Below are positions 1 through 64,000 of a stretch of DNA of 64,000 nt, one piece after another (the stretch's first letter is position 1; each line of letters starts with the position of its first letter). The notes below the pieces were generated by a model, which had not been told where the DNA came from, did no database searches, and saw only the letters and a list, made by a program, of their open reading frames with translations. Origin of the DNA: Clostridiales bacterium GWF2_38_85 (GTDB lineage: Bacteria > Bacillota > Clostridia > Oscillospirales > CAG-382); NCBI GenBank assembly GCA_001797275.1, contig MGOY01000018.1:1-64000 (forward strand). The letters run 5' to 3'. The translations under genes were made by a program, and so were the position numbers.

Positions 1-523
1 CAGCATAAATTATATATTGATTGCATTCAATTCATGGTATGCCGATAATGATGAATCTATATATTTCGATAACTTCGGCTTCAACGGGCTGTACACAAGT
101 AGCGATCTGATGCCTACAGAGTATTGATTTAAAATTATTATGCAAGTGGTTGTATCAAAATAGTGCAGAATCAACAAATGGAACCCGAAGCTGTAGAAAA
201 CTACTGCGAGAGGTGACATTTGTTGATAGAACAAAACTCTGATTGAATCAAAGAAAGCGTGCTTTTTAGTACGCTTTCCTCATCTCAAAAATATTATTAG
301 TGATAATTTAATTTTAATTATAATTTTAATAAACATTTGTTTTGTGCGTTCTGTGCATTTTGTTACAGCCACTTTTTGTGTTGAAAATATTTTCTTCAAC
401 GTACCATAACCCATAATAAATAATAATTATATTTTTTGTGAAAAGGTATTGACAAAACAGACCCTTGTTGATATAATAATCAAGCGTCGTTTGACTAACC
501 CTTATAAAGAGAACGCTAAATAT

Positions 524-600
524 GGCGGAATAGCTCAGTTGGCTAGAGCATTCGGTTCATACCCGACAGGTCGTAGGTTCAAGTCCTACTTCCGCTACCA
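524..600 (+). tRNA. tRNA-Met (CAT)
   Basis: GGCGGAATAGCTCAG...TTCATAC...GGTTCAAGTCC...TTCCGCTACCA; cloverleaf with CAT anticodon and encoded CCA. Confidence 0.93.
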
Positions 601-623
601 GTTTTGCCTTAAAAATTTAATTT

Positions 624-698
624 GGCCCGTTGGTCAAGCGGTTAAGACACCGCCCTTTCACGGCGGAATCAGGAGTTCGATTCTCCTACGGGTCACCA
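624..698 (+). tRNA. tRNA-Glu (TTC)
   Basis: GGCCCGTTGGTCAAGCGGTTAAGACACCGCCCTTTCACGGCGG...GTTCGATTCTCCTACGGGTCACCA. Confidence 0.95.
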
Positions 699-868
699 AA
701 AATAGCAGTGCAATAAAAGCATTGTTATTTTTATGTAATACGAAATTTACATTGATACAGCTATTAAATACATGATTGTTTAACTTTAAGATTTTATAGT
801 ACAGTACAATATTTTGGAGTGTACAGTAATATATTAAAATCAAAATTACTATGAGAATTACCATGAAT

Positions 869-893
869 AAAGCCTCCCGAATCGAGAGGCTTT
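869..893. terminator. Rho-independent-type hairpin AAAGCCTC...GAGAGGCTTT
   Basis: Inverted repeat between the tRNAs and the convergent pseudogene. Confidence 0.5.
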
Positions 894-896
894 ATG

Positions 897-1660
897 TTAT
901 AATATTTTTATTTTATCGCCAGCATGGATCATACTTAATATTGTCTTGCCATTAAGTACAGCTAATGCGTACATCTTAGTCCATGAGCCACACTGCTTTT
1001 TGGTGCGGTTGATACTTGAGAATAGCTCAGTTGCTTCAGCGCTTGATGTTACCTTGATTGCCTCGTCACCTTCAATACGGATGTGGAAAGAACATAGTCG
1101 GTGAATATCGCTGCCATACTTTCAGAGGATGAATATAAAACTTGTTGTTGACTTTGTTAAGGTCAAGCAATAGCTGGGTTGTTTCACGTATTCCGGCAAT
1201 GGTGCTGTATGTGCGAGCATTTCTGAGAATTGCGAAATATGCTATAGTATCAAGCTCAAACAGGAAAGGGTATGCAATCTTAAAAAAAGTTGCCGATCAT
1301 CAGGTCAGAATGCCAGGATTGCAGCAAATCAGTCAAACAGTCAAAAATATAGAACACCCTTTTGCCTTCTCTTGCAACAAGATTATATACTTCAGTCGTA
1401 AAGCTTACAAAACCACTGTCTGCGTTTACCTGACATATTTTAACCGAGGATTCATCATTGATTATTGCAGGTTGGTTACCGAATCTGACATATACTATTT
1501 TTCGGTTGTCGGTAATAGCTTGCCTGATATATGGGTCAACAACAAAACGATAATCATTAATTGAATCAATCTGCCAGGCAACATTGTCACCAAGCCGAAG
1601 TATATCGATTGATTTATCAAATCCCTTGATTCCTGTGCTGATGCAATCATGTATACCCAT
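897..1660 (-). pseudogene. Frameshifted gene (about 250 aa), uncharacterised; N-terminus MGIHDCISTGIKGFDKSIDILRLGDNVAWQ resembles a RecA/KaiC-like fold
   Basis: The ORF 1280-1660 ends in NFF* at a run of 7 T (minus strand). Reading through with one T fewer gives KIAYPFLFELDTIAYFAILRNAHTYSTIAGIRETTQLLLDLNKVNNKFYIHPLKVWQRYSPTMFFPHPY*. A second frame then continues RIEGDEAIKVTSSAEATELFSSINRTKKQCGSWTKMYALAVLNGKTILSMIHAGDKIKIL*. Confidence 0.6.
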
Positions 1661-1757
1661 ATGATGCCTTGCTTTCTATGATCATTCCTAATAAAAATGC
1701 AAAATACAATACAAACCCGGTTATAGGTTGAATAATTATTTTGCATTAATTTTCCTG

Positions 1758-2771
1758 TTAATTGACTATTTTCCCATTTGAATAGGTTACTTCACGAGTT
1801 CTGTCGTATATTTTCTGATAATAAGTTGCCTTTCCTTCAAGCTTGCCATTTATAAAGCCACCTTCAACCCAGTCACCATTTGTATAAGTTATTTTCCCGT
1901 TGCCGCTGAAGATACTGTTTACTATACTACCTTCATAGATAATAAAATCATCGCCATATGTAGCTTTATCAAACAACTTAAAATAACACGATGCATCTGT
2001 TTGTTTTCCATTTACAAATTGCCCACGGTAAACAGAGCCGTTGACATATGTATAAACTCCATATCCGTTAAGCTGGTTATCAACAAATGAGCCTGAGTAA
2101 ATATCACCGTTTGAATAGGTTATCTTACCATCACCCTGACAGACTCCGTTAACCATACTACCCTCGTAAATATCGTTATTCCTATATACGGTTTTTCCTA
2201 TACCTTCGATTCTGCCCTGCGACATTTCACCGATGTAAACAGTACCGTCTGCATAAGTATATGCACCCTGACCATCCATAAGACCGTTCTTATAATTGCC
2301 CTCATATTTATCATCATTTTTAAAGCTCATTGTGCAAAAACCGTTTGCTTTGTCATTAGAAAAGGAGCCATCGAGAATACTGTTGTCTGCATATGTAATT
2401 TTTCCGTTACCGCTTCTGACATCATTTTCGAAATTGCCCTGATATATATCACCATTGCTGTATTTGAAAACACCGTGGCCTTGTTTAACGCCGTCAACAA
2501 ATTCGCCGGTATATTCACCATTGTAATATATTTCCGTGTGAACACCGTTGAGCTTGGGTGATTCTTCTGTTTCAATTGATGATATAGCTGCGTGTGATGA
2601 GGTATCTTCTGAGATATCTTTCAATTCGGGAATCTTTCTTTGAACTCCAACTGTAAGAAATATTATTATGGTCAGCAATATCAGTACTGAAAATAATACT
2701 ATCAGCAGGTTAACATTTTTATTCTTCGTTTTCTTTTTTCCATAAAGAATAGGTTTTATCGTTCGTGACAT
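1758..2771 (-). CDS. MORN-repeat membrane protein
   Basis: N-terminal TM segment then many Y.G....G.G.....G..Y.G.F MORN motifs. Confidence 0.85.
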   Translation of the reverse strand: MSRTIKPILYGKKKTKNKNVNLLIVLFSVLILLTIIIFLTVGVQRKIPELKDISEDTSSHAAISSIETEESPKLNGVHTEIYYNGEYTGEFVDGVKQGHGVFKYSNGDIYQGNFENDVRSGNGKITYADNSILDGSFSNDKANGFCTMSFKNDDKYEGNYKNGLMDGQGAYTYADGTVYIGEMSQGRIEGIGKTVYRNNDIYEGSMVNGVCQGDGKITYSNGDIYSGSFVDNQLNGYGVYTYVNGSVYRGQFVNGKQTDASCYFKLFDKATYGDDFIIYEGSIVNSIFSGNGKITYTNGDWVEGGFINGKLEGKATYYQKIYDRTREVTYSNGKIVN

Positions 2772-3111
2772 GTTTTATCTCCGTTATTTCGCAATCGATC
2801 GGGACAGTCAGATATATATTGCCTGTTTCGTCCTTTTCGAGCTTAGTTTTATTTTTATATGAACCGTATATTTTTATTGTCATTATTCCATCATTAATAT
2901 CGACATCATATTTTGAATAATAATATTTTTTATCGGGAAAGATATAAACTTCAAAGGAAACTTCATTTTCTTTAACTTCAACATTTCCAAAACCAAAGTC
3001 ATCCGGTGTGAGTACTTCATTGTGATAATAAAAAACTTCGGTGGATGCAAATATAATTAGAACAGAACATCCGAGCAAAAGTAAAAAAATAATTAATTTA
3101 CGCATAATCAA
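2719..3111 (-). CDS. Small membrane-anchored/exported protein, hypothetical
   Basis: ORF with N-terminal hydrophobic segment, overlaps the MORN gene start. Confidence 0.6.
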   Translation of the reverse strand: MIMRKLIIFLLLLGCSVLIIFASTEVFYYHNEVLTPDDFGFGNVEVKENEVSFEVYIFPDKKYYYSKYDVDINDGIMTIKIYGSYKNKTKLEKDETGNIYLTVPIDCEITEIKHVTNDKTYSLWKKENEE

Positions 3112-3459
3112 AATTCGTATTCTGAAGATATTATAACAGATACGAATTACCTCCCCGAAATTTTATTATATATTATATATATTATAACGATACGGTAGTT
3201 ACTTGTCAACTTTTGTTGATAATATAAACAGGATTATATTTAAATATAAGATATTTGAAATAAAAACAGAACAATTTGTACATATAAAGCTGTCATCCGT
3301 GAATTATTTTATTCGAATATATTATTAGCTATTGACAGAGACTCAGTCTTATGTTAGAATTATTGCACATAAATATGTATAGGAATCGCAATTAATTTTG
3401 TATTTTTTTCTAACAAAGATAAAATTAATGAATTCTTATCAATTTAATAAGGAAAGGGA

Positions 3460-5010
3460 ATGGATATGAAATCTAACAAAAAACGTATCGGTGCGTTGCT
3501 GCTTTGTATTATTATGGCTTTGTCTTTATTATTAGTATCATGTCAGACTGAAGATGAAACTTCTGATGCCTCAAAAGATTCAAGTCAGGCAACATCAGCA
3601 GCAGAATCAAATTCAAATGTTAATGTTCCCGGTTGGGATGCAGAAGCAAATCGTTGGGTATTAACACTCGACCCAACAAAATACGAGGGTAAGGAATTCA
3701 AGGTTCTCGTTCTTGGCAGCACCTATGGAACATATTCGTCAAGAGAATTTACATTCAGTGAAGAGGATGTCCTGCAGAGTGAGGTCATCAACGAAGCAGC
3801 CGGCAAGAAAAACGATTATATAAAAGAAAATTACGGTGTTGAAATCGTTCCGATTTATGCACAGCAAGCTGATAACATTCTTACACTTATAAGAACCGAT
3901 ATACAGGCAAACTCAGGCTCATATGATGCTGTTATGCCTTATATGGCTTCACTGGCAAACCTTGCTCAAGAAGGTTCTCTTGTCGATATGGCAGAATGCG
4001 ATAATATTGACTTTTCAATGCCTTGGTGGGATCAGTCGTCAATTGAACAACTCTCAGTACATGACAAGGTATTCTTTGCAACAGGCGATATAACCTTACT
4101 TAATAAGGTTTGTGCAACAGCAATTGTTTTCAATAAGGACATTATCCAGACACTCGGACTTGAAAATCCATATGATCTTGTTGATGAAGGAACATGGACC
4201 TTTGATACGATGGTCACAATGGCAAAGAAATATGTTCAGGATCTTGATGGAAATCAAATTTACGATTATAATGATAACTGGGGCTTATCAAGCTCATACG
4301 GCGATGTAATTGAATTTTACATAGCAATGGGGCTTCATCTTGCTGAGCTTGATTCAAACAGAGAACCCATTATAACATTGGGTGATACTCAGTCTGTAAC
4401 AGCGATCCAAAAGATTCTTACTGTTCTTACTGATCGTTCGTGGGTAGTTCATGCTCAGGAACTTTCAGCAATGGGTGCAACTGATATCTGGGATATGTCA
4501 CTCAGAATATTCGGTGAAGGCAGAGCTATGTTCAGAACAAGTGCATTCTCAGCAGTTGAAAAATTAAAAGCAAATTATGAAGTAAACTATGGTATAGTTC
4601 CGCTTCCTAAGGCAGACGAAAACCAGGAAAATTATTATTCATACGTTGCAACAAACGGTACAGTATCAGGTATTGCAATTACAACAGGTGCTCCTGATCC
4701 TGATTTCTCTGCATATATGATAGAGGTTAACGCTGTTGAAGGCAAGAATTATCTCACACCAGCTTATTATGAAACAGTTCTTAAGCTTCAGGGAACAACA
4801 GACCCCGAAAGCATAGAAATGCTTGATTTGATATTTGAAAATGCAGTTTATGATTTAGGCCGTGTCTTTAACTTTGGCGATATAAGCGGTATAATAAGCA
4901 CATTGGCACAAAATTCAAGCACTGATATAGTATCTGAACTTGATAAAAACGAAGATGCTATCAACCAGGCAATACAATCACTGCTCGATGCTTATGATGC
5001 ATTAAGCTGA
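3460..5010 (+). CDS. Extracellular solute-binding lipoprotein (family 1-like)
   Basis: Lipobox LLLVSC; periplasmic-binding-type sequence (GTWTFDTMVTMAKKY...). Confidence 0.8.
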   Translation: MDMKSNKKRIGALLLCIIMALSLLLVSCQTEDETSDASKDSSQATSAAESNSNVNVPGWDAEANRWVLTLDPTKYEGKEFKVLVLGSTYGTYSSREFTFSEEDVLQSEVINEAAGKKNDYIKENYGVEIVPIYAQQADNILTLIRTDIQANSGSYDAVMPYMASLANLAQEGSLVDMAECDNIDFSMPWWDQSSIEQLSVHDKVFFATGDITLLNKVCATAIVFNKDIIQTLGLENPYDLVDEGTWTFDTMVTMAKKYVQDLDGNQIYDYNDNWGLSSSYGDVIEFYIAMGLHLAELDSNREPIITLGDTQSVTAIQKILTVLTDRSWVVHAQELSAMGATDIWDMSLRIFGEGRAMFRTSAFSAVEKLKANYEVNYGIVPLPKADENQENYYSYVATNGTVSGIAITTGAPDPDFSAYMIEVNAVEGKNYLTPAYYETVLKLQGTTDPESIEMLDLIFENAVYDLGRVFNFGDISGIISTLAQNSSTDIVSELDKNEDAINQAIQSLLDAYDALS

Positions 5011-5030
5011 TAATTCATTTTAATATAATT

Positions 5031-5066
5031 AAAACAACAACCGCTCGTGTGAGCGGTTGTTGTTTT
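5031..5066 (+). terminator. Hairpin terminator after the solute-binding protein
   Basis: AAAACAACAACCGCTCGTGTGAGCGGTTGTTGTTTT. Confidence 0.85.
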
Positions 5067-5167
5067 AGATTCGTTAATATAGCGGATATCTGTTAAGTGA
5101 TAATAATTTCACATAGCTATTTTATTAAATTGCTTGACAAAGTTGGAATTCTGTAATACAATAATAA

Positions 5168-5179
5168 TAAGGTACCTTA
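5168..5179. promoter_or_regulatory. Palindrome TAAGGTACCTTA downstream of a TTGACA promoter, candidate MarR operator
   Basis: Perfect 12-bp palindrome directly upstream of the MarR-type gene. Confidence 0.45.
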
Positions 5180-5204
5180 ATAAAATACAAAGGAGTGACA
5201 TGTA

Positions 5205-5717
5205 ATGACACAAAACGAAGAGTTAATGGATTTGTTTCATAAAATGTCTGCTATGACAAGGCGTATGCCACCTCCACCACCGCATGGCTTTGAAGGTCAC
5301 CCGCCAATGCATGGCGATTGCCCACCACCTCCACCCCCGCATGGCTTTGAGGGACACCCACCGATGCATGACAATCATCCGCCACACAGAGCCGGACGAT
5401 TGCTCACAATCCTCAATGAAGAGGGAAGCATGAACCAGCGCAAGCTGGCGGAAATGCTTGACATCAGACCGCAATCGCTTTCAGAAGTAATTGCAATGTT
5501 TGAAGCTGATGGATTGATTGTGCGGGAAGCGAACAGCGAGGACAGACGCGAGTTTTTAGTGTCGCTTACCGAAGCAGGCAAAGAAACAGCGGTAAAAATC
5601 GATTCTCAAAGAAAAAAGCATGCCGATGAATTCTTCTCAGCACTCACCGAAGAAGAAAAAGCAAAATTCCTAGAACTCCTGAAAAAGATTGTCGATTCCC
5701 ACTCAGAAAAGCTATAA
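5205..5717 (+). CDS. MarR-family transcriptional regulator with duplicated Pro/His-rich N-terminal insertion
   Basis: wHTH LLTILNEEGSMNQRKLAEMLDIRPQSLSEVIAMFEADGLIVREANSEDRREFLVSLTEAG; N-terminal PPPPPHGFEGHPPMH x2. Confidence 0.85.
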   Translation: MTQNEELMDLFHKMSAMTRRMPPPPPHGFEGHPPMHGDCPPPPPPHGFEGHPPMHDNHPPHRAGRLLTILNEEGSMNQRKLAEMLDIRPQSLSEVIAMFEADGLIVREANSEDRREFLVSLTEAGKETAVKIDSQRKKHADEFFSALTEEEKAKFLELLKKIVDSHSEKL

Positions 5718-5763
5718 CCAAAACAGCTGATATCCAATGGTTTGTCGTATATCAGCTGTTGAT
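5716..5763. repeat. 48-bp direct repeat copy 1 (hairpin/terminator)
   Basis: aaccaaaacagctgatatccaatggtttgtcgtatatcagctgttgat; same as 8546-8593 except one base. Confidence 0.9.
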
Positions 5764-5886
5764 GCTTCTTTTAATTTATTTCTTATACTAATTCTCATTA
5801 TAATATTATTTAAAATTAAATTAGTATAAAAATCGAGATAAAATATTCTTAGTGGTGGCTTGTTATCTGTCTTGTATTAAAAATAC

Positions 5887-6837
5887 TTATTTATATGCAA
5901 GAGATAGTATTAATTCATGAAGCTGTTCACCCGTACCTTCTATTAGATTTCTACCAGCGAAACCACGAGTTACTCCGGACATCATATTTAGATGACATTC
6001 ATGAATTACAAAATCAATTGCTTTTATCTTGTCATAATAAGTATTTGCTATTGACCACATATCTATGAATTTATTAAAAAACGGAGTTGCTGATCTTGAC
6101 AGCATTCCATCTTTATTAAAACTTCGCATATATTCACGAAAGATATATGCATAACCACAAGAACAAATAATAAGACCATTTGAAGGTGATATATTTACTT
6201 TTCTACAGTGGTGACATTTCAGTTTACCTTCGTTTGCTAATAAATGTTCATCTCTACCTTGTAGGCAACGAGCATATAATGTAAAGCCTACTTCATCAAC
6301 AAGAACATCGTCACATATACCTTTAGCATTCGTTTGATATAAGCTTCTTATCTTACTTTGAGATATTCTTGGTGACCAAATAAATTTATTCAACATTTTG
6401 GGATTAACATTCTCTAGAAAATCGTTTTTTTCATTTTTTTCACGCTCTAATAGGCGTTTAGAACGCTCTCTTTGTTTCTGATTACGTTGAATAATTTTTT
6501 GCTCTATTTTATCTATAAATTCCGGAGTAAATAATGAGTTTATATAAGAAATAGCTTTCTCTACATCTGATTCACTCTTTACGATTATATCGTTTATCAT
6601 AAACCCATCGTTTAGGATATGTACATTATTTATCACATCAATACTTGATTTACAAAATTTGTATGACCATCCGAATTTACTTGTATAGAACTGCTTTGTT
6701 AAGTCTAACCCATTTTCATTATGAATTAGATTTGAGAAATTTACAAACATTTGATATGTTTTACTGTTCCAAAATAATAACAAAGAATTTTTTGGAGGTT
6801 TGTGATTCTTGTCATATAGTTCATTCCATAAAAGCAT
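5887..6837 (-). CDS. Uncharacterised protein with zinc-ribbon-like CxxC...CxC
   Basis: ORF with KLKCHHCRKVNISPSNGLIICSCGYAYIF; start taken at MLLWNELYDK, overlapping the GNAT gene. Confidence 0.6.
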   Translation of the reverse strand: MLLWNELYDKNHKPPKNSLLLFWNSKTYQMFVNFSNLIHNENGLDLTKQFYTSKFGWSYKFCKSSIDVINNVHILNDGFMINDIIVKSESDVEKAISYINSLFTPEFIDKIEQKIIQRNQKQRERSKRLLEREKNEKNDFLENVNPKMLNKFIWSPRISQSKIRSLYQTNAKGICDDVLVDEVGFTLYARCLQGRDEHLLANEGKLKCHHCRKVNISPSNGLIICSCGYAYIFREYMRSFNKDGMLSRSATPFFNKFIDMWSIANTYYDKIKAIDFVIHECHLNMMSGVTRGFAGRNLIEGTGEQLHELILSLAYK

Positions 6838-7372
6838 TGTTTTTCTCCACTTTTTCAATAAGTTTTTCCATAATGAATTGCCCACCGCTTCTTTTCATAG
6901 GATTACCTATTTTAACTACTTTAAAGCCGCATTTATTTATATAAAAATTATGGTTTCGACGTGAGTATGCAGGAGTTTCTGCACACCATTTGACTGTATC
7001 GGGGAACTTTGTTCCAATAAATCTCCAGATAATCGTACCAATACCTTTGTCTTGATAATCAGCATCTACGAATATATTGCCTAAATAATTAATATTATTG
7101 TCATTTATCCAAACATTGAATGCTCCGATAGGATTATCGTCTTTTGAAACTTTGTATGCTATAAAACCGCTGTTTATATACCATTTTCTCAAGAAATCAC
7201 CGTTATCATAACCATCAGGTCCACCATACAGACAGTCGGTGTGCCTGCGAATATCCTCGTCAAATGCTCTTTTCATAATTGGCGTTATTATGTCGATGTC
7301 TCCTTCTGTAAAAGATTCAAATAGAAGTCCTTCAAAAATCTCCATAATTAATTTCTCCTCTAATTCATTCAC
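6821..7372 (-). CDS. GNAT-family N-acetyltransferase
   Basis: GNIFVDADYQDKGIGTIIWRFI acetyl-CoA-binding motif. Confidence 0.8.
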   Translation of the reverse strand: MNELEEKLIMEIFEGLLFESFTEGDIDIITPIMKRAFDEDIRRHTDCLYGGPDGYDNGDFLRKWYINSGFIAYKVSKDDNPIGAFNVWINDNNINYLGNIFVDADYQDKGIGTIIWRFIGTKFPDTVKWCAETPAYSRRNHNFYINKCGFKVVKIGNPMKRSGGQFIMEKLIEKVEKNNAFME

Positions 7373-7377
7373 ATTGT

Positions 7378-8307
7378 TTATTTTTTAACTGGGACTAATA
7401 CTGATATTCTCAGATTATCACCTTCTATTCCAAATCCCATGTGTTCTTCGAGAATGTGTCGTTCATTGTCAAGGTTCAACTTCCAATCGTCGTTATTTAA
7501 TCCTTCCTTTATTTTATTCCATAACTCGTTTATATGGATACATTCATTTGAAAATGCAGCATATATACCACCTGGTAATCTTTTTTTATAAAGATAGTCA
7601 GGTATAACTATGTATTCAGGTATTGAAACGCAGAAATCGTATCCAAATTTGGGATTATCTTTAGTAGGATATGGCATGGTATTAAATCCGAAAAAACGTG
7701 CGGTACCTAACAAATCATTATTTATTATCCATGATAAAGCGGGCTCGGGATCTTCCGGCTCAAGTCCATAATGGTGGCACGCTGCCGTACGCATGGGCGG
7801 AAGTATAATTATACTATATTTTTGCTCATAACTTGAATTACCAATTGACATACTATATATCTTTTTATTATTGATGTCATTAATTATATCTTTTTTTATA
7901 TGATTCACCGTAACTGTAGTTGAAATATTTTCGATAGATTCTAATAGAGACAAAGACATAGTTTGATTTTGTTTTGTAATTTCTATTATTTCCGATATGA
8001 CATTGCGGCGTTTATTTAAATCTACTTTCGCTTTATTTAATTTGTTTGATTGACTTTGTAAAGCGATTATTAATTCGTCAATCGATTTATACTTTAATAT
8101 TTTCTTTATATCTTGAATAGATAAATCAAGACGACGTAATAAATCAGTAATTAATATACAGCTTACTGCTTCTGAGTCATACATTCGCCAACCAGACTGA
8201 GGATTTCTTATGCTTTGAAAAAGTCCCATGTCTTCCCAATGACGCAATGTTCGGCTGCTGACATTGATTTTTATTGATAATTCACTGATTGTAGTCAATT
8301 CTTTCAT
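7378..8307 (-). CDS. MerR-family regulator with GyrI-like/effector-binding C-terminus
   Basis: TISELSIKINVSSRTLRHWEDMGLFQSIRNPQSGWRMYDSEAV. Confidence 0.85.
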   Translation of the reverse strand: MKELTTISELSIKINVSSRTLRHWEDMGLFQSIRNPQSGWRMYDSEAVSCILITDLLRRLDLSIQDIKKILKYKSIDELIIALQSQSNKLNKAKVDLNKRRNVISEIIEITKQNQTMSLSLLESIENISTTVTVNHIKKDIINDINNKKIYSMSIGNSSYEQKYSIIILPPMRTAACHHYGLEPEDPEPALSWIINNDLLGTARFFGFNTMPYPTKDNPKFGYDFCVSIPEYIVIPDYLYKKRLPGGIYAAFSNECIHINELWNKIKEGLNNDDWKLNLDNERHILEEHMGFGIEGDNLRISVLVPVKK

Positions 8308-8545
8308 ATGAATAAATACAACCTTTCATTTCTAATCGATGATACGATTATAATTATTATAATACTTCACATCGCGTTAATTGCAATAGAAAGAATAAAT
8401 CTTTAAATAAAAATATAAAATAATTAGTATTGGTCTAGAGATTTGGTATGAATTTATTGTTAAATAGTATTATTTATTTTACAATTATCAGATCATATAA
8501 AACAACTGTTGCTTAATATGCTCCAGTTAAAATACCTCTCATATT

Positions 8546-8593
8546 AACCAAAACAGCTGATATCCAATGGTTTGTCGGATATCAGCTGTTGAT
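8546..8593. repeat. 48-bp direct repeat copy 2 (hairpin/terminator for the minus-strand synthetase gene)
   Basis: AACAGCTGATATCC...GGATATCAGCTGTT perfect stem; same as 5716-5763 except one base. Confidence 0.9.
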
Positions 8594-8598
8594 TTTTA

Positions 8599-10905
8599 CT
8601 AATGCTTATTGTTTTCTGCTTCGTGTCTCTCACGCAGCTCGACACGGCGGATTTTTCCGCTGATTGTCTTTGGAAGCTCTGTTACAAACTCAACTATACG
8701 CGGGTATTTGTAAGGTGCGGTGTTGGTTTTGACATATTCCTGTATTTCATGCTTGAGTTCTTCGGTTGCTTCGGTGCCTTTGGTAAGCACTATTGTTGCT
8801 TTAACGATCTGACCTCTGACTTCGTCCGGAACACCGGTTATAGCACATTCAAGCACATACGGAAGCTCCATGATGACATTCTCAATCTCGAACGGTCCTA
8901 TTCTGTAGCCCGATGACTTGATAAGATCGTCGGTTCGACCGACATACCAGAAGAATCCGTCCTCATCACGCCATGCAGTGTCACCTGTATGGTAGATATC
9001 ATCATGCCATGCTTCAGTTGTCTTGGCTTTGTCCTTGTAATATCCCTGGAACAGTCCACAGGGCTTTGATTTATCTGTGCGGATAACAATTTCGCCTGTT
9101 TCACCAATATTAACACTCTTGCCGTCAGCATCAACAAGGTCAACCTTGTATTGCGGACTGGGTTTACCCATCGAACCAATCTTTGATGTTGTACCGACAA
9201 GGTTACAAATGGTCAGCGTTGTTTCTGTCTGTCCAAAGCCTTCCATAAGATTGATTCCGGTCGCTTTCTGGAATTGGTAGTAAACCTCAGGATTCAATGC
9301 TTCTCCCGCAGTGGTCGCATATTCAAGTGATGATAAATCGTATTTAGATAAATCTTCTTTGATGAAGAATCTGAACATAGTCGGCGGCGCACAGAACGTT
9401 GTTATATTATATTGTTTAATCATCGAAAGAATATCGTGCGCAACAAATTTATCGAAGTCATAAACAAAGAATGCACCTTCACAGAGCCATTGACCATAAA
9501 GCTTACCCCAGAGGGCCTTACCCCAACCGGTATCAGAAATAGTGAAGTGGATTCCGTCAGGATCAACATTGTGCCAATATTTTGCTGTTACAAAGTGTCC
9601 GAGAGGGTATGTGTGGCTGTGCATAGCAATTTTGGGATAGCCTGTTGTACCGCTCGTGAAGAACATTAACATCAAATCCTCGCCAGCAGCGCTGTCCTCG
9701 GTGCGTTCGAACTTATCCGAGAAGCATTCAATCTGTTCGTTAAAATTGCTCCAACCATCTCGAGCTTCGCCGACAATAATACGGGTTTTGACAGTCGGAC
9801 TCTCATCAAGTGCGATATCGGCTTGATTTGCTGTATCACCGTCCGAGGTACAAACGATTGCACTAACCTCAGCAGCATTGAAGCGATATATAAAATCCTT
9901 TTTGACAAGTTGATTTGTCGCAGGGATAACGACAGCACCAAGCTTGTGAAGTGCTAAAATTGAGAACCAGAACTGATAATGACGCTTGAGCACAAGCATG
10001 ACCTTGTCACCTTTTTTTATACCGAGCGATTTGAAGAAGTTTGCGGTCATATTACTATATTTTTTGATGTCAGCGAAAGTATATCTTCTTTCGTTCATTT
10101 CGCGGTCAACATGCACCATTGCGACCTTGTTAGGGGCTTTCTCCGCAAGAACATCAACGACATCAAATGCGAAATTGAACTTGTCGGTATTCTTGAATTT
10201 TATATTTTGTAATACACCTTTTTCGCTTAACTCTGTTTCAACAAAATTTTCATAAACAGCTCTATCTTTTGCTGTATGTGTCGCTGCATAAACGGTGCTG
10301 AGCTTGCCAACTTCTTCGGTATAACTGTATTCACTGCCGACACCGTTGATAACAATGGCATAAAAGACACAGCCCTTGCCGCTTGTCGCTAACATACCAT
10401 GTGGTGATGAGCTGTCATAATAAACTGTATCACCTTCGTTAAGAACTTCAACATGACCGTCAATGCAGATCTTCAGGCTGCCCGATATAATTATATTGAA
10501 CTCCTGCCCTTTATGTGTGCTGCTCTTAATGGGTTTATCCTGTTCACTGTCACTGTAAGGTGCTTTGACAAGGAAGGGTTCAGCCATTTTTTTGCGGAAT
10601 AACGGAGCAAGTGCCTGGTATGAGAAACCCTTTCTTCTTGCGATAGGAGCACCTTCACCCTTACGTACGACAGAATATGAGGACAGGGTAGGGCTTGAAC
10701 CCTGAAGCAGATCGGTTACTTCAACACCGAATCTTCCTGCGCATTTGTAGATAAAAGTAAACGTGAAATCTGTTGCTCCGCTTTCAAGAAGCAGGTATTC
10801 ATCCTTTGAAACCGACGTAACCTCAACCATTTCTTCAACAGTAATATTAAGTATCTCACGAAGTTCCTTGATACGTCTTGCGATATCTTTGATTTTCTGT
10901 TCCAT
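8599..10905 (-). CDS. HTH (XRE)-cupin-AMP-forming acyl-CoA synthetase fusion
   Basis: N-terminal XRE HTH, cupin (GDTVYYDSSSPHGM), ANL core (MLMFFTSGTTGYPKIAMHSH; YHTGDTAWRDEDGFFWYVGRTDDLIKSSGYRIGPFEIE; PKTISGKIRR). Confidence 0.92.
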   Translation of the reverse strand: MEQKIKDIARRIKELREILNITVEEMVEVTSVSKDEYLLLESGATDFTFTFIYKCAGRFGVEVTDLLQGSSPTLSSYSVVRKGEGAPIARRKGFSYQALAPLFRKKMAEPFLVKAPYSDSEQDKPIKSSTHKGQEFNIIISGSLKICIDGHVEVLNEGDTVYYDSSSPHGMLATSGKGCVFYAIVINGVGSEYSYTEEVGKLSTVYAATHTAKDRAVYENFVETELSEKGVLQNIKFKNTDKFNFAFDVVDVLAEKAPNKVAMVHVDREMNERRYTFADIKKYSNMTANFFKSLGIKKGDKVMLVLKRHYQFWFSILALHKLGAVVIPATNQLVKKDFIYRFNAAEVSAIVCTSDGDTANQADIALDESPTVKTRIIVGEARDGWSNFNEQIECFSDKFERTEDSAAGEDLMLMFFTSGTTGYPKIAMHSHTYPLGHFVTAKYWHNVDPDGIHFTISDTGWGKALWGKLYGQWLCEGAFFVYDFDKFVAHDILSMIKQYNITTFCAPPTMFRFFIKEDLSKYDLSSLEYATTAGEALNPEVYYQFQKATGINLMEGFGQTETTLTICNLVGTTSKIGSMGKPSPQYKVDLVDADGKSVNIGETGEIVIRTDKSKPCGLFQGYYKDKAKTTEAWHDDIYHTGDTAWRDEDGFFWYVGRTDDLIKSSGYRIGPFEIENVIMELPYVLECAITGVPDEVRGQIVKATIVLTKGTEATEELKHEIQEYVKTNTAPYKYPRIVEFVTELPKTISGKIRRVELRERHEAENNKH

Positions 10906-10936
10906 GTCAACAAATCCTTTCTAAAACTAAAATAAA

Positions 10937-11185
10937 AAAATCCGTCTCAAAGAAAACCTTTGAGACGGAATATATGTTCCGCGGTACCACTCAAATTGCA
11001 CAAATTGTGCCGCTCACAGGCTCAAACAAACCCTTTGCTTTAACGCAGCAATTACGTAGACGCTTACTGTTATTCAGCTTCTCAGCTCGGAAGTGATGTG
11101 TTTTAAAATATACGTTATTGACTCACACCGAACGTCAATTCTCTGAGAACGAATAAATTCAACCGTCTTCGTCATAGCTTTTATA
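10937..11185 (-). ncRNA. T-box leader upstream of the HTH-cupin-acyl-CoA synthetase gene
   Basis: Minus strand has AGAGAAT in Stem I, GAGTGGTACCGCGG T-box antiterminator motif, then ATTCCGTCTCAAAGGTTTTCTTTGAGACGGATTTTTTT terminator about 30 bp before the ATG; promoter TTGATA-16-TATAAT at 11228-11201. Confidence 0.9.
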
Positions 11186-11242
11186 TATTGTATTTTATAT
11201 ATTATATCAGACATTTCAATATTATCAACAGCTTTTTGAAAA

Positions 11243-11989
11243 TTAATTACCAAGCATTGATTTCATATTATACATACCGCTTGGTTGCTTAACAAGAAAT
11301 GCTGCCGCACATATAGCTCCCTGGGCGAAAAGACTTCTGCTGTGTGCTTCATGACGCAGCTTGATTGTTTCGGTGCCGTCAGATATGATTATTTCATGCT
11401 CACCGATTACACTGCCGTAGCGAAGCGCATGGATACCGATCTCATTTTCACTGCGTTTTTCCATACCATGTCTGCTGTAAACGAATTCTGCTTCGGTGCG
11501 AACTTCTTTTATACTATTGGCAAGAAGCAGTGCTGTTCCGCTTGGCGAATCCAGCTTCATGTTGTGATGGGCTTCAACAATTTCTATGTTTGCGTTCTGC
11601 ATAACAGATGCAACTCTCTTTGCCATCTCAGCAAGCAATGCAATACCTACTGACATATTTGCAGATTTGAATATTGCAATTTTTTTAGATGCATCTTCAA
11701 TTATATTCATTTCAGCATCTGTATGACCGGTTGTTGCAATTACGACCGGTAGATTGCGACTTATAGCATAATCAATCAAGGTGCTGGTTATCGAATGATG
11801 CGAAAAGTCAATGATAATATCTGCATCACCGTCAAAGTCGGCAAGATGTTCATATATAGGGAAAGCGGCATGAGAAGCACTGTTGATGTCAATAGCCGCA
11901 GCAAGACTCGCACCTCTGTAGCCGTTGAGTGCAAGCTCGGTTATAACTTTTCCCATTTTTCCGTTTGCACCGTTTATTATAACTTTCAT
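11243..11989 (-). CDS. dapB: 4-hydroxy-tetrahydrodipicolinate reductase
   Basis: MKVIINGANGKMGKVI...EAHHNMKLDSPSGTA. Confidence 0.93.
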   Translation of the reverse strand: MKVIINGANGKMGKVITELALNGYRGASLAAAIDINSASHAAFPIYEHLADFDGDADIIIDFSHHSITSTLIDYAISRNLPVVIATTGHTDAEMNIIEDASKKIAIFKSANMSVGIALLAEMAKRVASVMQNANIEIVEAHHNMKLDSPSGTALLLANSIKEVRTEAEFVYSRHGMEKRSENEIGIHALRYGSVIGEHEIIISDGTETIKLRHEAHSRSLFAQGAICAAAFLVKQPSGMYNMKSMLGN

Positions 11990-12145
11990 TTTTATAACCA
12001 TTCCTTTCGTCGTTGCGCGGAGTTTTGAGCTGGTTTTGCGAAGCAAAATTTACGTCATACCGTCCACCGCATAACTTGTGATGCGAGTGTAAAAGGCACA
12101 AAACTCTTTGTCTGAAAGTTTACTTTCAGACTTGTTGCCTTTCAT

Positions 12146-13054
12146 TCAGACATTCAGACCGCTTTTACGCATTTCGTTAAGCAACACCTGATAATGTGCA
12201 TCTTCCATAACCGCAAGCGGTGAGCGAAGATAATTCCTGCAATATCCCATAGCTGCAACTGCAGCTTTTACCGGAATCGGATTTACTTCCGAAAAGAGCG
12301 CATGAATGAGAGGGATCATATCAAGCTGCAGCGTTGTACTCTCTGCTATTTTACCTTCAAAGAATAGTTTGCATATTTCAGCGGTTTTTCTAGGATGTAT
12401 GTTTGATAAAACAGATATGCAACCGATTCCGCCGAGTGCCATTATCGGAACGATCTGATCGTCGTTACCTGAATAAACATCAAGCTTGCCACGACATAGC
12501 GCAATTGTATCGGCAATTTTTGAAATATCACCACCTGCTTCTTTTACTGCAGAAATGTTCGGGTGTTCTGACAATTCAAGATAAGTTTTACATTCAATAT
12601 TCATACCGGTTCTTGAAGGAACATTATAGAGTATAACCGGGACAGAACTGCAATCTGCAATCTCGGTAAACATTTTAACAAGACCTTTTTGTGTTGTTTT
12701 GTTGTAATAGGGAGTAACAACAAGCACGCTATCGACGCCTGCTTCACATGCACAGCGGGTTAGATCCAATGCATATGCGGTATCATTACTACCGGTTCCG
12801 GCAATAACTGGCACACGACCGTCAACCTGTTTTGCAACGAATTTAATTGCTTCACGGTGTTCATCATCGGTGAGAGTTGAAGCTTCACCTGTTGTTCCGC
12901 AAACAACAATTCCATTAACTCCTTCAGCAATCTGCCATTCGATGTGATTGGCAAACTGTGCATAATTGATACCGTTTTCATCGAGTGGAGTAACAATAGC
13001 TGTTGCAATTCCTTTAAATATTGTTTTCTTTGTCATAATCATTTTCCTTTCCAA
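12146..13054 (-). CDS. dapA: 4-hydroxy-tetrahydrodipicolinate synthase
   Basis: GIATAIVTPL...GTTGEASTL...VTPYYNKTTQKGL...YNVPSRTGMN...KEAGGD. Confidence 0.95.
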   Translation of the reverse strand: MERKMIMTKKTIFKGIATAIVTPLDENGINYAQFANHIEWQIAEGVNGIVVCGTTGEASTLTDDEHREAIKFVAKQVDGRVPVIAGTGSNDTAYALDLTRCACEAGVDSVLVVTPYYNKTTQKGLVKMFTEIADCSSVPVILYNVPSRTGMNIECKTYLELSEHPNISAVKEAGGDISKIADTIALCRGKLDVYSGNDDQIVPIMALGGIGCISVLSNIHPRKTAEICKLFFEGKIAESTTLQLDMIPLIHALFSEVNPIPVKAAVAAMGYCRNYLRSPLAVMEDAHYQVLLNEMRKSGLNV

Positions 13055-13082
13055 AGGCAGTTCACTTTTTGCTTTGAAAAAT

Positions 13083-13330
13083 CAAAAAACCGGCTTATGC
13101 TAATTCAAATATGAATTAGTATTGTAGCCGGCTATCCTAAAAAAAGACAAGATAATAATATTGTAATTTTTCAGATAGCTCTCCGCAAAATGCGACAGTC
13201 GGAGCAATCTTATTTACTCAAACCAGATCAGCCTTTCACCTTGGCTGTCTTCGGCATCCATACCTTTCGTTGATTCCTGTCTGTGAAACAGATTTAAATA
13301 TCAACTATTTATTATAAGATGCGCCTCTAC
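13083..13330 (-). ncRNA. Lysine riboswitch (L box) upstream of dapA-dapB
   Basis: Minus strand: GGTAGAGGCGC...GCCGAAGACAGCC...GGTGAAAGGCTG...; followed by GCCGGCT...AGCCGGTTTTTT terminator. Confidence 0.9.
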
Positions 13331-13434
13331 CATAAAATATTTTATTGTAATGTAAATTATAACACATATATATAGCGGTGTCAACTGTTAAATTTGTACG
13401 ATAATCAAGGTATTTTGTTAGTTTAATTATGTAA

Positions 13435-14079
13435 CTATTTATTCGAGTTTTCTATTTGTTCTTCAAGATGCTTTAATCTTGCTTCAAGTGCACATATCTG
13501 CTGTGTCATCGGGTCGGGCATATGTATCTGGTCGAGATCTGAGAATTTTGGTAACTTGACACCATCACGGCTGACGACTCGTGCAGGAACACCGACAGCA
13601 GTTGAGTTTGGTGGAAGTTCGCATAAAACGACTGCTCCGGCAGCAATCTTGCAATTATCTCCGACTCTCAATGGGCCGAGGACTTTTGCGCCTGCACCAA
13701 TCATGACATTATTACCTATCGTTGGGTGTCTCTTGCCTTTGTGTTTGCCGGTTCCACCCAGAGTAACCCCTTGATAAATTGTACAATTATCGCCGATCTC
13801 GACTGTTTCACCGATTACAACACCCATACCATGGTCAATGAATAGTGCCTTGCCGATTTCTGCTCCGGGATGTATTTCAATACCTGTCTTTTTTCTTGAG
13901 CGTTGTGATATATAGCGTGCAAGAAAAAATAGTTTTCTCTTATGCAACCAATGTGAGAACCTATAACTTAATAACGCTTTAAATCCGGAATAAAGCAGAA
14001 AAACCTCTGCTGAACTGCGTGCGGCAGGGTCTCTTTCTTTTATTGATTTTATATCGTCGCGTAATACTTTAAAAAACAT
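13435..14079 (-). CDS. cysE: Serine O-acetyltransferase
   Basis: GIEIHPGAEIGKALFIDHGMGVVIGETVEIGDNCTIYQGVTLGGTGKHKGKRHPTIGNNVMIGAGAKVLGP. Confidence 0.93.
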   Translation of the reverse strand: MFFKVLRDDIKSIKERDPAARSSAEVFLLYSGFKALLSYRFSHWLHKRKLFFLARYISQRSRKKTGIEIHPGAEIGKALFIDHGMGVVIGETVEIGDNCTIYQGVTLGGTGKHKGKRHPTIGNNVMIGAGAKVLGPLRVGDNCKIAAGAVVLCELPPNSTAVGVPARVVSRDGVKLPKFSDLDQIHMPDPMTQQICALEARLKHLEEQIENSNK

Positions 14080-14465
14080 AAAAATCTCCATCTCGACGCT
14101 TGCTGATTGTCGGTCAGACTTGCCGACCGGCAAGTGATTTTTCCTGCGTGAAAATTATTTTTCACGCTATATCTCATTATATATAAACTAACAAATAAAT
14201 ATTTTTTTTAGAATAGCTGGTGTAATTCATTTATTAGTATCGTATAAATATACTATCTACTATATACATTACAGTATATCCAACAAAAAATATTTTGTCA
14301 ATCGTAATATTAAATAATATTAAATAATTTTATGTCAGTGCTTGTAACTTAAAAACATTTATGTTAAACTATCAATAATAAAACTAAAAAATGAAATGTT
14401 TTACGTTTTATTAGGTTCACAAATATTATAATTTGTTTAAAATATTAAATGGGAAGTGAATTGAT

Positions 14466-15857
14466 TTGACCTTTGATATTATATTATATAATATAGAGTT
14501 GATCAGAAGAGCGGTTATTATTGTTGACAGTAATCTAAATATAATAGGTAAAAATGCATTTGCACAGACAAATGATTTGAAAACTCGAACAGGAGCATCG
14601 ATTAATAATTATTTCAATAAACCTGATATAACAAAACTGTTATTGCTTGAAAACAAGAATTATGTTATAATGGACTTCATAAAAGATAATATAACTTCAT
14701 TTGTCGCAGTCAGATATGATTTGGATGAAAGATATTATTTTTTATATGAAGCGCATCTGATGTGCTTCATCGAAAAACGCATATCATTAGTAGATTTTGT
14801 AACCCGTAGTAAATGCGGAGAGCATTTTGTCAATGTTACTTCTGATATTGTACGAAATGATTATACCAACATTGAAAAGCCTGTGGAACGAACTGTTATA
14901 AAGTATCTGAAGGTGTATTATTACATCCGACATTTACTTGTTATAACATATAATCCAACAACAATGTCTTCGCAGGATATCAACGATATTATCTATGAGT
15001 TGAATGGTCTGACAAAAATTTTCGATACACTATCAAGAAGTATCGGTATGAACATAAACTATAAACCGGGTATCAGGCGTGAAGTAATAGGTAAGTATAA
15101 TCGCGGTGATGTTTTTCTTTCAGCTTTGATTATGCTTTATTTTGCACATCTTGCAATTGATGACCGTACAATATACTGCAGTGTTATGAACTATGACACA
15201 ACGCATTATTTTTCGGTGGACTTTGCAACCCATCTTCCTGAAAAAACAGTTTATTTACTGATATCGGATCAGAATTCACTGAACACTTTATCAGACACCT
15301 GTAAATATGAATATTTCTTCCTGCTGACTCAAGTAAAGAGACTTCTTAACTGTTATACAGGTGATATTGCAATATTGCTTCCGGGCAATAGCTTGTCAAA
15401 CATCAGAATAATGGCGAAATTTGTTGAAACCAGCGATTTTTCAACAACTTTTCACGAATCAACATGGTTAGATGAATACACTGATTACGTTGGAGAGATA
15501 CTTTTGTCTTCAGAACAATTAGATAATATAACAGATGTCCAACCAACCACATATGAAAGAATTTATAAGATTGTAAAAAAGATACCAAAAGGGAAGGTTG
15601 CAAACTACGGGCTTGTTGCAGTACTTGCTGGCAACAGTCGCTGGTCGAGAGCGGTTGGATATGCGTTGCATGTTAATCCGGATCCCCAAAATATACCCTG
15701 CCATAGGGTTGTAACAAAGAATGGTGAGTTGTCCGAAGCATTTGCATTCGGTGGTGGGAACAGACAACGTGAGCTTCTTGAGGCTGAGGGTGTGGGCTTC
15801 TTGCTTGACGGAAGAGTTGACCTCGAAAAGTATTTTTGGGAAGGGTTCGAAGTTTAA
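14466..15857 (+). CDS. Fusion: uncharacterised (PAS/sensor-like) N-terminus with C-terminal O6-methylguanine-DNA methyltransferase-like domain
   Basis: C-terminus YERIYKIVKKIPKGKVANYGLVAVLAGNSRWSRAVGYALHVNPDPQNIPCHRVVTKNGELSEAFAFGG contains the IPCHRVV active-site motif; TTG start. Confidence 0.8.
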   Translation: MTFDIILYNIELIRRAVIIVDSNLNIIGKNAFAQTNDLKTRTGASINNYFNKPDITKLLLLENKNYVIMDFIKDNITSFVAVRYDLDERYYFLYEAHLMCFIEKRISLVDFVTRSKCGEHFVNVTSDIVRNDYTNIEKPVERTVIKYLKVYYYIRHLLVITYNPTTMSSQDINDIIYELNGLTKIFDTLSRSIGMNINYKPGIRREVIGKYNRGDVFLSALIMLYFAHLAIDDRTIYCSVMNYDTTHYFSVDFATHLPEKTVYLLISDQNSLNTLSDTCKYEYFFLLTQVKRLLNCYTGDIAILLPGNSLSNIRIMAKFVETSDFSTTFHESTWLDEYTDYVGEILLSSEQLDNITDVQPTTYERIYKIVKKIPKGKVANYGLVAVLAGNSRWSRAVGYALHVNPDPQNIPCHRVVTKNGELSEAFAFGGGNRQRELLEAEGVGFLLDGRVDLEKYFWEGFEV

Positions 15858-15888
15858 ATATTATTGATTTTAAGGAATAACAAATCAC

Positions 15889-16545
15889 ATGATAAAAAAA
15901 GCAATTCTCTTTGACCTCGATGGAACACTGATACACACATTGCCAGACCTTACCGACGGAATAAACTATATGCTTCAAGGCAGAGAATTTTCCGAAGTAA
16001 CCGAAGCAGTTATCCACGATTACATCGGTGATGGAATATATATGTTGATTAAACGTGTTTTGCCGGTAAACAGTAGTGAAGAGGAGATCAAAAAAGGTAT
16101 TGATGAATTCCGCAAATATTATTCTGTCAATATGGCAAACAAGTCAAGACCGTATCCGGGAGTTGTTGAAATCACCAAGCAGTTGAAAAAAGAAGGTTAT
16201 TTACTCGGAGTGATTACAAACAAGCTTGATTCGGCAGCAAAGCTGCTTTGCAATCAATTTTATCCACATTTCGATATAGTTATTGGAAACACCGAAAAAT
16301 TCAAACCAAAACCCGATCCCTCAATGGTTGAATATATAATTGAACAGCTTGGTACAGACAAAAAATCAGTTATTTTTATCGGCGACAGCGATGTCGATGT
16401 AAAAACTGCAACCGATGCCGATATACCTTGTATTACAATCACCTGGGGTTATCGATCGAAAGAACAGTTGAAAGCAGCCGGAGCAAAATATTTTGCTGCT
16501 GATGCAAATGAATTGTATAATGTAGTAAAAGAAATATTAAACTAA
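15889..16545 (+). CDS. HAD-family phosphatase, phosphoglycolate phosphatase-like
   Basis: LFDLDGTLIHT...KPKPDPSMVEYII...FIGDSDVDVKTATDA. Confidence 0.88.
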   Translation: MIKKAILFDLDGTLIHTLPDLTDGINYMLQGREFSEVTEAVIHDYIGDGIYMLIKRVLPVNSSEEEIKKGIDEFRKYYSVNMANKSRPYPGVVEITKQLKKEGYLLGVITNKLDSAAKLLCNQFYPHFDIVIGNTEKFKPKPDPSMVEYIIEQLGTDKKSVIFIGDSDVDVKTATDADIPCITITWGYRSKEQLKAAGAKYFAADANELYNVVKEILN

Positions 16546-16642
16546 TTGTGCAAAATAACGAAAATTAAATATTTTTCAAAACCACTTGATAAAATCACTC
16601 CAATATGGTATCATAACAAAGCTGTCCGATTCAATCGGAAGG

Positions 16643-16764
<122 letters not shown>

Positions 16765-16766
16765 AA

Positions 16767-16843
16767 GGGCCTTTAGCTCAGTTGGTTAGAGCAACCGGCT
16801 CATAACCGGTCGGTCCGGGGTTCGAGTCCCTGAAGGCCCACCA
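16767..16843 (+). tRNA. tRNA-Met/Ile-type (CAT)
   Basis: GGGCCTTTAGCTCAG...CCGGCTCATAACCGG...GTTCGAGTCCCTGAAGGCCCACCA. Confidence 0.93.
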
Positions 16844-17068
16844 AATATGCGGCAAGCCGCAACGAACAGTGAACGCTGAACAATGAACAATGAACAATAT
16901 ATGATGGAGGTTTAAATTAAACACCGCATATTTGTACTGTTCGATGTTCAGTGTTCATTTTTAAATTGTTAAATAGTATAGGACGAGTATTTTAAATTAA
17001 AAATACTTGGATTTCAACTTAAAATACAGCAAAGTATAATAAATATTCACTTTGAAAGGAATTATTTC

Positions 17069-17344
17069 ATGGCACAAGCATTAGAAGCAATTATGGTTGT
17101 TTGCTTCGGAATCTCATGGCCTTTATCTATATACAAATCGTTAAAAGCAGGAACTGCAAAAGGGAAGAGTATTTTCTTTCTGATTATGATTTTTATTGGA
17201 TATATCAGCGGCATCTCTTGGAAGTTGGTTGACGGCAATATTACATATGTTTTTTGGTTTTATGTTCTTAATGGAATTATGGTTTCGTTTGATATTGCGT
17301 TATACTTCAGAAATCGTCAGCTTGATGCAAAAAAAGGAGCTTAA
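17069..17344 (+). CDS. Small multi-pass membrane protein (SemiSWEET/PQ-loop-like)
   Basis: About 3 TM helices, FGISWPLSIYKSLKAGTAKGKS... Confidence 0.55.
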   Translation: MAQALEAIMVVCFGISWPLSIYKSLKAGTAKGKSIFFLIMIFIGYISGISWKLVDGNITYVFWFYVLNGIMVSFDIALYFRNRQLDAKKGA

Positions 17345-17349
17345 CTGAT

Positions 17350-17937
17350 ATGGAATACATTGTTAAAACAGTTGATTCGATTAACTTTGATAAAGTAAAT
17401 ATAGCAAACATTGATAAATTCGTATGGGGAACTGCATACACTCCAAAGACGTACGCAAAGCTTATTTATGTAAAGAACAAGGGACTTGCACTTCGTATTA
17501 CCTGCGAAGAAAAGAACCCTAAAGCAGTATACACGAAGTTCTACGAACCGGTATACAAAGACAGCTGTGTTGAGATGTTCGTTACCTTTGACGGCGTCAG
17601 CTATATGAACATTGAGATGAATTCCAACGGTGCTACACTGATAGGATTCGGTTCATCCAGGCATGGCAGAACCCATATTGACCAGCTTATTCCCATACCC
17701 GAAGTTAAAGCTGAGAAGTCTGAGAATACTTGGAATGCAGAGATTTTCCTGCCTGAAGCAGATATACTGAAGCTTTATCCTGATTTTAAATTTGAGAGTG
17801 GTGCACGGTTTAAGGGCAACTTCTACAAGTGCGGAGATGAAACTGAAATCGAGCATTACGGCATGTGGTCACCGGTCGGAACTGAGAAGCCTGATTTCCA
17901 CAGACCGGAGTATTTTGGCGATTTCATTATCGAATAA
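17350..17937 (+). CDS. Carbohydrate-binding family 9-like (CBM9-like) protein
   Basis: CVEMFVTFDG.SYMNIEMNSNG...WNAEIFLP. Confidence 0.7.
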   Translation: MEYIVKTVDSINFDKVNIANIDKFVWGTAYTPKTYAKLIYVKNKGLALRITCEEKNPKAVYTKFYEPVYKDSCVEMFVTFDGVSYMNIEMNSNGATLIGFGSSRHGRTHIDQLIPIPEVKAEKSENTWNAEIFLPEADILKLYPDFKFESGARFKGNFYKCGDETEIEHYGMWSPVGTEKPDFHRPEYFGDFIIE

Positions 17938-18051
17938 AAGCAAATGTGAACAAAATGTAAATATGAGTTGTACTCGAAAAAAACTGCGTAAAAGGTATTG
18001 CAAAATTATTAGACTTATGGTATCATAATTTTCGCTGTCCGAGAACGGTGT

Positions 18052-18127
18052 GGGAGCTTAGCTCAGCTGGGAGAGCATCTGCCTTACAAGCAGAGGGTCA
18101 CAGGTTCGAGCCCTGTAGTTCCCACCA
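18052..18127 (+). tRNA. tRNA-Val (TAC)
   Basis: GGGAGCTTAGCTCAGCTGGGAGAGC...CCTTACAAGC...GGTTCGAGCC...CCCACCA. Confidence 0.95.
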
Positions 18128-18278
18128 AACCTCGGCTTTATAGTCGCCAAACATAAATTTCGATCTACTGATGTACATTGAATGAACGGCGTTCCATCCC
18201 TGCGGTCGGAAATATCGTTCGCAGGCTTTTATTTTGTTAAGACATCAAAACAGTATATTTCACCACTTAATCTTAAAT

Positions 18279-18354
18279 GCGGATTTAGCTCATTTGGTAG
18301 AGCGCGACCTTGCCAAGGTCGAGGTGGCGGGTTCGAGCCCCGTAATCCGCTCCA
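18279..18354 (+). tRNA. tRNA-Gly (GCC) copy 1
   Basis: GCGGATTTAGCTC...CCTTGCCAAGG...GGTTCGAGCCCCGTAATCCGCTCCA. Confidence 0.95.
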
Positions 18355-18472
18355 TTCTTGCAGATGGCTAATATCGCGTGCTAAGATAACCTGATATTTT
18401 AACTAATCACTCGCATTTATATGTTGCAATAACTCAAAAGCAAATTTTATATGATCAAATATAAAACAATAC

Positions 18473-18549
18473 GGTCCGGTAGTTCAGTTGGTTAGAACGC
18501 TAGCCTGTCACGCTAGAGGTCGAGGGTTCGAGTCCCTTCCGGATCGCCA
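18473..18549 (+). tRNA. tRNA-Asp (GTC) copy 1
   Basis: GGTCCGGTAGTTCAG...GCCTGTCACGC...GGTTCGAGTCCCTTCCGGATCGCCA. Confidence 0.95.
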
Positions 18550-18808
18550 CCAACTTCATTGGATGTAAACCCCGCGTTTTATATTTTGCTAATTATCATG
18601 TTGTCTCAGCGAGGTTGTTACATTAATATAATCCTTTCGGTTGATTAGTTGAATTTGTATTATTCATTGTTCAATTTTCATTTTTCATTGAAAATGTTTT
18701 TCATTGAATATTTCTTTTCACTTGCATTGAAACTGAGATTATGCAAAGCAAGGTCTCTGCTATTGAATCTCAGTGTTTCTTTTATCAGGTATTTTTTCAA
18801 TAGAATAT

Positions 18809-18884
<76 letters not shown>

Positions 18885-19004
18885 AAGTTTGAGTATATTC
18901 AACTATTGAAAATTTTATTTTGCTTGCAGTATACAGCAATTTCAAAGTAATAAAATTACTTTGAAACCATAAAATTTTTATATAGTTATTTTACGCCTAA
19001 AGAT

Positions 19005-19080
19005 GCGGATTTAGCTCATTTGGTAGAGCGCGACCTTGCCAAGGTCGAGGTGGCGGGTTCGAGCCCCGTAATCCGCTCCA
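19005..19080 (+). tRNA. tRNA-Gly (GCC) copy 2
   Basis: Identical to the copy at 18279. Confidence 0.95.
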
Positions 19081-19288
19081 GTCTTGCAGATGGCTGATAT
19101 CGCGTGCTAAGATAACCTGATATTTTAAACTAATCACTCGCGTATTTATATTGTGATGATTTAAAGGTTTAAATTATTGAAGTACGACTATACTAGCGTA
19201 ATCAGATAAATTAGATTTATATGTTATCTATCACGTTAAAACAAAATACAGATTCTATCTATATGATTGAATTCTTATAGGACTATAC

Positions 19289-19365
19289 GGTCCGGTAGTT
19301 CAGTTGGTTAGAACGCTAGCCTGTCACGCTAGAGGTCGAGGGTTCGAGTCCCTTCCGGATCGCCA
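19289..19365 (+). tRNA. tRNA-Asp (GTC) copy 2
   Basis: Identical to the copy at 18473. Confidence 0.95.
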
Positions 19366-19447
19366 AATCCAACTTTGTTGAATTTGTACTATTCAATATT
19401 CATTTTCAATATTCATTGTTCATTGATTTGCATATAATAACATATAT

Positions 19448-19523
<76 letters not shown>

Positions 19524-19643
19524 AAGTTTAAGTATATTCAACTATTGAAAATTTTATTTTGCTTGAAGTATATCGTATTTTTAAATTTATACATACTTTG
19601 AAAATATAGAATTTTGAATTAGGTTAGACAAATTAATATATTC

Positions 19644-19718
19644 GGCGCCATAGCCAAGCGGTAAGGCAGAGGTCTGCAAAACCTCTATTCCCCGGTCCGA
19701 TTCCGGGTGGCGCCTCCA
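19644..19718 (+). tRNA. tRNA-Cys (GCA)
   Basis: GGCGCCATAGCCAAGC...GTCTGCAAAAC...GGTCCGATTCCGGGTGGCGCCTCCA. Confidence 0.95.
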
Positions 19719-19748
19719 ATAAGCATCAGGGAAACCTGGTGCATAATT

Positions 19749-19789
19749 GCTGATGTGGCACAGTCGGCAGAGCACTTCCTTGGTAAGGA
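19749..19789 (+). pseudogene. tRNA-Thr 5'-half fragment 1 (att-like remnant)
   Basis: gctgatgtggcacagtcggcagagcacttccttggtaagga matches the first half of tRNA-Thr 20184-20259, no 3' half. Confidence 0.75.
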
Positions 19790-19959
19790 TGCCTGAGCTT
19801 TCTATATAGTGTCATCTAAGTGCAAGCAGTACAAAAAAGCCTGATTTTATGCGGTTTCTATGAAAAGCATGTTTCAGGCAGTGATAAGTAGTTTCATCTA
19901 AGTTCATCCCCGTTGTGGGCAAATTGTGGGCAACTATTTTAGCCCTAAAAATTGAATAC

Positions 19960-20000
19960 GCTGTTATAGCTCAGTCGGCAGAGCACTTCCTTGGTAAGGA
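19960..20000 (+). pseudogene. tRNA-Thr 5'-half fragment 2 (att-like remnant)
   Basis: gctgttatagctcagtcggcagagcacttccttggtaagga, then divergence. Confidence 0.8.
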
Positions 20001-20123
20001 TGTTTGAGCAATGCCGACTGGTGCTAACCAGTAGCAAGGAATCCAAAAAAGCCTGATTTTAAGCGGGTTTCAAGACTTCACCGTTTCAGGCGAGTTCAAC
20101 GAGTTTCATCTCGTTTTGTCCCC

Positions 20124-20147
20124 GTGGGGGTCAAAATGGGGGTCAAA
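20124..20147. repeat. 24-bp inverted repeat, left copy
   Basis: GTGGGGGTCAAAATGGGGGTCAAA; exact reverse complement at 20360-20383. Confidence 0.9.
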
Positions 20148-20183
20148 ATTTTGACAAATTTTTGACCTAAAAACGCCGAATAT

Positions 20184-20259
20184 GCTGTTATAGCTCAGGT
20201 GGCAGAGCACTTCCTTGGTAAGGAAGAGGTCACCAGTTCGAATCTGGTTAACAGCTCCA
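20184..20259 (+). tRNA. tRNA-Thr (GGT), apparent integration site
   Basis: GCTGTTATAGCTCAGGTGGCAGAGCACTTCCTTGGTAAGGAAGAGGTCACCAGTTCGAATCTGGTTAACAGCTCCA. Confidence 0.95.
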
Positions 20260-20264
20260 TAAGG

Positions 20265-20298
20265 AAAACCCGCATTGCGTAAGGCTTTGCGGGTTTTT
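20265..20298 (+). terminator. Hairpin terminator after tRNA-Thr
   Basis: AAAACCCGCATTGCGTAAGGCTTTGCGGGTTTTT. Confidence 0.8.
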
Positions 20299-20359
20299 GC
20301 TATTTCTATGGGAAGTTTGAAAAAGGTCAAAATGGGCAAAAATGCCCTAAAAAACACCG

Positions 20360-20383
20360 TTTGACCCCCATTTTGACCCCCAC
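20360..20383. repeat. 24-bp inverted repeat, right copy
   Basis: TTTGACCCCCATTTTGACCCCCAC. Confidence 0.9.
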
Positions 20384-20410
20384 AAATTTTTGAGAAGGAG
20401 ATTGATAAAA

Positions 20411-20782
20411 ATGACCACAAGTGAGTTTATAGAATACCTTTTGACAGAGGAACAATCGGAAGGAACAATTGACGAGAAAGCAGCTTATGAGGCGGCTTCA
20501 TTGGTGACAGGCAGTTTTGTCTACAACTTATATGAGTTGCTGTGGCTGAACGATTTGAGCGTTCCTGCTATAACCGCACACCTCCAAAAACTGTATGACA
20601 GCAAAGAAAACAGTGCTTTGCTATACTTTGTTGTTCTGCTGGCAGATGCTATCGAGTTTGCCCTTCCCTCTGAGTTTTTCAAAATGAGCGTTAAGGAAAA
20701 GATTATTCCGATTCTATCTGCTGCCTTTATAGACGATTGGCTTGATGTGGATAACGAATATGAAGAAGTGACCGAGGAATAG
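20411..20782 (+). CDS. Hypothetical ICE-borne protein
   Basis: ORF with preceding GAGAAGGAG RBS; MTTSEFIEYLLTEEQSEG. Confidence 0.6.
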   Translation: MTTSEFIEYLLTEEQSEGTIDEKAAYEAASLVTGSFVYNLYELLWLNDLSVPAITAHLQKLYDSKENSALLYFVVLLADAIEFALPSEFFKMSVKEKIIPILSAAFIDDWLDVDNEYEEVTEE

Positions 20783-20846
20783 TTGCTTCACCTTTGCACT
20801 TTCCAATCACTTTTGGTAAGATAAAAGCATAAGGAGGTGCGACCCG

Positions 20847-21017
20847 ATGAAAAAGACCAAATTTTATTGCTCACCCGACGGTTGGCTGATTCTCATACAC
20901 GCACTCAATGCCCTGCGGAACAGTCGGATTGCCGAAGGAAAATGCGTTGATACAGTGAACGACACGATATTGGCTGTTATGAACGCCAAAGATAAGCGGA
21001 TAAAGATTGCGGGGTGA
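20847..21017 (+). CDS. Small hypothetical protein (56 aa)
   Basis: AAGGAGG RBS, MKKTKFYCSPDGWLILIHALNALRNSRIAEGK..., followed by terminator GGGGTGACAATGAAGTCACCCCGTTTTTTT. Confidence 0.55.
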   Translation: MKKTKFYCSPDGWLILIHALNALRNSRIAEGKCVDTVNDTILAVMNAKDKRIKIAG

Positions 21018-21202
21018 CAATGAAGTCACCCCGTTTTTTTATACCCTTATAAGGGTGAGGTATCGCATACATTTATATGCGATGCCTCAAAATGTATCCT
21101 TTCGCAAAGCAGAGTGGGTAACCGGCTTTTCACACCTTTGCCAACTACCGCCTTTCCCGATACAATTTTAGAGCATCAAATAAATCAGGAGGTGAAAAGC
21201 GA

Positions 21203-21382
21203 ATGGACAAGGACACTATCGTGAACGCGCTTAATGCGATTCTGAACGGCGCGGACAGCAGCGGGTATCATGACGAGCTTGAAGTGACACTCGGCGTTCT
21301 TATGGAAACCAGCGAAGAAGTGATTGCCGCAGTGGTTCGGGATATTCAGGAAGATGCCGAGAGCGAAGAACTAAAAAACTGA
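21203..21382 (+). CDS. Small acidic hypothetical protein (59 aa)
   Basis: AGGAGGTG RBS, MDKDTIVNALNAILNGADSSGYHDELEVTLGVL, followed by hairpin/T-run 21402-21439. Confidence 0.55.
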   Translation: MDKDTIVNALNAILNGADSSGYHDELEVTLGVLMETSEEVIAAVVRDIQEDAESEELKN

Positions 21383-21557
21383 ATACAACATATTTGCGGA
21401 GAGCCGATTGTTTTTGATTTTAAAAGCAGTCGGCTTTTTCGCGTTCAAGGGTCTTTTACATAGCCGTCTTTGTTTATGACAAGGGCGGCTAAATCTATTT
21501 GTAGAGGAGTTTTGCACTTATGCGACCAAAAAAATTCAGTCGAAAGGAGGAATCGAG

Positions 21558-22403
21558 ATGGAGGAAGACAATTGCCGTGTTTTCGCTTGCGTAAACCAAA
21601 AGGGCGGCGTTGGCAAGTCAGTCACTTCAACCAATTTGGGCATTGGACTGGCGCGGCACGGCAAGAAAGTTCTTGTCGTGGACTTGGATAGTCAGGCAAG
21701 CCAAACCGTCAGCTTGGGCTGGACACAACCGGATGAGTTGCCTGTTACCATTGCCACACAACTTGGCAAAGTAGTAGAAAACAAACCTATTGACCCGCAG
21801 GATGGAATCCTGCACCACGCCGAAGGCGTTGACCTCATGCCGTCGAGCATTGAATTGTCGGGACTTGAAATGCGAATGGTGAATGCCATGTCGCGAGAAT
21901 TTGCCCTGCGAACTTACCTGTCGGAAATCAAGCCAAACTACGATGTGGTGGTCTTAGACTGCCCACCCACGCTTGGTATGATGACCATCAACGCATTAGC
22001 CGCAGCCGACCGCGTGATTGTTCCAGTTCAGCCAGAGTATCTGTCGGTTATCGGCATGACACAGCTTTTTGACTCCGTGGCGTTGGTGAAAAAGCAGATT
22101 AACCCCACCTTAAAGGTTGATGGTGTTCTGATAACGCTCGCCAATATGCGGACAAATCTGGCAAAAAACACGCTGGAAATTCTCCATCAGGCGTACGGAG
22201 GGAGTGTTCGCATTTTTCCGCACCCCATTCCCTACTCAACAAAGATCAAGGAAGCGAGTGCGTCTGGCAAGAGCATTTTCGCCTACGATCCCAAAGGTTC
22301 GGCGGCGTATGCTTATGAGCAGCTTGTAAAGGAGGTGGAACGCGATGGCAGACAAATCGGGGCAGATGTTCGAACTTCCAAAAAAGTCGAGCTTAGTCGC
22401 TGA
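21558..22403 (+). CDS. parA: ParA-family ATPase
   Basis: NQKGGVGKSVTSTNLGIGLARHGKKVLVVDLDSQ; DCPPTLGMMTINAL. Confidence 0.93.
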   Translation: MEEDNCRVFACVNQKGGVGKSVTSTNLGIGLARHGKKVLVVDLDSQASQTVSLGWTQPDELPVTIATQLGKVVENKPIDPQDGILHHAEGVDLMPSSIELSGLEMRMVNAMSREFALRTYLSEIKPNYDVVVLDCPPTLGMMTINALAAADRVIVPVQPEYLSVIGMTQLFDSVALVKKQINPTLKVDGVLITLANMRTNLAKNTLEILHQAYGGSVRIFPHPIPYSTKIKEASASGKSIFAYDPKGSAAYAYEQLVKEVERDGRQIGADVRTSKKVELSR

Positions 22404-23322
22404 CCTGTTTACCACACAGGAACAGCGCGACAATGACAAGAGGGAAAAAGTCATTGACATTCCGCTTTCAGATATTGACGATTTTCCTGACCACCCCTTT
22501 CAAGTGCGAAATGATGCAGCAATGCAGAGTATGGTGGAAAGCGTGAAAGCGGCTGGAATCCAAACCCCAGCGATTGTCAGACAAAAGGAAGATGGACGTT
22601 ACGAGCTTATCAGCGGACATCGCCGAAAAATGGCGGCAATGCTGGCGGGGCTTGAAATAATGCCTGTGATTGCGCGTGATTTGAGCCGCGATGAAGCCAT
22701 TATCGCCATGTGCGACGCTAATTTGCAGAGGGAGTTTATTCTTCCAAGTGAAAAGGCTCAGTCATACAAAATGCGGCTTGAAGCTATGAATCGTCAAGCG
22801 GGCAGACCACGACTGGATAATCTGACACCAGTGGTGTCAGATTATAAGGAATCTCGAACAAACGAGAAACTTGGTGAGATTATAGGCGAAAGTCGAGAAC
22901 AAATCCGCCGATATATCCGCTTGACCGAGCTAATCCCCGGCATTTTGGAGATGGTGGATAACGCAGTAATCGACGACAAAGCCAAACAGCAAATGGCGTT
23001 TCGCCCCGCTGTGGAATTATCCTATCTCTCAAAAGAACAACAGAATGAATTGTTGCTCACAATGGAAAGCGAGGACAGAACACCGTCACTCTCACAGGCG
23101 TTGGAGATGAAACAACTCAGCGCGGAGGGAAAGCTGGATATTGACGCGATTTTCACTCTCTTGCGGCAAGATAAGCCAAATCAGATTGAACAACTCAAAT
23201 TTTCGCGTGAGCGAATCAGCAAATACTTCCCCGCAAACACGCCCACACAGAAAATCGAGGACACTATCATCAAAGCGTTGGAGCTATGGCGAAAGCGAGA
23301 ACAGAGTCGCGATGCGCGGTAG
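22345..23322 (+). CDS. parB: ParB/RepB/Spo0J-family partition protein
   Basis: DIPLSDIDDFPDHPFQV...VRQKEDGRYELISGHRRKMAAMLAG. Confidence 0.93.
   Translation: MADKSGQMFELPKKSSLVADLFTTQEQRDNDKREKVIDIPLSDIDDFPDHPFQVRNDAAMQSMVESVKAAGIQTPAIVRQKEDGRYELISGHRRKMAAMLAGLEIMPVIARDLSRDEAIIAMCDANLQREFILPSEKAQSYKMRLEAMNRQAGRPRLDNLTPVVSDYKESRTNEKLGEIIGESREQIRRYIRLTELIPGILEMVDNAVIDDKAKQQMAFRPAVELSYLSKEQQNELLLTMESEDRTPSLSQALEMKQLSAEGKLDIDAIFTLLRQDKPNQIEQLKFSRERISKYFPANTPTQKIEDTIIKALELWRKREQSRDAR
22817..22845. repeat. 29-bp perfect palindrome within parB
   Basis: ATAATCTGACACCA-G-TGGTGTCAGATTAT. Confidence 0.9.
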
Positions 23323-23325
23323 TAC

Positions 23326-23385
23326 GACACCATCTTGCCAACCCTGACAACAAAGATTCAAGAGATGTTCAGTTTTGCAGGTTAA
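23326..23385 (+). pseudogene. 3' fragment of a fourth Flp-pilin-like gene
   Basis: GACACCATCTTGCCAACCCTGACAACAAAGATTCAAGAGATGTTCAGTTTTGCAGGTTAA encodes DTILPTLTTKIQEMFSFAG*, matching the C-terminus of the three downstream pilins. Confidence 0.85.
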
Positions 23386-23403
23386 TTTCAAACCAATCCA
23401 ATA

Positions 23404-23442
23404 AAAAAGCGTTGTCATCAATGACAGATGATAACGCTTTTT
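23404..23442 (+). terminator. Hairpin terminator between the parAB and pilin genes
   Basis: AAAAAGCGTTGTCATC...GATGATAACGCTTTTT. Confidence 0.8.
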
Positions 23443-23535
23443 CTATGCCATCTTCTTGTAAATGGTACAGCACAAAGATATATCAATTCTTTGAGATTCA
23501 ACAAACAAAAATAAAATTATGAAAGAGGTATCCCT

Positions 23536-23754
23536 ATGAAATCATTTATCAACAAAATCAAAATGGCAGCTGTATGCGCCAAAGTCGCACTCTCAAACAA
23601 AAAGGCAGAAGGCTATGTCGATTCGGGCGTTAAAATCCTTATCGCAGTCGTTCTTGGTGCTCTGCTTCTCGGCGGTCTTTACGCACTGTTCGGCGACACT
23701 ATCTTGCCTACTTTGACAACAAAGATTCAAGATATGTTCAATTTCGCAGGCTAA
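23536..23754 (+). CDS. Flp/Tad-type small pilin-like protein 1
   Basis: SNKKAEGYVDSGVKILIAVVLGALLLGGLYALFGDTILPTLTTKIQDMFNFAG; short basic leader then a single hydrophobic helix. Confidence 0.75.
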   Translation: MKSFINKIKMAAVCAKVALSNKKAEGYVDSGVKILIAVVLGALLLGGLYALFGDTILPTLTTKIQDMFNFAG

Positions 23755-23800
23755 GAATTTTAACCAATTCAAAACAAAAATTATGAAAGAGGTATCAACT

Positions 23801-24019
23801 ATGAAAAAATTTATCAACAAACTCAAAGCAACGGCGGTTTGCGCTAAGCAAGCACTCTCAAACAAAAAGGCTGAAGGCTATGTCGATTCAGGCGTTAAAA
23901 TCCTGATCGCGGTCGTACTCGGTGCTTTACTACTCGGCGGACTATATGCATTGTTCGGCGACACTATCTTGCCAACTTTGACAACAAAGATTCAAGATAT
24001 GTTCAATTTCGCAGGCTAA
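23801..24019 (+). CDS. Flp/Tad-type small pilin-like protein 2
   Basis: Near-identical paralogue, start at MKKFINKL. Confidence 0.75.
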   Translation: MKKFINKLKATAVCAKQALSNKKAEGYVDSGVKILIAVVLGALLLGGLYALFGDTILPTLTTKIQDMFNFAG

Positions 24020-24065
24020 TAATTTCAAGCAACTCAAAACAAAAATTATGAAAGAGGTATCAACT

Positions 24066-24284
24066 ATGAAATCATTTATCAACAAAATCAAAATGGCGGC
24101 TGTATGCGCCAAAGTCGCTCTATCCAACAAAAAAGCAGAGGGCTATGTCGATTCAGGCGTTAAAATCCTTATCGCCGTTGTACTCGGTGCGCTTCTTCTT
24201 GGCGGTCTTTATGTATTGTTCGGCGACACTATCTTGCCAACACTGACAACCAAAATCGAAGGTCTATTCAACTACGCAGGTTAA
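24066..24284 (+). CDS. Flp/Tad-type small pilin-like protein 3
   Basis: Near-identical paralogue with divergent C-terminus KIEGLFNYAG. Confidence 0.75.
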   Translation: MKSFINKIKMAAVCAKVALSNKKAEGYVDSGVKILIAVVLGALLLGGLYVLFGDTILPTLTTKIEGLFNYAG

Positions 24285-24336
24285 AATATCGGGACAGCGG
24301 AGTGGTTCTTAAAGTCCCACTCCGCATATCCCTATT

Positions 24337-25005
24337 ATGGAAGGACAAATGGCTATGAATTTCTTTTTAAAACCAATTGGTGTTCTGCCAATGCCAATGC
24401 CTATGATGCCAATCAATTTATCACCTAAAATGCTTCTACTCTTCGGTTGTATGCTATTTGGACTTCTCTTAGGATTCATATACAACCGACACGATAAAAA
24501 CAAAGAATGGCAGACAACAGATACATTAAACCTAATTATCCCAACACTCGCATCTGGAGCGTTATTTCTTATGTTTGGCATTTCAATGATAAGTCTAAAA
24601 GGACTGATTTTCTTATTCTTGTTGCTGATTGCATCAAACAGCGATTTCAAAAATCGTGAAGTCACAGATTGGATACCAATTGCGATTGCAATTACTGCAC
24701 TGATTGGAACAAGGCTTGCAGATATTCCATTTATGCTGATTGCTATGCTTATTATTGGACTACCGCAGTTATTAATAGCTATGTTGAAACCCGGCGGTTA
24801 CGGTGGAGCAGATATTAAACTAATGGCAGCTTGCTCGTTCTTACTTGGAATTGAGGGCGGATTCATTGCAATTATTTTAGGACTATCAGTAGGATTGATT
24901 GCGACAGTAATCAAAAGAAAACTAAAACACGAAAACTTAAAAGAGAAATTCCCTGTGGTGCCGTGCTTGGCACTCGGTAGCTTTCTCGCATTTTTAATAA
25001 TATAG
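24337..25005 (+). CDS. A24-type prepilin peptidase (TadV/CpaA-like)
   Basis: SNSDFKNREVTDWIP and GGYGGADIKLMAACSFLLG aspartate motifs in a multi-TM protein. Confidence 0.8.
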   Translation: MEGQMAMNFFLKPIGVLPMPMPMMPINLSPKMLLLFGCMLFGLLLGFIYNRHDKNKEWQTTDTLNLIIPTLASGALFLMFGISMISLKGLIFLFLLLIASNSDFKNREVTDWIPIAIAITALIGTRLADIPFMLIAMLIIGLPQLLIAMLKPGGYGGADIKLMAACSFLLGIEGGFIAIILGLSVGLIATVIKRKLKHENLKEKFPVVPCLALGSFLAFLII

Positions 25006-25018
25006 GAGGAAAATTCTA

Positions 25019-25729
25019 ATGAAAAACAGAACAATAATCGGTATCTTTTGCATATTCCTTGCGGTGGCAGTAATGTTTGGTATTTCGCCAATCGTCAACC
25101 GTATGGCGGCAGGCAAAACCACAGTTTATCAGGTGAGCAAAATGGTCGAGCAAGGTAAAATGATTGCCAAAGAGGATGTCACTAAAGTCGAAATCGGAAG
25201 TTCAGGAGTTAAAACAGGTTATATCAAAGATGAAAGTCAACTGGTCGGCAAATATGCTAAGAGCGATATTTACCCAAACATCAATATCTATCCCGAAATG
25301 ATTTCTGACAAAGCGGATTCTGCTGAGGATGTATTCAGAACGCTTGATGGTAAGAAACTTGCCATAAGTGTGACCATTCCGTCTTTTGCCACAGGACTTT
25401 CAGGTAAACTTCAAAACGGTGATATTGTAAGTGTTATCGTAACAAATGGGGCTCAAAGCTCAATCCCTGCACAACTCACCTATGTGAAAATTATTACAAC
25501 GACCACAAAAAAAGGTGCGGACAACGGTAATGTTCCAGAAAATAAAGATGGAACAACCGACTTGCCTTCAACTGCTACTTTGCTTGTAAACCCAGAGCAA
25601 GCAGTCTTACTCGCAAGCTATGAGCAAAACAACAAACTTCATCTTGCACTTGTGTATAGAGGAACACCAGAACAGGCAGATAAATATGTAGCAGAGCAAC
25701 AAAAGGTTCTCGAAAGCGGGGCGAAATAA
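25019..25729 (+). CDS. CpaB/RcpC-like SAF-domain pilus assembly protein
   Basis: TM then SAF-like domain, VYQVSKMVEQGKMIAKEDVTKVEIGSSGVKTGYI. Confidence 0.75.
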   Translation: MKNRTIIGIFCIFLAVAVMFGISPIVNRMAAGKTTVYQVSKMVEQGKMIAKEDVTKVEIGSSGVKTGYIKDESQLVGKYAKSDIYPNINIYPEMISDKADSAEDVFRTLDGKKLAISVTIPSFATGLSGKLQNGDIVSVIVTNGAQSSIPAQLTYVKIITTTTKKGADNGNVPENKDGTTDLPSTATLLVNPEQAVLLASYEQNNKLHLALVYRGTPEQADKYVAEQQKVLESGAK

Positions 25730-25730
25730 T

Positions 25731-26465
25731 ATGAGCAAAATAATTGCCGTTTGGGGTTCTCCCAATTCTGGGAAAACAACGCTTTCAGTTAAACTCGCAA
25801 ACTATTTTTACGAAAGACACAGTGCCGTAGTTGCAGTGGTATTTGCGGATATGATTACCCCTTCATTACCCGTTGTTTTCCCCAACAAAAAATCGGACGA
25901 AATGTTTTCCGTTGGAACTCCACTTTCTAAGCCAGAGGTGCTACAAAATGATGTTATGAAAAACATCGTAACCTATAAAGGTAAGAACAATATGGGTTTC
26001 CTCGGTTTTAAAGATGGTGAAAACAGACATTCACATCCTACTTTTGAAGAAAACAAAGTGGATGCACTGCTTGCTATACTGAAAAGCAATGTAGATATTG
26101 TAATAGTGGATTGCAGTAGCGATATTCAAAATACAATTACAGCATCTGCACTTAAAAATGCCGATTCAGTAATCCAAGTGGCTACTCCCGACTTGAAAAG
26201 CGTTAGTTTCTTCTCATCTCAACTTGGTTTATTGAACGACACAATGCTCTTGTCTGATAACCACATTATTTGTCTTAACAAAACCGAAAATTCAACCTAT
26301 GAGCCTATATCTGAAGCAACTTCGTATTTTAAGGAGGTTGCTTTTTCTTTTCCCTATTCTTCGGAGCTTAAAAATCAATATATGAAAGGAACATTAATTG
26401 AAAAGGTTTCTGATAGAAAGGTCAGCTTTTTAGTGAAAGCTCTTGCGGAAAAGGCGGTGAAATAA
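25731..26465 (+). CDS. CpaE/TadZ-like P-loop ATPase
   Basis: IAVWGSPNSGKTTLSVKLANYF; between cpaB and cpaF. Confidence 0.75.
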   Translation: MSKIIAVWGSPNSGKTTLSVKLANYFYERHSAVVAVVFADMITPSLPVVFPNKKSDEMFSVGTPLSKPEVLQNDVMKNIVTYKGKNNMGFLGFKDGENRHSHPTFEENKVDALLAILKSNVDIVIVDCSSDIQNTITASALKNADSVIQVATPDLKSVSFFSSQLGLLNDTMLLSDNHIICLNKTENSTYEPISEATSYFKEVAFSFPYSSELKNQYMKGTLIEKVSDRKVSFLVKALAEKAVK

Positions 26466-27766
26466 TGGCTAACATTGAATTTTGGACACTGCTGAGCTTA
26501 ACGCAAGAATATATTTCAGAACGATATTCATCTGTTTTAATCGACAAGGAAAAACTCATTCAGTTAAAAGCGTATATTGAAAAATATCTGATTGACACAA
26601 AGTATGCGGTTGATGGTCATTCAACAGAGTCACTTATTGATGCTCTTTATTCTGAAATGGCGGAGTATTCGATTATCACAAAGTATCTTGGTTCTGGCGA
26701 CCTTGAGGAGATTAATGTAAATGCTTGGAACGATGTTGCCTTAACGCACCGTGATGGCACGATTACAAAACTAAGAGAACACTTCCATTCACCTGAACAC
26801 GCAGTAGATATTGTTAAGCGACTACTTCACCATAGCGGTATGATTATCGACAATGCCACACCAATGGCACAGGGGCATTTGCCGAACAACACTCGTATCA
26901 CTGTTCTAAAAGAACCGATTGTTGATGATGATGTCGGCGTTGCCTGTTCAATCCGTTTGCTACACCCAAATAAGGTTACTCGCAAAAAACTTCTTGAGAG
27001 TGAATTTGCAACTGAAGAAATGATTTCTTTTCTTGAGATGTGTATGCGATATGGTGTATCTGTGGTTGTTGCAGGAGCTACTTCAAGTGGTAAAACAACT
27101 CTTCTTAACGCACTTCTTCAAAGTATCCCTGACACTAAGCGTATGTTCTCCATCGAAAGCGGTTCTCGTGAATTATCACTTGTTCGTAAGGACGGAAAAC
27201 ACATTAAAAACAATGTTGTGCACACATTATCCCGTCCGAGTGATAATCCCAACTATGATATTTCACAAGAAGATTTAGTAGTTGCTTCCTTGCGTTTTAA
27301 CCCTGATATTGTAGTTGTCGGCGAAATGCGTGACACCGAAGCTTATTCGGCTGTCGAGGCTTCACTCACGGGGCATACAGTTGTATCAACTGTTCACTCA
27401 GGTGCAGGAGATGCAGCTCATTTGCGTATTGCACTGCTATGTCAAAAGCGTTTCCCAATCGACTTTAATACTTCTCTTGTTCAAGCAGGTCAAGCGTTTC
27501 CTCTGGTTGTGTATGCTCATAAACTCGAAAACAATTCCCGAAAGATTATGGACATTTCAGAGTGCATAATTCTTCCAACTGGCGAACGCAAGTACAATGC
27601 TCTTTATCGTTTCAATATTACGAAGAACACTATTGAAAACTATGAAACGGTTGTTGACGGTTTCTTTGATAAACCTAACTTGATGTCAGACAGTCTAAAG
27701 CATAAGTTAATGCAATTTGGTGTTCCACAAAGTGAACTTCAATACTTTTTTAAGGAGGGTGCATAA
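26465..27766 (+). CDS. CpaF/TadA-type secretion ATPase
   Basis: VVVAGATSSGKTTLLNALLQSIP (Walker A), IVVVGEMRDTEAYSAVEASLTGHTVVSTVHS. Confidence 0.93.
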   Translation: MANIEFWTLLSLTQEYISERYSSVLIDKEKLIQLKAYIEKYLIDTKYAVDGHSTESLIDALYSEMAEYSIITKYLGSGDLEEINVNAWNDVALTHRDGTITKLREHFHSPEHAVDIVKRLLHHSGMIIDNATPMAQGHLPNNTRITVLKEPIVDDDVGVACSIRLLHPNKVTRKKLLESEFATEEMISFLEMCMRYGVSVVVAGATSSGKTTLLNALLQSIPDTKRMFSIESGSRELSLVRKDGKHIKNNVVHTLSRPSDNPNYDISQEDLVVASLRFNPDIVVVGEMRDTEAYSAVEASLTGHTVVSTVHSGAGDAAHLRIALLCQKRFPIDFNTSLVQAGQAFPLVVYAHKLENNSRKIMDISECIILPTGERKYNALYRFNITKNTIENYETVVDGFFDKPNLMSDSLKHKLMQFGVPQSELQYFFKEGA

Positions 27767-28692
27767 TGATTTTAGTCCCACTTTTATCTTCAATATTACT
27801 GATTGTCGCAGTAGTTTTGCTTCTCGGTCTTACGCCAGAACGAATTACAAACGACATTATGAAAGTAATTTCTCCAAAGCAAAGCCTTAGACATCGAGTT
27901 AAAATAGCTCAAGGCAAAAAGAAAAGCCGTAAAATAGCAGAACTACTCAATCATATCAATGAAGCTATGATTGCAACTGGCAAAGGTACGCAGTTCGCAA
28001 TGATTTGTAGTGCTTCGCTGGCACTTATGATTTGTGGCGGTGTATTTGCGATAATGATTAACAATGTTTTTCTTCTTCCAATTCTTGCAATCGCTTTCGC
28101 TATTCTTCCCTTTGTATACGCTAAAACCACTATAAGTTATTACGATAAACACATCGAGGAAGAAATTGAAGTTACACTATCCTTGATAACCACAGCGTAT
28201 TGCAGGAGCAACGATATTGTGTTGGCGGTTAGAGAAAATATCCATAATATACGACTGCCAGTAAATATCATTTTCAAATCGTTTTTAGGCGAAACAACAG
28301 CAATCAGCTCTAATATCAAAAATTCACTTCACAAGCTAAAAGGAAAGGTTAACAACGATATTTTCGGCGAATGGGTCGATACTCTTATCGCCTGTCAGGA
28401 CGACAGAAAGTTAAATGATACACTACAACCTGTTGTAACGAAGCTATCTGATGTACGCATCGTCAATAACGAACTAAAGACAATGCTTGGTGAAACAAAG
28501 AAAGAATACTACATGATGGTGGCTATGGTCGTAGGCAATATCCCTCTTCTGTATATGCTTAATAAATCGTGGTATGCAGCTCTAATGTTTAGCATTCCGG
28601 GCAAAATTGCCCTTGCAGTTTGCGGTATGGTGATACTTGTTACTGCTTTACTAATGATGAAATATACAAAACCAATTGAGTATAGGAGGTAG
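27766..28692 (+). CDS. TadB-like pilus platform protein
   Basis: Multi-TM protein between CpaF and the second platform gene. Confidence 0.7.
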   Translation: MILVPLLSSILLIVAVVLLLGLTPERITNDIMKVISPKQSLRHRVKIAQGKKKSRKIAELLNHINEAMIATGKGTQFAMICSASLALMICGGVFAIMINNVFLLPILAIAFAILPFVYAKTTISYYDKHIEEEIEVTLSLITTAYCRSNDIVLAVRENIHNIRLPVNIIFKSFLGETTAISSNIKNSLHKLKGKVNNDIFGEWVDTLIACQDDRKLNDTLQPVVTKLSDVRIVNNELKTMLGETKKEYYMMVAMVVGNIPLLYMLNKSWYAALMFSIPGKIALAVCGMVILVTALLMMKYTKPIEYRR

Positions 28693-29566
28693 TGAAATGA
28701 TGCAAATAATCATCGGTATTCTAATCGGCATCGGTTTGTTTTTTATAGCTGCTGACCTATTCCGAATACCATATATCAAAACCAGTAAAGCCTTTCAAAA
28801 TCTATCAAAAAGGCAGAACAAAAAGACATCTGTCATCGAACTTTGGTTGCAAGGCTTTGCGAATTTCTTGTCTCGGTATCTCAAACTAAATGAATACAAG
28901 CGAATGCAGCTTGTATCCGACCTGCAAACAGCAGGAATGGATATTTCACCAGAGCTTCATATTGCAAATGCAGTTACAAAGGCAGGAATATGGGGATTGC
29001 TCGCTATCCCTGTCTTTTTTGTTTTCCCACTCATCTCACCAGTTGTAATTGCATTGTCATTCGCAATGTATTTCAAGGAGTCCAAAGGTATTCAAAGCCG
29101 CATTAGGAAACGTCGTGAAGCCATTGAATATGAACTACCTCGCTTCGTTTTCTTTATTGAGAAAACACTTCTCCACAGTCGTGATGTGCTTACTATCCTC
29201 GATAATTATCGTGAAAATGCTGGCAAAATCTTTAAATACGAGCTGAATATCACGGTAGCAGATATGCGGTCTGGAAATCATGTGGAAGCATTACAACGAC
29301 TTGATAATAGAGTTGGCTCAACAATGTTATCCGATGTGGTCAGAGGTCTATCTTCAGTAGAGCATGGTGACGAAACAACAGTATATTGGCAATCACTTTC
29401 GCTCAAGTTTGCAGATATTCAAAGGCAAATGCTCAAACAACAGGCGTTGAAAGTTCCGAGTAAGGTTAAAAGATTGTCAATGGCACTTTTATTCTGCTTT
29501 ATGCTTGTGTATATCGTTGTAATGGTTACGGAAATTATGTCTTCGATGGGGGCGTTATTCGGATGA
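28676..29566 (+). CDS. TadC-like pilus platform protein
   Basis: Type II secretion F-like, RKRREAIEYELPRFVFFIEKTLLHSRDVLTILDNYRENAG. Confidence 0.75.
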   Translation: MSIGGSEMMQIIIGILIGIGLFFIAADLFRIPYIKTSKAFQNLSKRQNKKTSVIELWLQGFANFLSRYLKLNEYKRMQLVSDLQTAGMDISPELHIANAVTKAGIWGLLAIPVFFVFPLISPVVIALSFAMYFKESKGIQSRIRKRREAIEYELPRFVFFIEKTLLHSRDVLTILDNYRENAGKIFKYELNITVADMRSGNHVEALQRLDNRVGSTMLSDVVRGLSSVEHGDETTVYWQSLSLKFADIQRQMLKQQALKVPSKVKRLSMALLFCFMLVYIVVMVTEIMSSMGALFG

Positions 29567-29982
29567 TAAAATTAATTAACACCCTCAAAAACAAACGTGG
29601 CGAAGGCTATGTTGATGTAGTCGTAACCGTACTAATTTTTATGATGCTATTGGTACTTGCACTGAATATGTTTTCGTTTCTTACAGTCAAGCAAGATATG
29701 GACTACTACGCAAAAGAGATGATTTACTGTGCGTCCGCTAATGGTAGAACTGCCTATAAAGTAGACGCTCGCAAGGCGGAACTCACATCTGAAACAGGAC
29801 TTAATCCAACGGTAACTTGGCAAGCCACCTACTTCAACACATCAGACCAGACGGTGCAATATGGTGATACCATCACAGTAACACTGACTTACAACACCTA
29901 TTTTAAGGGGTTTGGTGTATTCAGAATACCAATTACTTTGACGGCTAAATACAGTGGACTATCAATGAAGTATTTTAAGTGA
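29563..29982 (+). CDS. TadE/DUF4320-like pseudopilin
   Basis: KNKRGEGYVDVVVTVLIFMMLLVLALNMFSF prepilin-like N-terminus. Confidence 0.7.
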   Translation: MIKLINTLKNKRGEGYVDVVVTVLIFMMLLVLALNMFSFLTVKQDMDYYAKEMIYCASANGRTAYKVDARKAELTSETGLNPTVTWQATYFNTSDQTVQYGDTITVTLTYNTYFKGFGVFRIPITLTAKYSGLSMKYFK

Positions 29983-29992
29983 GGAGATTTGT

Positions 29993-30442
29993 ATGAACTA
30001 TGTTAAAACCTGTGTATATATCCTCATAACAGTTATGGTGTTATCACTCGTGCTAACCTACGCAAGCATTATGAGCGTTATACAAACTTCAAGAAGTAAC
30101 ACAGAAAGAGTTCTACAAAGCTATGTTACTGAAAACTCAACCTATATTTACAACTCAATAATAAACGGAAACGATGCGACACCTTCGTTAAATCAGGACT
30201 TCTTTTCTACTCGTTATCTCACAGATGGCACATTGGACTATGACGGAGCCTACCTGTATAATAGAGATAACAAAGGCGGATACGTTTATCGTCTGACTAT
30301 GCCAATCACAACTTTTACGGTCTCAGGCACATTAAATCTAACCTGTTCGTATACTTTGAAAATTCCAATAGATTTCGCAGGAAAGATGGTAACGGAACTG
30401 AGCATACCAATCAAGGTAAAAACAAGTTACAATCTAAAATAA
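29993..30442 (+). CDS. Tad-locus membrane-anchored hypothetical protein
   Basis: Single N-terminal TM, TadE/F-like position. Confidence 0.55.
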   Translation: MNYVKTCVYILITVMVLSLVLTYASIMSVIQTSRSNTERVLQSYVTENSTYIYNSIINGNDATPSLNQDFFSTRYLTDGTLDYDGAYLYNRDNKGGYVYRLTMPITTFTVSGTLNLTCSYTLKIPIDFAGKMVTELSIPIKVKTSYNLK

Positions 30443-30460
30443 CAAATGAAAGGATTTTAT

Positions 30461-31117
30461 TATATGAAAAAGAAAACAATTATTATCTCGGCATCAACAC
30501 TTGTCCTTGTCGCAGTCATTTTGACCTCTCTTATGTTAAGACATCCTCAAATTGAACCGCCACAGCAAGAAACATCATCTACTATTGAAACATCGAGTGT
30601 TTCACCAGTAGTTCCAGAGGTGACAAGCAGTACAACTTCAACTCCAACTCCGTCCCAAACAGATAATCCAAGTTTAAATGTTGATGTCAAAGCGGGGGTT
30701 ACTGATTCGCCATCAAACGGTGAAAACGGCGGAAACAAAGCAACCGCCAGCGTGGATCAGAAACCAAAACCAACAACAAGTAGTAATGGTGGCGGAATTA
30801 ATATTGGCGGTGAAGCACCAGCAACCGATAATAGTGAAACAAATGCTTTTATTGCCAGTCTTGAAGCTCAAGGATGCCCATACTGTGGCAAACACGATTG
30901 CGTAAGTTTTTATACAAAAGATGAGTGGAATAATCCTTGCTACAACCCTAAAAAATGCCCACAATATGACAAGCACGAAGATCCACTTTACTATTGCCAA
31001 GATTGCGGGAAACCTATCGGGGATGGTACAAACGGAACTTGTTCTCCAAAAATCAGTGGTAGTGATTGTGGTTGCACCGATTTGGATTGTGACCACTATT
31101 GTAGAAATATCGGATAA
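30461..31117 (+). CDS. Membrane-anchored Ser/Thr/Pro-rich protein with cysteine-rich C-terminus
   Basis: N-terminal TM, STP linker, CPYCGKHDC...CYNPKKC...CQDCGKP...CSPK...CGCTDLDCDHYC. Confidence 0.7.
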   Translation, partial: YMKKKTIIISASTLVLVAVILTSLMLRHPQIEPPQQETSSTIETSSVSPVVPEVTSSTTSTPTPSQTDNPSLNVDVKAGVTDSPSNGENGGNKATASVDQKPKPTTSSNGGGINIGGEAPATDNSETNAFIASLEAQGCPYCGKHDCVSFYTKDEWNNPCYNPKKCPQYDKHEDPLYYCQDCGKPIGDGTNGTCSPKISGSDCGCTDLDCDHYCRNIG

Positions 31118-31137
31118 TCAAATAGTAAAACAGCATT

Positions 31138-31172
31138 TAAGGACTTGATTGTAAAAGATCAAGTCTTTTTTT
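31138..31172 (+). terminator. Hairpin terminator
   Basis: AAGGACTTGATTGTAAAAGATCAAGTCTTTTTTT. Confidence 0.8.
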
Positions 31173-31233
31173 ATTCAAAGTAGGTTGTGCCAACATTTTA
31201 GGCGCAACCACTTAATTTTTAAGGAGGTTCATC

Positions 31234-34200
31234 ATGAAGATACGATTAAAATTCTTTACAGCTTTATTGCTTATATTTGCAATATTAGCAGGTAGTTCAC
31301 TCAATGCTTTCGCACTAACATGGGACGGAAGTTCATCGGGTGGTACTGGTGGTGGTAGTTCTGCCGGACCAAACGGTTATGCTATTCGTACCACAGGCGA
31401 TAATTGCTTAGGTTATCGATTTTCAGTAGTAGATAAAAACGGAAATAACAAAGTTTCAAAGGTAATTGATGTTTTCCGAAACACTTCGTATGGCAATATG
31501 GAGTACAGCGGAGCGTATAAATTCACAGTCAAATATAACAAAAAGCAAATTATAAACAATCAAAACAGTGGCTTTAGCACAAGCAAAAACACAACAAACT
31601 GCTACAAAGAAGCAAATATGGGCTTTCAAACTTCTCTACCAACTCCTGACCAAATGGGAACTTGGCAAGATGTTACTACAAACCTAAACGCAGTGCTTTC
31701 AAACCTTGGGGTAGGAAGTATCAATAATCTCGTTAATGGCGACAAGGTTATCGTAGAGCCGTTGTTTGATGTGCGTCTCGAAAGCGTTTATCACTCAGTT
31801 ACAGTTTCAGAGCTTGCGATATACGGTAAATATATACTTGGCGCAAGCAGTAATGGTGGTTCAAGTAGCACCAGTGCTTCATGGGGCTTTATAAGCTCTT
31901 ATACCAACAAAATCTATCCAAATGCTCTTTATACAACTAATGGGCAAGGGCTTTGGACAGCAGCGAGTGCACTTTCGAGCAGAGCAACATTTAATACTAT
32001 TATCAATAATGGATATGGTGTGGGTATAGCTTACACGGAAAATAGACCCGACCTCGGAAATATCAAAGTGAATTATTCAAATCCGGGCGGTAGTGGTTCG
32101 GCAAGTTTCAGTGCCGCAGGTAAGACATTTACGATTGCATCAGGTAGTAGCTACACGATAACTGGTGTAAATGTAGGTAGTTACACCGTTACCGAAACAG
32201 CTCCAGCATCAGGGTATATTTGTAATGGCTCGACTACGCAAACGGCAACTGTTACCGTTAATGCTACGGCGACTGTAACTTTTAGCGATAAAGTTCCTGT
32301 TGGTAGCATAGTTGTAAAATATTCAAACCCCGGCGGAAGTGGTTCAGCAAGTTTCAGTGCCGCAGGTAAAACATTCTCGATAGCTTCGGGTGGCAGTTAT
32401 ACCATAAGCAATGTGGCGGCAGGAAGTTATACTGTAACGGAAACCAGTCCAGCTTCGGGATATGTTTGCAATGGTTCTACTACGCAGACAGCAACCGTTA
32501 CAAACGGTGGCACTGCAACCGTTACTTTCAGTGATAAGGTTCCAGTAGGCAGCATACTTGTGAAATACTCAAATCCGAGTGGTAGTGGTTCGGCAACTTT
32601 TAGTGCCGCAGGTAAAACTTTTACCATTGCTTCGGGTGGCAGCTACACCATAAGTAATGTGGCGGTAGGTAGTTATACAGTAACGGAAACAAGCCCCGCA
32701 TCGGGTTATGTTTGCAATGGTTCTACCACTCAGACTGCAACAGTCACAAATGGTGGTACAGCAACCGTTACTTTCAGCGACAGATTACCAGTAGGAAATA
32801 TAATCGTTAAATATTCAAATCCAAGTGGAAGTGGCTCAGCAAGTTTTAGTGCCGCAGGTAAGACATTCTCAATAACTTCGGGAGGCAGTTATACCATAAG
32901 CAATGTAACCGCAGGCAGTTATACAGTAACCGAAACAAGTCCCGCATCAGGTTATGTATGCAATGGCTCTACTACACAAACCGCAACTGTTACGGATGGA
33001 AATACCACTACAATAACCTTTAGTGACAGATTATCCGTAGGTGGAATAAAGGTAAACTACTCAAATCCAAGTGGAAGTGGCTCCGCAAGTTTTAGTGCCG
33101 CAGGTAAGACATTTTCAATAGTTTCGGGTGGCAGCTATACAATAAGCAATTTAGCGGCAGGAAGTTACACCGTAACCGAAACCAGTCCAGCATCAGGACT
33201 TATATGTAATGGTTCTACCACGCAAACAGCTGTAGTCACTGTTGGAAATACCACTACTATAACTTTCAGCGACAGATTATCAGTAGGAAATATCAAAGTT
33301 GTTTACTCCAATCCGAGTGGAAGTGGCTCTGCAAGTTTTAGTGCCGCAGGGGTAACTTTTTCGATTACTTCTGGCGGAAGTTATACCGTTAGCAATGTAA
33401 CCGCAGGCACTTATACCGCAATTGAAACAAGTCCAGCATCGGGTTATGTCTGTAATGGTTCTAATATGCAAACAGCTGTCGTTACGGATGGAAACACTAC
33501 AACAATAACCTTCAGCGATAGATTGCCAGTAGGTAGTATAAAAGTTAATTATTCAAACACAGGCGGTAGTGGTTCTGCAAGTTTTAGTGCCGCAGGTAAG
33601 ACATTTTCGATTACTTCTGGAGGTAGTTATACCGTTAGCAATGTAACCGCAGGCACTTATACAGTAACAGAAACCAGTCCTGCATCGGGTTATATCTGCA
33701 ATGGTTCTACTATGCAAACGGCTGTCGTTACAGACGGTAATACAACAACAATAACCTTTAGCGATAGGTTGCCAGTAGGAAATATCAAAGTTAATTACTC
33801 TAATCCGAGTGGCAGTGGTTCTGCAAGTTTTAGTGCCGCAGGTAAAACATTTTCGATTAGTTCTGGCGGTAGTTATACTGTTAGCAATGTAACGGCAGGA
33901 AGTTATACAGTAACGGAAACAAGCCCAGCATCGGGATTTGTTTGCAATGGTTCTACCACGCAGACCGCAATAGTTACGGATGGAAACACTACAACAATAA
34001 CTTTTAGCGATAAAGCTTCAGTTGGCGATTTGCAAATTTGCTACACGAACTGGAACAACACAGGCACAGGCACATTTAATGTTACTGGTCCGAGTGGATT
34101 TAACAGAACGATTAATGTAACAGCAAATGTTGACTATATCTTTAGCAATGTAACCGCAGGAAGTTATACCGTTACTCAAACCGTTGCACCAACAGGCTGT

Positions 34201-35232
34201 AAGATTTACTCGCCGTCTGTCCCTACAACAGTTACAAACGGTTATGTAACCACAGTAAGCATATACAATCCAGAAAATATTACCTTGTCAGTCACCCCTA
34301 TTACACCAAATGCAAACTACACTTCGGGGACTACCGTTATATCCTCATTTTATATTAACAATCTAAGTCAATCGAATATCATTCCAACAGACAATGTAAA
34401 TGTTAGCTTTAAGTATTACTATGCAGGTAGTTGGACAACGCTCTCCAGTCAAAATAGTGTTGTAATTCCTGCAAGTGGTAACAACCTCGTTTGGGTTAAA
34501 TGGCAAGTGCCAACCGTTTCATCTTCTGCATCAATCACTGTGCAGGCTACTGTTGATGGTAGCAGTATAGGAGCAGGAAGTAGTTCTGGTTCGATTAATA
34601 CTACGGTTGGACCTCTATTAACTTCAATTACACCAGATACTCATTACGAAAAATCAGCACCGTCAGGATTTTATGTTCCTGCACCACCTTCAAATTCACA
34701 GGCTAATAACGCAAGTTGGAGTGTGTGGAGCTATTCGGGTGGAACTTTCAGCAAACAGACTTTTGGAATAACTTTGGATCAATGTACAGTGGCTCTCGCA
34801 CCAGATAGCAATTCACCGTCTGCAAAGTTTGCAAATGGATATTGGACGATGAAATCTGGATATGGTGTTTCAACTCTCTTAACTACGCTTTTGAAGTCTT
34901 TAAGTGGAACTACTATGCCGTCAACAACAGCTTATACAAACGCACAGACAGCTAATCTATTTGTACCTGAGTATCAATATTCAAGTGCTTTTAGGTCTTA
35001 TTGTTCTTTAGAAAACGCTGGCACAAACAGGTTCCAACTACCAACAAACCCACAGGCAACTAACAATGGGCGACTTCATTTTACCCCTGTGTATTTCCCC
35101 AACGGAAACTATATAGCACAAGGTAAAGCAAGCGATTGTTGGACACCCGCAGGTATGTTGACTTCTTCCAACAACTCAAATGCAATTAAGATTGATGGCA
35201 CGATTTACGATGATTGGGCTATCGGCAGATAA
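31234..35232 (+). CDS. Large secreted repeat protein (putative adhesin), SpaA/prealbumin-like repeats
   Basis: Signal peptide MKIRLKFFTALLLIFAILAGSSLNAFA; repeats G.IKVNYSNPSGSGSASFSAAGKTFSI.SGGSYT.SNVTAGSYTVTETSPASGYVCNGSTTQTA.VT. Confidence 0.85.
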   Translation: MKIRLKFFTALLLIFAILAGSSLNAFALTWDGSSSGGTGGGSSAGPNGYAIRTTGDNCLGYRFSVVDKNGNNKVSKVIDVFRNTSYGNMEYSGAYKFTVKYNKKQIINNQNSGFSTSKNTTNCYKEANMGFQTSLPTPDQMGTWQDVTTNLNAVLSNLGVGSINNLVNGDKVIVEPLFDVRLESVYHSVTVSELAIYGKYILGASSNGGSSSTSASWGFISSYTNKIYPNALYTTNGQGLWTAASALSSRATFNTIINNGYGVGIAYTENRPDLGNIKVNYSNPGGSGSASFSAAGKTFTIASGSSYTITGVNVGSYTVTETAPASGYICNGSTTQTATVTVNATATVTFSDKVPVGSIVVKYSNPGGSGSASFSAAGKTFSIASGGSYTISNVAAGSYTVTETSPASGYVCNGSTTQTATVTNGGTATVTFSDKVPVGSILVKYSNPSGSGSATFSAAGKTFTIASGGSYTISNVAVGSYTVTETSPASGYVCNGSTTQTATVTNGGTATVTFSDRLPVGNIIVKYSNPSGSGSASFSAAGKTFSITSGGSYTISNVTAGSYTVTETSPASGYVCNGSTTQTATVTDGNTTTITFSDRLSVGGIKVNYSNPSGSGSASFSAAGKTFSIVSGGSYTISNLAAGSYTVTETSPASGLICNGSTTQTAVVTVGNTTTITFSDRLSVGNIKVVYSNPSGSGSASFSAAGVTFSITSGGSYTVSNVTAGTYTAIETSPASGYVCNGSNMQTAVVTDGNTTTITFSDRLPVGSIKVNYSNTGGSGSASFSAAGKTFSITSGGSYTVSNVTAGTYTVTETSPASGYICNGSTMQTAVVTDGNTTTITFSDRLPVGNIKVNYSNPSGSGSASFSAAGKTFSISSGGSYTVSNVTAGSYTVTETSPASGFVCNGSTTQTAIVTDGNTTTITFSDKASVGDLQICYTNWNNTGTGTFNVTGPSGFNRTINVTANVDYIFSNVTAGSYTVTQTVAPTGCKIYSPSVPTTVTNGYVTTVSIYNPENITLSVTPITPNANYTSGTTVISSFYINNLSQSNIIPTDNVNVSFKYYYAGSWTTLSSQNSVVIPASGNNLVWVKWQVPTVSSSASITVQATVDGSSIGAGSSSGSINTTVGPLLTSITPDTHYEKSAPSGFYVPAPPSNSQANNASWSVWSYSGGTFSKQTFGITLDQCTVALAPDSNSPSAKFANGYWTMKSGYGVSTLLTTLLKSLSGTTMPSTTAYTNAQTANLFVPEYQYSSAFRSYCSLENAGTNRFQLPTNPQATNNGRLHFTPVYFPNGNYIAQGKASDCWTPAGMLTSSNNSNAIKIDGTIYDDWAIGR
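32056..34023 (+). repeat. Eight tandem 246-bp (82-aa) repeats
   Basis: Unit starts read at 32056, 32302, 32548 ... and the divergent ninth at 34024; 8 x 246 = 1968 bp exactly. Confidence 0.9.
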
Positions 35233-35363
35233 TGACTATATTTATCTGTGTTGTTTGTTTTGCATTGGGCGTACTATTCGGCGTGAGCTGGATGTGCGCC
35301 CTTTCCCTTGCAAAACAGGCTGACAATGAACTGGAAGAAAAGGAGAAGAACGATGGAAATTAA
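35232..35363 (+). CDS. Small single-TM protein (43 aa)
   Basis: TAATG overlap with the upstream gene; MTIFICVVCFALGVLFGVSWMCALSLAKQADNELEEKEKNDGN. Confidence 0.5.
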   Translation: MTIFICVVCFALGVLFGVSWMCALSLAKQADNELEEKEKNDGN

Positions 35364-35445
35364 AACAATTATAGCCATCGTATTGGTGGCATTCATCATC
35401 GGTGCGTTCGTTTGGTTGCAGGTTCGCAAGAAGAACAAGAAATAA
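35353..35445 (+). CDS. Very small single-TM protein (30 aa)
   Basis: MEIKTIIAIVLVAFIIGAFVWLQVRKKNKK, overlapping the previous ORF. Confidence 0.45.
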   Translation: MEIKTIIAIVLVAFIIGAFVWLQVRKKNKK

Positions 35446-35523
35446 CCACGAGTGCTGGGGCGGCTATCTATATAGAAAGTCGCCTCTTTAACATATCAGA
35501 AATAATTGAAAGGGGCTTTTGCC

Positions 35524-35793
35524 ATGAACAAATACACAAAATTTCGGCTTGTCGGAGAATTAGAAACCACCATCTCCGCAAAACTACTTTACCTTGTCCT
35601 ACTGGACGTGATTGACGAGGAAAATAAGATTGTGATTCCACAAAAAAGAATCAGTACAGCTTTGGGTATCAGTAAAAATACCGTTAGCCGCAATCTCCGC
35701 AGACTCGGCAATCGTGGGTATATCGACGTGATTCCGCAGTTTAACGAATACGGCGGTCAGATGCCAAACAAGTATATCGTCAGGGAGGGTTAA
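35524..35793 (+). CDS. Winged-HTH DNA-binding protein
   Basis: IVIPQKRISTALGISKNTVSRNLRRLGNRGYIDVIP. Confidence 0.75.
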   Translation: MNKYTKFRLVGELETTISAKLLYLVLLDVIDEENKIVIPQKRISTALGISKNTVSRNLRRLGNRGYIDVIPQFNEYGGQMPNKYIVREG

Positions 35794-35797
35794 GAAA

Positions 35798-36649
35798 ATG
35801 GATGAAAACAAAGAAAAACGGATGATAAGCAATACCGACTATGAAGTAAAGCAGTCGTTTCGCATCGGTGGGAAAGAGATTTTGCTTGCCGAGGACCCGA
35901 ACGCCAACGAAAACCTTTTTTATATGGTTTGCCAATACACCGAAAATGGCATCATCGGGGAGTATTCGCAAGCTATCGTCAGCGAAGATTATTTGGAAGT
36001 TCTGCTTGAGTTCACCAAGCTCATTGAAAAAGAAGCGACGGCGATTCAAGAGGAACGCGACGCAATTGGTCAATCCACAGACCTGTTTTCTGCCGCACAA
36101 TGCGAGCCAAATGATTATACACAGAGCATTGAGGGCAAGGTGATTGCAATTAAATCCGAGGTATTCTCCCCAGAATATCGTCGCGGCAACTATCAGCTTG
36201 TGCTTGCCATTAGCGGTAATGGTGCAATGGCGAATCCGCGAGGTAACGCTGTGTTTTGCCAACATTTGAATAGCGGTAAACACACACGCTTTGAAAGATA
36301 TGAGGTGTTAGGGGTTGTACGCACCGAAGCAATGCCCGATTGGGCGAAAGTGAGTCTTGTGCAGTTGCAAGGCAAAAGGGATAAACCAACCGAACAAAAA
36401 GAATACGCTGGTAACTACGAAATAATTGAGCGTATTGAGGTTGGGCAAAAGGTTTACGGTTTAGGTTTCCGCGAGGGTGCGGTTCAACCATACGGCACTT
36501 GGCAGGGATGGAAAAATAGCAATCGCGGGTTTGATGCGGGTCATTATTTCAGCGACGTTGAAACCGCAAAGGCGGACCTCCATGACCGTGCCGCTAAGGA
36601 GCAAGAACGTATTGACCGACCTAAACGACGCGAGGAAGGAGCGCGATAG
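35798..36649 (+). CDS. Conserved ICE hypothetical protein
   Basis: Intact ORF in operon. Confidence 0.55.
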   Translation: MDENKEKRMISNTDYEVKQSFRIGGKEILLAEDPNANENLFYMVCQYTENGIIGEYSQAIVSEDYLEVLLEFTKLIEKEATAIQEERDAIGQSTDLFSAAQCEPNDYTQSIEGKVIAIKSEVFSPEYRRGNYQLVLAISGNGAMANPRGNAVFCQHLNSGKHTRFERYEVLGVVRTEAMPDWAKVSLVQLQGKRDKPTEQKEYAGNYEIIERIEVGQKVYGLGFREGAVQPYGTWQGWKNSNRGFDAGHYFSDVETAKADLHDRAAKEQERIDRPKRREEGAR

Positions 36650-36651
36650 AT

Positions 36652-39600
36652 ATGGCTACGAAATTACAGCTTGTCACGGCGATGTACGACCACAAGCTGA
36701 ACGAACTGACCTCAAACATCAGTGAGTGGCAGCAATTTTTACACTCGGCGAGTCGCAACTATAAGCTGTCGTTTGAAGAACAAGTGCTTGTTCACACGCA
36801 GCGACCTGATGCTACAGCAGTATTGGAGCTTGAAAAGTGGAACGATTCATTTGGGCGTTGGATCAACAAAGGTGCAATTGGTATTGCAGTGGTTGATCGC
36901 GCTTTCATCGGCAAGCGTCGTTTGAAATATTATTTTGATATTTCAGACACCCACGACAGCCGCCGTTCCCGCCCTGTTCCCATTTGGGAGATGAAGCCCG
37001 AATATGAAGCGGAAGTAATCGAAACGCTGGAAGCCACCTTTGGCGAGCTTGAAGAAAAACAAACGCTGGCAAATGCTATCCTTTCGGCAGTTGAAAACGC
37101 CGTCACCGATAACCTGACCGATTATCTTTCCGACCTGATGGATTGCCGTGAAGGTAGCTTCCTTGAAGAATTAGATGAACTCAATATTGAGGTGCTCTAT
37201 TCCAACGCACTCAAAGCCAGTGTTGCTTGGATGCTGTTATCCCGTTGCGGCATTGAACCGACCGCGTTCTTTGAGGCAGAGGATTTTCAAGGAATCCACA
37301 ATTTCAATACACCTGATACCGCTACCCTACTGGGGACTGCGACTTCTGCAATCTCCGAAACGGGTTTGCGTGAGATTTCGTCTACTCTCTTTAATGTCCA
37401 AAAAGCCGAACGAACAGCAGAAGTTTCAGCGAGAACGACCTTGATTGAACCTGCTCAAACTGCGGAACATGATTTATCTGTGGATACTATCGGTCGTACC
37501 TTTGCAGACGAACGCGAAAAAAGCGATAATATAACCATATCAAATTCAGAGAGGAGTATTGACAATGACACAGACACAACCCCTGACCTACACCGAGGTG
37601 AACGGGTATCTGATACCAGACCTGACACTACCGGAGGAACCCGAAGTCGAGCTTGGCAGATACGCATTGATGCGCCGCCATTACCTGATGGAGCATCGCA
37701 AGGGACTATTCAGCCGATTACTGATGAATGGTGGACTGAACCCGCACCTATTGGAAATCGAGCAAACAGCGATGACGCGGCTGGAACAGCAATCAACTCA
37801 GATGGCGAAAGCGGAGGGCGTGACAGAACAGTTGAAAGCACACGACCCGATGGCATGGATTCAACGGATAACGAATATTCGCAACCGAGTGGAGGAAACG
37901 ATACTCAGCGACCTGATTTACAGTTAAATTATTTTCCATCGTCCACAGAACAAATTAACAAGATTGAAGAAGCGGAAGGTACGGCGCAAAAGCCAACACC
38001 TTCCGCTTTTTCTATGCCCATTCCCATCGAAGCACTTGATGAGGAACTGACTCGTCACGGAGGAGCATTAAGTGCAAAGCTCCGCATTTATCACCATTTT
38101 GAGCAACTTGGCACAGAGGATGAACACATTCGATTTCTCAAAAAAGAGTTTGGTCAAGGTGGTCATTCACCCCTTGACGACGGCGGTTACTGGATTGACA
38201 CCAGCGATAAAGGTATGACTTTCGTAAAGGGTGATTTGAAATACACCCTGCCGTGGAGCAAGGTGTCAAAGCGAATTGGTGAGCTTATCGCCGCTAACCG
38301 CTTTTTATCCACACAGGACAAAGATGTTTTCTATCCGCAGTATCTTGAATATTTGGAGAATCGGGAAATTCTGCGGCAGAAGAACGCAGTATTGGATGCA
38401 GCTGCTGCTTTACCACCCTCGGAAAAGCGCGACACACTCATTCCACGGCTTGTTGACTTCCTAAATGGATTAAACGAACACGAACGCTATCTCAATAAAA
38501 AGCTGAGGTTGAACGGGCTTGAAGAAATTACTGACACAGCAAGTGCGGCACAGATTGAAGCCATTTTAGCGAGTCCACAGCAAGCACAAAAGCTGATGAA
38601 AGCGATGAAGCAAATAGGAGGTGCGGCTTCTGGCGCATTCGAGCGTAATCATGGTTATCGTTTCCATGAAGAGCTTGTAGAACTTTTCCCACGTCGTCCT
38701 GTCTATCACTTGGGTGATACAGCACATATCGGCTCTCACGAGTACGAAGTGCTGGCGTTCGATGATACCACAGTAAAGTTGTATGATTCTGAATTTCCTC
38801 TAATGCAAAAGGAAATGTCACGTGAGGAGTTTGACCGAAAGGTCGCCGAGAATCCTACTAATGAACATCTGATGGAATTGACGGCGGCACCCGATGTTGC
38901 CGAAAAACCGCAAGATGTAGAACTGGAAAGTGAATTAGATACAGAGGATTCAGACGAGCTTTATATCCCGCAAATTGGCGACCGTTACGAGATTCAGGGA
39001 CGGAAGTTCGTTGTAGATTCTGTCAGCGAAGAATGGAACAATGTCAGTTTACAGGATGTAACATTTCAGCAAAGCGTTGGTTTCCCTATATTCAGGCGCG
39101 AATCGCTTGATTTTATCAGGCTATATACGCCTGTTGCGGAGCCAACGGCAGAACCCAATGTGCAAGTGGTCAGCCGTGAGGTTATTCCCGGTTCACTTTT
39201 CGATGTTGAACTGGTTAAAGAGCATTACCCACAAGATGAAGCACTTGAACCCACAGAAAAAACAATCACTCCTGCGTGGGCGCAAAAGAAAAAGCCCGCC
39301 CGCAGCAACTACTTTGACGCATTCCCAAATGTTTCAATGTCGGACCGCCACAACTTCAAAATTACTGACGATAACCTCGGCACAGGTGGTGCAAAGGCGA
39401 AATTCCGTGCCAATATGGACGCTATCAACCTCTTACATGATTTGGAGTTTGACGGTAAACTGGCAACACCTGAACAGCAGGATATTCTTTCCCGCTATGT
39501 GGGTTGGGGCAGCCTTGCGGACGCTTTCAAGGAAAACAACCCCGGATGGGAAAACGAGTTTATAGAACTTTATACCGCTCTTTCTCCCGAAGAATACGAA

Positions 39601-42600
39601 TCGGCACGAGCGTCCACGCTTAACGCCCACTACACCAGCCCTACCGTTATCAAAGCAATCTATAAAGCCGTTGAAAACATGGGTTTTAAGACAGGCAATA
39701 TCCTCGACCCCGGCTGCGGAATCGGTAACTTTCAGGGACTTTTGCCCGACAGCATGAGCGATAGCAAGGTCTACGGCATTGAGATAGACCCCATCACTGG
39801 GCGCATAGCCCAGCAACTCTATCAAAGGAACAGTATCGCTATTCAGGGTTACGAAAAGACCGCACTGCCTGACAGCTTTTTTGACCTTGCCATTGGCAAT
39901 GTGCCATTTGGAGGGTATGGCGTGAGCGATAAAAAGTACGACAAACACAAATTCCACATCCACGATTATTTTTTCGCCAAGACCTTAGATAAGGTCAGAC
40001 CGGGTGGTGTTATCGCCTTTGTCACTTCAAGCTGGACAATGGATAAGCAGAACCCCGCAGTTCGCAAATATATTGCGCAAAGAGCTGAATTGTTAGGTGC
40101 AATCCGCTTACCCAACAACGCTTTCAAAGCGAACGCAGGCACAGATGTCACAACCGATATTTTGTTTTTGCAGAAGCGTGACCGTGTTGTGGACATTGAC
40201 CCTGACTGGGAGCATTTAGAGCTAACGGAAAATGACATTACAGTCAACAGCTATTTTGCCAACCACCCTGAAATGATTCTTGGTACAATGAGCAACGACA
40301 GTGGCATACGGATGTATGGAAACGCCAACAGTATCACTTGTGTGCCGTTTCCTGACCGTGAGCTATCTGACCTCTTGGACGAGGCAGTCCAAAATATCCA
40401 CGCAGAAATCACCGAATATGAGCGTGATGAGGACGAGCAGGAAACAGACGATTCTATCCCCGCAGACCCGTCTGTCCGTAATTTCAGCTTTGCAGTAGTT
40501 GATGGCAAGGTGTATTTCCGTGAAAACAGCCGTATGAATCCTTGCGAGTTGCCCACCACTACCGAGAGCCGCGTTAAGGGCATGATTGCTATCCGCGATT
40601 GTGTGCGAACCCTGATTGAGTACCAAACCGAAGATTACTCCGACAGCGACATTGCATCAGAACAAGCGAAGTTAAACCGTCTGTACGACAGCTTCACTAT
40701 TAAATATGGGCTGATTAGCTCACGCGCCAACGTGTCGGTCTTTGGTTCTGACAGCAGTTTCCCACTGCTTGGTGCATTGGAGATCGTGGACGAGGACGGC
40801 AATCTCGCTCGTAAAGCCGATATGTTTACCAAACGTACCATTCGTCCGAAAGTTGAAATTACCCATGTTGACACCGCAAGCGAAGCATTAGCAGTATCTC
40901 TTGGGGAAATGGGCAAGGTTGACCTTGACTATATGGTCGAGTTGACGGATATGACTGAAGAACAGCTTATCACCGAACTTGACGGCGTTATCTTTTTCAA
41001 TATTGGAAGCGAGACAAAACCGAATGCCTATGTTACCGCCGACGAATATCTATCCGGCAATGTACGCAAAAAGCTGGCAGCAGCACAAGCGGCGCAGGCG
41101 ACAAACCACGATGGACGGTATGATGGCAATATCAAAGCCCTTGAAGCCGTGCAACCCACCGACCTCTCAGCAAGCGAAATCTCTGTGCGACTCGGTGCGA
41201 CATGGCTACCCACTGAGGTGGTTCAGAAGTTTATTTTTGAACTGCTGGAAACTCCGCGTTACGTCCAATGGAACATCAAAGTGCATTATTCACAGCACAC
41301 CGCCGAATGGAGCATCGAAGGTAAATCAAACGACCGAAGCAATATCAAGGCATATCGCACTTTCGGAACGGATCGTGCTAATGCCTACAAAATCATTGAG
41401 GAAACCTTGAATTTGCGTGACATTCGGATATTCGATTATATGGAGGACGCAGACGGTAAAAAAACCGCTGTTCTCAACAGAAAAGTAACCATGATAGCAC
41501 AGGCAAAGCAGGAGCAACTCAAAACAGCGTTTGGCGAGTGGATATGGAAAGACCCCGAACGCCGCAATATGCTCACCCGCCTTTACAACGACCGATTCAA
41601 CTCCATCCGTCCTCGCGAGTACGATGGTTCTCATATTAAATTTGTTGGTATGAACCCATCCATCGACCTTCGGGAACATCAGGTAAACGCCGCGGCACAT
41701 ATCATTTATGGCGGGAATACCCTGTTGGCACACGAAGTAGGCGCGGGCAAGACTTTTGAAATGATAGCTGCCGCAATGGAGATGAAGCGGCTGGGGCTGT
41801 GTCACAAGAGCATGGTGGTCGTGCCGAACCATATCATTGAGCAGTTTGCAGCCGAGTGGTTACAGCTTTATCCCGCCGCAAATATACTTGTAGCGACCAA
41901 AAAGGACTTTGAACCGAAAAATCGACGCAAGTTCTGTGCACGAATTGCCACAGGAGATTACGATGCGGTGATTATCGGACACTCACAGTTCGAAAAAATC
42001 CCAATGAGCATTGAATACCAGCGAGAAATGATGGAAGGTCAAATTCAGGATTTACTTGATGGTATAGCCGAAGCTAAGCATAACAAAGGTGATAATTTTA
42101 CCGTTAAGCAGTTGGAAAAAAGTCGTAAATCCCTGCAACTACGGCTTGACAAGCTAAACGACCAAAGCCGAAAGGATGATGTTGTCACCTTTGAGGAATT
42201 AGGAGTTGACCGCCTGTTTGTAGACGAGGCACATGGCTACAAAAATCTTTTTCTCTATACAAAAATGCGAAATGTGGGCGGTATAGCCCAAACCGAAGCG
42301 CAGAAGTCCAGCGATATGTTTATGAAATGCCGTTATCTGGACAAAGAAACAGATGGGCGTGGCGTTATTTTTGCCACTGGAACACCTATCAGCAATTCAA
42401 TGGTGGAGCTTTACTCACTTCAAAGGTATCTGCAATACGAAACGCTACGGCGAAACAGCTTACAGCATTTTGACGCATGGGCTTCTACCTTTGGCGAAAC
42501 CGTCACAGCGATTGAACTAAGCCCTGAAGGAAGTGGCTACCGCGCCAAGACCCGCTTTGCCAAGTTCTATAATCTGCCTGAACTCATGAATATGTTCCGC

Positions 42601-44148
42601 GAGGTTGCGGACATTCAAACCGCCGAAATGCTAAAACTGCCTGTACCAAAGGCGAACTTTCACACGGTGGTGGTAGAACCGAGCGAAATGCAAAAGGAGA
42701 TGGTTTCTGATTTAGCCGACCGCGCCGAGCGTGTGCGGAACAAAATGGTGGACAGTACCGTAGACAATATGCTCTGCATCACCAATGACGGCAGAAAGCT
42801 GGCTCTCGACCAACGCTTGATGAACCCAATGCTACCCGATTACGAACATGGCAAGACGGCGGTCGCTGCCGAAAACATCTTCCAACATTGGGATGAGGGT
42901 AAAGCTGACCGCCTGACCCAACTTATCTTTTGCGACCTTTCTACCCCAAAGAATGACGGTTCTTTCAGTGTTTACGATGATTTGCGTACCAAGCTAACCG
43001 ACAAAGGTATTCCCACAGAGGAAATTGCTTTTATCCACGATGCAGACACGGAAGCCCGCAAAAAAGAACTGTTTGCCAAAGTCCGCGAGGGTAAGGTGCG
43101 AGTGTTGATGGGCAGTACGCAGAAGATGGGAACCGGTACGAACGTGCAGGACCGCATTGTCGCTATGAGCCGCCTTGATGTGCCGTGGCGACCGTCGGAT
43201 ATTTCTCAACAAAACGGGAGAGGAATCCGTCAAGGCAACAAAAACCCAGAGGTTCACATCTACACTTACGTCACTTCGGGAACTTTTGACGCATACAGCT
43301 ATCAGCTAATCGAAACAAAACAGAGGTTCATCTCACAAATAATGACGGGCAAGTCGCCTGTTCGCTCAGCGGAGGACGTTGACGAGCAGGCGCTTTCTTA
43401 TGCCGAAATCAAGGCTCTTGCCACAGGAAATCCGATGATTATTGAAAAATGCGAGCTTGAGATGCAAGTTAGCAAGCTGAAATTGCTCAAAGCCAGCCAC
43501 CTTTCTCAGCGTTATGATTTGGAGGATAGGTTACTGAAAAAGTATCCCGCGGACATTAAACGGCTGACTGAACGCATTGCGGGTTATGAAAAAGACATTG
43601 CACAGGTTGCCGCCAATCCAAAAGCTCAGGGCGATGAATTTGTGGGTATTGTACTGAAAGGGACATTCTTCACTGACAAAAAAGCCGCAGGCACGGCGAT
43701 ACTCGAAGCATGCCAAGACATGAACAACCCCGACCCCATACCGCTTGGTAGTTATCGAGGTTTTGATATGGATATTTCCTTTGACACATTCAGCAAGGAA
43801 TATCAAATTACGCTAAAAAATGCACTTTCTCATACTGTTCCTCTTGGCACCGATATTTTCGGCAACATTACAAGGCTGGACAACACTTTTGAAGGATTCT
43901 CCTTAAAGCAATCCTCCTGTCAGGAGCAGTTGGAAACAACCAAAGCACAGATGAAAAACGCCAAAGATGAGGTGGAAAAGCCATTCGCACAGGAAGCCGA
44001 ACTTGCAGAAAAGACAGAGCGGCTTGCGGAGGTCAATATCGAGCTTAACCTTGATAAACGAGAAACAGAGCTTGTGGACGCAGAGCCTGACGAGGGTGAA
44101 GCAGACGCACCGCAGAAAAAAGACAGGCAGCGAGGTGATGCACGATGA
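36652..44148 (+). CDS. 2498-aa polyprotein: ArdC-like ssDNA-binding N-terminus, N6-adenine methylase-like domain, SNF2/DEAD helicase
   Basis: ISEWQQFLHSASRNYKLSFEEQVLVHTQRPDATAV; NILDPGCGIGNFQGLLP...AIGNVPFGGYG; LLAHEVGAGKTFEMIAAAMEMKRLG, DRLFVDEAHGYKNL, FATGTPISNSMVELY, QQNGRGIRQGN. Confidence 0.9.
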   Translation: MATKLQLVTAMYDHKLNELTSNISEWQQFLHSASRNYKLSFEEQVLVHTQRPDATAVLELEKWNDSFGRWINKGAIGIAVVDRAFIGKRRLKYYFDISDTHDSRRSRPVPIWEMKPEYEAEVIETLEATFGELEEKQTLANAILSAVENAVTDNLTDYLSDLMDCREGSFLEELDELNIEVLYSNALKASVAWMLLSRCGIEPTAFFEAEDFQGIHNFNTPDTATLLGTATSAISETGLREISSTLFNVQKAERTAEVSARTTLIEPAQTAEHDLSVDTIGRTFADEREKSDNITISNSERSIDNDTDTTPDLHRGERVSDTRPDTTGGTRSRAWQIRIDAPPLPDGASQGTIQPITDEWWTEPAPIGNRANSDDAAGTAINSDGESGGRDRTVESTRPDGMDSTDNEYSQPSGGNDTQRPDLQLNYFPSSTEQINKIEEAEGTAQKPTPSAFSMPIPIEALDEELTRHGGALSAKLRIYHHFEQLGTEDEHIRFLKKEFGQGGHSPLDDGGYWIDTSDKGMTFVKGDLKYTLPWSKVSKRIGELIAANRFLSTQDKDVFYPQYLEYLENREILRQKNAVLDAAAALPPSEKRDTLIPRLVDFLNGLNEHERYLNKKLRLNGLEEITDTASAAQIEAILASPQQAQKLMKAMKQIGGAASGAFERNHGYRFHEELVELFPRRPVYHLGDTAHIGSHEYEVLAFDDTTVKLYDSEFPLMQKEMSREEFDRKVAENPTNEHLMELTAAPDVAEKPQDVELESELDTEDSDELYIPQIGDRYEIQGRKFVVDSVSEEWNNVSLQDVTFQQSVGFPIFRRESLDFIRLYTPVAEPTAEPNVQVVSREVIPGSLFDVELVKEHYPQDEALEPTEKTITPAWAQKKKPARSNYFDAFPNVSMSDRHNFKITDDNLGTGGAKAKFRANMDAINLLHDLEFDGKLATPEQQDILSRYVGWGSLADAFKENNPGWENEFIELYTALSPEEYESARASTLNAHYTSPTVIKAIYKAVENMGFKTGNILDPGCGIGNFQGLLPDSMSDSKVYGIEIDPITGRIAQQLYQRNSIAIQGYEKTALPDSFFDLAIGNVPFGGYGVSDKKYDKHKFHIHDYFFAKTLDKVRPGGVIAFVTSSWTMDKQNPAVRKYIAQRAELLGAIRLPNNAFKANAGTDVTTDILFLQKRDRVVDIDPDWEHLELTENDITVNSYFANHPEMILGTMSNDSGIRMYGNANSITCVPFPDRELSDLLDEAVQNIHAEITEYERDEDEQETDDSIPADPSVRNFSFAVVDGKVYFRENSRMNPCELPTTTESRVKGMIAIRDCVRTLIEYQTEDYSDSDIASEQAKLNRLYDSFTIKYGLISSRANVSVFGSDSSFPLLGALEIVDEDGNLARKADMFTKRTIRPKVEITHVDTASEALAVSLGEMGKVDLDYMVELTDMTEEQLITELDGVIFFNIGSETKPNAYVTADEYLSGNVRKKLAAAQAAQATNHDGRYDGNIKALEAVQPTDLSASEISVRLGATWLPTEVVQKFIFELLETPRYVQWNIKVHYSQHTAEWSIEGKSNDRSNIKAYRTFGTDRANAYKIIEETLNLRDIRIFDYMEDADGKKTAVLNRKVTMIAQAKQEQLKTAFGEWIWKDPERRNMLTRLYNDRFNSIRPREYDGSHIKFVGMNPSIDLREHQVNAAAHIIYGGNTLLAHEVGAGKTFEMIAAAMEMKRLGLCHKSMVVVPNHIIEQFAAEWLQLYPAANILVATKKDFEPKNRRKFCARIATGDYDAVIIGHSQFEKIPMSIEYQREMMEGQIQDLLDGIAEAKHNKGDNFTVKQLEKSRKSLQLRLDKLNDQSRKDDVVTFEELGVDRLFVDEAHGYKNLFLYTKMRNVGGIAQTEAQKSSDMFMKCRYLDKETDGRGVIFATGTPISNSMVELYSLQRYLQYETLRRNSLQHFDAWASTFGETVTAIELSPEGSGYRAKTRFAKFYNLPELMNMFREVADIQTAEMLKLPVPKANFHTVVVEPSEMQKEMVSDLADRAERVRNKMVDSTVDNMLCITNDGRKLALDQRLMNPMLPDYEHGKTAVAAENIFQHWDEGKADRLTQLIFCDLSTPKNDGSFSVYDDLRTKLTDKGIPTEEIAFIHDADTEARKKELFAKVREGKVRVLMGSTQKMGTGTNVQDRIVAMSRLDVPWRPSDISQQNGRGIRQGNKNPEVHIYTYVTSGTFDAYSYQLIETKQRFISQIMTGKSPVRSAEDVDEQALSYAEIKALATGNPMIIEKCELEMQVSKLKLLKASHLSQRYDLEDRLLKKYPADIKRLTERIAGYEKDIAQVAANPKAQGDEFVGIVLKGTFFTDKKAAGTAILEACQDMNNPDPIPLGSYRGFDMDISFDTFSKEYQITLKNALSHTVPLGTDIFGNITRLDNTFEGFSLKQSSCQEQLETTKAQMKNAKDEVEKPFAQEAELAEKTERLAEVNIELNLDKRETELVDAEPDEGEADAPQKKDRQRGDAR
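37559..37927 (+). CDS. TnpV-like transposon-encoded protein, overprinted in another frame inside the 2498-aa ORF
   Basis: LTYTEVNGYLIPDLTLPEEPEVELGRYALMRRHYLMEHRKGLFSRLLMNGGLNPHLLEIEQTAMTRLEQQSTQMAKAEGVTEQLKAHDPMAWIQRITNIRNRVEETILSDLIYS, recognisable TnpV family; frame 2 versus host-ORF frame 1. Confidence 0.75.
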   Translation: MTMTQTQPLTYTEVNGYLIPDLTLPEEPEVELGRYALMRRHYLMEHRKGLFSRLLMNGGLNPHLLEIEQTAMTRLEQQSTQMAKAEGVTEQLKAHDPMAWIQRITNIRNRVEETILSDLIYS

Positions 44149-45059
44149 ACAAATATGACAACATCCCCGCAACCCTTACAGTCAAACCAAATTGGGTTGT
44201 TTGGGGCGTTACGGGCGAGCCGCTCAAAGTCCCCTTTCAACCTGAAAGCCTGTTACGATTGTCCACCGTTCCTGCAAAATCAGGCGTTCCTGAAACGTGG
44301 GGAGCATTTGAAACCGCTGTGCGATGTGTTCAGCGAGGGCTTGCAGTTGGAATCGGCTACGAGTTCGACGGTAGCGGCATCTGCGGTGTGGACTTAGATC
44401 ATGTAATTAGCCACGGCGGTGTGTTAATGCCCGAAGCACAGGCGATTTCAGATAGTCTGGCTTCCTATACGGAGGTTAGCCCCAGCGGTCACGGATTACA
44501 CATCTTTGTAACCGCCGACAACGCAAATATCACTCGCCACCGCAAGCAAGGCGGGTTTGTGGAGATTTACAGTAACGCACGGTATTTCACCGTTACTGGC
44601 AATGTTTACGGAGGTTCACTCAAAGTTGTAAACCGAACCTCTGAACTTCAACAGCTTCACGACCGTTATCTGCTCCTTGAGCAAATGCAAACGGTCACGC
44701 CCTCTTATTCTGTGGAATCACCGCAGTGCGTGGACGACTTTCTGCGGCGAGGACTTCTGAAAGACGCTGTACTCCGTACTTGTTGGAACGGCGAAATGCG
44801 TTGCGGTGACGAAAGCGCGTCCGACCAAGCTCTGATGAACAAGTTGGCTTACTGGTGCAACGCCAATCAATCCGCTATGTGCGTGGCGTTTTTGGAAAGC
44901 CCGTATTTTGCACAAAAGGATGAAGCTCACCAAAAGAAATGTCATCGCACCGACTATCTACCCAACACGGCTAAAACCGCCTGTGCCTCTTTGCGTTCCA
45001 CGGCATTGGAGGATACAAAGCGGTTTCAGCACAACAAATTACGAAATGAAGCAAGGTGA
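44145..45059 (+). CDS. PrimPol/primase-like protein (phage/plasmid primase N-terminal type)
   Basis: PNWVVWGVTGEPLKVPF...GIGYEFDGSGICGVDLDHVI...SPSGHGLHIFV...VEIYSNARYFTVTGN. Confidence 0.75.
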   Translation: MNKYDNIPATLTVKPNWVVWGVTGEPLKVPFQPESLLRLSTVPAKSGVPETWGAFETAVRCVQRGLAVGIGYEFDGSGICGVDLDHVISHGGVLMPEAQAISDSLASYTEVSPSGHGLHIFVTADNANITRHRKQGGFVEIYSNARYFTVTGNVYGGSLKVVNRTSELQQLHDRYLLLEQMQTVTPSYSVESPQCVDDFLRRGLLKDAVLRTCWNGEMRCGDESASDQALMNKLAYWCNANQSAMCVAFLESPYFAQKDEAHQKKCHRTDYLPNTAKTACASLRSTALEDTKRFQHNKLRNEAR

Positions 45060-45066
45060 GAATCAA

Positions 45067-45249
45067 ATGAGAGAGTACAAAGTAATCATCACCGAAACGG
45101 TGGTACGCCATATGTGGGTGCTTGCAGACGACCCACAGGAAGCAATCGACATTGTGGAACAGACCTATTCGCAGGAAGAAACCATTGATGCATCCTTTGA
45201 AGTAGACCCGACCGAATACCGAAAAACAAGAGAGAGAAAGAAGGATTGA
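45067..45249 (+). CDS. DpnD/PcfM-family small protein
   Basis: MREYKVIITETVVRHMWVLADDPQEAIDIVEQTY. Confidence 0.65.
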   Translation: MREYKVIITETVVRHMWVLADDPQEAIDIVEQTYSQEETIDASFEVDPTEYRKTRERKKD

Positions 45250-45253
45250 TTTT

Positions 45254-46198
45254 ATGCCAAGCTTAATAAGAAACACTATTTCTTTCAGTAATATTTCCAT
45301 TGAAAGTGCAAATGAAATTTTGAAAACTATCAGAAAGGATGGTGTAGGCGAATATCCTATTGACTTCAACAAGTTGATTCCTATGCCATACCACATTCGT
45401 ATTGCTGAACTTGAAGTGATAAAAGACTGGAAAATAAATAATTGGGGATGTGAAGTAAATCCTCGTAGTTTTTTCTTTTACGACGACGATAACTACAAAA
45501 TAGTAGAATTTAAGACCGATAACAAAAATGTTACTAAAGTAGCAAGTGCTTTATCCGAGATGTATCCAGATGTCTTAATATCATACAAATGGAATGATGA
45601 ATATTCTTTTGGAAATGACGTTGGCAATGTGGAATATCGGGGTGGACAGATAGTTTCTGAAAATATTCCGCAAAGCGGATCAAAGGAAGCTCTCATAATA
45701 GCTGCATCAATTTATGGACAAAGCATTGAAGAATTTGGCTATCGCTTAACGGAGGACGGCACTTCATACGAATATGTTGACGATGATGTGATCGAACAGC
45801 CAGACGAAAAAATCAAAGTCGTTTTGGTAAAACCAATGCAAAAACCACAGGTCGTTAAAATTGGTTCAAGCCTTGAAAGTATGCAAGCAACAGTCGGCGG
45901 ATGTATAGAACAGATAATGCCTTTTGACGAGGAAGTCGCTCTTGTTTGCAACGAAGATGGTAAAAATGATGAGCTTCCACTCAACCGTGCGTTAAAAAAT
46001 TCTGATGGAAAAATCGTCGATATTATCGTAGGCGACTTCTTTATTTGCTCTGCAAAAGGTGAAAACTTTACGAGCCTAACCGATGAACAGGTAAAACGAT
46101 ACTCTGAAATGTTCAAAAATCCAGAGCGATTTCAGCAGACCTCATTCGGAATTAAAGCAATACCAGTAATACCAAAAAACAAAAGCTATGAAAGATAG
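45254..46198 (+). CDS. Api92/DUF1281-like N-terminus with DUF3846-like C-terminus
   Basis: IRNTISFSNIS...WGCEVNPRS; C-terminus KVVLVKPMQKPQVVKIGSSLESMQATVGGCIEQIMPFDEEVALVCNEDGK. Confidence 0.65.
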   Translation: MPSLIRNTISFSNISIESANEILKTIRKDGVGEYPIDFNKLIPMPYHIRIAELEVIKDWKINNWGCEVNPRSFFFYDDDNYKIVEFKTDNKNVTKVASALSEMYPDVLISYKWNDEYSFGNDVGNVEYRGGQIVSENIPQSGSKEALIIAASIYGQSIEEFGYRLTEDGTSYEYVDDDVIEQPDEKIKVVLVKPMQKPQVVKIGSSLESMQATVGGCIEQIMPFDEEVALVCNEDGKNDELPLNRALKNSDGKIVDIIVGDFFICSAKGENFTSLTDEQVKRYSEMFKNPERFQQTSFGIKAIPVIPKNKSYER

Positions 46199-46202
46199 GA
46201 AG

Positions 46203-46409
46203 GGATTATTGTATATGAAAACTTTTAATGTCACCATCACCGAAACACTCCAGCTCGAAATTCCTGTTGAAGCAAACAGTCGAACCGAAGCGGAGCATCA
46301 AGCCGAACGCCGGTGGCGGGACAGCGAATTTATCCTCGACGCCGACCATTTTAAGGGCGTGACATTCAAGGCTGATATGCCCCAAAGAGGACGCGGCTTT
46401 GACCGATAA
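46203..46409 (+). CDS. DpnD/PcfM-family small protein, second copy
   Basis: MKTFNVTITETLQLEIPVEANSRTEAEHQAERRW; start codon uncertain. Confidence 0.6.
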   Translation, partial: GLLYMKTFNVTITETLQLEIPVEANSRTEAEHQAERRWRDSEFILDADHFKGVTFKADMPQRGRGFDR

Positions 46410-46484
46410 CGCATTTCACGGATGGTCGAAATCCGATTGTCCGTTATCAAAATACGGGGGTTCAGGAAAGTGTCTATTGTCTTA

Positions 46485-46563
46485 ACAAGCAATGCCTTTT
46501 GCTATCACAAAAGGCGAAACCGCCCCCGAAGGCGGTTGCTTGTCAGAGGGCTGCGCCCCCTGA
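46485..46563. other. Candidate oriT: nested inverted repeats upstream of mobC
   Basis: Outer stem ACAAGCAA/TTGCTTGT encloses GCCTTTT/AAAAGGC and AACCGCC/GGCGGTT hairpins, followed by CAGAGGG/CCCCCTG. Confidence 0.5.
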
Positions 46564-46588
46564 AACCCCTGCAAGAAAGGAATTGTTT

Positions 46589-46912
46589 ATGAACAGAACA
46601 CAATCATTTATTGTCCGTATGACAAAGGATGAGCTTCAAACTCTCGACAAAAAAGTGAAACGAACTGGTATGTCACGCGAGCATTATGTGCGCACTCTTT
46701 GCAACAACAAAACCCCGGTGGAGCTTCCACCCGCCGACTACTATGCCCTTGTCCGCGAGGTTCGGGCGTTAGGTAACAACATCCATCAAATTTCCGCCAA
46801 AGCCAACGCACAAGGTCTACTCGATGCACCTATGTTCAAACGCCATGCTGACACTATCACCGCTGTTGCTGATAAACTCACAATGGTCTGCTTGCCAAGG
46901 AATAGCGACTGA
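46589..46912 (+). CDS. mobC: MobC-family relaxosome accessory protein
   Basis: FIVRMTKDELQTLDKKVKRTGMSREHYVRTL...LVREVRALGNNIHQISAKAN. Confidence 0.85.
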   Translation: MNRTQSFIVRMTKDELQTLDKKVKRTGMSREHYVRTLCNNKTPVELPPADYYALVREVRALGNNIHQISAKANAQGLLDAPMFKRHADTITAVADKLTMVCLPRNSD

Positions 46913-46913
46913 T

Positions 46914-48266
46914 ATGGCTGTGACAAGTATGTGGGCGGTGCGGTCGCGGCTTGACCATTTGGTGGAGTATGTATCCAATACTGAGAAAACTCAAAATCCC
47001 GATTTTGGGGATTTGAAGTCAGTGATTGCATATGCAGGAACAGACTACAAAACCGAGCAGCGATACTATGTCAGCGGTATCAACTGCAACCCAAGCACAG
47101 CATATTCGGTAATGAGCGACGCGCTGACCATGAGCGACAAAAAACTCAGGGTGTTGGCGTACCACGGTTATCAGTCTTTTGCCAAGGGCGAAGTGACCGC
47201 CGAAACTGCACACGAAATCGGTGTGAAGCTGGCGCGGGAATTATGGGGTGAGCGCTTTCAAGTTTTGGTTGCCACCCACTTGAACACGTCGCATTATCAC
47301 AACCATTTTGTGCTTTGTTCCACATCGTATATAGACGGCTCACGCTTTCATTCTTGTACGGCTTCACGATTAAAAATGCAGGCAGTATCCGACCGACTAT
47401 GCCGCACTTATGAGCTTTCGGTTATCGACAATCCAAAGTTTGGTCGTACAAAGCACTATGGCGAAATTCAAGCGGAACGCGAGGGCAGACCCACATGGCG
47501 CAGCATCCTCAAAGCTGAGATTGACGAAGCTATTTTACAGTCTATGACCGAAAGCCAGCTTGTCGCCAATCTGAAAAAGCGCGGATATGAAGTTAAGTTA
47601 GGCAAAGACATTTCTGTCAGACCACCCGGCAAAGAGCGATTCTCACGTTTAGGTACAAAGCTCGGCGATGACTATTCCCGTCCTAATATTACAAAGCGTA
47701 TGCGGACGCAAGGTAGACCAAAGTTCCCAGAACCCGAACCCAAGCGGTCGGTCAAGGTGATGAAATTCAATGGAAATCTAAAAACTACAAAGAAGCTCAC
47801 AGGCTTCAGAGGTCTTTATATTCACTACCTCTATCTTTTGGGCAAGCTGCCGAAGAATCACCCACGCCCAATGTCAAAAGTCCACTTCCTTTATAGAGAG
47901 GACTGGATAAAGATTGATAAGATCTCAAAAGAAATTACGCTGCTCTGCCGTCATCGTATTGATACGCCAGAACAGCTTTTTTCATTTAAGACGGTACTGA
48001 CGGACGAAATAAAAACGCTCGCCGACCAGCGGCAGGGATTGCGGAACAGTATTCGCAGACCCAAAGATGAAGCGACCGTTGCAGAAGTCAAGGGACAAAT
48101 CGAACTGCTCTCCACCCGTATGGGTGAAGTGCGAAAGGAGGTGGTACTGTGCGACGACATTGCCGCACGTTCGCAGCTAATCAAAGAAAAGATGGAAAAA
48201 GTGCGACAAGAACAGGACCAAAATCTAAAAAGTAAGGAGAATAACCGTTATGACAAATTCAGGTGA
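46914..48266 (+). CDS. MobP/VirD2-type relaxase
   Basis: YVSNTEKTQNPDF..., VATHLNTSHYHNHFVLCSTSYIDGSRFH (HxH motif). Confidence 0.9.
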   Translation: MAVTSMWAVRSRLDHLVEYVSNTEKTQNPDFGDLKSVIAYAGTDYKTEQRYYVSGINCNPSTAYSVMSDALTMSDKKLRVLAYHGYQSFAKGEVTAETAHEIGVKLARELWGERFQVLVATHLNTSHYHNHFVLCSTSYIDGSRFHSCTASRLKMQAVSDRLCRTYELSVIDNPKFGRTKHYGEIQAEREGRPTWRSILKAEIDEAILQSMTESQLVANLKKRGYEVKLGKDISVRPPGKERFSRLGTKLGDDYSRPNITKRMRTQGRPKFPEPEPKRSVKVMKFNGNLKTTKKLTGFRGLYIHYLYLLGKLPKNHPRPMSKVHFLYREDWIKIDKISKEITLLCRHRIDTPEQLFSFKTVLTDEIKTLADQRQGLRNSIRRPKDEATVAEVKGQIELLSTRMGEVRKEVVLCDDIAARSQLIKEKMEKVRQEQDQNLKSKENNRYDKFR

Positions 48267-49077
48267 CGCGGCTGAACAGATTGTTCGAATCAGCTTAGAA
48301 GGTACTGACTACGCCATCCGCATTATCGGTTCCGGTGCAAAGAATATTGCGGCATTTCTGTTGGCGGCATTCAAAAGTGACGGCACGGACGGCAAGACGA
48401 AGCTCAAAGGCAAGGAGCGGCTGGTCAATATGCTAAAATCCGGCAAAGAAACGAAAATCTTTGCCATCAAAAACAGCGACCTCTCGATTTTCGCTAAGGA
48501 AGCCAAGCGATACGGCGTGGTTTATTGTGTACTCAAAGACAAGAACGGTACGCCGAACGGCACAGCCGAAATAATGGCAAAAGCCGAGGATGCAAGTAAA
48601 ATCAGTAGGATTATGGACAGGCTGGAATTTGCCGCCGTACCGCTGGCAACCGTTGAAACAACATCGGCAGAGCGCGAAGTTCCCGACATCGACGATACGG
48701 ACAAGATGCTTGACGAGCTTTTGAGCGACGACGGCAAGGTCAAGACAGACCAGCCCGAAGCAGATAAATCGACAAAATCTGTCGAAAAGGAGCAGCCAGA
48801 AAACCCTACCTTAGCGAGGAGCGAAGCAGAGCGTCCGTCCGAACCTCGCTCAGAGATGCAATCGCTATCCGCAGAGGATACACGGGCGACTAAAAAGCCA
48901 AAATCGGTAAAGGAGTTTTTGCGGGAGCGCACGGCACTGGGCGCAAAAAAGCAGCAGGACAAACAGCCCGACCTCACACGGCCGGAAACAAAGGCTACAA
49001 CGCAGAAAACTCCGCAACATCAACAGCCGCAAAGTCGCGGCAGAAAAAACAAATCCAATAAAAAGGAGCGTGGCTAA
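48250..49077 (+). CDS. PcfB-family (DUF3801-like) conjugation protein
   Basis: GSGAKNIAAFLLAAFKSDGTDGKTKLKGKERLVNMLKSGKETKIFAI. Confidence 0.8.
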   Translation: MTNSGDAAEQIVRISLEGTDYAIRIIGSGAKNIAAFLLAAFKSDGTDGKTKLKGKERLVNMLKSGKETKIFAIKNSDLSIFAKEAKRYGVVYCVLKDKNGTPNGTAEIMAKAEDASKISRIMDRLEFAAVPLATVETTSAEREVPDIDDTDKMLDELLSDDGKVKTDQPEADKSTKSVEKEQPENPTLARSEAERPSEPRSEMQSLSAEDTRATKKPKSVKEFLRERTALGAKKQQDKQPDLTRPETKATTQKTPQHQQPQSRGRKNKSNKKERG

Positions 49078-49993
49078 TATGCCAGAAAACTATGATGACC
49101 TTTTCCCCAATGTAGAGAAAACCGAAACAAAACCCTCGTCCGCACCGAAGGAGCGGCTATCCGACGAAGATTATGCGGTAAAGAAAAAGGCAGAGCGCGA
49201 TGATCTCTCTGATATTGCAAATCGAACAGAAGTGGAAGTAACTTCGGATAGCGGTAAGTTTCAGCAGTTTCTCAACACCCTCGCCCGATTTGAGCGGTAT
49301 TCTACGCAGAACGCTTTGCTGATTTTTGCTCAGCGACCTGCCGCAACCCGACTTGGCGATTTTGAGCATTGGAAAGCACAGGATACCTTTGTCAATAAGG
49401 GTGAACTGGGTATCGCCATCTTCGAGCCGGGCAAGGAGTACAAGCGCGAGGACGGCACAACAGGTGTGAGCATGAATATCAAAAGAGTATTTGACATCTC
49501 ACAAACCAACGCAAAAGACAAAGTAACACCTACGCCACAAGTAGAAATCCGCACTCTGCTCAAAGCTCTAATGAGCAACTCACCTGCGCCAATTAAGCTG
49601 GTTGACCATTTGCAGAACGGCGAGGGAGCGCATTACGATGAAGCACGAGATGTGATTGAGGTGGTGCGTGGACTTGACGGCGATAGTTTGTTCCGCTGTT
49701 TAGCACAGGAAATCTCATATGCCGAGCTTGACCATCAACCCACTGATACCCTGCAATGCAACGACAAAGGGTTTACCGCCTACGCCGCTTCGTATGCCAT
49801 CTGCGCCAAGTATGGTATTGACACCAAAGGCTATGACTTCGCTGAAGTAAAGGATTGTTTTACAGGGCGTGACGGCAAGGATATTCGTGGCGAATTAAAG
49901 AGCATTCGCGATACGGTGAACGATGTTGCTGTCCGAATGGCAAAGGGACTTGAACCGCAGAAAAAAGCCCCGACACAGGAGGTACGGTCATGA
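49070..49993 (+). CDS. ArdC-like ssDNA-binding/antirestriction-type protein
   Basis: KFQQFLNTLARFERYSTQNALLIFAQRPAATRLGDFEHWKAQDTFVNKGELGIAIFEPG. Confidence 0.75.
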   Translation: MANMPENYDDLFPNVEKTETKPSSAPKERLSDEDYAVKKKAERDDLSDIANRTEVEVTSDSGKFQQFLNTLARFERYSTQNALLIFAQRPAATRLGDFEHWKAQDTFVNKGELGIAIFEPGKEYKREDGTTGVSMNIKRVFDISQTNAKDKVTPTPQVEIRTLLKALMSNSPAPIKLVDHLQNGEGAHYDEARDVIEVVRGLDGDSLFRCLAQEISYAELDHQPTDTLQCNDKGFTAYAASYAICAKYGIDTKGYDFAEVKDCFTGRDGKDIRGELKSIRDTVNDVAVRMAKGLEPQKKAPTQEVRS

Positions 49994-50178
49994 GAGAAGA
50001 AGTTAAAATCATGGAACTTGACCGCTCCGAACAGGGTGCTGTGTTGACCGCACTGAACGACCTCCATAACAAACGAATCTCCGAGGGTAAATCCACCGAC
50101 ACGGTGGACGAACTCATAGAGGAACTGTTTACCGCCCCATCTAAAAATAAAAAGGTTCGTAGCTGTGAGGCGCGATAG
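49990..50178 (+). CDS. Small ICE hypothetical protein
   Basis: ORF overlapping neighbours by ATGA-type junctions. Confidence 0.5.
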   Translation: MREEVKIMELDRSEQGAVLTALNDLHNKRISEGKSTDTVDELIEELFTAPSKNKKVRSCEAR

Positions 50179-52084
50179 TCCCAAGCAAACGCTGCTCCTT
50201 GCCGCGCTTGGTTTGATACCCGTGATTTGGCTGGGGCTGATAATAGCTCCAGCTATATCAGGTGGATTACCCGAAATTCTCCAAAACCTGACGACGGCTT
50301 TGAATAATCCGTTAAATATTCAATGGTGCGGGGACAGTGTAAAAACTGTCCTCTTATTTATTGCCGTTTATGGAATGAGTATCGGTATATATCTTTCTAC
50401 CAAGCGCAATTACCGCCGTCGCGAGGAACATGGTTCCGCAAAATGGGGCGAAGCGGCAACCATCAATAGGCGGTATAGGGATAAAACGTTTGCTGAAAAC
50501 AAACTGCTCACCCAAAACGTCCGCATGGGGTTCAATGTGAAAAAGCACAGGCGCAATCTGAATGTGTTGATTTGCGGCGGCTCCGGTTCGGGCAAAACGA
50601 GATTCTACGCCAAACCGAACGTCATGCAATGCAACTCGTCTATGGTTATACTCGACCCAAAAGGCGAAATTCTCCGTGATACAGGACACCTACTGGAAAG
50701 CAATGGCGCTCAAGTGAAGGTGTTGGACTTAATCAATATGGAAAAGTCTTATTGCTATAACCCCTTCGTCTATCTACACAGCGATACCGACGTACAGAAG
50801 CTCGTTACCAATCTATTTAAGGCGACCACCCCAAAGGGCAGCCAGTCACAAGACCCATTTTGGGACACTTCGGCTTCCATGCTTTTATCCGCACTTATCT
50901 TTTATTTGCGGCATGAAGCCCCGGAGGACGAGCAGAATTTCGGCATGGTGATGGAAATGCTCCGTGCCGCCGACACCAGAGAGGATGACGAGGACTTCCG
51001 TTCACCGCTGGATGATCTGTTTGATATTCTCGAATCGGAAGAACCTAACCACATCGCGGTGAAGTATTACAAACTCTATCGTAAGGGCAGCGGTAAGACA
51101 TTAAAGTCTATCCAAATCACCCTTGCCGCGAGATTAGAGAAGTTCAACCTTGAAGAAATGGAGAAGCTGACCGCTACAGACGAACTGGACATTGTGAAAA
51201 TGGGGACGGTGAAAACTGCGCTGTTTGTTATCATTCCTGACAGCGATACCAGCTTTAATTTTCTTGTCAGTATTCTCTACACGCAGCTATTCCAGACCTT
51301 GTTCTATCAAGCTGACCACGTTCATCGTGGAGCGTTGCCAACCCATGTTCACTTTATTATGGACGAATTTGCGAATGTTGCCTTGCCTGATGACTTTGAG
51401 AAAGATCTATCCACCATGCGTTCACGCGGTGTGTCAGTGTCGATTATCCTGCAAAACCTCGCACAACTTAAAGCTTTGTTTGAAAAAGCGTGGGAATCAA
51501 TCATTGGCAACTGCGACGAATTTCTCTATTTGGGCGGCAACGAGCAAAGTACCCACAAGTATGTTTCTGAGCTGCTCGGCAAGGAAACCATTGACACAAA
51601 CACCTTTGGGCATTCCAGCGGGCGAAACGGCAATTACAGCACGAACTTTCAAAACAGCGGGCGTGAACTCTTAACCCCGGACGAGGTTCGGATGTTGGAT
51701 AACCGTTACGCTCTTTTATTTATCCGTGGCGAAAGACCTGTGCAGGATGAAAAGTTTGATATTCTGCACCACCCCTGCGTTTCCAGCACTACGGATGGTC
51801 GCGGTCTGCCGTATGACCACGGCGAAGAAAATCGTTCCAACGGTATGTTGCAGTTTATACGGCTAACAACGCCACCTGAAAAGGAAACTGGAACGCCGGA
51901 AGAAATGGCATCCACCTATGTACTCTATTCCGAAACGGATTTAGAGAATTTATTTGATGAAAAGGAGAACCAAAACAATGAAAAGTCTCAAAAACAAGCT
52001 CCACAAGCTGTTCCACCCCGAAAGAAACCAAAGCCGCAAGAAGACCGAGGCGACAAGCCAGTTTATCCAGAACGGCGGCGTTAA
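50165..52084 (+). CDS. VirD4/TraG-type coupling protein
   Basis: LICGGSGSGKTRFYAKPNVMQCNSSMVILDPKGEILRDTGHLLE; HFIMDEFANVALPDDFEKDLSTMRSRGVSVSIILQN. Confidence 0.93.
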   Translation: MRRDSPKQTLLLAALGLIPVIWLGLIIAPAISGGLPEILQNLTTALNNPLNIQWCGDSVKTVLLFIAVYGMSIGIYLSTKRNYRRREEHGSAKWGEAATINRRYRDKTFAENKLLTQNVRMGFNVKKHRRNLNVLICGGSGSGKTRFYAKPNVMQCNSSMVILDPKGEILRDTGHLLESNGAQVKVLDLINMEKSYCYNPFVYLHSDTDVQKLVTNLFKATTPKGSQSQDPFWDTSASMLLSALIFYLRHEAPEDEQNFGMVMEMLRAADTREDDEDFRSPLDDLFDILESEEPNHIAVKYYKLYRKGSGKTLKSIQITLAARLEKFNLEEMEKLTATDELDIVKMGTVKTALFVIIPDSDTSFNFLVSILYTQLFQTLFYQADHVHRGALPTHVHFIMDEFANVALPDDFEKDLSTMRSRGVSVSIILQNLAQLKALFEKAWESIIGNCDEFLYLGGNEQSTHKYVSELLGKETIDTNTFGHSSGRNGNYSTNFQNSGRELLTPDEVRMLDNRYALLFIRGERPVQDEKFDILHHPCVSSTTDGRGLPYDHGEENRSNGMLQFIRLTTPPEKETGTPEEMASTYVLYSETDLENLFDEKENQNNEKSQKQAPQAVPPRKKPKPQEDRGDKPVYPERRR

Positions 52085-52382
52085 GCGCGGTTTCCGCATT
52101 TATACTGTGACTGTGCTGGCTTTGACCATTATCCTTTCCTGCGGTATGACCGCCTTTGCCGCTACCGACGACCCTCTGACGGTTGTAAACAATCTGAGCG
52201 ACTTTATTTTCGGCTTGATTCGCGCAATCGGTATGATTTTGCTGGGGTTCGGCGTCGTACAAATCGGTCTGAGCCTGAAAAGCCACGACCCAAGCCAGCG
52301 AGCCAACGGCTTTCTGACCTTGGCTGGCGGTGTTGTCATTACCTTTGCTAAGGAAATTTTAACCCTTATCACAGGAGGTTAA
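51978..52382 (+). CDS. Maff2/VirB2-TrbC-like small membrane protein
   Basis: TAFAATDDPLTVVNNLSDFIFGLIRAIGMILLGFGVVQIGLSLKSHDPSQRANGFLTLAGG. Confidence 0.75.
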   Translation: MKSLKNKLHKLFHPERNQSRKKTEATSQFIQNGGVKRGFRIYTVTVLALTIILSCGMTAFAATDDPLTVVNNLSDFIFGLIRAIGMILLGFGVVQIGLSLKSHDPSQRANGFLTLAGGVVITFAKEILTLITGG

Positions 52383-52387
52383 TGACG

Positions 52388-52606
52388 ATGGACAACTATA
52401 TTTGTAAATGTGAATGTCACATCCATTCCCTCGACGGTGGGCTTGCGGAGGCGACCATCCTTGCAAAGACCGGTGATAACCAGTATTTGGCGCAATATGG
52501 TGATGTGAAATGCACCGCCATCTACAACCCATTTGTGGGTAAATATTTTGTCGATGATAAATACGGGATTGTGCGTGACAAAAAGCCAGTAAGCCGAGAA
52601 CGATGA
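52388..52606 (+). CDS. Small ICE hypothetical protein
   Basis: Intact ORF between Maff2- and VirB6-like genes. Confidence 0.5.
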   Translation: MDNYICKCECHIHSLDGGLAEATILAKTGDNQYLAQYGDVKCTAIYNPFVGKYFVDDKYGIVRDKKPVSRER

Positions 52607-52679
52607 GGGTAAGAAATCAGGGGCAGGCTGTCCACCACAGCTTGCCCTATCTTTTCAAGGAAAGCGAGGTGGTCATTTA

Positions 52680-53510
52680 ATGAGTTGGGTTACAGATAAC
52701 CTTGTAAATGCGCTGGATACTTGGAACAGCAAATTAGCCGAGATGTGGCAGTTAATCACGCAATCCCCTGAAACCTTTAAGGGCGGGACGATTTGGAATG
52801 TAATTGTTAACATCCACGACGCAGTTAAAGGAATCGGGCTGGGATTGTTAGTTCTGTTCTTTGTTGTTGGTGTGGTCAAGACCTGCGGAAGCTTTGCAGA
52901 AGTGAAGAAGCCTGAACACGCCATAAAATTGTTCATACGGTTTATTCTTGCAAAAGCCGTCGTGACCTATGGGCTGGAACTGATGATAGCACTCTTTAAG
53001 ATAGTGCAGGGACTAATGTCTACCATCATGGCAGCATCGGGAATCGGCGGCGCAACACAGACCGTATTACCAGATAGTATCAGAACCGCAATCGACAACT
53101 GCGGTTTTTTTGAATCTATTCCTCTTTGGGCGGTGACTTTGATAGGCGGACTTTTTATCACGGTGCTTTCGTTCGTGATGATTATGAGCGTGTATGGGAG
53201 ATTTTTTAAGCTCTACCTCTACACCGCTATTGCCCCTGTTCCACTGTCCAGCTTTGCGGGAGAACCGAGTCAATCAGTTGGAAAATCGTTTATCAAAAGT
53301 TATTGTGCCGTCTGCTTAGAGGGCGCAATTATCGTGCTTGCCTGTATCATCTTTTCGCTGTTTGCGTCAAGCCCTCCGTCCGTTGACCCCAGTGCGGCGG
53401 CAGTAACACAGGTGTGGACGTATGTTGGGGAATTATGTTTCAACCTCTTGGTTCTGGTCGGCACGGTCAAAATGGCTGACCGCGTTGTTCGGGAACTCAT
53501 GGGGCTGTAA
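52680..53510 (+). CDS. VirB6/TrbL-like T4SS membrane protein
   Basis: Multi-TM; YGRFFKLYLYTAIAPVPLSSFAGEPSQSVGKSFIKSYCAVCLEGAIIVLAC. Confidence 0.8.
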   Translation: MSWVTDNLVNALDTWNSKLAEMWQLITQSPETFKGGTIWNVIVNIHDAVKGIGLGLLVLFFVVGVVKTCGSFAEVKKPEHAIKLFIRFILAKAVVTYGLELMIALFKIVQGLMSTIMAASGIGGATQTVLPDSIRTAIDNCGFFESIPLWAVTLIGGLFITVLSFVMIMSVYGRFFKLYLYTAIAPVPLSSFAGEPSQSVGKSFIKSYCAVCLEGAIIVLACIIFSLFASSPPSVDPSAAAVTQVWTYVGELCFNLLVLVGTVKMADRVVRELMGL

Positions 53511-53527
53511 AGAATGGAGGAATCAAA

Positions 53528-53866
53528 ATGGAGGTCAAAATCAACCGCGAAATACGCGATTATACCGAGAGTATGTTCTTCGGTTTGAGCTTGCGGCAAT
53601 TTATCTTTTCAGTCCTCTCCATCGTTGTCGCCGTAGGTATTTACTTTGGATTGAAAGACCATCTCGGCACAGAAACCGTGTCGTGGATGTGTATTGTGGG
53701 AGCTGCACCATTCGCCGCAATTGGCTTTATCAAGTACCACGCTATGACCGCTGAGCAGTTTGCTTGGGCATGGCTAAAATCCGAGTTCATCATGCCACGC
53801 AGATTAACTTTTGGTGCGGCGAACACTTACTACGAAACCATTAAAGGAGGGCTACACCTTGATTAA
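53528..53866 (+). CDS. PrgI-family T4SS protein (VirB3-like)
   Basis: KINREIRDYTESMFFGLSLRQFIFSVLSIVVAVGIYF. Confidence 0.85.
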   Translation: MEVKINREIRDYTESMFFGLSLRQFIFSVLSIVVAVGIYFGLKDHLGTETVSWMCIVGAAPFAAIGFIKYHAMTAEQFAWAWLKSEFIMPRRLTFGAANTYYETIKGGLHLD

Positions 53867-56210
53867 AACACTCAAAAACTTATTTAAGCAGGACAGGGAG
53901 CGGTTTTCAGTTCCTAAAACTGTACAGCAAGCTATACCGATTACCGCCGTCTATGAGGACGGCATTTTTCTTGTCGGTAAGAAATACAGCAGAACCTTTC
54001 GATTTGACGACATCAACTACGCCGTGGCTTCCAAAGAAGATAAAGAAGCCATGTTTTTGGAGTACAGCGAATTGTTAAACTCTCTCGACAGCGGTGCGAC
54101 CACAAAAATCACCATCAATAACCGTCGTATCAACAAGAGTGACTTTGAAAAAACCATTCTGATTCCGTTCTGTGAGGACAGTCTGGACATCTACCGTAAG
54201 GAGTACAATCAAATGTTGCTCGATAAGATTCAGGGCGGCAATGGGATTGTTCAAGAGAAATATATCACGGTAAGTGTAGCGAAAAAAGATGTCGAGGAAG
54301 CGAGGTCGTACTTCGCCCGCATCGGCACAGATTTGATTACCCACTTCAACCGTTTGGGTTCGGTTTGCGTAGAACTGGATGCAACCGACCGCCTGCGTAT
54401 CTTCCACGACTTCTACCGCGTAGGCGAAGAAACCAACTTTCGTTTTGATCTCTCCGAAACCATGCGTAAAGGTCACGATTTTAGAGATTTCATTTGCCCT
54501 GATACGTTGGAATACGAGCGTGACTGCTTCCGAGTCGGCGACAAATGGGGGCGCGTTCTGTTCCTTCGCGAGTATGCTTCTTTTATCAAGGATAGTATGG
54601 TCAGTGAGCTTTGTGACCTCAATCGCAACATGATGTTTTCCGCTGACATTATCCCTGTGCCAACCGACGAAGCGGTGCGCGAGGTAGAAAACCGCCTTTT
54701 AGGGGTAGAAACAAACATCACCAATTGGCAAAGAAAACAAAATCAGAACAACAATTTTTCTGCTGTCATTCCCTATGACATGGAGCAGCAACGAAAAGAA
54801 AGCAAGGAGTTTTTGGACGACCTCACAACTCGCGACCAGCGCATGATGTTCGCTGTGGTCACGCTCGTTCACATTGCCGACAGCCGTGACCAGCTTGACA
54901 GCGATACTGAAGCACTTTTGACTACCGCCCGTAAGCACCTCTGTCAATTCGCGGCGCTTAAATATCAGCAACAGGACGGCTTGAATACCGTTCTACCCTT
55001 TGGACTGAGGAAGATTAACGCTCTGCGAACACTTACGACTGAGAGCCTTGCAGTGCTGATACCTTTCAGAGCGCAGGAAATTAATCATAGTGGCGGCGTG
55101 TATCAGGGCGTAAATGTTATCAGCAAGAACCCAATATTCGTAAACCGCCTGAATCTATTGAACGGCAATGGGTTCATTTTCGGCGTTCCCGGTTCGGGCA
55201 AGTCCATGACCGCTAAGCGTGAAATCTCCAACATTATGCTGGCGAATCCCAATGCCGACATTATCATCATTGACCCTGAACGCGAGTATTCGCCCTTGGT
55301 CAACGCTTTCGGCGGTGAGGTAATTAAGATTTCCGCAACAAGCGGCAATCACATTAACACAATGGATATGAACGAGGCATACGGTGACGGCGCAAACCCT
55401 GTTATCCTCAAATCCGAGTTTATTCTGTCACTCTGCGAACAGCTTATCGGCGGAACAAATCTCGGTGCAAAACAGAAATCCCTTATCGACCGCTGTACGG
55501 CGAATGTCTACAAGGAATATATGCAACGAGGGTACAAAGGTAAAGTGCCGACCCTGCGGGACTTCCGTGAGGAACTGATGAAACAGAAAGAGCCAGAAGC
55601 AAAAGAAATCGCGCTTGCTATTGAGCTTTTCACAGACGGTTCGCTCAACACATTCGCCAAGGAAACCAATGTGGATGTGAATAACCGCTTGATTTGCTAT
55701 GACATTCTCGACTTAGGCAAGCAACTTCAGCCAATTGGTATGCTTGTGGTATTGGACAACATTCTCAACCGAATCACCGCAAACCGTGCCAAAGGTCGCA
55801 ACACCTTCATCTTTATTGATGAAATCTATCTCCTTTTTGCTCACGAGTACAGTGCAAACTTCTTGTTCACCTTGTGGAAACGTGTCCGCAAATACGGTGC
55901 ATTTTGTACTGGCATTACGCAGAATGTGGAAGATATGCTGAGAAGCCCTACTGCCCGGACAATGCTGGCAAACTCTGAGTTTATTATCATGCTCAATCAG
56001 GCGAGTACGGATAGACTGGAACTTGCCAAGCTGCTAAATATCTCTGACTTGCAGATGAGCTATATCACCAATGTGGATGCTGGCAACGGCTTAATCAAGG
56101 TCGGCTCAGCTCTCGTACCATTTACCGACAGGCAACCCCGAAATTCTCTCTACCGCCTGATGACGACTAAACCCAGCGAGATCAAGCCGTGCGGCGAGCA
56201 GGCAGAATGA
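53859..56210 (+). CDS. VirB4-like T4SS ATPase
   Basis: GFIFGVPGSGKSMTAKREISNIMLANPNADIIIIDPEREYSPLV; TFIFIDEIYLLFAHEYSANFLFTLWKRVRKYG; TTG start. Confidence 0.93.
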   Translation: MIKTLKNLFKQDRERFSVPKTVQQAIPITAVYEDGIFLVGKKYSRTFRFDDINYAVASKEDKEAMFLEYSELLNSLDSGATTKITINNRRINKSDFEKTILIPFCEDSLDIYRKEYNQMLLDKIQGGNGIVQEKYITVSVAKKDVEEARSYFARIGTDLITHFNRLGSVCVELDATDRLRIFHDFYRVGEETNFRFDLSETMRKGHDFRDFICPDTLEYERDCFRVGDKWGRVLFLREYASFIKDSMVSELCDLNRNMMFSADIIPVPTDEAVREVENRLLGVETNITNWQRKQNQNNNFSAVIPYDMEQQRKESKEFLDDLTTRDQRMMFAVVTLVHIADSRDQLDSDTEALLTTARKHLCQFAALKYQQQDGLNTVLPFGLRKINALRTLTTESLAVLIPFRAQEINHSGGVYQGVNVISKNPIFVNRLNLLNGNGFIFGVPGSGKSMTAKREISNIMLANPNADIIIIDPEREYSPLVNAFGGEVIKISATSGNHINTMDMNEAYGDGANPVILKSEFILSLCEQLIGGTNLGAKQKSLIDRCTANVYKEYMQRGYKGKVPTLRDFREELMKQKEPEAKEIALAIELFTDGSLNTFAKETNVDVNNRLICYDILDLGKQLQPIGMLVVLDNILNRITANRAKGRNTFIFIDEIYLLFAHEYSANFLFTLWKRVRKYGAFCTGITQNVEDMLRSPTARTMLANSEFIIMLNQASTDRLELAKLLNISDLQMSYITNVDAGNGLIKVGSALVPFTDRQPRNSLYRLMTTKPSEIKPCGEQAE

Positions 56211-56328
56211 TGAAAAAGGAATTGAGAATTACGGTGTCGGTTAATCGCCTGCTGGTTGTCGCAAAACGAATATCTCCGTCAAATTAGCTTGATTTGACGG
56301 AGATAAATTTCTGATTAAGGAGGTGAAA

Positions 56329-58191
56329 ATGCCTATGGGCAACCAAATTAAAACCAAAACCACCGTCAAGGACATCAAAGCTCTCGATAAAGCCGCTAAT
56401 CTCGGCGGTCATATGAAAAACGCCTTTGTTCGCTCCAAAGAAGTTGCTCTGTCTGCTGACAGACAAGCCGAAGGCACACAGCAGACCACGCAAGATAATC
56501 ACGAAAGCTACGCGACCGATAAGATGTCGGGCGGGATGAAATCAACGGCACAGGAAGCGGCGCATCACTTCAAAAATCCGCAGAAAAATGTGACAGAGAA
56601 CGTCAATAAGGCAAAGGAGCAGTTCCAAAAAGCACGTCAACAAATGCCGAAAGCCAGAAAAGAAGCGGCAGAAAAAGCAAAACAGACCGCCGAAAACGCC
56701 AAAACTACCGCCGACAAGCTCGGTAAAACCGCTGACCAAGCCAAGAAAACGGCGCAGGAAGCACAAAAATCGGTCAGTCAGGCAAAACAGACGTTTCAGC
56801 AGACCCGACAAGCAGGACGGCAGACCCTTCATACGGCGAAGCAGTCCGTTAGAACAGGTCAACAAGCCGAAAGGACAATTAAGACAACTTCTAAGACTGC
56901 AAAATCCACAGCAAAAGGCACAATCAAGACGGTGAAGAAATCAGTCAAAACAGCTGAACGCACGGCTAAAACCACAGTCAAGACCGCCAAGCAGACGGCA
57001 AAAGCGGCGCAAAAATCCGCACAAGCGGCAGCTAAAGCAGCAAAGATTGCAGCACAGGTTTCAAAAGCAGCGGCAAAAGCAGCGGTTCAAGCCGCCAAAG
57101 TAGCTGCAAAGGCTGTAGTTGCAATGGTGAAAGCCGCTATCGCCGCTATTAAAGGGCTTGTCGCTCTTATCGCGGCTGGAGGTTGGATTGCCGTGATAAT
57201 TATCATCGTAATTTGCTTGATTGGGCTTCTTGTCGGCTCGGTCTTTGGAATCTTTTTTAGCGGTGAAGACAGCGGAAACGGCTACACCATGCCGATGGCG
57301 ATTGCCGAAATCAATCAGGATTATTCAAATAAGCTCACCGAGATACGAAACAGCAACGCGCATGACGAGGTACAGATGTCTGGCACTCGCGCCGAATGGA
57401 AAGAGATTTTAGCAGTGTATGCCGTCAAAACTAACTCCGACCCCGACAATCCCACCGACGTTGCCACGATGGACGATAATAAAAAAGAGCTTTTGCGAAC
57501 CGTCTTTTGGGATATGAATACCCTCGCCAACCGCACCGAGAGAAAAACGGTCACAGAAGTAACTGTTGTCGCCGACGGCGAGAACTTTATCTCTACCGAA
57601 ACAACTGTCACCAAGACCATTCTATATATCACAGTATCTCATAAGACTGCCGATGAAATGGCGGTTCAGTATGGCTTTAACGACAGCCAAAAGGCGCAGC
57701 TTGTTGAACTTTTGAACGACCAATATGCCGATATGTGGACGGCGGTTCTTTATGGAATCCACAACGGCAGCGGCGATATTGTAGCGGTAGCTGTTTCCCA
57801 GCTTGGCAATGTGAACGGCGATCCATATTGGAGTTGGTACGGTTTTGACAGTCGCGTGGAATGGTGTGCTACCTTTGTCAGTTGGTGTGCAAATGAGTGC
57901 GGATATATCGATGCAGGGATTATCCCGAAGTTTGCCGCCTGCCAGTCACAGGGTATTTCTTGGTTCAAAGACCGTGGACTGTGGCAGGAACCCAGTTATA
58001 TTCCCGCCATCGGCGACATCATATTCTTCGACTGGGAACCAGACGGAAGCACAGACCATGTGGGCATCGTGGAGTCCGTTGAGGGAGAGATTGTCCACAC
58101 CATTGAGGGTAACACGACCAATTCTGTGGCACGGCGCAGTTATCGGCTGGATAGCATGAATATCTGCGGATATGGTACGCCGTTGTATTGA
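56329..58191 (+). CDS. CHAP-domain peptidoglycan hydrolase (T4SS lytic protein) with long Lys/Ala-rich N-terminal coiled region
   Basis: WCATFVSWCANECGYIDAG...PAIGDIIFFDWEPDGSTDHVGIVESVEGEIVHTIEGNT; single TM WIAVIIIIVICLIGLLVGSVFGIFF. Confidence 0.88.
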   Translation: MPMGNQIKTKTTVKDIKALDKAANLGGHMKNAFVRSKEVALSADRQAEGTQQTTQDNHESYATDKMSGGMKSTAQEAAHHFKNPQKNVTENVNKAKEQFQKARQQMPKARKEAAEKAKQTAENAKTTADKLGKTADQAKKTAQEAQKSVSQAKQTFQQTRQAGRQTLHTAKQSVRTGQQAERTIKTTSKTAKSTAKGTIKTVKKSVKTAERTAKTTVKTAKQTAKAAQKSAQAAAKAAKIAAQVSKAAAKAAVQAAKVAAKAVVAMVKAAIAAIKGLVALIAAGGWIAVIIIIVICLIGLLVGSVFGIFFSGEDSGNGYTMPMAIAEINQDYSNKLTEIRNSNAHDEVQMSGTRAEWKEILAVYAVKTNSDPDNPTDVATMDDNKKELLRTVFWDMNTLANRTERKTVTEVTVVADGENFISTETTVTKTILYITVSHKTADEMAVQYGFNDSQKAQLVELLNDQYADMWTAVLYGIHNGSGDIVAVAVSQLGNVNGDPYWSWYGFDSRVEWCATFVSWCANECGYIDAGIIPKFAACQSQGISWFKDRGLWQEPSYIPAIGDIIFFDWEPDGSTDHVGIVESVEGEIVHTIEGNTTNSVARRSYRLDSMNICGYGTPLY

Positions 58192-58204
58192 TGGCGTTAG
58201 TCGC

Positions 58205-58226
58205 AGAGCGACAGCGCTGTCGCTCT
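58205..58226. repeat. 22-bp perfect palindrome after the CHAP gene
   Basis: AGAGCGACAGC|GCTGTCGCTCT. Confidence 0.85.
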
Positions 58227-58399
58227 ACATAAACGAGCTTTTTCAAAATTACTCAAAACTTCAGCGGTCAAGGATTGATTTATTCTTTGAGTTCTCCAAT
58301 TAAATTTCGGACATTTATCATCTCATCTTGCTTTTTAACGAGATTTATGGTATGCTAACATTTAGTATTGTGCGTATCGCTTGGAAAGGTGTGCTAAAC

Positions 58400-58615
58400 A
58401 TGATTTATAGCTACAATAAACTTTGGAAGCTCTTGATCGACAAAAAGATGAAAAAGAAAGATCTTATGGCTGTTACTGACATAAATGCTTCCACAATGGC
58501 GAAAATGGGAAAGGACTTACCTGTCAGTATGGAAGTCCTTGGTCGTATCTGTAAAGCGTTAAACTGTGATGTGGGAGACATCGTTGAGATGATTCCTGAA
58601 ATTGACAAGCAATAA
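58400..58615 (+). CDS. Small XRE/Cro-type HTH regulator
   Basis: MIYSYNKLWKLLIDKKMKKKDLMAVTDINASTMAKMGKDLPVSMEVLGRICKALNCDVGDIVE. Confidence 0.85.
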   Translation: MIYSYNKLWKLLIDKKMKKKDLMAVTDINASTMAKMGKDLPVSMEVLGRICKALNCDVGDIVEMIPEIDKQ

Positions 58616-58628
58616 AGGAGTGTTTAAT

Positions 58629-59234
58629 ATGGCTGCAAAGCTTAAATATTCAAGCGGTATTAAAGACTTCCCGCTTTTATATCTCGAAATGAAAAAGACT
58701 GCACAGCTTCTGTTGGAGGGCAAAACAGATGCTGAAATATTATCATTGTCCACAGTGCAAAACATTTTTCAGCTGGACAAAGAAAAACGCAGAAAATCCA
58801 TGCCTTATAAAACTCTGACGCGGTTGCACGAACTTTCGGTTGAACTTATTGCTGTTATAGCACATGGCAGTGATGAAAACGCACGATTGATCAGTTTTTA
58901 CGGGTTAGTTAAAACTGACATTCTTCTTTTTGAATTTATGCGCGACGTGTTCCACGATAAATATCTTTCAGGGCAAACGATAATTGCTGATAGCGACTTC
59001 ATCGTTTTTCTTAATTGCAAAGCGAATGAAAGTGAATATATAGCTGGGTGGAAACCCGAAATGTTAAGGCAAATTAAAAATACTTATAAAAAGGTATTGT
59101 GCGAAGCTGGACTTGCCAAACGGCAGGGCGAGGAAATCCTTGTCATTAAGCCGCTTATGAATAACGAGCTAAAAGGCATGTTTGCACGGGGCGATGTTTT
59201 CGCAGAAACTATGTTATTGGAGGTTGGGCAATGA
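58629..59234 (+). CDS. brxA: BREX system protein BrxA (DUF1819-like)
   Basis: KYSSGIKDFPLLYLEMKKTAQLLLEGKTDAEILSLSTVQNIFQ...; order and context with brxB and brxC. Confidence 0.85.
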   Translation: MAAKLKYSSGIKDFPLLYLEMKKTAQLLLEGKTDAEILSLSTVQNIFQLDKEKRRKSMPYKTLTRLHELSVELIAVIAHGSDENARLISFYGLVKTDILLFEFMRDVFHDKYLSGQTIIADSDFIVFLNCKANESEYIAGWKPEMLRQIKNTYKKVLCEAGLAKRQGEEILVIKPLMNNELKGMFARGDVFAETMLLEVGQ

Positions 59235-59809
59235 CTTTAAATCAACGACTTGACTTGATAAAGCCAAAACTGCTTGACAGTCAGTTCCGCAATGGACGAG
59301 GCTTGGGCAATGAAATTAACTTTTGGATATTCGACTATGACCCCGAAGATGAATTAGCTGTGCGTGAACATATCGAGTACCTTAAACAAAACATCTGGGC
59401 TGAACGCGAAGATATTCGTATCGTCCATTTTGACCTATTCGAGATGATGGTTGAAATTTTAGCGGAAAAGTCCTACTTGGAAAAGGTTCTGGAGATTGAA
59501 AAAGCAAAAGGCTCTCACGCCATTATCAACCCCATCAAAAAAACGCTGCGACTTACGCTGGATGATGACACTATAACCAACCATATTGCCAAAGGTAACA
59601 ATCCTGACACTGATATTATTTTGGTATCCGGCGTGGGCAAGGCGTGGCCAGTGATTCGGTCACATACCATTCTAAACAATCTACATAGCAAAATTGAGAA
59701 AACGCCGTTCATCATGTTCTTCCCCGGCGTATATGAATCCGAGCTAAGACTGTTCGGTGAGATAACAGATGATAACTATTATAGAGCTTTCAAGCTCATC
59801 GAACGATAG
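59231..59809 (+). CDS. brxB: BREX system protein BrxB (DUF1788-like)
   Basis: LDLIKPKLLDSQFRNGRGLGNEINFWIFDYDPEDELAVREHI...ILVSGVGKAWPVIRSHTILNNLH...MFFPGVYESELRLFGEI; ATGA overlap with brxA. Confidence 0.88.
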   Translation: MTLNQRLDLIKPKLLDSQFRNGRGLGNEINFWIFDYDPEDELAVREHIEYLKQNIWAEREDIRIVHFDLFEMMVEILAEKSYLEKVLEIEKAKGSHAIINPIKKTLRLTLDDDTITNHIAKGNNPDTDIILVSGVGKAWPVIRSHTILNNLHSKIEKTPFIMFFPGVYESELRLFGEITDDNYYRAFKLIER

Positions 59810-59821
59810 GAGAGAAAAACC

Positions 59822-62800
59822 ATGCAGATATTTGAACTGTTCAAAAAAGACATTAACCGCAACATTCAAGGTGTGGTTAAAATCGGGCAGGATTCGCCAG
59901 AAGTAATTCGTAGCGAATTGGACGAGTATGTCGTCACCAAAGAACTGAACCGCCACTTTGACAAGTTCTTTGAAGCCTACCGCAAAGGAACCACTGGGCG
60001 CACAGACAAAATCGGAGTTTGGATTTCAGGCTTCTTTGGAAGCGGTAAATCTCACTTTCTGAAAATTCTCTCCTACATACTGTCTGGCAAAGAATACGAG
60101 GGCGGCAAAGCAGTCAAGTTCTTTGATGAGAAAATCACGGACGGACGTATCCTTGCGGATATGAAAGCCGCTGGGGATATTAGCGCGGATGTGATTCTGT
60201 TTAACATTGATGCGAAATCTGATTCCGACTCTAAAACCAACAAGGATGCCATCGTAAAGGTGTTTATGAAGGTGTTCAATGAGATGCAGGGCTTCTGTGG
60301 TTCCATGCCGTGGATTGCCGACTTAGAACGTCAGATGACCAAAGATGGCACTTACGATGCTTTCCGTGCGAAGTTTGAGGAAATCAACGGCGCAACTTGG
60401 GAAAAGAAGCGTGAGGACTTCTATTTTGAGGAAGACTCCATCATTGAGGCGCTCGCCGCTACAACCAAAATGAGCCTTGATGCGGCACGAAGTTGGTATG
60501 AAAAGAGCGAGAAAAACTACGCACTCGATATTTCGACTTTTGCAAAGAAAGTACGCGAATACATAGAGCTAAGAGATAAACAGCTTGGTAAAAAACACCA
60601 TGTCATTTTCCTGTGCGATGAAATTGGACAATATATCGGCTCAGACAGCAATCTCATGCTTAATCTGCAAACTGTTGTTGAGAATTTGGGCAGTGAGTGT
60701 GGCGGTCGAGCTTGGGTAATTGCAACAAGCCAAGAGGACATCAGCAAAATCGTCAACGAAACCAAATCCAGCCGCGATGACTTTTCCAAAATCATCGGGC
60801 GATTTGACACGCGCCTTTCACTTTCCTCCGCAAATGTTGACGAGGTTATTAAAAAGCGTTTGCTTTCCAAAACAGTTACAGCAACAGAAAAGCTCCGTTT
60901 ACTCTACACCGACAAGAACGCCATACTTAAAAATCTTATTACCTTTTCTCCTGATACACCTGAAAAGAAACTGTATCAGGATGAGCAGGATTTTGTAGAT
61001 GTCTATCCCTTTATCCCTTATCAGTTTTCGCTGCTTCAGGCAGTGTTTACAGGTATTCGTACTCACGGTGCATCCGGTAAGCATTTGTCCGAGGGCGAAC
61101 GCTCTTTGCTCAATGCTTTCCAAGAAGCTGCCATTCAATATGCGAAGTTTTCAGACGGAATGCTGATTCCCTTTGATGCTTTTTATCGCACGATTGAAAC
61201 TTTCTTAGACCACAACATCCGCAAGGTTATTATCCAAGCGGAAACAAACGAGCATTTAGTGGCTGAGGATGATTTGCCAGTTCTTAAAACACTTTTTTTA
61301 GTGAAATATATCCCGAATGTTCTGCCGTCAAATCTTGAGAATCTTGCCACGGTTATGTTGGACAACATCAATGCCGATAAGATAGAAATGAAAAAGCGGG
61401 TTGATGCTTCTCTACGGCGACTGGAACGCGAAAAGCTCATTACCAAAAACGGCGAACAGTTTATCTTCCTGACCGATGAGGAACAGGATGTGAACCGTGA
61501 AATCCGAGAAATCGCCATCGACCATGCCGAAATCATTGAAAAAGCTGCCGATGAAATCCAAAGCGAAATATTCAAAACGGAACGCAAGTATCGGTATGAT
61601 GAGCGACATGATTTTGCCTACAATTTCAATATTGATGACCGTCCTCGCGGAAACCAAAGCGCCGAAATGGGGCTTCGAATACTGACCCCGTGGTATATCA
61701 GCGGCGGTCTTTCCGACATGGAGTTCACCTCTATGTCCATGCGTGAACGAAACATTATTATGGTGTTGCCGTCAGACCCCTCTTTCCTTGAAGAAATGGA
61801 ACAGGCTTTGCAGATCGACACCTACATACGCCGCAATTCTGGGCGCTCGGCGACCGATGCGGTGGAGGACATTAAAACCACAAAAGCAAGGGAATCCAAA
61901 CAGCGAAAAGACCGTTGCCGAGAACTGATAGTAGAGGCTTTGAAAAGAGCATCTGTCTATGTCAATGGCAATCGGATTGAAATCAAAGAAAAATCTCCGA
62001 CCGAGCGTGTTAATGAAGCCTTTGCTACACAAGTGGAGAGCATTTTCACCAAGCTAAACTACATCAAAAAGCCGTTTTATTCCACAGAGGATTTGAAACA
62101 AACTCTTGCGGCGAAATCGGGACAAATCATTCTTGATGGCACGGAAAACGCTGATCCAAACGCCCTTGCTATTGAAGAAATGGGCGATGTTATAAAGACA
62201 AGTTCCTACAAGAATGTTCCGACCACCCTGCGAATCATTGCCGATGCGTTCGGAAAATCGCCCTACGGATGGAAAGATATCGACGTTGCTGGTATTCTGC
62301 TGACCTTGTTCAAAATGCAGGACATTCGATTTGAGTTGCGCGGTGAGAGCATTGCCTCCACCGATACAAATGTCATCACATATGTTTCCAAGCGTGACTA
62401 CGCCGATAGCCTTATCATTAAAATGCGTGTAAAAATTCCCGACGAAATGCTTGCTCTTGCCAAAACGCTTGCCAAAGAGGTGTTCGGTCGCGCGGATATG
62501 CCTAACGATGAGGACGGTATAAAAGAGAAGATTATTAACTTCTGCAAAAATGAACTGACCGAGCGCAACGACAGCATCAAAGACCTATTGAACGAATATA
62601 ACAAACAACGTTATCCCGGCAAGTCTGTATTGGAAAAAGGTAAAGGACTTTTAGAAGAAGTCGCTCGCGCCCGCGATGTGCAGACCTTCTACGAAACTCT
62701 TCGTGATAAAAAAGAGGCTTTATTGGATTATGCTGAGGACGTGCAGGATATTAAAAAGTTCTTCACGAACCAGCGCGACATTTTTGACAAAGCATTGAAA

Positions 62801-63397
62801 ATGCTGGATATTTATGAAGGCAACCGTTCCTATGTGTTGGATGCCGACACTATTGCTACTGTGACAAGTATGGAGAAAATAACAAAGTTGACTTCTCCCT
62901 ATGCGGAAATTCACAAACTGCCAGAGTTTATTCAAGAGTTCATCAGTCGATTTGGTAAGATTCTTCAAGATGAATGCGTCCCGATTCAAGCCGACATCGA
63001 AGCAGACCATGCCGTTGTTCGTGCTGAGGTTGCAAATCATCATTATGAAGAAAAATTCGGTGAGAAGGTACGCGTGGCTTTTGCGGGATTGCTTAACCGT
63101 TTGGGAAAGGCTAACAACATCTATGAAGCTATTGCAATGAAAACGGAAAGCGACCGTCTGAAACTGAGATTGATAAAAGAAATCAACGACGAGGAAGCAC
63201 GGATTGCAGCAGAAAATGCCAAAAGTGGTGACGAACCGTTTATCCCACAGCCTAAAACAAAAACAATTAGCGTGAAATCACTTTTTCCTCGTGCAAAACA
63301 GGTTGCAAACCATGAGGACATTGAACAGTTACTGGGCGAACTGCGGGACAAGCTCGAAGCCCAACTTGAAGAAAATACTACGATACAAATCGTATAA
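59822..63397 (+). CDS. brxC: BREX system P-loop protein BrxC
   Basis: IFELFKKDINRNIQGVVKIGQ...VTKELNRHFDKFFEAYRKG...IGVWISGFFGSGKSHFLKILSYIL. Confidence 0.93.
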   Translation: MQIFELFKKDINRNIQGVVKIGQDSPEVIRSELDEYVVTKELNRHFDKFFEAYRKGTTGRTDKIGVWISGFFGSGKSHFLKILSYILSGKEYEGGKAVKFFDEKITDGRILADMKAAGDISADVILFNIDAKSDSDSKTNKDAIVKVFMKVFNEMQGFCGSMPWIADLERQMTKDGTYDAFRAKFEEINGATWEKKREDFYFEEDSIIEALAATTKMSLDAARSWYEKSEKNYALDISTFAKKVREYIELRDKQLGKKHHVIFLCDEIGQYIGSDSNLMLNLQTVVENLGSECGGRAWVIATSQEDISKIVNETKSSRDDFSKIIGRFDTRLSLSSANVDEVIKKRLLSKTVTATEKLRLLYTDKNAILKNLITFSPDTPEKKLYQDEQDFVDVYPFIPYQFSLLQAVFTGIRTHGASGKHLSEGERSLLNAFQEAAIQYAKFSDGMLIPFDAFYRTIETFLDHNIRKVIIQAETNEHLVAEDDLPVLKTLFLVKYIPNVLPSNLENLATVMLDNINADKIEMKKRVDASLRRLEREKLITKNGEQFIFLTDEEQDVNREIREIAIDHAEIIEKAADEIQSEIFKTERKYRYDERHDFAYNFNIDDRPRGNQSAEMGLRILTPWYISGGLSDMEFTSMSMRERNIIMVLPSDPSFLEEMEQALQIDTYIRRNSGRSATDAVEDIKTTKARESKQRKDRCRELIVEALKRASVYVNGNRIEIKEKSPTERVNEAFATQVESIFTKLNYIKKPFYSTEDLKQTLAAKSGQIILDGTENADPNALAIEEMGDVIKTSSYKNVPTTLRIIADAFGKSPYGWKDIDVAGILLTLFKMQDIRFELRGESIASTDTNVITYVSKRDYADSLIIKMRVKIPDEMLALAKTLAKEVFGRADMPNDEDGIKEKIINFCKNELTERNDSIKDLLNEYNKQRYPGKSVLEKGKGLLEEVARARDVQTFYETLRDKKEALLDYAEDVQDIKKFFTNQRDIFDKALKMLDIYEGNRSYVLDADTIATVTSMEKITKLTSPYAEIHKLPEFIQEFISRFGKILQDECVPIQADIEADHAVVRAEVANHHYEEKFGEKVRVAFAGLLNRLGKANNIYEAIAMKTESDRLKLRLIKEINDEEARIAAENAKSGDEPFIPQPKTKTISVKSLFPRAKQVANHEDIEQLLGELRDKLEAQLEENTTIQIV

Positions 63398-63411
63398 CGG
63401 GAGGTGCTTTC

Positions 63412-64000
63412 TTGAATAAAACAGCTATCAAGAATTACGCAGTTGCGGCACGGCGGGAGCTTATCGCCGCTGTATGCCAAAAAGCGTATCAATATGGGAT
63501 TCAAGCGGATAAGGCTTTGCCTGTGCAAGAGGTGCAGGGCGGCTTTATCCTAAATGGCGTTACCTATTCAAAGAAAGAATCCGACCAACGCAAGCAACTT
63601 ATAAGCACTATAAGCAGCGGCTCTACGAAATATGCGGACGGCTACAAGCAAGTGATGGAAGAAGTTGCATACACTTGGTTCAATCGCTTGATTGCTTTGC
63701 GCTATATGGAAGTCAAGGAGTATCTGCCCTCTGGCGTTCGTATTCTGTCCAGTATCAATGAAGAACGCTTGGAGCCAGACTGTATCCGTGAGGCTGGACG
63801 GCTTGATTACATAGACCAAAAGGTCGCCGCCGAATTTACGAGTGATGAGGCTCGATATCGTTATATTCTCATTGCCCAGTGCAACGCGTTGGCTGACATT
63901 ATGCCACGAATGTTTGAAAAGATTTCAGACTATACTGAGCTACTCCTACCCGACAAACTCTACATCAAAGACGGTATTGTCTACAACCTTGTCCACGGTA
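63412..64000 (+). CDS. pglX: BREX adenine methyltransferase PglX, 5' part only (runs off window)
   Basis: TTG start after GGGAGGTG RBS; MNKTAIKNYAVAARRELIAAVCQKAYQYGI...YTWFNRLIALRYMEVKEYLPSGVRILSS; open to the window end. Confidence 0.85.
   Translation, partial: MNKTAIKNYAVAARRELIAAVCQKAYQYGIQADKALPVQEVQGGFILNGVTYSKKESDQRKQLISTISSGSTKYADGYKQVMEEVAYTWFNRLIALRYMEVKEYLPSGVRILSSINEERLEPDCIREAGRLDYIDQKVAAEFTSDEARYRYILIAQCNALADIMPRMFEKISDYTELLLPDKLYIKDGIVYNLVHG

Follow-up and report, generated by a model that had tools for sequence, protein, structure and literature searches.

The locus lies on contig MGOY01000018.1 of the gut-type Clostridia organism Clostridiales bacterium GWF2_38_85 (assembly GCA_001797275.1), of which positions 1 to 64,000 of the forward strand, here called the window, were analysed. 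Genes of a Tad-type pilus occupy positions 23536-31117 almost without gaps, with every named component at the coordinates given here, and all window features listed below are on the + strand. The module opens with three copies of a DUF6133 major pilin gene (23536-23754, 23783-24019 and 24048-24284). The first product, K-K-A-E-G↓YVDSGVKILIAV, matches Pfam PF19629 (E = 1.2e-31), and the other two were assigned from their sequence; over the mature part of 52 aa, copies 1 and 2 are the same and copy 3 is identical to both at 47/52 positions. These are followed by genes for a TadV-like A24 prepilin peptidase with a GGAD motif (24337-25005; PF01478, E = 4.3e-11), a CpaB/RcpC-like protein (25019-25729; PF16976, 4e-13), a CpaE/TadZ-like P-loop ATPase (25731-26465), a CpaF/TadA-type motor ATPase with the Walker A motif GATSSGKTT (26465-27766; PF00437, 1.5e-29) and the TadB-like (27766-28692) and TadC-like (28676-29566) platform proteins. 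Two minor pilin genes come next, one for a DUF4320, TadE-like protein with the leader G-E-G↓YVD (29563-29982; PF14208, 5.7e-32) and one in the TadF position (29993-30442). The last gene of the module encodes a putative membrane-anchored protein with a conserved Cys-rich C-terminus (30446-31117), for which an identity of 57% was obtained over the C-terminal 81 aa. In this class of ICE it invariably lies directly upstream of the gene for a large secreted protein, which in the window is 1332 aa long (31234-35232) and is called the tip protein here after its presumed role.

Upstream of the module are the ParA (21558-22403; AAA_31, 8e-53) and ParB (22345-23322; ParB_N, 2e-15) genes of the ICE. Downstream of the tip protein gene lie a small winged-helix protein, possibly a regulator (35506-35793; HTH_36, 2e-7), and an SNF2-type helicase/methylase-like protein of 2498 aa that is part of the ICE backbone (36652-44148). 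The conjugation genes encode a MobA/VirD2-type relaxase (46824-48266; PF03432, 2e-32), the VirD4 coupling protein (50165-52084; PF02534, 3e-64), a VirB6/T4SS membrane protein assigned from its position, a weak T4SS_pilin match and its conservation in relatives (52680-53510), the VirB3-like PrgI (53528-53866; PF12666, 1e-30), the VirB4 ATPase (53811-56210; P-loop_TraG, 9e-16) and a CHAP-domain cell wall hydrolase (56323-58191; PF05257, 3.5e-14). The left end of the element is a tRNA-Thr(GGT) gene (20184-20259) containing the att core AGAGCACTTCCTTGGTAAG at 20204-20222. This 19-bp core is present twice, at 20204 and 97548, and an ORF at 95463-96950 of the contig (C18) was named tyrosine-integrase-like from its sequence rather than from a model match. 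The element, of 77 kb, is thus confirmed as an ICE by its predicted integrase, att sites, relaxase, coupling protein and T4SS. A preliminary description of this DNA had placed a Tad locus with prepilin peptidase, CpaB-, CpaE-, CpaF-, TadB- and TadC-like proteins, several pilin-like proteins and a giant secreted repeat protein between the partition and conjugation genes of a Gram-positive ICE with a T4SS, and Pfam and NCBIfam matches, profile-profile comparison and the gene order above bear it out.

Relation to chromosomal Tad/Flp pili

By themselves, CpaE, TadB and TadC of the window gave no convincing Pfam match, and the TadB and TadC proteins did not reach the Pfam T2SSF model. In profile-profile comparison by hhalign, with the canonical Tad proteins encoded in this genome and in its relatives as references, we obtained probabilities of 95.1% for CpaE, 97.7% and 96.9% for TadB in two comparisons and 95.9% for TadC against the canonical TadC alignment (rounded, 95%, 97% and 96%), as well as 97.4% for CpaB. 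The CpaB equivalog model TIGR03177 scored the window protein at 67.9 bits (8e-19), slightly below its cut-off of 71, and CpaF also matches the TadA-family model TIGR03819 (2e-32). Of the parts that characterize a Tad/Flp system, the module contains a CpaF/TadA-type motor, separate TadB and TadC genes, a CpaE-like ATPase, RcpC/CpaB and an A24 peptidase. No RcpA secretin was found among the window genes between 20300 and 63400; monoderm Tad pili do not require one (PMC6668835).

The same set of CpaB, CpaE, CpaF, TadB, TadC, A24 peptidase and small pilins, with a split platform, is found in chromosomal Tad/Flp (T4cP) loci such as that on contig C42 of the same genome (L006); the host also has a PilB-type ATPase. 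The ICE-type machine nevertheless differs from these in several respects. CpaF identity is about 30%, and in the CpaF tree the ICE type forms a clade apart from chromosomal Tad with a support of 100/100. In a P-loop tally, the loop of the window CpaE reads GSPxSGKT in place of the KGGxGKT type. The DUF6133 and DUF4320 pilins carry EG↓YV, in DUF6133 as EG↓YVD, rather than the Flp-type G↓xxxxEY, and a dedicated tip protein ending in WTPAGM/YDDW and the location on a conjugative element further set the module apart. Against canonical TadE, DUF4320 itself gave a weak alignment with a probability of 15-18%, and it has the same leader motif as DUF6133; one leader/cleavage-type motif, [AG]EG↓Y[VI], is common to the DUF6133 prepilins and the two minor prepilins. 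In the window, the minor pilin in the TadF position has lost this motif, which most relatives keep, and the missing leader counts against the mating pilus proposed below. Between relatives, dN/dS was 0.02-0.09 for cpaF and 0.03-0.19 for cpaB, and the genes are therefore maintained.

The large secreted protein

The large protein consists of a signal peptide, a conserved N-terminal domain of about 255 aa, eight SpaA-type repeats and a conserved C-terminal Ig-like region ending in WTPAGM..YDDW. Among relatives its C-terminus is conserved and its middle is variable. As far as sequence comparison can tell, it is a dedicated partner of the ICE-type pilus module: among 149 relatives, the tip protein and the ICE-type TadC occurred together in 11, the tip protein alone in one and TadC alone in one (Fisher p = 1e-14). 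Its placement at the tip is suggested by gene order and variability. Neither a thioester nor an LPXTG feature could be recognised in the protein of the window, and sortase anchoring was rejected, a C-terminal LPXTG being absent from every tip protein listed. We also rejected a specific fold identity. The model of the C-terminal region reached a confident pLDDT of 94 but matches generic Ig/fn3 sandwiches alone (TM 0.2-0.3), and that of the N-terminal domain (pLDDT 74) had no fold match. Inversion of the shufflon kind was likewise considered; the inverted repeats around 30400-36700, at the tip gene, are just weak, short and imperfect and lend it no support. Shufflons are not universal among conjugative type IV pili.

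Association with conjugation genes

The preliminary description had proposed asking whether Tad and T4SS modules co-occur across ICEs. The survey of relatives covered the best 80 of 358 genome-contig matches, and the hosts among these are gut and rumen Clostridia. Wherever contigs are long enough to tell, VirD4 lies 25-39 kb from the module, on one contig and one strand with it, which is the case in 19 integrated elements (17 copies from MAGs, the window and G129). On three circular Clostridia plasmids it lies beside conjugation genes of the pLS20_p028 type or the MobP3/TrbL type. DUF6133-Tad also lies beside VirD4 on pTPHSE1 of the cultured Terrisporobacter petrolearius, and Oscillospiraceae MB08-C2-2 is another cultured commensal carrier. 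The T4SS backbones accompanying the module are of at least three distinct kinds, on ICEs and plasmids alike, and hitch-hiking with one lineage can hardly account for this. The outcome favours the proposed co-occurrence, since Tad implies a T4SS in almost every testable case. The converse does not hold: among genomes with the same T4SS type, 6/17 carry the module and most lack it. Tad as an obligatory part of this T4SS is accordingly rejected, and the module is dispensable for transfer as such. An apparent lack of Tad on one contig (G001:C40) was an artefact; TadC and the tip protein are present there, the CpaF match is missing, and an implausibly long TadC open frame suggests masked sequence.

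Tad loci on chromosomes without ICE genes, which the preliminary description had named as evidence against its reading, do exist. They comprise canonical Tad, which forms a separate deep clade, and one island (G172, L113) with pilus and tip genes adjoining chromosomal genes and no T4SS. The island shows that the link is not absolute, and together these loci qualify the reading without refuting it.

The T4SS tree joins the window with L092 (100/100), a pairing that the Tad data reject (AU p = 2e-4), and the Tad tree pairs L092 with L102, which the T4SS data reject (p = 5e-5). According to these trees, backbones exchange the module as one block, and in the window ICE its exchange was independent of the T4SS, as is evident from both trees and from base composition. 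The Tad locus has a GC content of 39.2%, whereas parAB has 49.5%, the helicase 47.6% and the T4SS 48.0%, so that it is indeed more AT-rich than its flanks, as previously noted. In 10/14 related ICEs the GC content of Tad lies within about 2.5 points of that of the T4SS region. The low value is therefore peculiar to the window element, and AT-richness was rejected as a constant mark of the module.

A proposed role in mating-pair formation

In our view this locus probably specifies a pilus of type IVc (Tad/Flp class) by which the conjugative element promotes its own transfer, an accessory to mating-pair formation that would bear an adhesin at its tip and work in the manner of the thin pili of R64/TP114. 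The A24 peptidase would trim the prepilins, and CpaF with TadB and TadC would polymerise DUF6133 into a thin filament crossing the wall, with no need of a secretin because the host is monoderm. DUF4320 and the second minor pilin would form a tip adapter displaying the large protein at or near the tip, where it would bind recipient cells; recipient capture by the pilus is in our opinion a good inference. The same motor could then retract the filament and pull donor and recipient together, as CpaF powers both extension and retraction (PMC11300603), after which the relaxase/VirD4/VirB4 apparatus of the element would pass the DNA. The T4SS would thus move DNA, and the accessory pilus would form or hold mating pairs.

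As for conjugative type IV pili of the R64, TP114 and PAPI-1 kind, the genes are encoded on the transferring element together with a T4SS. In the IncI thin pilus of R64/TP114 (T4bP), the large adhesin PilV, which is displayed C-terminally and has been suggested to select recipients, is the parallel to the large protein of the window; this pilus differs in being Gram-negative, T4bP rather than Tad and equipped with a secretin, and a PilV with a shufflon has no counterpart here beyond the weak repeats at the tip gene. The TP114 pilus is needed in broth and in the gut, and not on solid support (PMC9045228). The type IVb pilus of PAPI-1 in Pseudomonas aeruginosa is a precedent for a type IV filament borne by an ICE and required for transfer (PMC5297154), although it is a Gram-negative T4bP and essential in all conditions (PMC12857230). 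In the Gram-positive Cutibacterium acnes, Tad genes adjoin putative conjugation genes on linear plasmids, and whether the two are connected in function was left undecided in that study (PMC5696575); by its description this actinobacterial system differs in its TraB/FtsK, VirB4 and TcpC-type genes and in its pilins TadE1-4 with G/SSTVET. Large multidomain surface adhesins akin to the window protein, the TIE adhesin of pLS20 and PrgB of pCF10, aid Gram-positive mating, most strongly in liquid (PMC8092201), but are wall-bound and involve no pilus. The Kil (Tad) pilus of Myxococcus xanthus contacts prey bacteria through adaptable, variable tip complexes (PMC12075869), much as proposed here for recipients, but it is chromosomal, Gram-negative and predatory.

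The most serious alternative, which we nevertheless hold to be unlikely, is that mobile elements carry the module as fitness cargo, its pilus benefiting the host bacterium in the colonisation of mucus, fibre or biofilm and having no part in transfer. Canonical Tad pili do serve adherence, Tad systems rank with those transferred and found on plasmids most frequently (PMC6668835), the hosts among the best 80 of 358 matches are gut and rumen Clostridia, and the T4SS-free island exists. However, the module is restricted to conjugative elements at clade level and, with unrelated types of T4SS, keeps a fixed position adjoining genes of the backbone or of conjugation, the elements do not have cargo such as BREX in common in this manner, no such dedicated tip protein is seen with canonical Tad, and the host already has a Tad locus and PilB-type ATPase of its own. 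It is improbable that the machine makes no pilus and instead exports or retracts surface parts of the T4SS, with CpaF replacing VirB11. The ICE has no other VirB11 and the best NCBIfam matches of CpaF are VirB11 models (1.6e-37), but the module brings pilins, a peptidase and two platform proteins of its own, in most genomes this T4SS works in its absence, and the two are exchanged independently. A role in DNA uptake, modelled on the Flp-dependent transformation known in a Gram-positive (PMC4322843), seems very improbable, as the annotation of the ICE genes in the window includes no ComEA/ComEC-type gene and the linkage is to conjugation genes. We give equally little credence to a decayed or non-functional remnant: the leaderless minor pilin would fit it, but every frame is open, catalytic motifs are kept and dN/dS in relatives is well under 1.

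The interpretation given in the preliminary description, a mating pilus capturing recipients, is on the whole partly supported. The presence of a pilus kit beside DNA-transfer machines on many elements and plasmids suggests that Gram-positive elements may make the mating pilus said to be missing there. We see an even chance that these modules form a dedicated family of monoderm conjugation pili, Tad-derived and swappable, with variable tip adhesins, and common to ICEs and plasmids with unrelated T4SSs. Such a family would overturn the view of Gram-positive conjugation as pilus-free, and the choice of recipients would become a trait that is modular and can be exchanged. Literature searches on DUF6133, on DUF4320 and on Tad in ICEs of Firmicutes yielded no published description of the system. 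Should the module make mating pairs, it would offer a concrete, deletable handle on gene movement between Gram-positive gut bacteria and on recipient range. Likely roles can also be given to DUF6133 and DUF4320 from this analysis, and DUF6133 together with a WTPAGM/YDDW tip provides a signature for finding such elements.

The Tad module and its element

A Tad/Flp gene set within a Gram-positive ICE that also encodes a T4SS, as claimed in the preliminary description, is indeed present at 23536-35232, inside an element of approximately 77 kb. Sequence reading combined with Pfam and NCBIfam searches indicated that the genes of this region all run in one direction and are almost gapless. They encode, in order, three near-identical DUF6133 proteins, an A24 prepilin peptidase, CpaB, a CpaE-like ATPase, CpaF, two membrane proteins, DUF4320, a second pilin-like protein, a membrane-anchored Cys-rich protein and a 1332-aa secreted repeat protein. 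Pfam alone gave no convincing match for the CpaE-like protein or either of the two membrane proteins. Profile comparison with their canonical Tad counterparts from this genome and related ones (97% for TadB, 96% for TadC and 95% for CpaE) identifies the membrane proteins as TadB and TadC, and the P-loop protein as CpaE. The second minor pilin (29993-30442) starts directly with its mature sequence (MNYVKTCV), without the leader present in most relatives; no upstream in-frame start codon was found for it.

The contig is 133 kb long, the window being its first 64 kb. The anticodon arm of tRNA-Thr(GGT) supplies a 19-bp core, copies of which stand at 19769, 19980, 20204 and 97548. An integrase-like ORF (95463-96950) adjoins the right copy, and the halves of the host tRNA-Thr, split by the insertion, pair across it via their acceptor stems (left GCTGATG, right CATCAGC), which delimits the element to about 77 kb. 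It contains parAB, the Tad module, a 2498-aa helicase-like protein, relaxase, VirD4, PrgI, VirB4, a CHAP hydrolase and defence cargo. The defence island (58602-63397, continuing at 63412-76506 of the contig) holds the BREX genes BrxA, BrxB, BrxC, PglX, PglZ and BrxL; a ThsB/TIR-like ORF separates PglX from PglZ, and matches to LmuA and LmuB (Lamassu) come after the BREX genes. At the left end (19754-20222) three att core copies lie inside 450 bp together with 5' tRNA fragments, and look like scars of former integrations or small remnant elements. Directly upstream of the ICE, a tRNA array (18279-19523) holds a Gly-Asp-Phe set in duplicate, and the minus strand of the chromosomal part carries a T-box leader and a lysine riboswitch (10958-11184 and 13168-13337).

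A distinct Tad type with a large secreted protein

A canonical Tad locus also exists in this genome, on another contig (C42), beside V-ATPase genes. The two CpaF copies share 30% identity, and a 100/100 branch parts ICE-type from canonical proteins in a 62-row CpaF tree. Canonical CpaE has the P-loop KGGxGKT, whereas most ICE-type members have GSPxSGKT. A leader ending [AG]EG|Y[VI], common to three pilin families, also distinguishes the ICE type; the strict pattern was seen in about half of the open frames from the pilin searches, a lower bound because raw ORF sets hold spurious or mis-started frames.

In the large protein (509 to 1537 aa among relatives), a signal peptide and SpaA repeats accompany two conserved regions: an N-terminal domain of 255 aa, shared by window-type elements (55-79%), and a C-terminal region of 310 aa that ends WTPAGM..YDDW and is seen again across 35 aligned proteins and the plasmid-borne versions. 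No sortase motif was found in it. Of 149 related genomes, 12 matched the C-terminal profile, 12 had ICE-type TadC and 11 had both (Fisher 1e-14, a guide only, as genomes are not independent samples).

Linkage to conjugation genes and module exchange

In genome contigs the CpaF profile matched 358 times; the 80 best matches, which were retrieved, came nearly all from Clostridia MAGs of gut, rumen and similar sources. Three clostridial-type modules lie on contigs labelled Bacteroidales or Alphaproteobacteria (L067, L068, L096), labels that are probably MAG binning errors. Gene order is constant among relatives: parAB or DUF3846/p283 precede the module, and p283 and the helicase often follow it.

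Co-occurrence of Tad and T4SS modules across elements, a question raised in the preliminary description, was borne out. On contigs long enough to judge, several others ending too early, VirD4 was found on the contig and strand of DUF6133, 25-39 kb apart, for 17 copies (G151, G153, G154, G156, G157, G163 twice, G165-G171, G175, G176, G179) as well as for the window and G129. VirB6 and PrgI adjoin the module in G159, in which MAG VirD4 was not found, and no T4SS was detected on the module-bearing contig of G143. A plasmid search yielded three circular plasmids of cultured Clostridia that combine the module with conjugation genes: Terrisporobacter petrolearius pTPHSE1, Clostridioides difficile pCd5_2 and one of Oscillospiraceae MB08-C2-2. 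A true exception is G172, where a short island of pilus and tip genes is flanked by chromosomal genes and VirD4 was not found in the MAG. This island (L113, 2305-14409) and its sister locus L122 are possibly domesticated, the T4SS-free status and chromosomal flanks being those of L113, the locus covered by that check. In the second ICE of the sister genome (G001/G163 contig C6, 239.5-242.1 kb), VirD4 is broken by several stop codons and the Tad module is open.

The T4SS backbones are diverse. Window-type elements show about 60-87% identity for VirD4 and 65-91% for VirB6; a second group (G151, G171, G175, G176, G179, G129) has VirD4 about 25% identical to that of the window, and the plasmids carry pLS20_p028/MobP2 or MobP3/TrbL systems. 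One locus, L071, has a second-group T4SS, yet its CpaF nests inside the first group's clade (100/95).

Trees of T4SS and Tad proteins from 12 window-type elements broadly agree, apart from the placement of the window and the L092 element. These two pair in the T4SS tree (100/100), whereas L092 pairs with L102 in the Tad tree (100/100). The Tad data reject window+L092 (p=2e-4) and the T4SS data reject L092+L102 (p=5e-5), both values being somewhat optimistic since the clades were picked after the trees had been seen. Identity between window and L092 is 86% for ParA, 87% for VirD4 and 91% for VirB6, versus 68% for CpaF and 49% for CpaB. Their DNA is 75-77% identical outside about 23.3-36.1 kb and only in scattered patches within it, where the GC content also falls. 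The conflicting trees, the loss of DNA identity and the GC drop thus indicate that the Tad module of this ICE was replaced.

Mating or cargo

Judging from the protein families, the prepilins would be processed, and the filament would be assembled by CpaF with TadB/TadC, display the large protein at its tip and retract. CpaF of Caulobacter powers both extension and retraction (PMC11300603), and TadE/F/G-like minor pilins make up pilus tips (PMC12075869). Candidate anchors for the large protein are its N-terminal domain, the minor pilins and the Cys-rich membrane protein. Gram-negative conjugative elements with type IV pili are already known. Our literature search, with most subscription papers outside its scope, found no earlier description of the clostridial DUF6133/tip system. 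On C. acnes plasmids a Tad locus lies beside putative conjugation genes, a link left open by the authors (PMC5696575).

Linkage to the T4SS, exchange of the module among T4SS types and the parallel with the type IV pili of R64/TP114 and PAPI-1 (PMC9045228, PMC5297154, PMC12857230) suggest that the filament serves mating. The main rival is that the module is cargo, without a role in transfer. Its patchy presence, in 6 of the 17 genomes with the T4SS type of the window, fits cargo and an accessory mating aid alike and is not decisive; linkage across unrelated T4SSs, and a clade confined to mobile elements, speak for mating over cargo.
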